Program-made: the position numbers and the translations under genes
From: a virus
DNA: 26,759 nt
Strand: one strand, 5' to 3'
IMG/VR virus record: IMGVR_UViG_3300040807_003521
Location: 1 to 26,759 of that record
Notes under the pieces: model-generated
Told to the model about the DNA's origin: nothing
Database searches by the model: none
Seen by the model: only the letters and a program-made list of their open reading frames with translations
Shown here: positions 1-26,759 of the stretch, piece after piece
Layout: each line of letters begins with the position of its first letter
How positions within the stretch are numbered: the first letter of the stretch is position 1

Positions 1-2
1 AT

Positions 3-3000
3 ATTCGTACTGCAAATACTCTTATCATTGATGATATTCCTGACGATCAATATTCAAATCAGTTAGATGAATTCTATGATTATATTGATACCTTAGCAAG
101 TCCAAAAGGCCATATCTTTATTGAAAGCACAGCCGACAATGATGGTCCTGCTGGGCACCATTTTGTTGTTTACGAAATAAATGAATTTGATTGGGACAGC
201 GGTTCAAAGGCATACGGTATATTCTCAGTTACTTATGTTGCTTCGGGTGCCGTTGCAAGTTATGATTGGGATAACGTAGACAACGATCACGGTCCTGATA
301 CTCTTGTTTCGTTTATTCCTGCAGGCCCACGCGGTTTACAAGGTATTACAGGTCTACAAGGTGCTCAAGGTACACAAGGTGTCCAAGGCACACAAGGATT
401 TACTGGAGATACTGGTTTACAAGGGGCGCAAGGCGTACAAGGATTACAAGGTCTTCAGGGTCTACAAGGTTTGCAAGGACTTCAAGGTTACCAAGGTACA
501 ACTGGTATCCAAGGTTTCACAGGTTTCCAAGGTATTCAAGGTGAAGCGCAGCAAGGTACTCAAGGCTTCCAGGGTATTACAGGTATTCAAGGCGACGTTG
601 GTTTCCAAGGTACGCAAGGTGCTCAAGGTACACAAGGATTGCAAGGTCTACAAGGTCTACAGGGACTACAAGGTGAGACTGGTGCTGGTGTTCAAGGTAC
701 ACAAGGTGTCCAAGGACTTCAAGGTCTACAAGGTAATCTAGGTATACAAGGTTCTGACGGTGGATTTGGTGGTGCTACTTTTGACTATACTTTTGAATCT
801 GATACGAACGCATCAGACCCAGGTATCGGTAGATTAAAATTCAACAACGGTGCCTTAGGTTCAGCCACGGTAATGTATATTGATGATCGTGACGATGACT
901 TCAACGATCTACAATCATACTTAAGAACAATTGACGATTCTACTTCTACAATTAAAGGACACTTTAAAGTAACCGACGGTTCTAATGCAGCAAACTTTGT
1001 AATCTATACAATTGATGCTTTACAAGAACAATCTGGTTATTTTGAAATTGACTGTACATTCTTAAACGGTTCAGTAAGTTCTTATTCTGATAACCAAGAC
1101 GTACGCATTACCTTTGCAAGAACAGGTGATGCAGGTGATCCTGGACCGCAAGGTGTTCAAGGTTTCACGGGTATTCAAGGCGACCTCGGTTTCCAAGGTG
1201 CTGATGGTGCTGGTTCGCAAGGTGTTCAAGGTATCCAAGGTCTCGGTGGGGTTGATGGCACCGACGGAACACAAGGTGTTCAAGGTTTACAAGGCGAAGA
1301 GATTCAAGGTATCCAAGGCCCACAAGGTACGGCAGGAAACGACGGATCTGATGGAACACAAGGTTTCCAAGGACACCAAGGCGTTCAAGGTCCACAAGGT
1401 ACTCAAGGTTTACAAGGTATTCAAGGTGAAGGCGGATTGGGTGCAGGTGGTACTCAGGGTACTCAAGGTCTGCAAGGACTTCAAGGAACACAAGGTTTAC
1501 AAGGTGATCTAGGTCCAGCAGGATTTGGCGCACAAGGTATTCAAGGTCTTCAAGGTCCACAAGGAACCAACGGCCAAGATGGCGCTCAAGGTTTACAAGG
1601 TGGATCTGGTTCAGGATCACAGGGTGTTCAAGGTATTACAGGCGCCGAAGGTGAGGAAGGACCTGCAGGACCACAAGGTATTCAAGGTATTACAGGTGGT
1701 GCTGCGGCACAAGGTTCGCAAGGTGTCCAAGGTCTTCAAGGTTTCCAAGGTCCTGATGGTTCAGGATCGCAAGGTACGCAAGGTTTCCAAGGTCCAGGCG
1801 GAACAGGCGGGGCAGGTTTCCAAGGTACTCAAGGTGTACAAGGCGTTCAAGGTTTACAAGGTGAATTGGCTGCAGGTGGTAACCAAGGTGCTCAAGGTAC
1901 CCAAGGTCCGCAAGGTCTACAAGGTACGTCGGCAACTGGAGGATCAGGTTTACAAGGTATTCAAGGCGTTCAAGGTACGCAAGGCTTCCAAGGTGCTGAA
2001 GGTGGAACCGGTGGTGGTGTCCAAGGTATTCAAGGTATTCAAGGCGGCGGCGGTGTCCAAGGTGAAAATGGCGGCGGCGGTACTCAAGGTATTCAAGGTG
2101 CTCAAGGTCATCAGGGTGTTCAAGGTCCATTAGGTGTTGGATCTGGCGGTAACCAAGGTTTCCAAGGTGCCCAAGGTATGCAGGGTAATGACGGTTTCCA
2201 AGGTGGCGAAGGATCGGGTGTTCAAGGCGCACAAGGTACCCAGGGTATTCAAGGCGATGTTGGTCCTGATGGTTTCCAAGGTATTCAAGGTTTACAAGGT
2301 TTAACTGCTGAATCTTCAGAGGTTAATATTAATGACCTTTATGCCTCCAACCTTCAGTCAACAAATATGTCAGTACCGTTGGTACAAGGTGGTACAGGTA
2401 GCCGTCCAGTTTACGCAACTGCATCGCCAAACCCAGGTGGAGAAAGCAACTTCTTCTATCAGGCATCAACCGACCAATTAACAGTTGAAAATATCAACGT
2501 TGCTGGTAATATGACAGTTGGCGGAACAATTAACGGTGCAACAGGTAATTATCTTGAAGCCGATGCTTTCGCTCAGAAAACGGCAGGCAACTTAAGAATT
2601 GATGATAACTTAGAGCTCGAGTTTGGTACAGGTGGCGATGCCCATATCGTATTTGACTCAACCGATCTTGTTATGGATACCGTTCTTTCAATCGGTAATT
2701 GGTACATCAAGAATAACGCGGTTAACAAATTTACGTTTGATTTGAGCGGCGGAGACTTCACTGCAACTGGTGATATTGATGCACAATCCGATGAAAGAGT
2801 TAAAACGAATGTTGAAACAATTAGCGGTGCTCTTGATAAAGTTACGCAATTGCGCGGTGTATATTTTGAAAGAATTGCTATTCCTGGAACAAGGAAGGTC
2901 GGCGTGATTGCTCAGGAAGTTGAGGCAGTTGTTCCTGAATTAGTTAATACCGATGCCACTGGAATGAAATCAGTTTCTTACGGTAATATTACAGGATTAC

Positions 3001-3056
3001 TAATTGAAGCCGTTAAAGAACTCAAGGAAGAAGTTGATGATCTGAAAAGGTCGTAA
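3..3056 (+). CDS. Collagen-like tail fibre protein with C-terminal S74 chaperone (5' end outside window)
   Basis: The reading frame is open from the first full codon, so the gene starts upstream; 1017 residues are visible. Order seen: a globular domain (visible residues 1 to about 105), a Gly-X-Y block (nt 324-774), a second copy of the globular domain (about nt 775-1124; shared features are acidic 'IDD' and 'IPDDQY/RDDDFNDLQ' segments and a 'G(H/Y)F' strand), a longer Gly-X-Y block (nt 1125-2300), a beta-rich shaft and a terminal peptidase S74 domain. In S74 proteins the C-terminal domain trimerises the fibre and then cuts itself off at a Ser-Lys pair; here SDERVK has Ser at nt 2787-2789 and Lys at 2802-2804, the canonical five-residue spacing, followed by GVIAQEVE and a C-terminal coiled coil. 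The collagen triplets carry Gln, not Pro, at most Y positions. The product is probably a trimeric virion fibre. Which fibre it is (side, short or accessory) cannot be told. Confidence 0.85.
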   Translation: MRTANTLIIDDIPDDQYSNQLDEFYDYIDTLASPKGHIFIESTADNDGPAGHHFVVYEINEFDWDSGSKAYGIFSVTYVASGAVASYDWDNVDNDHGPDTLVSFIPAGPRGLQGITGLQGAQGTQGVQGTQGFTGDTGLQGAQGVQGLQGLQGLQGLQGLQGYQGTTGIQGFTGFQGIQGEAQQGTQGFQGITGIQGDVGFQGTQGAQGTQGLQGLQGLQGLQGETGAGVQGTQGVQGLQGLQGNLGIQGSDGGFGGATFDYTFESDTNASDPGIGRLKFNNGALGSATVMYIDDRDDDFNDLQSYLRTIDDSTSTIKGHFKVTDGSNAANFVIYTIDALQEQSGYFEIDCTFLNGSVSSYSDNQDVRITFARTGDAGDPGPQGVQGFTGIQGDLGFQGADGAGSQGVQGIQGLGGVDGTDGTQGVQGLQGEEIQGIQGPQGTAGNDGSDGTQGFQGHQGVQGPQGTQGLQGIQGEGGLGAGGTQGTQGLQGLQGTQGLQGDLGPAGFGAQGIQGLQGPQGTNGQDGAQGLQGGSGSGSQGVQGITGAEGEEGPAGPQGIQGITGGAAAQGSQGVQGLQGFQGPDGSGSQGTQGFQGPGGTGGAGFQGTQGVQGVQGLQGELAAGGNQGAQGTQGPQGLQGTSATGGSGLQGIQGVQGTQGFQGAEGGTGGGVQGIQGIQGGGGVQGENGGGGTQGIQGAQGHQGVQGPLGVGSGGNQGFQGAQGMQGNDGFQGGEGSGVQGAQGTQGIQGDVGPDGFQGIQGLQGLTAESSEVNINDLYASNLQSTNMSVPLVQGGTGSRPVYATASPNPGGESNFFYQASTDQLTVENINVAGNMTVGGTINGATGNYLEADAFAQKTAGNLRIDDNLELEFGTGGDAHIVFDSTDLVMDTVLSIGNWYIKNNAVNKFTFDLSGGDFTATGDIDAQSDERVKTNVETISGALDKVTQLRGVYFERIAIPGTRKVGVIAQEVEAVVPELVNTDATGMKSVSYGNITGLLIEAVKELKEEVDDLKRS
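324..774 (+). repeat. Collagen-like Gly-X-Gln block 1
   Basis: About 150 codons of Gly-X-Y triplets, mostly GLQ, GTQ, GIQ, GVQ and GFQ. At DNA level this is a 9-bp period built on CAAGGT/CAAGGC, so the same hexamer recurs many times within a few hundred bases. The lysine-rich reading frame on the same strand and the Leu-rich antisense frames across it are by-products of this period. Confidence 0.9.
1125..2300 (+). repeat. Collagen-like Gly-X-Gln block 2
   Basis: About 390 codons of Gly-X-Y triplets, mostly ending in Gln, separated by short Gly/Ala/Asp/Glu-rich breaks such as GGAGFQG and GEEIQG. The 9-bp period again gives dense CAAGGT/CAAGGC direct repeats. The breaks in the triplet pattern would make kinks or hinge points in a triple-helical rod. 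Confidence 0.9.
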
Positions 3057-3070
3057 CATACCACCATCGA

Positions 3071-3090
3071 GAGAGGCATAAGTGCCTCTC
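3071..3090 (+). terminator. Probable rho-independent terminator after the collagen-like fibre gene
   Basis: A perfect 8-bp stem (GAGAGGCA, loop TAAG, TGCCTCTC) begins 15 bases after the stop codon. It is followed by a T-rich stretch (CCTTTCGTTTATTATTAT). The stem is GC-containing and compact, as expected of an intrinsic terminator. It separates the collagen-like gene from the next late promoter. Confidence 0.7.
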
Positions 3091-3118
3091 GCCTTTCGTT
3101 TATTATTATGTGATTTGT

Positions 3119-3126
3119 TATAAATA
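3119..3126 (+). promoter_or_regulatory. T4-type late promoter
   Basis: Exact TATAAATA, the -10 box read by the phage sigma gp55 with the sliding clamp in T4-like phages. It lies in the gap after the terminator and 29 bases before the ATG at 3155. There is no -35 element, as expected for this class. Confidence 0.8.
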
Positions 3127-3154
3127 ATGGAAAGAGCATTTAAGAGAGTGGACA

Positions 3155-3490
3155 ATGGCCTCAAGATCAAACATATATATAGACAAAGGCGCTGATTTCC
3201 GAATCACTTTAGAACTATTTGACGGTGACGATGACGAACTCGTTGTTGGAAACGGCGGGTATAACTTCTATGCAAGTATGAGAAAGTTTTACTCTTCAAC
3301 CGTTGCCGCGAATTTTACAATAGAAGCCGCAAACAATGATGTTACTTTGGTAATGTCAGCAAACACTTCCGGGGATTTAAAGCCTGGCAAATATGAATAT
3401 GATGTTTTAATGCGAAAGCCTACAGGAGAAATCTCGAAAGTAGTTGAAGGACTAGCGATAGTTGTTCCTACTATATCGGAGGTTTCTTAA
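3155..3490 (+). CDS. Small phage structural protein, beta-sandwich (BppU-N-like)
   Basis: This 111-residue protein shows an alternating strand pattern: 'IYIDKGADFRITLELFD' at the N-terminus, a 'GYNFYASMRKFY' strand, and a C-terminal 'LKPGKYEYDVLMRKPTGEI' followed by 'VVEGLAIVVP'. That layout matches the immunoglobulin-like fold often found in small baseplate or fibre-attachment proteins of phages (the N-terminal domain of BppU-type proteins). This rests on recognising the pattern, not on a database match. It has no signal peptide or membrane segment. The start has AAGAGAG about 7 bases upstream and a late promoter at 3119. The next gene starts 3 bases after its stop codon, so the two are probably translated together, which fits a connector or adaptor for the giant fibre downstream. 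Confidence 0.65.
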   Translation: MASRSNIYIDKGADFRITLELFDGDDDELVVGNGGYNFYASMRKFYSSTVAANFTIEAANNDVTLVMSANTSGDLKPGKYEYDVLMRKPTGEISKVVEGLAIVVPTISEVS

Positions 3491-3493
3491 TAG

Positions 3494-6400
3494 ATGTCAA
3501 TTAAGGTAAAAGTAGGCGGTTCAAATAAGATCCGTTCGGTCCCAAAGCAAGATACAAATAGATCACTTGTTTTAAGTAGCGAGAAAAAGCCTCTTATCAC
3601 AAGCGATTCTGTTGCGTTAGGATTTAACACAACCGGCGATTATATTCAATCTGTCACTGTTGGCGACGGTCTTGTAATTAATCCAACTACTTCTGGCGAA
3701 CAACTTGATATTGCACTTCGCCATGCCAATACCTCAAACGAGTTACTAAGTACAAATAACGATGTATTTGGTTTTTTAACTAACATCAATATTGATAACT
3801 TTGGTCACGCGACAACGTTTGAAAATAAGATCTTTAATTCTGACAATTTTTCCCACGCAAATAATACGATTTCTTCTCAATACATTACGTTTGGGAATAC
3901 GTCAGTAACACTTGGCGATACAACTACAGAGATTATTGGTCTTACCGATTTTAATGTCGGGTTATTAACATTTAATGGAAGATCTATTGTTGCAGATGGC
4001 GATTTGCGTCTTGCTCCTTCGGGCAACGCAATCGATGTAAACAATTCTCGCATCGTAAATGTCACTGACCCTGTTGATGCACAAGATGCGGTTACTCGTC
4101 AATATCTTGATGAAACAGTTACAGATCTTACTTTAAGTTTAAAAGTTGTTGAAGATCCAACAGATCCTACAGACGCAACAAACAAGCGTTATGTTGATAA
4201 TGTAATTAAAGGTTTAAGAGTAAGACCTGCCGTGCAGGCAGCAACCACTGGTGACTTAGGTGGTACGTTTGCAGTAGGTAATACATCATTTGCGTCAACG
4301 ATTACTTTGCCTCCTGCCGCGGTTTTAAATATTGATGATGTAACTGACTGGACTATAGGAGACCAGATTCTTGTTAAAAATCAGACGAATCCATTACAAA
4401 ACGGATCGTATGAAATCACTCAAGCTGGTACGGTTGCAACTCCTTGGATTATTCAAAGAACATCGCATTCTGATGAGTCTGACGAAGTTCCTGCATCGTT
4501 CTATTATGTTACAGATGGTACAGCAAATCGTGCTACAGGTTGGGTTGCCACTGTTACCGATGCTGAAACGTTTGAGATAAATTCTGATGCAGTCAACTTC
4601 ATTCAATTCCAAGGTGAAGGTACTTATACTGCAGGCGAAGGCCTTTCCATTACAGGTTACAATTTCTCAGTTAACGTTGATGACTCAACGATTGAAATTG
4701 ATTCCGACACTTTACGTATCAAAGATTCTGGTATTACGAATGCCAAACTAACAAACGATTCTCTTACAATCGGCACTGTTGAATATACTCTTGGGACTAC
4801 AACAGATAACCTTCAAGGCATTAGAGAGATTAGTGGTTATACAAACGATAGTTTGATTATAACAACAGATGTGATAGATGTCAATAGTAATGGTGCAATT
4901 ATTTTACCAAATGGTGTAAGTTCTGATAGACCTACCGCCGTTCAAGGTATGATTCGTTTTAACAACCAAGACGGACAATTTGAAGGGTATGATGGTTTAG
5001 CTTGGACCGGTTTAGGTGGCGTAATTGACGTTGACCAAGATACCTACATTAAAGCAGAGGCCACCGCAGGATCAGACAACGACGAGCTGCAGTTCTTTAC
5101 ACAAGATGAAAAACGCGCTCAGATTGATTCCGACGGTACGTTCAGAGTATATGATAGATTTATCATTCCTGTCGGTCAAACGTCAGATAGAATTACTCCT
5201 TCTATTCAAGGTTCAATTCGTTACAATACAACCGACAATCAGTTTGAAGGTTATAACGGAACGGTATGGGCGGGTCTAGGCGGCGTTATTGATGCTGACC
5301 AAGATACTCGTATTATTGCAGAGAATACTCCAGGATCCGATAACGATCAGTTGAAATTCTTTGCGGCTGGTGACTCAATTATAGTCATTGACCAAAATTC
5401 GTTTACCTCAAACGTTGACATTAAGATTGATACAACTGGCGCTCTAACAATTCCAAACGGTACAACAGGAGATCGTCCTACACCTGACCAAGGAATGATT
5501 CGTTTCAATACTTCGGACAATCAATTCGAAGGTTATGATGGTACAACATGGTCTGGCTTAGGTGGTGTTATTGATGCCGACCAGGATACTTATATTAAAG
5601 CCGAAACATCGTCAGGATCAGACAACGATCAATTAGATTTCTTTGTTGCTAACACTCATGTAATGCGTTTGGATTCAGATGGCGATTTAAGATTTGGCGC
5701 AGGCTTAGACCAATTCGTTGTTGATTATGCAACAGGCACGGTAACGATCCGTGGCAATATTACAATCGGCGATGATGACGGCGACAGTATTAATGTTGTT
5801 GCCGATTTTGGCACAAACCTAATTCCAAATACACATATTACATATGACCTTGGTACTTCATCTAAAAACTGGAGAACCGCATATGTACAAAGTATTGGAA
5901 GTCAGAATGATATTGTAACGTTTGACGGCGAAGGCGCAATCGTTGTTCCTGACGGAACTACTGCGCAACGTCCAGCATCTGTTGCTGGTATGATCCGTTT
6001 CAATACGGATGACGCAAGGTTTGAAGCATATGATGGCGTTGCTTGGGGTGGTTTGGCTGGTTCAGTAATTGACGTTGACCGTGATACGTTTATTATTGCG
6101 GAAACAACGGCAGGTGCGGACAACGACGAGCTTCATTTCCATACAGCAAATACTCAAGCATTCATTGTTAACGCAAACCAGCAGATAACTACAACAGGCA
6201 CTGCTAATCTACAGTTTGGATCAGCTACTGGTATTATTGATAGTGGTAATACTATTATAACAAATGTTAGATCACCTGTCAATGGAAAAGATGTAGTTAC
6301 CAAGAATTATTTAGAAAATGAGTTTGAATCTAATCTTCAAATTAAAGACAATATCACAAATACTTATCGTGATCTGAATGTTCTTGCAAGTCCAAAGATT

Positions 6401-9400
6401 AATCTTGGTACTGGTCTTGAAGAAAACAGTTATAGTGCTGCTAATAATGAAATCAATCTACAGCTTTCAGACCTAACTGCAACAATGACACCAGGTGTGT
6501 ACGGTAACGATGGATTTACTCCTCGTATTCGTATTGACTCTACGGGTCGTATTGATTTTGCAACAGAAATTCCAGTTGAGCTTCAAGCTAACGCGATTCC
6601 TGACTTTACAGAAACATCTCGTGATATTATTTCACTTATGTTCGTTGAAGGTAATCACGTCGGCGGTAAATTTGTAAACGATGATGCTAACAACATTATT
6701 AACTTTATTAATACCGCAAACACAATTGCAACTGTCACTGCAAACACTGGCATTGAAGTTATTCATCAGCCAGGTTACTTAACTAATCTTGATATTAAAC
6801 ACGGTAATACCTCAAATGTATCTGACACAAATAATATTACAACAACAATTCTAAGTAATATTACATTTGACGAGTTTGGCCACGTGTCAACTGTTGAGTC
6901 TAGAGACTTATCGCCGTTCTTTATTCCTTATGTTGGTGATAGTACAATTGCTGGTGAACTTACGTTTAATAAATTTATTGATGCAAACGATACTGACTTC
7001 TTTGTTGACCCGCATCAACAGACTGAAATTAAAGATCTCTTAATTGGTAAAAACCAAACGTCATCTCAAATTCAAATGCGTGATGGCTCAGGCACCTCAT
7101 CATTAATTTATGCGGGTAGCCTTGGTATCGGCTTCTTGGATTCAGGGTTTAACTTTGCCGCGTACACAAATAAAAATACTGGCGATTGGACTGTTCAGCG
7201 CAATGTAATTGGTAAGAAGTTTATTGATGGCAACGATCAGACATATTTCTTAAATCCCGCAGGCACTGATTCTTTACTTGCAAAAGTTACACTTGATGAT
7301 AGTTTGGTTGTTGATGACCTTACTTTTGATGGCAATGAAATTTCTACCGATGTTGCAGGATTAAGTTTAAATCCATCAAATTTACAGATTGCCGTTAACT
7401 CTTCAAGAATCATTGATGTTGCAGATCCTACTTCAGCACAAGATGCCGCAACAAAGGCATACGTTGATGCTGTCGCACAAGGATTAAGAGTTATTCCTGC
7501 CGCGTTGGCAGCAACAACCGCAGACTTAGGAGCAACATATAATAACGGCGCAGGAACTCTTACCGCTCCATCAAACGGCGCATTCGCATTGGACGGCGTA
7601 TCTACTTGGGTTGTAGGAGATCGTGTTCTTGTTAAGGATCAAACAAATCCTGAAGAAAACGGTTCTTATGAAGTTACAACAGTTGGTGATGGTTCAACCG
7701 CTTGGGTACTTACTCGCGGAGAGTACTTTGACGAATCAACAGAAATTCCAGGTTCTTTCCAATTTGTAACTGATGGGACAACAAATAACGGCACAGGTTG
7801 GGTTGCTCAGGTTGCAGATGCTGAAACATTTACAATAGGTACTGATGCCGTAACATGGTATCAATTCTCAGGCGCAGGTACATATACCGCAGGCGCAGGA
7901 TTAACATTAGACGGAACTCAATTCTCAATTGCGAATAGCTCAATCTTGAACTCAATGATTGAGAATTCACAATTTACAATCGCAGGAGAATCAGGAAATA
8001 ACGTTGCCATTGCTTTGGGTGAAACATTAACCTTCGAGGCAGGTAACGGAATTGATACTGAAATCGCAACAGGAAAAGTTGTAATTTCGGCAAACACCGC
8101 GGATATCTTTACATCAATCAAAACAGTTGACGGTATAGGTTCTGGTCTTGATGCAGATTTGCTTGACGGACAGCAAGGCGCATATTATTTAGATTTCCCG
8201 AATTTCACAAACCTTCCTGATCCTAAGCTTACAGTTATTGGTGACGTTGAAGGTAACACAACGTTTACTGATTTAGGTAATGCAACAATAAATCTTGAGC
8301 TTACCGATACAGGTGTTACCGCGGGTACTTATGGTAACGCAAGTCAGATTCCAATTATTACAGTTGACGTTGACGGCCGAGTAACAGCACTATCTAACAC
8401 CGCGGTTGCAGGTGTTGAAGATTTCACATACGATTCTTCAAACAACCAACTTGCAATTGAAACTGGTGACGGTTCAGTATTTAATGTTTATATTAACGAA
8501 TTTAAAGATTTAACTGTTGAAGATCTTACGGCTAATTCTGTTAACATTACTTCGTTCTCAACGTCAGCACTTACAGTTAATGGCGATCTTACAGCTAATA
8601 ACGCATTCTTTGCTGGTAACATTACAGTTGATGGTACGGTTGATGGCAGAGATATTGCCGCGGATGGCATTGTTCTAGATGGACTTGCTTCAGCAACCAC
8701 AACAGTTCAACTAAACGGTGATGTAACAGGATCTGCAACATCAAACGCAAATGGTGTTGTTAGTATCATTGCAGACGTCGCTAACAGCGGTGTTGTAGCA
8801 GGTACATATGGCACAGCATCACAAATCCCAATCGTCACTGTGGGACTGGACGGCCGTATTACAGCAATGGCAAGTACAGCTGTTGCTGGTGTTGATGATT
8901 TCTTCTATACTCAAGCTAACAATACATTAACCATTCAAACTGGTGATGGTTCTGTATTCAATTCAAAGATAAATGCGTTTGACGAAAATGTCGACTTTGG
9001 CGCAGGCATTGATGTAACAGGAAACATTACGGTAACAGGAACTGTAGACGGTCGTGATATTGCCGCAGATGGTGCAAGACTTGATGCTCTTGAAGACGAT
9101 CTTACAATTCAATTAAACGGTGACGTTACAGGAACGGTTACTTCAAATACTGGAATCCTTGCTCTTACAACTGATATTGCCAACAGTGGTGTTACTGCAG
9201 GCACATACGGTTCATCCTCACTTGTACCTGTCATTACAGTTGCAGCAGACGGTCGTATTACAGTTGCTGCCGAAACCGCGGTTGCAGGAGTTGAATCATT
9301 AGATTGGTATTCAGCAAATAACACACTGCAAATTGGAACAAGTGACGGTTCGGTATTCAATCAGAACATCTCTCAATTTGACCAAGACATTACAGTTAAT

Positions 9401-10597
9401 GCTAACATTGCTGTTACAGGGACAGTTGATGGAAGAGACCTTTCGGTTGATGGCGCAAAGCTTGATGGTATTGAAGCAGGAGCAACCGCCGACCAAACCG
9501 CAACTGAAATTCTTAACTTATTACTTACTGTTGATGGCGATGGGTCAGGATTGGATGCCGACTCTGTTGACGGATATTCTGCAGGCGAGATCCTTGACCA
9601 AGCGGCAAATACGGCAGCTCAATTAATCGGTGACGGTGAAGTATTCATATATGCTAACACAGGCGTAGTAATTGATGGACCACCTGCTAATAGATTTAAT
9701 CTTAATAGTGCAAATACATTTAACTTTTATGTAGGACACGCGGATACTTCATCCGTAGCGGATTCAACAAATTCAAATGGCGTGGTGATTCAAGGATTAA
9801 CATTTGACACCTTTGGTCACGTACAAACAGTAAGTACATTAGATTTAGATAATCGTTATTATACTGAAACTGAAACTGATACTTTACTTGATCTTAAAGT
9901 TGATAAGACAACGACGGTAACAGGATCTAACGGTTTAACAGGCGGTGGTGCTCTTTCAGCAAACGTTGTAATTGAGCACGCTGATACATCAACGCAAGGT
10001 AACGTTAGCTTAACAGACGGAAACGTTGTCACAGGAATTAACGTTGATACCTTTGGTCATACAACTGATATTACATCAACAGATTTAGACGGTCGCTATT
10101 ATACTGAAACAGAATTAGATAACGGTGCTCTTGATGGTCGTTATTATACTGAAAGCGAACTTGACGGCGGTGCGCTTGATGGAAGATATTACACTGAAAC
10201 AGAAGCAGATGCCAAATTTGTTGATGTAACCGGCGATACAATGACTGGTAATTTGGTAGTGAATGCGTTCATTGACCAAGAACAGTCAAGAATGGTTTCA
10301 AAAGAAACAACTGCATCAAATCTATTCCCACTTACTCTCCTTCAATTCGCCAAAGCAGATTATGGAAGTGCAGAAGTTGTTATTACTGCAAAGGATGGCG
10401 TTAATAGACATATCACAAAGCTTCTTATAACTCACGACGGTACGACTGCAATTGCAACTGAATACGGTGTGGTTTATACGAGTACTGAGCTTGCTGAATA
10501 TGAGGTTTCGGTATCAGGAAATAATGTCAATGTGATAGGAACTTCTGGATCAGGATCGTCAAATTATAAGATTGTTGCTACTCTGCTTAAAGCATAA
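3494..10597 (+). CDS. Giant repeat-built tail fibre protein (2367 aa)
   Basis: The ATG follows a GGAGG at 3478-3482 that lies inside the end of the upstream gene. The protein is assembled from several repeat families typical of phage fibres: two copies of a domain around 'ILVKNQTNP..NGSYE' (about nt 4150-4680 and 7415-7940); four copies around 'GMIRFNT.D.QFEGYDG..W' (4898-6165); three copies around 'GDVTG..AGTYG' and 'DGSVFN' (8230-9470); four 'H.NTS...FGH' units; and a tandem DGRYYTE array near the end. The tail-fibre signature GSGLDADLLDG appears twice. The last hundred residues resemble a small C-terminal domain seen on marine phage structural proteins ('LLITHDGTTAIATEYG'). There is no S74 chaperone and no catalytic motif. 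It is probably a structural fibre of the virion; its position (proximal fibre, whisker or side fibre) cannot be decided. Neither T4 gp12 nor fibritin is recognisable in it. Confidence 0.8.
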   Translation: MSIKVKVGGSNKIRSVPKQDTNRSLVLSSEKKPLITSDSVALGFNTTGDYIQSVTVGDGLVINPTTSGEQLDIALRHANTSNELLSTNNDVFGFLTNINIDNFGHATTFENKIFNSDNFSHANNTISSQYITFGNTSVTLGDTTTEIIGLTDFNVGLLTFNGRSIVADGDLRLAPSGNAIDVNNSRIVNVTDPVDAQDAVTRQYLDETVTDLTLSLKVVEDPTDPTDATNKRYVDNVIKGLRVRPAVQAATTGDLGGTFAVGNTSFASTITLPPAAVLNIDDVTDWTIGDQILVKNQTNPLQNGSYEITQAGTVATPWIIQRTSHSDESDEVPASFYYVTDGTANRATGWVATVTDAETFEINSDAVNFIQFQGEGTYTAGEGLSITGYNFSVNVDDSTIEIDSDTLRIKDSGITNAKLTNDSLTIGTVEYTLGTTTDNLQGIREISGYTNDSLIITTDVIDVNSNGAIILPNGVSSDRPTAVQGMIRFNNQDGQFEGYDGLAWTGLGGVIDVDQDTYIKAEATAGSDNDELQFFTQDEKRAQIDSDGTFRVYDRFIIPVGQTSDRITPSIQGSIRYNTTDNQFEGYNGTVWAGLGGVIDADQDTRIIAENTPGSDNDQLKFFAAGDSIIVIDQNSFTSNVDIKIDTTGALTIPNGTTGDRPTPDQGMIRFNTSDNQFEGYDGTTWSGLGGVIDADQDTYIKAETSSGSDNDQLDFFVANTHVMRLDSDGDLRFGAGLDQFVVDYATGTVTIRGNITIGDDDGDSINVVADFGTNLIPNTHITYDLGTSSKNWRTAYVQSIGSQNDIVTFDGEGAIVVPDGTTAQRPASVAGMIRFNTDDARFEAYDGVAWGGLAGSVIDVDRDTFIIAETTAGADNDELHFHTANTQAFIVNANQQITTTGTANLQFGSATGIIDSGNTIITNVRSPVNGKDVVTKNYLENEFESNLQIKDNITNTYRDLNVLASPKINLGTGLEENSYSAANNEINLQLSDLTATMTPGVYGNDGFTPRIRIDSTGRIDFATEIPVELQANAIPDFTETSRDIISLMFVEGNHVGGKFVNDDANNIINFINTANTIATVTANTGIEVIHQPGYLTNLDIKHGNTSNVSDTNNITTTILSNITFDEFGHVSTVESRDLSPFFIPYVGDSTIAGELTFNKFIDANDTDFFVDPHQQTEIKDLLIGKNQTSSQIQMRDGSGTSSLIYAGSLGIGFLDSGFNFAAYTNKNTGDWTVQRNVIGKKFIDGNDQTYFLNPAGTDSLLAKVTLDDSLVVDDLTFDGNEISTDVAGLSLNPSNLQIAVNSSRIIDVADPTSAQDAATKAYVDAVAQGLRVIPAALAATTADLGATYNNGAGTLTAPSNGAFALDGVSTWVVGDRVLVKDQTNPEENGSYEVTTVGDGSTAWVLTRGEYFDESTEIPGSFQFVTDGTTNNGTGWVAQVADAETFTIGTDAVTWYQFSGAGTYTAGAGLTLDGTQFSIANSSILNSMIENSQFTIAGESGNNVAIALGETLTFEAGNGIDTEIATGKVVISANTADIFTSIKTVDGIGSGLDADLLDGQQGAYYLDFPNFTNLPDPKLTVIGDVEGNTTFTDLGNATINLELTDTGVTAGTYGNASQIPIITVDVDGRVTALSNTAVAGVEDFTYDSSNNQLAIETGDGSVFNVYINEFKDLTVEDLTANSVNITSFSTSALTVNGDLTANNAFFAGNITVDGTVDGRDIAADGIVLDGLASATTTVQLNGDVTGSATSNANGVVSIIADVANSGVVAGTYGTASQIPIVTVGLDGRITAMASTAVAGVDDFFYTQANNTLTIQTGDGSVFNSKINAFDENVDFGAGIDVTGNITVTGTVDGRDIAADGARLDALEDDLTIQLNGDVTGTVTSNTGILALTTDIANSGVTAGTYGSSSLVPVITVAADGRITVAAETAVAGVESLDWYSANNTLQIGTSDGSVFNQNISQFDQDITVNANIAVTGTVDGRDLSVDGAKLDGIEAGATADQTATEILNLLLTVDGDGSGLDADSVDGYSAGEILDQAANTAAQLIGDGEVFIYANTGVVIDGPPANRFNLNSANTFNFYVGHADTSSVADSTNSNGVVIQGLTFDTFGHVQTVSTLDLDNRYYTETETDTLLDLKVDKTTTVTGSNGLTGGGALSANVVIEHADTSTQGNVSLTDGNVVTGINVDTFGHTTDITSTDLDGRYYTETELDNGALDGRYYTESELDGGALDGRYYTETEADAKFVDVTGDTMTGNLVVNAFIDQEQSRMVSKETTASNLFPLTLLQFAKADYGSAEVVITAKDGVNRHITKLLITHDGTTAIATEYGVVYTSTELAEYEVSVSGNNVNVIGTSGSGSSNYKIVATLLKA
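4898..6165 (+). repeat. Four diverged protein repeats within the 2367-aa fibre
   Basis: Each unit begins with an (I/V/L)P.G...(D/Q)RP/I segment, continues with GMIRFNT.D.QFEGYDG..W.GL and DxDQDTYI.AE, and ends with GSDNDQL.FF. Copies begin near nt 4898, 5165, 5450 and 5944. The DNA has diverged well beyond simple duplication, so this is an old modular expansion. Confidence 0.8.
8230..9470 (+). repeat. Three diverged protein repeats within the 2367-aa fibre
   Basis: Three units share, in order, 'GDV.G', 'SGV.AGTYG.(A/S)S', 'VTV..DGR(I/V)T', 'AVAGV', 'TGDGSVFN' and, in the last two, 'VTGTVDGRD'. They begin near nt 8237, 8716 and 9117. Confidence 0.8.
10088..10222 (+). repeat. Tandem 45-bp DGRYYTE array
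   Basis: Three consecutive units with DGRYYTE start at 10088, 10133 and 10178, spaced exactly 45 bases (15 codons). A fourth, separate copy (DNRYYTETE) lies at 9848. The units differ at synonymous positions. Confidence 0.85.
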
Positions 10598-10599
10598 GT

Positions 10600-10607
10600 T
10601 ATAAATA
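10600..10607 (+). promoter_or_regulatory. T4-type late promoter
   Basis: Exact TATAAATA, 2 bases after the stop codon of the 2367-aa gene and 41 bases before the ATG at 10649. This is the only gene-free position between the two giant fibre genes. No terminator hairpin is seen there. Confidence 0.8.
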
Positions 10608-10632
10608 TACTAAAATAGAAATAGTGCCAACT

Positions 10633-10640
10633 GGGGAGAG
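10633..10640 (+). promoter_or_regulatory. Ribosome-binding site that fixes the start of the 3381-aa fibre
   Basis: GGGGAGAG ends 8 bases before ATG 10649. The in-frame GTG at 10640 overlaps this site and would have no ribosome-binding site of its own, so ATG 10649 is preferred. Confidence 0.75.
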
Positions 10641-10648
10641 TGAACCGA

Positions 10649-13600
10649 ATGGCGAACGATAAAAAGTTTATAGTCAAGCATGGCCTCTTGACAGGTGAAA
10701 ATGCAGTTTTAGGTGATACTCTTGATAGAGACACAGGCCGCCTTCAAGTAAGACACGCCTCAGGTAAAGATGCCGCACGGTTTGACGGCCGCGTTATTTT
10801 TGACCACGACATTGCTTCTCAAGGTGCAATTGAAGTTGTAAATGATGCAACGAATGGTATTATTGCAAAGTTTACTGGTACAGGTGGAGATTTAAGACTC
10901 ACAGGAATCGGAACCGGTGATTACTTCCTAGCGCAATCAAATCAAAATAATGGTATTAAGTTTTACGACGGTAATGACGGTGTAGAAATTCTATACAGCA
11001 ATTCTGTTGACTTAGAATTTGATTCTTCAGGCATTGATTTTAAACGCGAGCCTACGGTAAATGGCGACGTAATTTGGTATGCAGGTAATGACGGATCAGG
11101 TTCAGGGCTTGATGCCGATTTGCTTGATGGTATTGATTCGCTTTCTTTTGTTCGTTCAGACCAAAGCGATACAATGGATGGCAGTTATATCATTACCGGT
11201 GATTTGACTGTAAATGGCAACACAACATATATCAATACCGAACAGTTATTAGTTTCAGACGCAATATTTACTCTTAATGCTGATTTCACATCAGGTACAC
11301 CGTCTGAAGATGCTGGGTTTGAAATCCGCCGTGGAGATCAGGCAAACTCTTCATTATATTGGGATGAGACTGCTGACGAATTTAAATTGATTTCAGCAGG
11401 AACAAACCTTGGTCGTATTATTACAGAACAAGATCAGGCAAGTCAAGGTGGTTCATTTGATGCAGCCACTCTTGATGGTTTAGATTCAACTCAATTCTTA
11501 CGTTCAGACGTTGATGATACCGCCTCGGGTAATATTACCTTTGATGGCGATATTATTATTGACCAACAAATTATTCACAAAGGCGATACTGATACTTATT
11601 TAGATTTTAATGCTGCAGACAGTTTCCAAGTTGTTACGGGTGGTACTGCAAGATTAACTGTTGCTAATGCTGCTGTTACATCTGCGGTTGATTTAATTGC
11701 TCCTAGATTATTGGATTCAGGAAATAATAGTTATCTTGTTGACCCTGCAGGTACTTCTGTTTTAAATCGCATTGACCTTGACGATTATATTCGTCACAAT
11801 GGCGATACTGATACTTATATGGGTTTCAGTGCAGGAGATACGATTGATTTTTATGCAGGCGGATCTCAACGTGCTCGTATTAATAGCACAGTCTCAACAT
11901 TCTATTCTGACATTCAAGCTGATAGATTTGTAGATCGTCAGGATACTAATTATTTCGCAAATCCTGCAGACAGTTCAGTATTCAATTCATTAGGTATTGA
12001 TGACGAGTTATTCCACAACGGTGATGCTGACACAAGACTTTTATTTGCTGACAATGATATTAGTTTACAAACCGGTGGCGCTGAAAGACTAGGAATTGAT
12101 AATACGTCGGTTCGTTCTTCGGTAAATGTTTATGCACCAGTTTATTACGATTCTGGTAATAACGCATATTATGGCGACTTTGATAGCATTTCCCAAATGA
12201 ATGGGATTGACATTGATGCTTACATTCGCCACAGAGGAAACACAACGGCATACTTTGGTTTCCCATCTAATAACGTATTCAGAGTATACACAAATAATAT
12301 TCAAAGATTTAATGTTGATAACGATTCAGCAGATTTCTCAGTAAATGTTTATGCTCCTCGTTATTATGATTCCAACGATACTAATTATTATGTGGATCCT
12401 GCCGGTGATTCACAAATGGACACAATTGATATTAACGATTATGTTCGTCACCGCGGAGATACGAATACTTATATTGGATTTGATGCAGCCGACCAATTTG
12501 TTGTTTATACAGGCGGTACAAGAAGATTAAGAATCAATAACAGCGGTGTACTATTTGCCAATCAAGTTGAAGCACCGAGCCTGTCTATTTCTGATTACAT
12601 TTATCATACAGGCGATACAAATACTTATCTTGGTTTTGATACAACTGATAGTATTACATTTGTAACAAATGGTTCTGAAAAGCTTGGTATTGATACAGAT
12701 TCTATTGAGACAACTGTAAACTTTGGTGTTAATAAAGTACCAACTGCTGCATTGTCTGTTCAGACCGCTGCAACTATGGGCAACAATCCATATGCTGCAG
12801 GAAACGTATTTGTTGACTTCGGCGATGCAGGAGTTACCGATTTCTCAATTCGTGGTACGGCATCAGCTCGTGACATTTGGATGGTGCACGAAGGCAACGG
12901 CGATATCTTATTTGCCGACACTGGTGCAACAATCACTCTTGGTATTAATACAGGAACCGCTGATGTAGTTATCGGCGACCAATCTCCGCAATATACAGAT
13001 GGCGGCGATAACACTGCTCTTACTACAACGCCGAGCAATGCTAAGCTTCACGTTAATGGCTCAATTTATCTGAATGGTAGCAACGACGGTATTATCTTTG
13101 GCCGCGGTACAGCATCGTTCTTAAAAGACGAAGAATTAGCATTTGGATGGGGTGGCGGTCTATATATGACCGATGGCACTTATTTACGCATTCGCAATAA
13201 TAAAGCGGTATATTCTACGGGTGATTATTACGGTAGCAGATTCTATGCGCAAGCCGCAACAGGCTACTACTTAGATCCTGACAGTGATTCTATTCTTCAC
13301 GCAATTGGTATTGATGATCGCATTTTCCATAATGGCGATACAAATACTTTCATGGAATTTGATGCGGCAGATAACTTCCGTATCGTTACAAACAACGCTG
13401 AAAGATTAGATATTAATAATACGAGAGTTTTGGCAAACAACCAAATGCACTCTCCTATTTTCTACGATTCAAATAATACTGCATATTATGGTGACTTTAA
13501 TAGCACGTCTAATATGTCTCGTATTGACATCGACGATTATATCCGTCATAGAGGCGATACAAATACTTACGTTGGTTTTAACTCTAATGATACATTTAGC

Positions 13601-16600
13601 ATTTATACGAATGGTGTTCAAAGAGTTCAAACAAATGCAACTCAAACCAAGATTCGCCAACAAGCATTTATTTACGGACCGCAAACAAGCGCTGGCGACG
13701 CATTACTAATTCAATCTAATGGTAATGGATCCGGTGTTAATATCCGTATGACGGATAATAATAATGGTGAAGGTACTTATTCACAATCAGGCTCAATTGA
13801 ATATTATCATTCAGATAATGCGATTAACCCAGATTCAAATGCAGCGTTTTACTTTAGAACAACCGAACCAAAATCGCACTTTATCTTTGGTTCTGATTCT
13901 GACGGTTCAGGTACCACTGCAGCAAACTATGTAGCTGTTGTTCCTGACGTAAACAACGTTGGTTGGTTGGGTCGTGCAGATCGCCGTTGGGCAAATGTTT
14001 ACGGCGCAACTGGTAACTTTAGTGGTAATATGACCGCGGCAAATATGTATGCGTCGCGTTACTATGATGCAGATAACAACGCATACTACGGTGACTTTGC
14101 TTCAACCTCTATTATGAATACGGTACAAGCAAACCGTTACTATGTAAGAGGTTCAACATACTTTATTGACCAATCTTCAAGCGATTACGGTACAATCCGA
14201 GTTGAAGGACAGAAGAATGGGTGGGCAGGATACGCAATCTATGATGATTGGGTGTTTATGTCAAATGGTTTGAGTAATGCCGGTATCTTTAACGATTCTC
14301 GTAACGAATGGGCGTTGCAAGCTACTGATAACAGTTGGACAAGATTGTATGCGAATGGTATACATCAGATTTCAGCTGAAAATGGTTACGGTTTTGCGCC
14401 TAGTTCAATGCGTTCACCAATTTTCTACGATTCAAATAATACTGCATATTTTGGAGACTTCGCGTCTCGTTCTAAATTTAATACACTAGAACTTGGAAAC
14501 CAAGGTAACTTAACTGGATCCACAACATACCCTCTTGGAATTTATCATAATACTAGATATTCAATTGGTTTCCGCAATAGTGGCGCTGGAGCTAACTATA
14601 TTTGGCTTGTACACGATAATTATAACTTTAATGGTACAGGCTCTAAAGACGCATTCATTGTTCACTTCAATGGAATAGGTGACAGACTTCGTTTAGATGA
14701 AGCAGGTAATATGCTTATCGACGGAGAAATGGCTGCTTCCAACTTTAACCTAAATGGCGGTAACGAAAACATATCATTGAACCCAGCTTATGGTTCTGGT
14801 ATGGCTGACGATGTACTCTTTGATGGTACAAAGTATTGGGAATCTCGTGTTACACAACCAATGCAAGGTGCTGAAGATCTTTCACATCAGACCGGCGAAT
14901 ATGTTAAAAACAATAATGGCCCATTTGCTTCAACCTATGCTTTAAGACTGAACCGTTACGAAGTATTTGATTCTGACTATATTGAAGTTGAACCAGGAGA
15001 AGAGATTTACGGTGAATGCGCTGTTCGTTATATTTCAGGATCTGGCGGTGTTGTTTATATGGGTATCCGCCGTTACGACAAAGATAAGCGACCAATTGCT
15101 GGTAACTCGGGTATTACATACTTTGTTGTTGGCGGTAATAACTACACAGGAACTGGTTGGCAAGTATTCAGCGGCCATACAACAATCCCAACAAGCCATA
15201 CACCATATAGTGGTTCAGATGGCGGTGGATGTAAATATATTCGTCTAATTTACTTGATGAACTATCCTTCAGGCGGTGGTCCAGCTACTCGTGAATATGG
15301 TCCACCAATTCTGAAAAGAGCAAATGTTCATAGCAATGTTCGCACAAATAATAATATGTTTGCGGCACGTTATTATGACTCAAATAATACAGGCTTCTAT
15401 GTAGACCCAGCTTCTACATCTATTATGAACCGTATTGATGCAAGTTCTTTCTATGATCGTGATAATACCACTTATTATATGAACCCAGCCTCAGGCGGTA
15501 AGCTTGCAGGTTCTTGGGATTGGACAAATGGCTCAATTGAAAACCTAAACAACCTTTCGTTTAACGACCCGGGTCCTCAAGAAGGTATTCGTTGGAAAGG
15601 TGGTAATGAATGGAAGATTTACGAATCACCAGATAACTTAAGTACAAACTCAGGTGGTAACTTGCAGTTTACTTCAGGATCTGGCGCAGGCACAATGCGT
15701 TTCCGTATCAATACAAGCGGCGATACAATAACGCAAAGGTATTCATATGCACAAAGATTCTATGATTTAAATAACGGAAACTATTACTTAGATCCTGACG
15801 GAACATCTATTATCCGTCGCCTAAAATCTAATACGTCAGGTTCAAGCTCAGGTACAAGAGCACTTACAATTAAAGACCAAGGCCAAGGCGAAATTAACTT
15901 TGGGTCCTATCCTGGCGCTTGGACTTCGGCATTACAAATCCAAAACAACGATAATACCGATATGATTTGGATTTCGCCATTGCAAAATGGAACTAGCGCA
16001 AGATTTAGAACTGCAGGTTCGGGTTTAGATTTCTATACCGATGGTACAACGGGCAACGCAGGTACTTTCTCGTTATTTGTCGGCAGTGGCTATGCACAGA
16101 GTAACGGTTCATTAAGAGCTCCGATTTTCTACGACTCAAATGACACGGGTTATTATGTAGATCCTAACGGTACTTCTCGTATGGAAAAGATTCGCTTCGA
16201 AGGTACTGACGAAGCAATTGAACTTAACTCAGGTAACCCATATATTCGTTGGATGGAAAATGGCACAGACCGTTTCTATATCCAATGGCGCGGTTCTTAT
16301 GACGCTCCATTGTTCCGCAACCAGCAAGGCGATAACTTTGACTTTATGCCTGATGGTAACGGCGGTGGAGTCGCGCTTCGTATGAAAGGCGCCGATGACG
16401 ATATTTGGGGATATGTATATGCTTCAGATTCTCAAGACATTGGTTTCCTTGACGACCAAGGACAGTGGGCAATTCGCCACAATCGTGATGATTGGACTTA
16501 CTTCTATATTAACAACAGCCTTCGTGCTTATGTTGATACAGGATCATTCCAACACGTAACTTCTATTCGTTCTCCAATCTTCTACGATCGAGATGACACA

Positions 16601-19600
16601 GCTTATTATGCTGATATGAACAATACCTCTATATTTAACTATCATAGAGTTAATCGTCTCGAGATTGATGGTTCAGGTCGTTATATTGATTCACCAACCG
16701 GCAACTACGGCTCTATTCGAGTTGAAGGCGCAAGCGGTGGTTGGGCAGGTTACGCTATACGTGACGACTGGGTCTTTATGTCAAATGGATCACCTGCAGC
16801 TGGTATCTATAACGATACTGATAACGAATGGGCACTATACGCGGAGCGCAATGCTCGTGTATACACTTACTACAATGGTCAATGGGAAGAAAGAACGGCA
16901 CCGGGTTACATGGAAGCTCGCGGTTCTTACCGTGCGCCAATCTTCTATGATTCTAATGATACAAATTACTACCTAGACCCTCGTAGTACTTCAAGATTAA
17001 ATAACTTGAATATTATTGGAACATTGAACGTAAACGGTTATGACCAAAATAACCCACAGCAAGGTCAATGGTATTCACGTTCGGCATATAATTGGAATGG
17101 TTCTCAATTAAGATATTATTATGTCCGAGTTGCTCAGCTATCAAGTAGTTCTTCAATTGGCTTAATTGAATATTACGCAAAACGAGATTCTAACTATCCT
17201 GGTGCGGTTCGCGGTTCTGTTCATATGGCAACGTATGCAGGCTCGTCAATGTCAATTCAGCACGATCAGCATGGTTCTGATGGTCAGATGACGCCAGAAG
17301 TTTACATTGATAACAACAGATATGTTTATCTGAGAATGTCCGGGTGTGCGTGGAATTCAGTATTTAGATGGCGTTGGGTATACCGTTCAGGGCAAACTGT
17401 ACTAAATGACCAAGGTGGATTGTCTCAACCATCTAATAGCCGTCGCATTATTGCAGGTAAATCATATCGTATGGCTTGGGGAAATCAGGCAAGCTTAACA
17501 CACGATTATGATAGTCCAAATATTGCGAATCGCTTTGATGCTCATAACAGTATGCGTGCGCCAATCTTTTATGACTCAAATAATACAGGATATTATGTAG
17601 ATCCAAATAGCACTTCACAACTTTATCGTCTTGATGTAAATAATCAATTACGTTTCGAAAGTGGAGCACCTGCTTACTTCTATACAAGTTCAGGTAACTT
17701 GCGTGGTTATATTCGTGCAACTGAATCTAATGATAACCACTTTGAATTTGCAACATCTGGTGGTGAAGATATAATCTTCCGTGATGGTGGATTTGGTGGA
17801 TCTTGGAACCAAATTATTCGCGGCGATGGTCAAGTCCTAATTTCATCAAGACTTGATACTCCAATCATGTACGATCGTAATAACACAGGTTATTACGTAG
17901 ACCCAGAAGGCTTCTCAAATATGGGAAGTGGTATTCGTGCCACTGAAATTTATGCAAGAAACTGGTTCCGTAACGATAACTCGGGTGAAGGCCTTTATAA
18001 CCAAGCTACTGCAATGCATTGGTATTCTGATTCAAACCGTCGTTTCAGATTGTATTCTACTCAGTCAACTTCTGAGATTTTGTTTACTACTTCAGGTAAT
18101 AACGTCCGCGGTTATGTTTATGCAGACAACTCTAACCAAATTGGTTTCCTTGGGCAAAATGGATCTTGGTCACTAAGAACAACTAATGGTATTGTTTATT
18201 CGCATAGAAACTTCTATGCTCCTATCATGTACGATACGAATGATACGAGTTATTATGTTGATCCAAATGGCACATCTCGTATGCGCCGCATTAACCTAAC
18301 AGAAGAACTTCAGCTTTATTCTACAGATTTGATTGTTAACACAATTAAGTTTAGAACGAGAAGTGGTGGAACTTCATCTGACCCATACATGCTTCGTTTT
18401 GTTGAGCGTTCTAGCAACCAAGTTCACCTTGAATTGCAACTTAATGATGACGCAGACGAAGATTTCCGTATTTATGGTTATTCTTGTGCTGGGTATGGTT
18501 GTGGTGAAACATCTAATAACTTATACCACATCTTCCGCTCAAACGGTTATGCTTATCACCAGAATTACTTGGAAGTTAATAACAGTGTTAGATCAGCTCT
18601 CTTCTACGATATTAATAACACTGGGTACTATACAAACCAAGCAAGTACTTCAAGACACAACGCACAAGAATTTGTGGGTAACGTAGTTATTAACGGTTAC
18701 TTCAGTTATAACGCATATAACCAAAGAACTGGCGCAAGATTGTTGTTTGGTGGTGGTAACTCTGATGCACTGGGTAACTACTACATTGGTACAAACTTAA
18801 ATAACTATAACGGTAACTATAATAAACTTGATCTTCGTTGGCATACAGGTATTCGTATTGGTGCTCAAGCGGTTTACGGTGGTATTCGTATGTACACCAC
18901 CGAGGACCTTGGAACTGAAGCATTCTCTGTTGCTCGAGGCGACAATAACGTTCGCGTTAACTATAGCTTGTATGCTCAGATTATGTATGATAGTAATAAC
19001 ACAGGTTACTATGTAAACCCTTCTGATTTCTCAAACTTTGCAAACGGTTTGAGAGTGAACGAAGTTTATGCTCGTAACTGGTTCCGTAACGATAACAGTG
19101 GTGAAGGTATTTACAACCAGGCAACTGGCCAGCACTTCTACTCAGATGATGACGACGGTTGGAACGTTGCTGGTGGTTCAGGTGCAAACTGGATTCGTTT
19201 CCGTGACGAATATGCCGGGTCAATTCGTGGTTATGTTTACGCAGATAACGGTTCAAACATCGGATTCTTGAACTCAGGTGGTTCATGGAGATTGCGTATT
19301 GTTGGTAACGACTATATGCTTTATTATGGATCTTCTATCCGTGCACCAATCTTCTACGATTCAAATAATACAACATATCGTTTTAACGGTGCATCAGATA
19401 ACGATACAAGATTCCGTGGTGTTCATAACGAAACAATGGCATTCATGGCATTGAGTGGTCAAACAAGATCTTCAGCTCAATACTATATGGCAAGACCTCG
19501 TATTACCGGTGATGGCAATTATTGGACTGGCGCAATGGGCTGGAGTCGAGTTGACATGAACACGGTTGGTAACTGGGGTTCAGGCTTCATTGATTCTTGG

Positions 19601-20794
19601 TCTAACCCAGGTAACCAGCCTTCCGGTACATCACACTGGGTTGGTGTCCAAGCATACCATTACACAAACGGTTCTGCACGTTATGGTTGGCAGTTGGTCG
19701 GTGGACCAATTGATAACTTAAGGTTCAGGAACTCTTGGAGCAGTTTCCGTTCATGGAGAACTGTTCCTGTCCTCGACATCAACAACGGCAACGGCGGTTC
19801 AATGTATGCTGGGCGTTATTACGATAGCAATAACACAGGTTATTATGCCGACCCAGCAAGTACTTCACAGTTTAACTCGCTCCGTTCGTTTGACGTAAGA
19901 AACTGGTACGGTGTTTCTACAAACCATACTTATGGTATATTCTTTGACAACGGTAGATCTCAGGCTTACGCATTCTTCCGTGAAAGTGGTGGATGGTCTT
20001 ACCCATACCCAGATACTCGAGTTGTTTTCCATACAGGCTTGAAATTTGGTGCGAATGCTTCATATGAAGGTATGCGTTTCTATACTGACTATAATGTTAG
20101 CTCATTGGTATGGCAGTTTAACGGTGGTTCAAATTATTCTTACCAGTATCGTTGGAACAACCTAACAGGCTATCATGGTATCTATTCAAGCTTGAATGGT
20201 GCCCACTTCTATCCGAATAACGCATCTTATGGTTCTTGGAGAGTTCAGGGATCGCGTAACGGCTGGGGCGGTATGCAGTTTGATAACAACATCTGCTTGA
20301 TGATGAACCAAACTGTTCACGGTTTCTACAGTACACAATATGGATGGCGTTTGTATCTTGACGGTAGTGTATATACACCAGGTAACGTTGTTGCTTACTG
20401 GTCAGACGCAAGACTGAAGAAAAATATTACAGAACTTGAGCGCGGTGAAGGCCTTGAGAAGATCATGGCATTGAAACCGTCTCGCTTTAACTGGAAAGAT
20501 GAAGCCGAGCAAATTACTCAAGGTGTTATCAAAGGCGGTAAAGAAGAAGTATCTGTAATTGCCCAAGAAACTGAAGAAGTTATACCTGACGCAGTTGTTA
20601 TAAATAAAGCAGGCGGCGGTAAGAATAGAGTTACAGTCGACGGCGAGGAAATTAAAGATTACCTAACAGTTAATTATGATAAAATCACTCCGTTCCTTAT
20701 CCAAGCAGTTAAAGATCTGAAATCCGAATTGGATGACATGAAGGATTTGGTTGCGGAATTGAGAGAAGAATTGAGACAAGAGAGGTCAAAATAA
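10649..20794 (+). CDS. Giant tail fibre / receptor-recognition protein with S74 chaperone (3381 aa)
   Basis: The start at ATG 10649 gives the N-terminus MANDKKFIVKHGLLT. Order: an N-terminal domain with GSGLDADLLDG and FVRSDQSDTMDG signatures (to about residue 300); eight copies of an H(R/N)GDTNTY.GF module (nt 11565-13640); and 21 copies of a YDSNNTGYYVDP.GTS-type motif spread from 11702 to 19880. Three larger non-repeat islands interrupt the array: about residues 1371-1564, which has a jelly-roll carbohydrate-binding look ('EVEPGEEIYGECAVRY', 'VYMGIRRYDKD'), about 2125-2290 and about 2915-3050. The end is a peptidase S74 domain: WSDARLKKN with Ser3252 and Lys3257 at the canonical five-residue spacing, then SVIAQETEEVIPDAV and a terminal coiled coil. 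The chaperone should trimerise the fibre and be released by self-cleavage. The protein is probably the main host-recognition fibre; the receptor is unknown. Confidence 0.85.
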   Translation: MANDKKFIVKHGLLTGENAVLGDTLDRDTGRLQVRHASGKDAARFDGRVIFDHDIASQGAIEVVNDATNGIIAKFTGTGGDLRLTGIGTGDYFLAQSNQNNGIKFYDGNDGVEILYSNSVDLEFDSSGIDFKREPTVNGDVIWYAGNDGSGSGLDADLLDGIDSLSFVRSDQSDTMDGSYIITGDLTVNGNTTYINTEQLLVSDAIFTLNADFTSGTPSEDAGFEIRRGDQANSSLYWDETADEFKLISAGTNLGRIITEQDQASQGGSFDAATLDGLDSTQFLRSDVDDTASGNITFDGDIIIDQQIIHKGDTDTYLDFNAADSFQVVTGGTARLTVANAAVTSAVDLIAPRLLDSGNNSYLVDPAGTSVLNRIDLDDYIRHNGDTDTYMGFSAGDTIDFYAGGSQRARINSTVSTFYSDIQADRFVDRQDTNYFANPADSSVFNSLGIDDELFHNGDADTRLLFADNDISLQTGGAERLGIDNTSVRSSVNVYAPVYYDSGNNAYYGDFDSISQMNGIDIDAYIRHRGNTTAYFGFPSNNVFRVYTNNIQRFNVDNDSADFSVNVYAPRYYDSNDTNYYVDPAGDSQMDTIDINDYVRHRGDTNTYIGFDAADQFVVYTGGTRRLRINNSGVLFANQVEAPSLSISDYIYHTGDTNTYLGFDTTDSITFVTNGSEKLGIDTDSIETTVNFGVNKVPTAALSVQTAATMGNNPYAAGNVFVDFGDAGVTDFSIRGTASARDIWMVHEGNGDILFADTGATITLGINTGTADVVIGDQSPQYTDGGDNTALTTTPSNAKLHVNGSIYLNGSNDGIIFGRGTASFLKDEELAFGWGGGLYMTDGTYLRIRNNKAVYSTGDYYGSRFYAQAATGYYLDPDSDSILHAIGIDDRIFHNGDTNTFMEFDAADNFRIVTNNAERLDINNTRVLANNQMHSPIFYDSNNTAYYGDFNSTSNMSRIDIDDYIRHRGDTNTYVGFNSNDTFSIYTNGVQRVQTNATQTKIRQQAFIYGPQTSAGDALLIQSNGNGSGVNIRMTDNNNGEGTYSQSGSIEYYHSDNAINPDSNAAFYFRTTEPKSHFIFGSDSDGSGTTAANYVAVVPDVNNVGWLGRADRRWANVYGATGNFSGNMTAANMYASRYYDADNNAYYGDFASTSIMNTVQANRYYVRGSTYFIDQSSSDYGTIRVEGQKNGWAGYAIYDDWVFMSNGLSNAGIFNDSRNEWALQATDNSWTRLYANGIHQISAENGYGFAPSSMRSPIFYDSNNTAYFGDFASRSKFNTLELGNQGNLTGSTTYPLGIYHNTRYSIGFRNSGAGANYIWLVHDNYNFNGTGSKDAFIVHFNGIGDRLRLDEAGNMLIDGEMAASNFNLNGGNENISLNPAYGSGMADDVLFDGTKYWESRVTQPMQGAEDLSHQTGEYVKNNNGPFASTYALRLNRYEVFDSDYIEVEPGEEIYGECAVRYISGSGGVVYMGIRRYDKDKRPIAGNSGITYFVVGGNNYTGTGWQVFSGHTTIPTSHTPYSGSDGGGCKYIRLIYLMNYPSGGGPATREYGPPILKRANVHSNVRTNNNMFAARYYDSNNTGFYVDPASTSIMNRIDASSFYDRDNTTYYMNPASGGKLAGSWDWTNGSIENLNNLSFNDPGPQEGIRWKGGNEWKIYESPDNLSTNSGGNLQFTSGSGAGTMRFRINTSGDTITQRYSYAQRFYDLNNGNYYLDPDGTSIIRRLKSNTSGSSSGTRALTIKDQGQGEINFGSYPGAWTSALQIQNNDNTDMIWISPLQNGTSARFRTAGSGLDFYTDGTTGNAGTFSLFVGSGYAQSNGSLRAPIFYDSNDTGYYVDPNGTSRMEKIRFEGTDEAIELNSGNPYIRWMENGTDRFYIQWRGSYDAPLFRNQQGDNFDFMPDGNGGGVALRMKGADDDIWGYVYASDSQDIGFLDDQGQWAIRHNRDDWTYFYINNSLRAYVDTGSFQHVTSIRSPIFYDRDDTAYYADMNNTSIFNYHRVNRLEIDGSGRYIDSPTGNYGSIRVEGASGGWAGYAIRDDWVFMSNGSPAAGIYNDTDNEWALYAERNARVYTYYNGQWEERTAPGYMEARGSYRAPIFYDSNDTNYYLDPRSTSRLNNLNIIGTLNVNGYDQNNPQQGQWYSRSAYNWNGSQLRYYYVRVAQLSSSSSIGLIEYYAKRDSNYPGAVRGSVHMATYAGSSMSIQHDQHGSDGQMTPEVYIDNNRYVYLRMSGCAWNSVFRWRWVYRSGQTVLNDQGGLSQPSNSRRIIAGKSYRMAWGNQASLTHDYDSPNIANRFDAHNSMRAPIFYDSNNTGYYVDPNSTSQLYRLDVNNQLRFESGAPAYFYTSSGNLRGYIRATESNDNHFEFATSGGEDIIFRDGGFGGSWNQIIRGDGQVLISSRLDTPIMYDRNNTGYYVDPEGFSNMGSGIRATEIYARNWFRNDNSGEGLYNQATAMHWYSDSNRRFRLYSTQSTSEILFTTSGNNVRGYVYADNSNQIGFLGQNGSWSLRTTNGIVYSHRNFYAPIMYDTNDTSYYVDPNGTSRMRRINLTEELQLYSTDLIVNTIKFRTRSGGTSSDPYMLRFVERSSNQVHLELQLNDDADEDFRIYGYSCAGYGCGETSNNLYHIFRSNGYAYHQNYLEVNNSVRSALFYDINNTGYYTNQASTSRHNAQEFVGNVVINGYFSYNAYNQRTGARLLFGGGNSDALGNYYIGTNLNNYNGNYNKLDLRWHTGIRIGAQAVYGGIRMYTTEDLGTEAFSVARGDNNVRVNYSLYAQIMYDSNNTGYYVNPSDFSNFANGLRVNEVYARNWFRNDNSGEGIYNQATGQHFYSDDDDGWNVAGGSGANWIRFRDEYAGSIRGYVYADNGSNIGFLNSGGSWRLRIVGNDYMLYYGSSIRAPIFYDSNNTTYRFNGASDNDTRFRGVHNETMAFMALSGQTRSSAQYYMARPRITGDGNYWTGAMGWSRVDMNTVGNWGSGFIDSWSNPGNQPSGTSHWVGVQAYHYTNGSARYGWQLVGGPIDNLRFRNSWSSFRSWRTVPVLDINNGNGGSMYAGRYYDSNNTGYYADPASTSQFNSLRSFDVRNWYGVSTNHTYGIFFDNGRSQAYAFFRESGGWSYPYPDTRVVFHTGLKFGANASYEGMRFYTDYNVSSLVWQFNGGSNYSYQYRWNNLTGYHGIYSSLNGAHFYPNNASYGSWRVQGSRNGWGGMQFDNNICLMMNQTVHGFYSTQYGWRLYLDGSVYTPGNVVAYWSDARLKKNITELERGEGLEKIMALKPSRFNWKDEAEQITQGVIKGGKEEVSVIAQETEEVIPDAVVINKAGGGKNRVTVDGEEIKDYLTVNYDKITPFLIQAVKDLKSELDDMKDLVAELREELRQERSK
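11565..13640 (+). repeat. Eight HRGDTNTY modules in the 3381-aa fibre
   Basis: Units of about 60 residues share H(R/N/K)GDT(N/D)TY.(G/D)F, a D.F strand and a 'TGG..RL.I.N' strand. They begin near 11571, 11788, 12012, 12223, 12441, 12599, 13322 and 13540. Most alternate with the YDSNNT motif, making a compound repeat of about 210-230 bases. Confidence 0.8.
11702..19880 (+). repeat. Twenty-one dispersed YDSNNTGYY motifs in the 3381-aa fibre
   Basis: By reading, 21 copies of a roughly 24-residue unit occur (consensus FYDSNNTGYYVDP.STS.MN.(I/L)), from PRLLDSGNNSYLVDP near 11702 to the last near 19811-19880. Spacing runs from about 100 to several hundred bases because different domains are inserted between copies. 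The acidic/Asn core (D-x-N-N-T) could be a turn or a metal site at domain junctions. Two weaker copies (FIDANDTDFFVDP near 6969 and FIDGNDQTYFLNP near 7214) occur in the neighbouring 2367-aa fibre. Confidence 0.85.
20599..20606 (+). promoter_or_regulatory. Possible intragenic T4-type late promoter
   Basis: Exact TATAAATA lies in coding sequence for the end of the giant fibre, 189 bases before the ATG at 20796. If used, it would add transcripts for the small genes downstream. Position inside a gene and distance make this less certain than the intergenic boxes. Confidence 0.4.
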
Positions 20795-20795
20795 A

Positions 20796-21206
20796 ATGGC
20801 ATTAGTTAAATCATATACAATGGCAAATGGAATTACGTGCGATAATGCGTACCATATTGTAAACCAAGTTCAGCAGTGGAAACGGGCAGTCGATGACCCA
20901 GACCCTGATGGGATGAGACCAGAAAATTCTCCTCCTCACGCTTGGCAAGCTGGTACTTATGGTAGGATTTCTGTTGTCGTTTATGCTTCAGCCGAGGCAA
21001 GAGCAGCAGGAAGATCGCCAATTGCTTGTTATGCAAAATATCCTACTGAAGCACCAGGCGGTGATTTTATGGGAGAAATTAATATTTTACAAGCAGCAGA
21101 CGATTTATCATTTACGATTAATATGGAAAGCGGTGTAAGTATTACACAACAGGCATACGAGCATATGCTCACTTTGGAAACTTGGAGCGGTGCAACTCAG
21201 GCATAA
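20796..21206 (+). CDS. Small late protein of unknown function (136 aa)
   Basis: I do not recognise a named family. The ATG comes 1 base after the stop of the giant fibre gene, and an AGAGAGG about 10 bases upstream lies inside that gene, so translation is probably coupled. The protein is soluble, with no signal or membrane segment. It has a central strand-rich stretch ('GRISVVVYASAEARAAGRSPIACYAKYP') and an acidic C-terminal half ending in a likely helix ('QQAYEHMLTLETW'). The position straight after an S74 fibre, where phages often place fibre-assembly or fibre-tip accessory proteins, suggests such a role, but nothing in the sequence proves it. Two cysteines lie at residues 15 and 82. It is probably expressed from the late promoter at 10600, from the candidate box at 20599, or from both. 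Confidence 0.7.
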   Translation: MALVKSYTMANGITCDNAYHIVNQVQQWKRAVDDPDPDGMRPENSPPHAWQAGTYGRISVVVYASAEARAAGRSPIACYAKYPTEAPGGDFMGEINILQAADDLSFTINMESGVSITQQAYEHMLTLETWSGATQA

Positions 21207-21211
21207 AACTA

Positions 21212-21238
21212 TTGACATTTTTTATAAATTGATATAAT
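21212..21238 (+). promoter_or_regulatory. Sigma70-like promoter overlapping the late promoter
   Basis: A perfect TTGACA (21212-21217) and a perfect TATAAT (21233-21238) are separated by 15 bases, shorter than the preferred 17. The last base of the TATAAT is the first base of the late box at 21238-21245. The sequence match is strong but the spacing is poor. Confidence 0.4.
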
Positions 21239-21245
21239 ATAAATA
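21238..21245 (+). promoter_or_regulatory. T4-type late promoter
   Basis: Exact TATAAATA in the 75-base gap between the 136-aa gene and the 137-aa gene, 36 bases before ATG 21282. It would drive the two paralogous small genes up to the hairpin at 22023-22053. Confidence 0.8.
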
Positions 21246-21281
21246 ATAGGTATATCCTCAAACTAAACGGAGACAAACAAG

Positions 21282-21695
21282 ATGGCTTGGACTTACGAAT
21301 GGGAAATTGAACGTTTAAAAGTAAAAGACGAAGTTAATAACGACGGTGTCACATTACAAAACGCGGTTTGCCAAACTTATTGGAAAGTAACAGGAACAAA
21401 CGATGCAGGAAATTCTGCATCTTTTAGCGGAGCAACACCTTTATCTGCAGCTGCAGTTGGCGAAGATGATTTTACAGACTTTGCTTCTTTAACTGAAGAT
21501 CAGGTAATCGGTTGGATTCGTGGAATCGTTGAAGGACCAAACGGTTATATGGATCACATCAACGAAGTATTAGCTAAAGATATTGGGCAACAAGAAGAAA
21601 GCGAAATTGAAAACCAATCGCTTCCTTGGGCGCCTGAACCTGAGGCAAATACTACGCCGACTCCGACTCCTGAAGCAGCAACCGGTAGCGAATAA
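21282..21695 (+). CDS. Small late phage protein, paralogue A (DUF7936-like, 137 aa)
   Basis: The start has CGGAGA 8 bases upstream. The protein starts with a short amphipathic strand (TYEWEIERL), followed by 'YWKVTGTNDAGNSASFSGATPL', an acidic loop and a helix 'LTEDQVIGWIRGIVEG'. The following gene repeats the same plan (WKV/WKK-GTN-GNSA/GDSA-TxL-L/VxxxxxxxW), so the two arose by duplication. Small proteins with this pattern recur in cyanophages and other marine T4-like phages as conserved proteins of unknown function; I think they fall under DUF7936, but that accession is from memory. This copy has an extra tail rich in Pro, Thr and Glu (about residues 110-137, with APEPEANTTPTPTPEAATG), probably disordered. 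It is likely a virion or assembly component, since it follows a late promoter. Confidence 0.75.
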   Translation: MAWTYEWEIERLKVKDEVNNDGVTLQNAVCQTYWKVTGTNDAGNSASFSGATPLSAAAVGEDDFTDFASLTEDQVIGWIRGIVEGPNGYMDHINEVLAKDIGQQEESEIENQSLPWAPEPEANTTPTPTPEAATGSE

Positions 21696-21707
21696 AGGTA
21701 AATTGCC

Positions 21708-22043
21708 ATGTCTATGACTTATACTTGGAAGATCGTTGAAGTTGGCACAAAGAATGCTGTCAATAATGAAAACGAAGTTTTAGAAGATGCGATCGTCGAG
21801 GTGACATGGAAAAAAATTGGTACCAATATAAGTGGCGACTCTGCTGTTTATGTTGGTACTACTGCTTTAGATCCTGCATCAACTTCAGCCGCTTCATTTA
21901 TTACTTATGAAGATGTTACATCAAGTAATATTGTTGATTGGTTGGAAGCAACGATTACCGATGGCGAAATGGAACGAATTAACAATACGATCGCAAACAA
22001 GATTGCAAAGTTAGGAATTACTAAGAGAGCTTTTAACAACTAA
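21708..22043 (+). CDS. Small late phage protein, paralogue B (DUF7936-like, 111 aa)
   Basis: This starts 12 bases after paralogue A and shares its layout: 'TYTWKIVEV' at the N-terminus, 'VTWKKIGTNISGDSAVYVGTTAL' in the middle and a helix 'NIVDWLEATITDGEMERI' near the end. It lacks the Pro/Thr tail of its neighbour and ends in a short basic segment (KLGITKRAFNN). ATG 21708 is chosen because AAAGGT lies about 8 bases upstream; the ATG two codons later is an alternative. The last coding bases form the 5' arm of a terminator hairpin. The function is unknown, and it could pair with A as a hetero-oligomer. Confidence 0.75.
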   Translation: MSMTYTWKIVEVGTKNAVNNENEVLEDAIVEVTWKKIGTNISGDSAVYVGTTALDPASTSAASFITYEDVTSSNIVDWLEATITDGEMERINNTIANKIAKLGITKRAFNN

Positions 22044-22053
22044 AAGCTTTCTT
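22023..22053 (+). terminator. Probable terminator spanning the end of paralogue B
   Basis: A 13-bp stem (one G-T wobble) pairs 22023-22035 with 22041-22053 around the loop ACAAC, and the stop codon lies at the start of the 3' arm. A T-rich run follows (TATTATGCTTTTATTAT). The stem is AT-rich, so termination may be partial. Confidence 0.55.
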
Positions 22054-22079
22054 TATTATGCTTTTATTATGGAGGACCA

Positions 22080-23117
22080 ATGCACGATCTGCATATGGGT
22101 GGTTTGACAACGTATGCTCTCAAACGAGGCGGTTCTGTTCACCCTATCATATTGCCAAAAGAAGTTACCGGTAACGAACAAGGATTAATGAATCCTTCTG
22201 TGTTTGTACACAACGGAAAGATTCTTGTTAATATTCGGCATATCAATTATATCCTATATCACTCCGAACAAAAAAGGTTCCCACATGAATGGGGACCGTT
22301 GGTATATGTGCATCCGCAAAATGATGTTGCCTTAAAAACCACTAACATTATTGCCGAACTTGATGAGAATATGAATCTTGTTAACGCAGGCCGTGTTAAT
22401 ACTTCAGAATTAGATTCAAAACCGACATGGAACTTTGTTGGCCTTGAAGATGCCCGTCTATTTAGTTGGGATGATAAGCTTTGGCTTTGCGGCGTTCGTC
22501 GAGACTGTTACGACGATAAAGGTAAAGGCCGAATGGAAATGGCTGAAATTGAATTTATAGATGGAGAATGGAAAGAGATATCACGTAACCCAATTCCTGC
22601 TCCCAATGGAGACGGCAGTTATTGCGAAAAGAATTGGATGCCTGTAAATGATATGCCATTTCATTTTGTTAAATGGTGTAATCCTGTTCAGGTTGTTAAG
22701 TATGATATTAACGATGGCACTTGTGAAGATGCCGTATGCGATAAAGAAAAGACTTATGACTTTACTCCTGATATGCGTGGAGGATCTCAAGTCTTGCGCA
22801 TTAACGAGAATCAGCGAATGGCATTTATCCATGAAACAAGTCTATTCCGAGATCCATTCAATCGTAAAGATGGCAGTTATCAGCACCGCGTTGTAATTTG
22901 GGATAACGATTGGAATATTGTCCACAGATCACAGCCTTTCTATTTTATGGGAAACGCATATGATAATGTAAAAGGCGTCGACTATGCGGTTGAGTTTGCC
23001 GTAGGTGCTGCATTTTATGGCAATGATATTCTAATTTCTTTTGGTGTAGTTGATAACTGTTCGTTTATTTTGCGAATGCCGCAAGATGTGTTTATGTCTT
23101 TCTTAAAGGGTGAATAA
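22080..23117 (+). CDS. GH130-like beta-propeller carbohydrate-active protein
   Basis: This 345-residue protein has GGAGG 4 bases before its ATG. Sequence marks fit a five-bladed propeller of the GH130/GH43-type superfamily: GLEDARLF at residues 121-128, EKNWMP at 183-188, GGSQV followed by HE at 251-252, and a late 'EFAVGAAFYGNDILISFGVVDN' blade. Known GH130 members are phosphorylases or hydrolases acting on beta-mannosides. Relatives like this are common in sugar-polymer gene clusters, often next to TPR or FkbM proteins, and their reaction is mostly unproven. No signal peptide is seen, so it would act in the infected cell. It heads a coupled three-gene set, with a 1-base overlap to the next gene. 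It could be a glycosidase, a phosphorylase or a glycosyltransferase-like binding protein. Confidence 0.65.
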   Translation: MHDLHMGGLTTYALKRGGSVHPIILPKEVTGNEQGLMNPSVFVHNGKILVNIRHINYILYHSEQKRFPHEWGPLVYVHPQNDVALKTTNIIAELDENMNLVNAGRVNTSELDSKPTWNFVGLEDARLFSWDDKLWLCGVRRDCYDDKGKGRMEMAEIEFIDGEWKEISRNPIPAPNGDGSYCEKNWMPVNDMPFHFVKWCNPVQVVKYDINDGTCEDAVCDKEKTYDFTPDMRGGSQVLRINENQRMAFIHETSLFRDPFNRKDGSYQHRVVIWDNDWNIVHRSQPFYFMGNAYDNVKGVDYAVEFAVGAAFYGNDILISFGVVDNCSFILRMPQDVFMSFLKGE

Positions 23118-24346
23118 TGATTCAAGCATTACTTAATGAGGTTATATTAGACCACCAAAATCCATTTAAGCTTTACAATCTTGCAAAGGAATATGACCGT
23201 CTTGAGCAAGGTGCCGCAGCTGCAACCTTTTATATGCGTGCTGCTGAAAATAGTAATGAAGACAATTTTGAAGAACACTTCGTTCAATATAAAGCTTTAA
23301 TACTAATGGCGTTAATATATCATAGAGAAGGCAATCGTGACATAACTGTTAAAAGTATTCTACGTCACGCTGTTACCGCATTTCCTGAAAGACCCGAGGC
23401 ATACTTCATTTTATCTAAATGGTTGGCAGATCGCCACAATTGGCAAGAAGCATATATGTTGGCACGACAAGGTTTGGATTGCCCAATCTTTGAAAAGGTT
23501 GATGACGATTTAGAATATGAAGGGGAATGGCAGTTAAAATTCATATATGCTATTTCTAAATGGAAAGTTGAAGGATCAGATAGAGCTAAGAATTACCTAT
23601 TTGACTTTAAATACAAGACAAAGCATTCTCAAGAATACGAAGAGTTAATTAATAATTGGTTAAAACAATCTGGATATCCGTCAACACTACAGTTTACATC
23701 TGAAGATATTGAATCATATAAGTTTCCTTTTAATGGTATTGAACACGTTAAAAAGAACTATTCGCGCCATTATCAAGATATGTTTGTTTTATCAGCTCTT
23801 AATGGTAAAAGAAATGGCACGTTTATTGAAATAGGATCTGGGGATCCATACACATTTAATAATACAGCTTTACTTGAAGATTCCTTTGATTGGACAGGAA
23901 TAAGCATTGATAATAATGAAAGATTCTGTTATCAGCATTCTCGTAAACGTAAAACTCAAATCTTAAATGCTGATGCTGCACAACTTGATTATGATTTGTT
24001 TTTCAAAATGAATTGTGTTGAAAAGCATACTGATTTCTTACGTGTTAATGCTGAAGGAGCAACGGCTGCGGCATTACAAAAGATGCCTTGGAGTAAGCAC
24101 GAATTCTTTGTTATACAGGTGCAACACAACGCGTGTTGGTGGGGAGATGAATTGAAAAACTTTTCTCGAGATCTGTTAAGAAAAATCGGTTATGTATTAG
24201 TGGTACCTGACGTCGCGGTTAACGAAAAAGATAATTATGAAGATTGGTGGTTGCATCCGCAAATTGCTCAGAATAAAAAGAATATGATTGGAAAAGACAG
24301 TGTTAACTTTGCATACACATATATGATGAAGGAGAGTAACAGATGA
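23117..24346 (+). CDS. TPR-like protein with FkbM-type SAM methyltransferase domain
   Basis: This 409-residue protein starts in TAATG, sharing 1 base with the upstream stop, with AAAGGG 6 bases before the ATG. Residues 1 to about 180 are helical with TPR-like spacing ('NPFKLYNLAKEYDRL', 'AAATFYMRAAENS', 'PEAYFILSKWLADRHNWQEAYMLA'). Residues about 210-400 are a Rossmann methyltransferase of the FkbM type: GTFIEIGSGDP (nucleotide loop, residues 234-244), 'WTGISIDNN' (acidic residue that would hold SAM ribose) and LRVNAEG (residues 308-314). FkbM enzymes O-methylate sugars and similar small groups. Most family members have Asp in the last motif (DxEG), where Asn311 stands here, while Glu313 and Gly314 are kept. 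The TPR region may bind a partner or substrate. It is probably glycan tailoring in the infected cell or on the virion; the substrate is unknown. Confidence 0.7.
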   Translation: MIQALLNEVILDHQNPFKLYNLAKEYDRLEQGAAAATFYMRAAENSNEDNFEEHFVQYKALILMALIYHREGNRDITVKSILRHAVTAFPERPEAYFILSKWLADRHNWQEAYMLARQGLDCPIFEKVDDDLEYEGEWQLKFIYAISKWKVEGSDRAKNYLFDFKYKTKHSQEYEELINNWLKQSGYPSTLQFTSEDIESYKFPFNGIEHVKKNYSRHYQDMFVLSALNGKRNGTFIEIGSGDPYTFNNTALLEDSFDWTGISIDNNERFCYQHSRKRKTQILNADAAQLDYDLFFKMNCVEKHTDFLRVNAEGATAAALQKMPWSKHEFFVIQVQHNACWWGDELKNFSRDLLRKIGYVLVVPDVAVNEKDNYEDWWLHPQIAQNKKNMIGKDSVNFAYTYMMKESNR

Positions 24347-25104
24347 AAGCAGTTATTGTAACGGGTGGATTTGACCCACTTCATTCAGGACATATTGAAT
24401 ATTTTAAAGCAGCAAAAGAATTAGGTACGATCTTATTTGTTGGTCTCAATTCCGATGAATGGCTAACACGTAAAAAAGGTCGCCCCTTTATGCCTATGTC
24501 AGAACGCAAGGCAATTGTTGAAAATATTAAATGCGTCGGACACGCGTTTGAATTTGATGATTCGGATGGATCTGCTCGTGGCGCAATTGATTATGTGAAA
24601 AATTATATTGGCGAAAACAAACCAATTGTGTTTGCGAATGGCGGTGACCGTAATGAAGCTAACATTCCTGAAATGGATCACGGTGGTGATAACGTTACGT
24701 TTGAATTTGGCGTAGGTGGCACTGATAAGAAAAACAGTTCTTCGTGGTTACTCGAAAATTGGGACAAACCTGAAACGCAACGTCTTTGGGGTAAATACCG
24801 AAACCTTGATTCTAATGGGCATTGGAAAGTAAAAGAACTTTCTATTGATATAGGTAAATCGTTGAGTGACCAAAGGCATTTTATACGTTCGGAACATTGG
24901 CATATCGTAGATGGTGAATTGAAAATGGAACTCGAATTTGCCAATGAATACTCTACATCAAAAGTTTATAAAACCGGCGACAGCATTGACATTCCAGTAA
25001 AAACATGGCATAAAGCAACTAATGTTGGAAACGTGCCTGTCAAAGTAATTGAAGTATGGATGGGCGACGAGTTATCCGAAGAGGATATTGAGCGAAGAGA
25101 TTAA
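24343..25104 (+). CDS. Cytidylyltransferase-like domain fused to a mannose-6-phosphate isomerase-type cupin
   Basis: This 253-residue protein starts inside the previous stop (ATGA overlap) with AAGGAGAG 6 bases upstream. Residues 1 to about 150 are a nucleotidyltransferase of the glycerol-3-phosphate cytidylyltransferase / RfaE-C type: GGFDPLHSGH (residues 8-17, the HxGH nucleotide-binding motif) and 'GLNSDEWL..KKGRPFMPMSER', with 'KNSSSWLL' where such enzymes carry the ISTT-like motif. Residues about 155-253 are a cupin like the C-terminal half of ManC/AlgA: RSEHWHIVDGE (from residue 182), IPVKTWH and 'VIEVWMGDELSEEDI'. The family members activate or isomerise sugar phosphates, so a role in making a nucleotide-activated sugar or polyol is likely; donor and substrate cannot be told. 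In known enzymes these domains are normally on separate polypeptides or, for the cupin, joined to a different (GT2-like) transferase. Confidence 0.75.
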   Translation: MKAVIVTGGFDPLHSGHIEYFKAAKELGTILFVGLNSDEWLTRKKGRPFMPMSERKAIVENIKCVGHAFEFDDSDGSARGAIDYVKNYIGENKPIVFANGGDRNEANIPEMDHGGDNVTFEFGVGGTDKKNSSSWLLENWDKPETQRLWGKYRNLDSNGHWKVKELSIDIGKSLSDQRHFIRSEHWHIVDGELKMELEFANEYSTSKVYKTGDSIDIPVKTWHKATNVGNVPVKVIEVWMGDELSEEDIERRD

Positions 25105-25109
25105 GTTTT

Positions 25110-25164
25110 TCAGTCCTATCGTGTTTTATAAATACAATAAAGAATTAAATCACAATAGGATTGA
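25110..25164 (+). promoter_or_regulatory. Hairpin that would cover the gene 13 ribosome-binding site
   Basis: Arms 25110-25123 and 25151-25164 pair over 14 positions with one C-A mismatch (25120/25154) and one G-U wobble (25113/25161); the rest are Watson-Crick pairs. The 3' arm contains the AGGA at 25157-25160 and ends 2 bases before the ATG. The 27-base loop holds the late promoter. Read-through RNA can form the hairpin; RNA started at the late promoter (about 25140) lacks the 5' arm. Confidence 0.6.
25127..25134 (+). promoter_or_regulatory. T4-type late promoter for the neck genes
   Basis: Exact TATAAATA in the gap before gene 13, with ATG 25167 32 bases downstream. Transcription would start around 25140, inside the loop of the hairpin. 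Confidence 0.85.
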
Positions 25165-25166
25165 CC

Positions 25167-25910
25167 ATGGCCCAACCTACAACAAGAACCGAATTTAAAG
25201 ATTATATCCTTAGGAAACTAGGTCAGCCGGTGATTCAGGTTAACGTATCTGATGAGCAAGTTGAAGACCGCGTTGATGAAGCGATTTCTTTTTGGCGCGA
25301 TTATCATTATAACGGCAGCCAGCTTGTCTATCTTAAGCACGAAATCACACAAGACGATAAAGACAACGGATATATCACATTACCGACAGGATTGCTCGGT
25401 ATTCAAGGTATTTTCAGATTTAACTCAAACGTTGCAACAGGACAGGGTATGTTTAACACGACATATCAATTTGTTCTGAATAATCTTGACGACCTTATGA
25501 ACTACAATGTTCAAAACTATTATATGACTATGCAGCATATTGAGTTTATGCAAGAAATCCTTGTAGGTCGAGTTCCTATCCGTTATAATAAACACGTAAA
25601 CAGATTATACATTGATGCCGACAAAGATAATATGGTTGTTGGTAATTATATTGTAGTAGAAGCTTATGACGTAATTGATGCCTCAACGTATACTGATGTA
25701 TGGGGAGACCGTTGGTTACAAAATTATGCAACTGTTCTTGTGAAAGAAAATTGGGGCGCCAACTTAACCAAATTTAACAACATGCAATTGGTTGGTGGAG
25801 TAACATTTAACGGAGAGCAAATATTGCAAGAGGCAAGAGAAGAGAGACAAAGAATGGAAGAAGAAGCCATTAACTCTTTACAGCCTCTTACTTATAACTT
25901 TATTGGATAA
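25167..25910 (+). CDS. 13: Neck protein gp13
   Basis: This is a homologue of T4 gp13, which with gp14 makes the neck that closes the filled head and lets the tail dock. Seen: 'FKDYILRKLGQPVIQVNVSD' then 'QVEDRVDEAISFWRDYHYNGS', the diagnostic N-terminal stretch of the family, and a C-terminal coiled-coil-like helix ('QEAREERQRMEEEAINS'). The 247 residues are shorter than T4 gp13 (309), as is usual in marine relatives. ATG 25167 is chosen over the in-frame TTG at 25161 because AGGA lies 6 bases upstream of it and the protein then begins MAQPTTRTEF. It is followed after 3 bases by gene 14. Control is likely by the late promoter at 25127 and the hairpin at 25110-25164. Confidence 0.9.
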   Translation: MAQPTTRTEFKDYILRKLGQPVIQVNVSDEQVEDRVDEAISFWRDYHYNGSQLVYLKHEITQDDKDNGYITLPTGLLGIQGIFRFNSNVATGQGMFNTTYQFVLNNLDDLMNYNVQNYYMTMQHIEFMQEILVGRVPIRYNKHVNRLYIDADKDNMVVGNYIVVEAYDVIDASTYTDVWGDRWLQNYATVLVKENWGANLTKFNNMQLVGGVTFNGEQILQEAREERQRMEEEAINSLQPLTYNFIG

Positions 25911-25913
25911 GAT

Positions 25914-26600
25914 ATGGCAACTAGTGTATTCTTTCGCAACTATGACAATATCTACGAGCAAAATTTAATTGACGATTTAGTTATCGAGTCAATTCAAATT
26001 TATGGCGTTGATCTCATTTACATAACAGCATCGCTGCAGCCTGGGACAACTGACGAAATTTTAAACGAAAATGATTTAAGGTTGTTTGATACCACATACG
26101 ACTTTGAAGGTTATGTAAAGAATGTTGAAGGATTTGAAGGAGAAGGCGATTTCTTATCCAAGTTTGGTTTGGAAATCAGAGACTCTGTTACCTTCTCTGT
26201 TGCTATCCGAACCTTTGAAAGATTTGTCACAAAAGAAGATCAAAAGATTGTTCGCCCAAGAGAAGGCGACCTTATCTTCTTCCCATTAAATTCTAAAATG
26301 TTTGTAATCACTCACGTTGAGCACGAATCAGTATTCTATCAAACTGGTGCTTTACAAGTATACGATATTAAGTGTGAATTGTTTGAATATGCAGGAGAAC
26401 GTTTCGCTACAGGACGCGAAAACGTTGACGGATTCTTTGCTGCTGCATCAGAAAACTTTGACGGTGCAACAACTCTTACACAACTTGGGACACTTGATTC
26501 CATGGCCGATAACCTTGAGTTTGAAACTGAAGGCGACAATATTATTGACTTCAGTGAAATTGATCCGTTCAGTGAAGTAATAGATATACAGGATTCTTAA
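25914..26600 (+). CDS. 14: Neck protein gp14
   Basis: This is a homologue of T4 gp14, the second neck component. The call rests on 'LIDDLVIESIQIYGVDLIYI', 'FEGYVKNVEGFEGEGDFLSKFGLEIRDSVTFSV' and the strand pattern after it ('RPREGDLIFFPLNSKMFVITHVEHE'), all as in gp14 proteins. The 228 residues compare with 256 in T4. It starts 3 bases after gene 13 and is followed after 1 base by gene 15, so it is translated from the same late transcript. The C-terminal 70 residues are acidic and Asp/Glu-rich, ending 'FSEIDPFSEVIDIQDS'. Confidence 0.9.
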   Translation: MATSVFFRNYDNIYEQNLIDDLVIESIQIYGVDLIYITASLQPGTTDEILNENDLRLFDTTYDFEGYVKNVEGFEGEGDFLSKFGLEIRDSVTFSVAIRTFERFVTKEDQKIVRPREGDLIFFPLNSKMFVITHVEHESVFYQTGALQVYDIKCELFEYAGERFATGRENVDGFFAAASENFDGATTLTQLGTLDSMADNLEFETEGDNIIDFSEIDPFSEVIDIQDS

Positions 26601-26601
26601 G

Positions 26602-26759
26602 ATGGCAATAGCAAATTATTTTTATAACGAAACGACAAGAAAATACGTAGCCGTCTTTGGAACAATCTTTAATCAGATTAAGATTGAAAGAGCAAAGTCT
26701 GATGGGACCGTCGTGCAAGATATGATTGTGCCTCTTAATTATGGTCCACAACAGAAATT
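26602..26759 (+). CDS. 15: Tail sheath stabiliser / tail completion protein gp15 (3' end outside window)
   Basis: The first 52 codons are visible. The N-terminus 'NYFYNETTRKYVAVFGTIFNQIKIER' followed by 'IVPLNYGPQQK' matches the family start (in T4: FYN..., a hydrophobic G.LF..I strand, VP(I/L).Y). gp15 is a ring that caps the tail tube and sheath and meets the neck. Position directly after gene 14 agrees with the T4 order. Confidence 0.85.
   Translation, partial: MAIANYFYNETTRKYVAVFGTIFNQIKIERAKSDGTVVQDMIVPLNYGPQQK

Follow-up and report, generated by a model that had tools for sequence, protein, structure and literature searches.

A predicted leader hairpin enclosing the late promoter of the gene 13 homologue in uncultured T4-like phages, and its proposed role as a translational switch

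The gene for the neck protein (gene 13) in the window, i.e. the whole 26,759-nt stretch of viral DNA analysed, is preceded by a hairpin that probably serves as a translational switch of the type known for T4 gene e, with gene 13 blocked on RNA reading through from the upstream cassette and freed on RNA begun at its own late promoter. RNA entering gene 13 from the cassette would carry both arms of the hairpin and fold, and the Shine-Dalgarno (SD) sequence would be hidden. Late RNA polymerase would begin at about 25140, in the loop, giving late RNA that lacks the 5' arm and from which gene 13 would be translated. This start was placed from the geometry of T4, whose 8-bp late box has its first base at -13, roughly one helical turn upstream of the start (PMC2988020). 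The features concerned are listed in Table 1.

Table 1. Hairpin, promoters and genes at the gene 13 boundary of the window.
Feature	Position	Strand	Remarks
Hairpin 5' arm, TCAGTCCTATCGTG	25110-25123	+	Upstream of the late promoter; pairing conserved in relatives
Hairpin 3' arm, CACAATAGGATTGA	25151-25164	+	Spans the SD; ends 2 nt short of ATG 25167
SD, AGGA	25157-25160	+	Partner is UCCU at 25114-25117
T4-type late promoter, TATAAATA	25127-25134	+	In the hairpin loop, between the arms; exact consensus
Predicted late transcription start	25140	+	From T4 geometry
Overlapping sigma70-type and late promoters before the cassette	21212-21245	+	TTGACA, 15 nt, TGnTATAAT; TATAAATA at 21238-21245
Two DUF7936 genes, upstream cassette	21282-21695, 21708-22043	+	
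Two long cassette ORFs	22080-23117, 23117-24346	+	tblastn: phage beta-mannosyltransferase/MGP protein; weak glycosyltransferase PHROG match
Cytidylyltransferase-cupin gene, last of the upstream cassette	24343-25104	+	Pfam CTP_transf_like, MannoseP_isomer, Cupin_2
Gene 13 homologue, neck protein, head-tail adaptor Ad2	25167-25910	+	PHROG 211, E 4e-43; tblastn to annotated neck proteins

Over its 14 positions the stem has 12 Watson-Crick pairs, one G.U pair and one C x A mismatch (C25120/A25154). The original prediction had described arms of this length with one mismatch and one wobble, a 3' arm that covers AGGA and stops just before the ATG, and a late promoter in the loop, and all of these, with their coordinates, proved correct when checked against the sequence. 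It had also proposed that AGGA is paired in read-through RNA and released in late RNA, which was borne out by folding of the corresponding segments. The 25100-25175 segment folds at -16.4 kcal/mol (z -3.96), with none of 200 shuffled sequences equally stable, and the RNA from 25140 (25140-25175) has an MFE of -0.4 and is essentially open. The predicted probability that AGGA is unpaired is 0.000-0.001 in read-through RNA, with anything from 25 to 600 nt of upstream and from 30 to 200 nt of downstream context included, and 0.29-0.72 in late RNA, where AGGA would be partly to mostly free. Opening of the SD-AUG region is predicted to cost 10-14 kcal/mol in read-through RNA versus 3.4-5 kcal/mol in late RNA. 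Several features of an e-type leader are predicted here: a stable helix holds the SD in read-through RNA, and the SD is accessible in late RNA. The late promoter lies between the arms, and RNA begun there hence lacks the 5' arm.

A terminator or processing stem that trims the cassette RNA is extremely unlikely. The stem does sit between two genes, but its 3' arm is the ribosome-binding site, and it does not have the form of an intrinsic terminator, a G+C-rich stem followed by a T-run; no T-run follows it, and a terminator scan called none between the cytidylyltransferase gene and gene 13. Elsewhere in the cassette, a terminator-like 13-bp stem (AAGAGAGCTTTTA/TAAAAGCTTTCTT) is found at 22023-22053, between the second DUF7936 gene and the cassette gene after it.

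The 5' arm starts about 5-6 nt past the stop codon (25104) of the cytidylyltransferase gene. A ribosome at this stop codon would sit over the outer arm and might melt it, which speaks against the e-type switch. Such opening would be expected if gene 13 were translationally coupled, i.e. if ribosomes ending the cytidylyltransferase gene opened the hairpin and gene 13 were translated in step from the read-through RNA. The spacing of 5 nt between stop codon and arm in the window, and similar spacings in several relatives, are in line with such coupling. However, coupling has no need of a promoter in the loop, and in L009/L195 and L261 the intergenic gap is about 120 nt and the arm is far from the stop codon. 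Coupling is thus unlikely as the general purpose of the hairpin, although possible in the window.

The stem alone is unremarkable. With at most one mismatch, G.U pairs allowed and a loop of 15-44 nt, the window contains 34 stems of 14 nt as compared with about 30 per shuffled sequence; the stem count was therefore dropped as evidence. What is unusual is the position of the stem over the SD. In one test none of 500 shuffled leaders blocked the gene 13 SD equally well, and with 40-nt leaders about 1% did so. Four late promoters in the window have a gene start nearby (3119, 10600, 21238 and 25127), among which only that at 25127 gave a difference between read-through and late RNA at every leader length tried. 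The fifth TATAAATA match in the window, at 20599, lies inside an ORF. The real evidence is the conservation of the arms, with compensation, in relatives.

Viral contigs were scanned with gene 13, gene 14, the cytidylyltransferase gene and the 345-aa cassette protein, which yielded 91 distinct gene 13 leaders: 17 with a cytidylyltransferase-cupin gene directly upstream, 17 with a loosely defined late box and another upstream gene, and 57 without a box. A TATAAATA or AATAAATA box was present 24-38 nt before the gene 13 ATG in all 17 leaders of the first class; NATAAATA is on record as a late box of cyanophages (PMC2984593). The TATAAATA box is absent within 150 nt before gene 13 in the isolates DLP_6, phiN3, Cr30, Melnitz-3 and HTVC008M. 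In most of the 17 leaders behind a cytidylyltransferase gene, DNA preceding the late promoter pairs with the region of the SD or the AUG, and the arm sequences differ. When each natural leader was compared with shuffled leaders, blocking was enriched in this class (12 lineages, Fisher P 2e-5) and not in the 17 late-promoter leaders with another upstream gene (P 0.74), and a rank test separated the two sets (P 0.0007); these P values are indicative only, because the lineages are related.

The arrangement is conserved in related phages, as in an e-type leader, with the exception of L015/L351, whose leader has no blocking effect (P 0.83). L092/L232 pair the AUG side instead, weakly (P 0.21), and L214 and L195 are weak when taken alone (P 0.27 and 0.18, respectively). 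The unblocked leader and these weak ones argue against the e-type switch. In L261, whose gene 13 shares only 66% identity, AGGAG is covered by another helix, GTGCA/TGCAC.

The arms of seven lineages, aligned by hand from the predicted folds, are in one helix register. In all of them the 5' arm falls at -53 to -57 and the 3' arm at -12 to -16, and the box lies between the two at -39 to -42. Standard pairs occupy 94% of the core cells in these lineages, as compared with 77% when arms are mispaired, and 94% is reached by 0.08% of all pairings. Four core columns outside the invariant SD core are changed on both sides: T-A to A-T in one, A-T to G-C and C-G in another, T-A to A-T in a third, and A-T, T-A and G-C in the fourth. 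An additional pair is present where the SD is GGG, and in L228/L278 the SD side TAGAGG faces CCTCTA in the opposite arm. Between lineages the arms vary in register and length; in an alignment-free test, swapping leaders among the 12 lineages weakened the block (P 0.0005). The original prediction had depended on arms that are conserved and compensating in relatives, and such arms, with differing sequences and compensatory changes, were found.

These data also bear on whether the stem arose by chance, or is a dyad retained at the promoter as a DNA element or protein-binding site. The commonness of equal-length stems in the window, given above, would fit this, and a comparison of plus- and minus-strand folds did not single out the plus-strand RNA as the selected one, which counts against the e-type switch as well. 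On the other side, the arm sequences vary between lineages while pairing is kept, as would not be the case for a sequence-specific site, and the control leaders lack the pairing. This explanation is very improbable.

For the e-type switch, read-through RNA has to come from the cassette. The cassette is preceded by a sigma70-type element, TTGACA-15-TGATATAAT (21212-21238), that is a perfect 12/12 match with an extended -10; by hand calculation, about 0.02 such matches are expected by chance in the window. Early or middle read-through RNA may originate from this element and the late promoter that overlaps it. For RB49 and S-PM2, such overlaps of early and late promoters are thought to result in middle expression (PMC2984593). 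Cassette RNA before late time thus appears plausible. The layout, the predicted occlusion and the covariation are seen in the sequences, whereas we infer the existence of RNA reading through into gene 13, its early or middle timing and an actual block of its translation. That no terminator-like site was called just before gene 13 also agrees with read-through. The block would prevent neck protein from being synthesised too early, as originally suggested, and the 12/12 sigma70-type promoter that overlaps a late one before the cassette adds support to this. Tandem sigma70-type/late elements also precede the first DUF gene in L245, L246 and L250, and a sigma70-type promoter lies just upstream of the 345-aa cassette gene in L239 and L249.

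Several further promoter-like elements were noted. L193, L195, L214, L228, L230, L234 and L237 have TTGACA-16/17-TAxAAT within the DNA for a C-terminal coil, IDxLxEMVYN, which is the end of the gene preceding the first DUF7936 gene, and an early promoter may be embedded in this fibre gene. The TTGACA...TATAAT of L193, L195, L214 and L228 was held back as independent proof of an early promoter, since it lies in the coding end of the fibre gene and could be partly a codon by-product. Before the first DUF7936 gene of L197, L198 and L202, inspection by eye showed a late promoter and, downstream of it, a short inverted repeat followed by a GATAAATA box; the late promoter and this box are perhaps tandem late promoters. 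In the window, 3-3056 is a long fibre ORF of collagen-like, GXQ-rich sequence that is open at the edge of the window. The minus strand carries two sigma70 promoters that match 12/12 (TTGACA-17-TATAAT, the -10 preceded by TG), at 4856-4884 and 6254-6282, antisense inside the long fibre ORF 3494-10597, with about 0.02 expected by chance by hand calculation.

The cassette also has a late promoter of its own (21238) besides the sigma70-type one, and the read-through RNA may thus be late as well as early, which weakens the case for the e-type switch. It suits a purely insulating hairpin, with no element of time, that uncouples the first late gene after the cassette from all cassette read-through, early or late, so that the gene's own late promoter alone would determine how much neck protein is made. 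In some relatives a fibre gene follows the cassette, and the late promoter there often has a weaker leader-SD pairing (8 of 21 site clusters at P<=0.1), as insulation of the boundary would predict. However, the pairing at the fibre genes involves a T-run, perhaps an element of the promoter itself, and the presence of a sigma70-type promoter overlapping the late one before the cassette points to early RNA being made. Insulation alone is a possible explanation that we hold to be somewhat improbable.

The focus on gene 13 may itself be too narrow, and the device may belong to the cassette boundary. In 68 distinct regions a fibre gene separates the cytidylyltransferase gene from gene 13 (e.g. L197, L199 and L225), and 42 of them carry a near-perfect minus-strand sigma70 promoter that adjoins the late promoter back to back, with TGTCAA immediately ahead of TATAAATA, and is directed antisense into the cassette. 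Such a back-to-back promoter was also observed in L009/L195 and L261; of the 22 regions of the window's type, only two have it. It is conceivable, if doubtful, that an RNA block belongs to the junction of the movable glycan/cytidylyltransferase cassette with whichever late gene comes next, rebuilt with new sequences each time and alternating between lineages with a back-to-back antisense sigma70-type promoter as the other silencer of read-through.

The e-type switch at gene 13 would mean that a type of regulation described for a few genes of T4 also acts on a head-tail connector gene, here in uncultured T4-like phages represented by metagenome contigs only. It suggests how phages keep late genes off behind an inserted cassette that is read earlier, and the natural series of compensating leaders makes the mechanism directly testable.

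In T4 gene e, an inhibitory helix has its 5' strand upstream of one or more late promoters, which in turn precede the SD; read-through RNA is blocked and late RNA free (PMC3014915). The comparison with T4 lysozyme drawn in the original prediction is right (PMC3014915, PMC2988022), and the T4 e leader has a matching signature when computed likewise: by the same measure it gave 15.7 kcal/mol for read-through and 1.0 kcal/mol for late RNA (P 0.007 with the inner late promoter), close to the values for the window. The system described here differs from T4 e in that it controls the neck protein rather than a lysis gene, has other arm sequences, a single late promoter and different upstream genes, and is predicted from sequence.

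The same mechanism has been described for T4 e, soc, 49 and I-TevI, and similar arrangements for segB and Aeh1 mobE (PMC3014915, PMC2988022). Gene 13 is not named among the leader-hairpin examples consulted in these two reviews, and no paper on a neck protein with a late promoter and hairpin was found in a search of open-access papers. The mechanism itself is already known, and the gene 13 leader would be a further case of it; the weaker pairing at fibre genes is the less expected finding. The overlap of sigma70-type and TATAAATA elements before the cassette resembles that of early and late promoters in RB49, S-PM2 and Syn9 (PMC2984593), although the elements here are predicted ones. With T4 soc, 49, I-TevI, segB and Aeh1 mobE, the proposed switch shares a late gene in early or middle RNA whose SD is sequestered except in late RNA (PMC2988022, PMC3014915), whereas those genes mostly encode homing endonucleases or other late functions.
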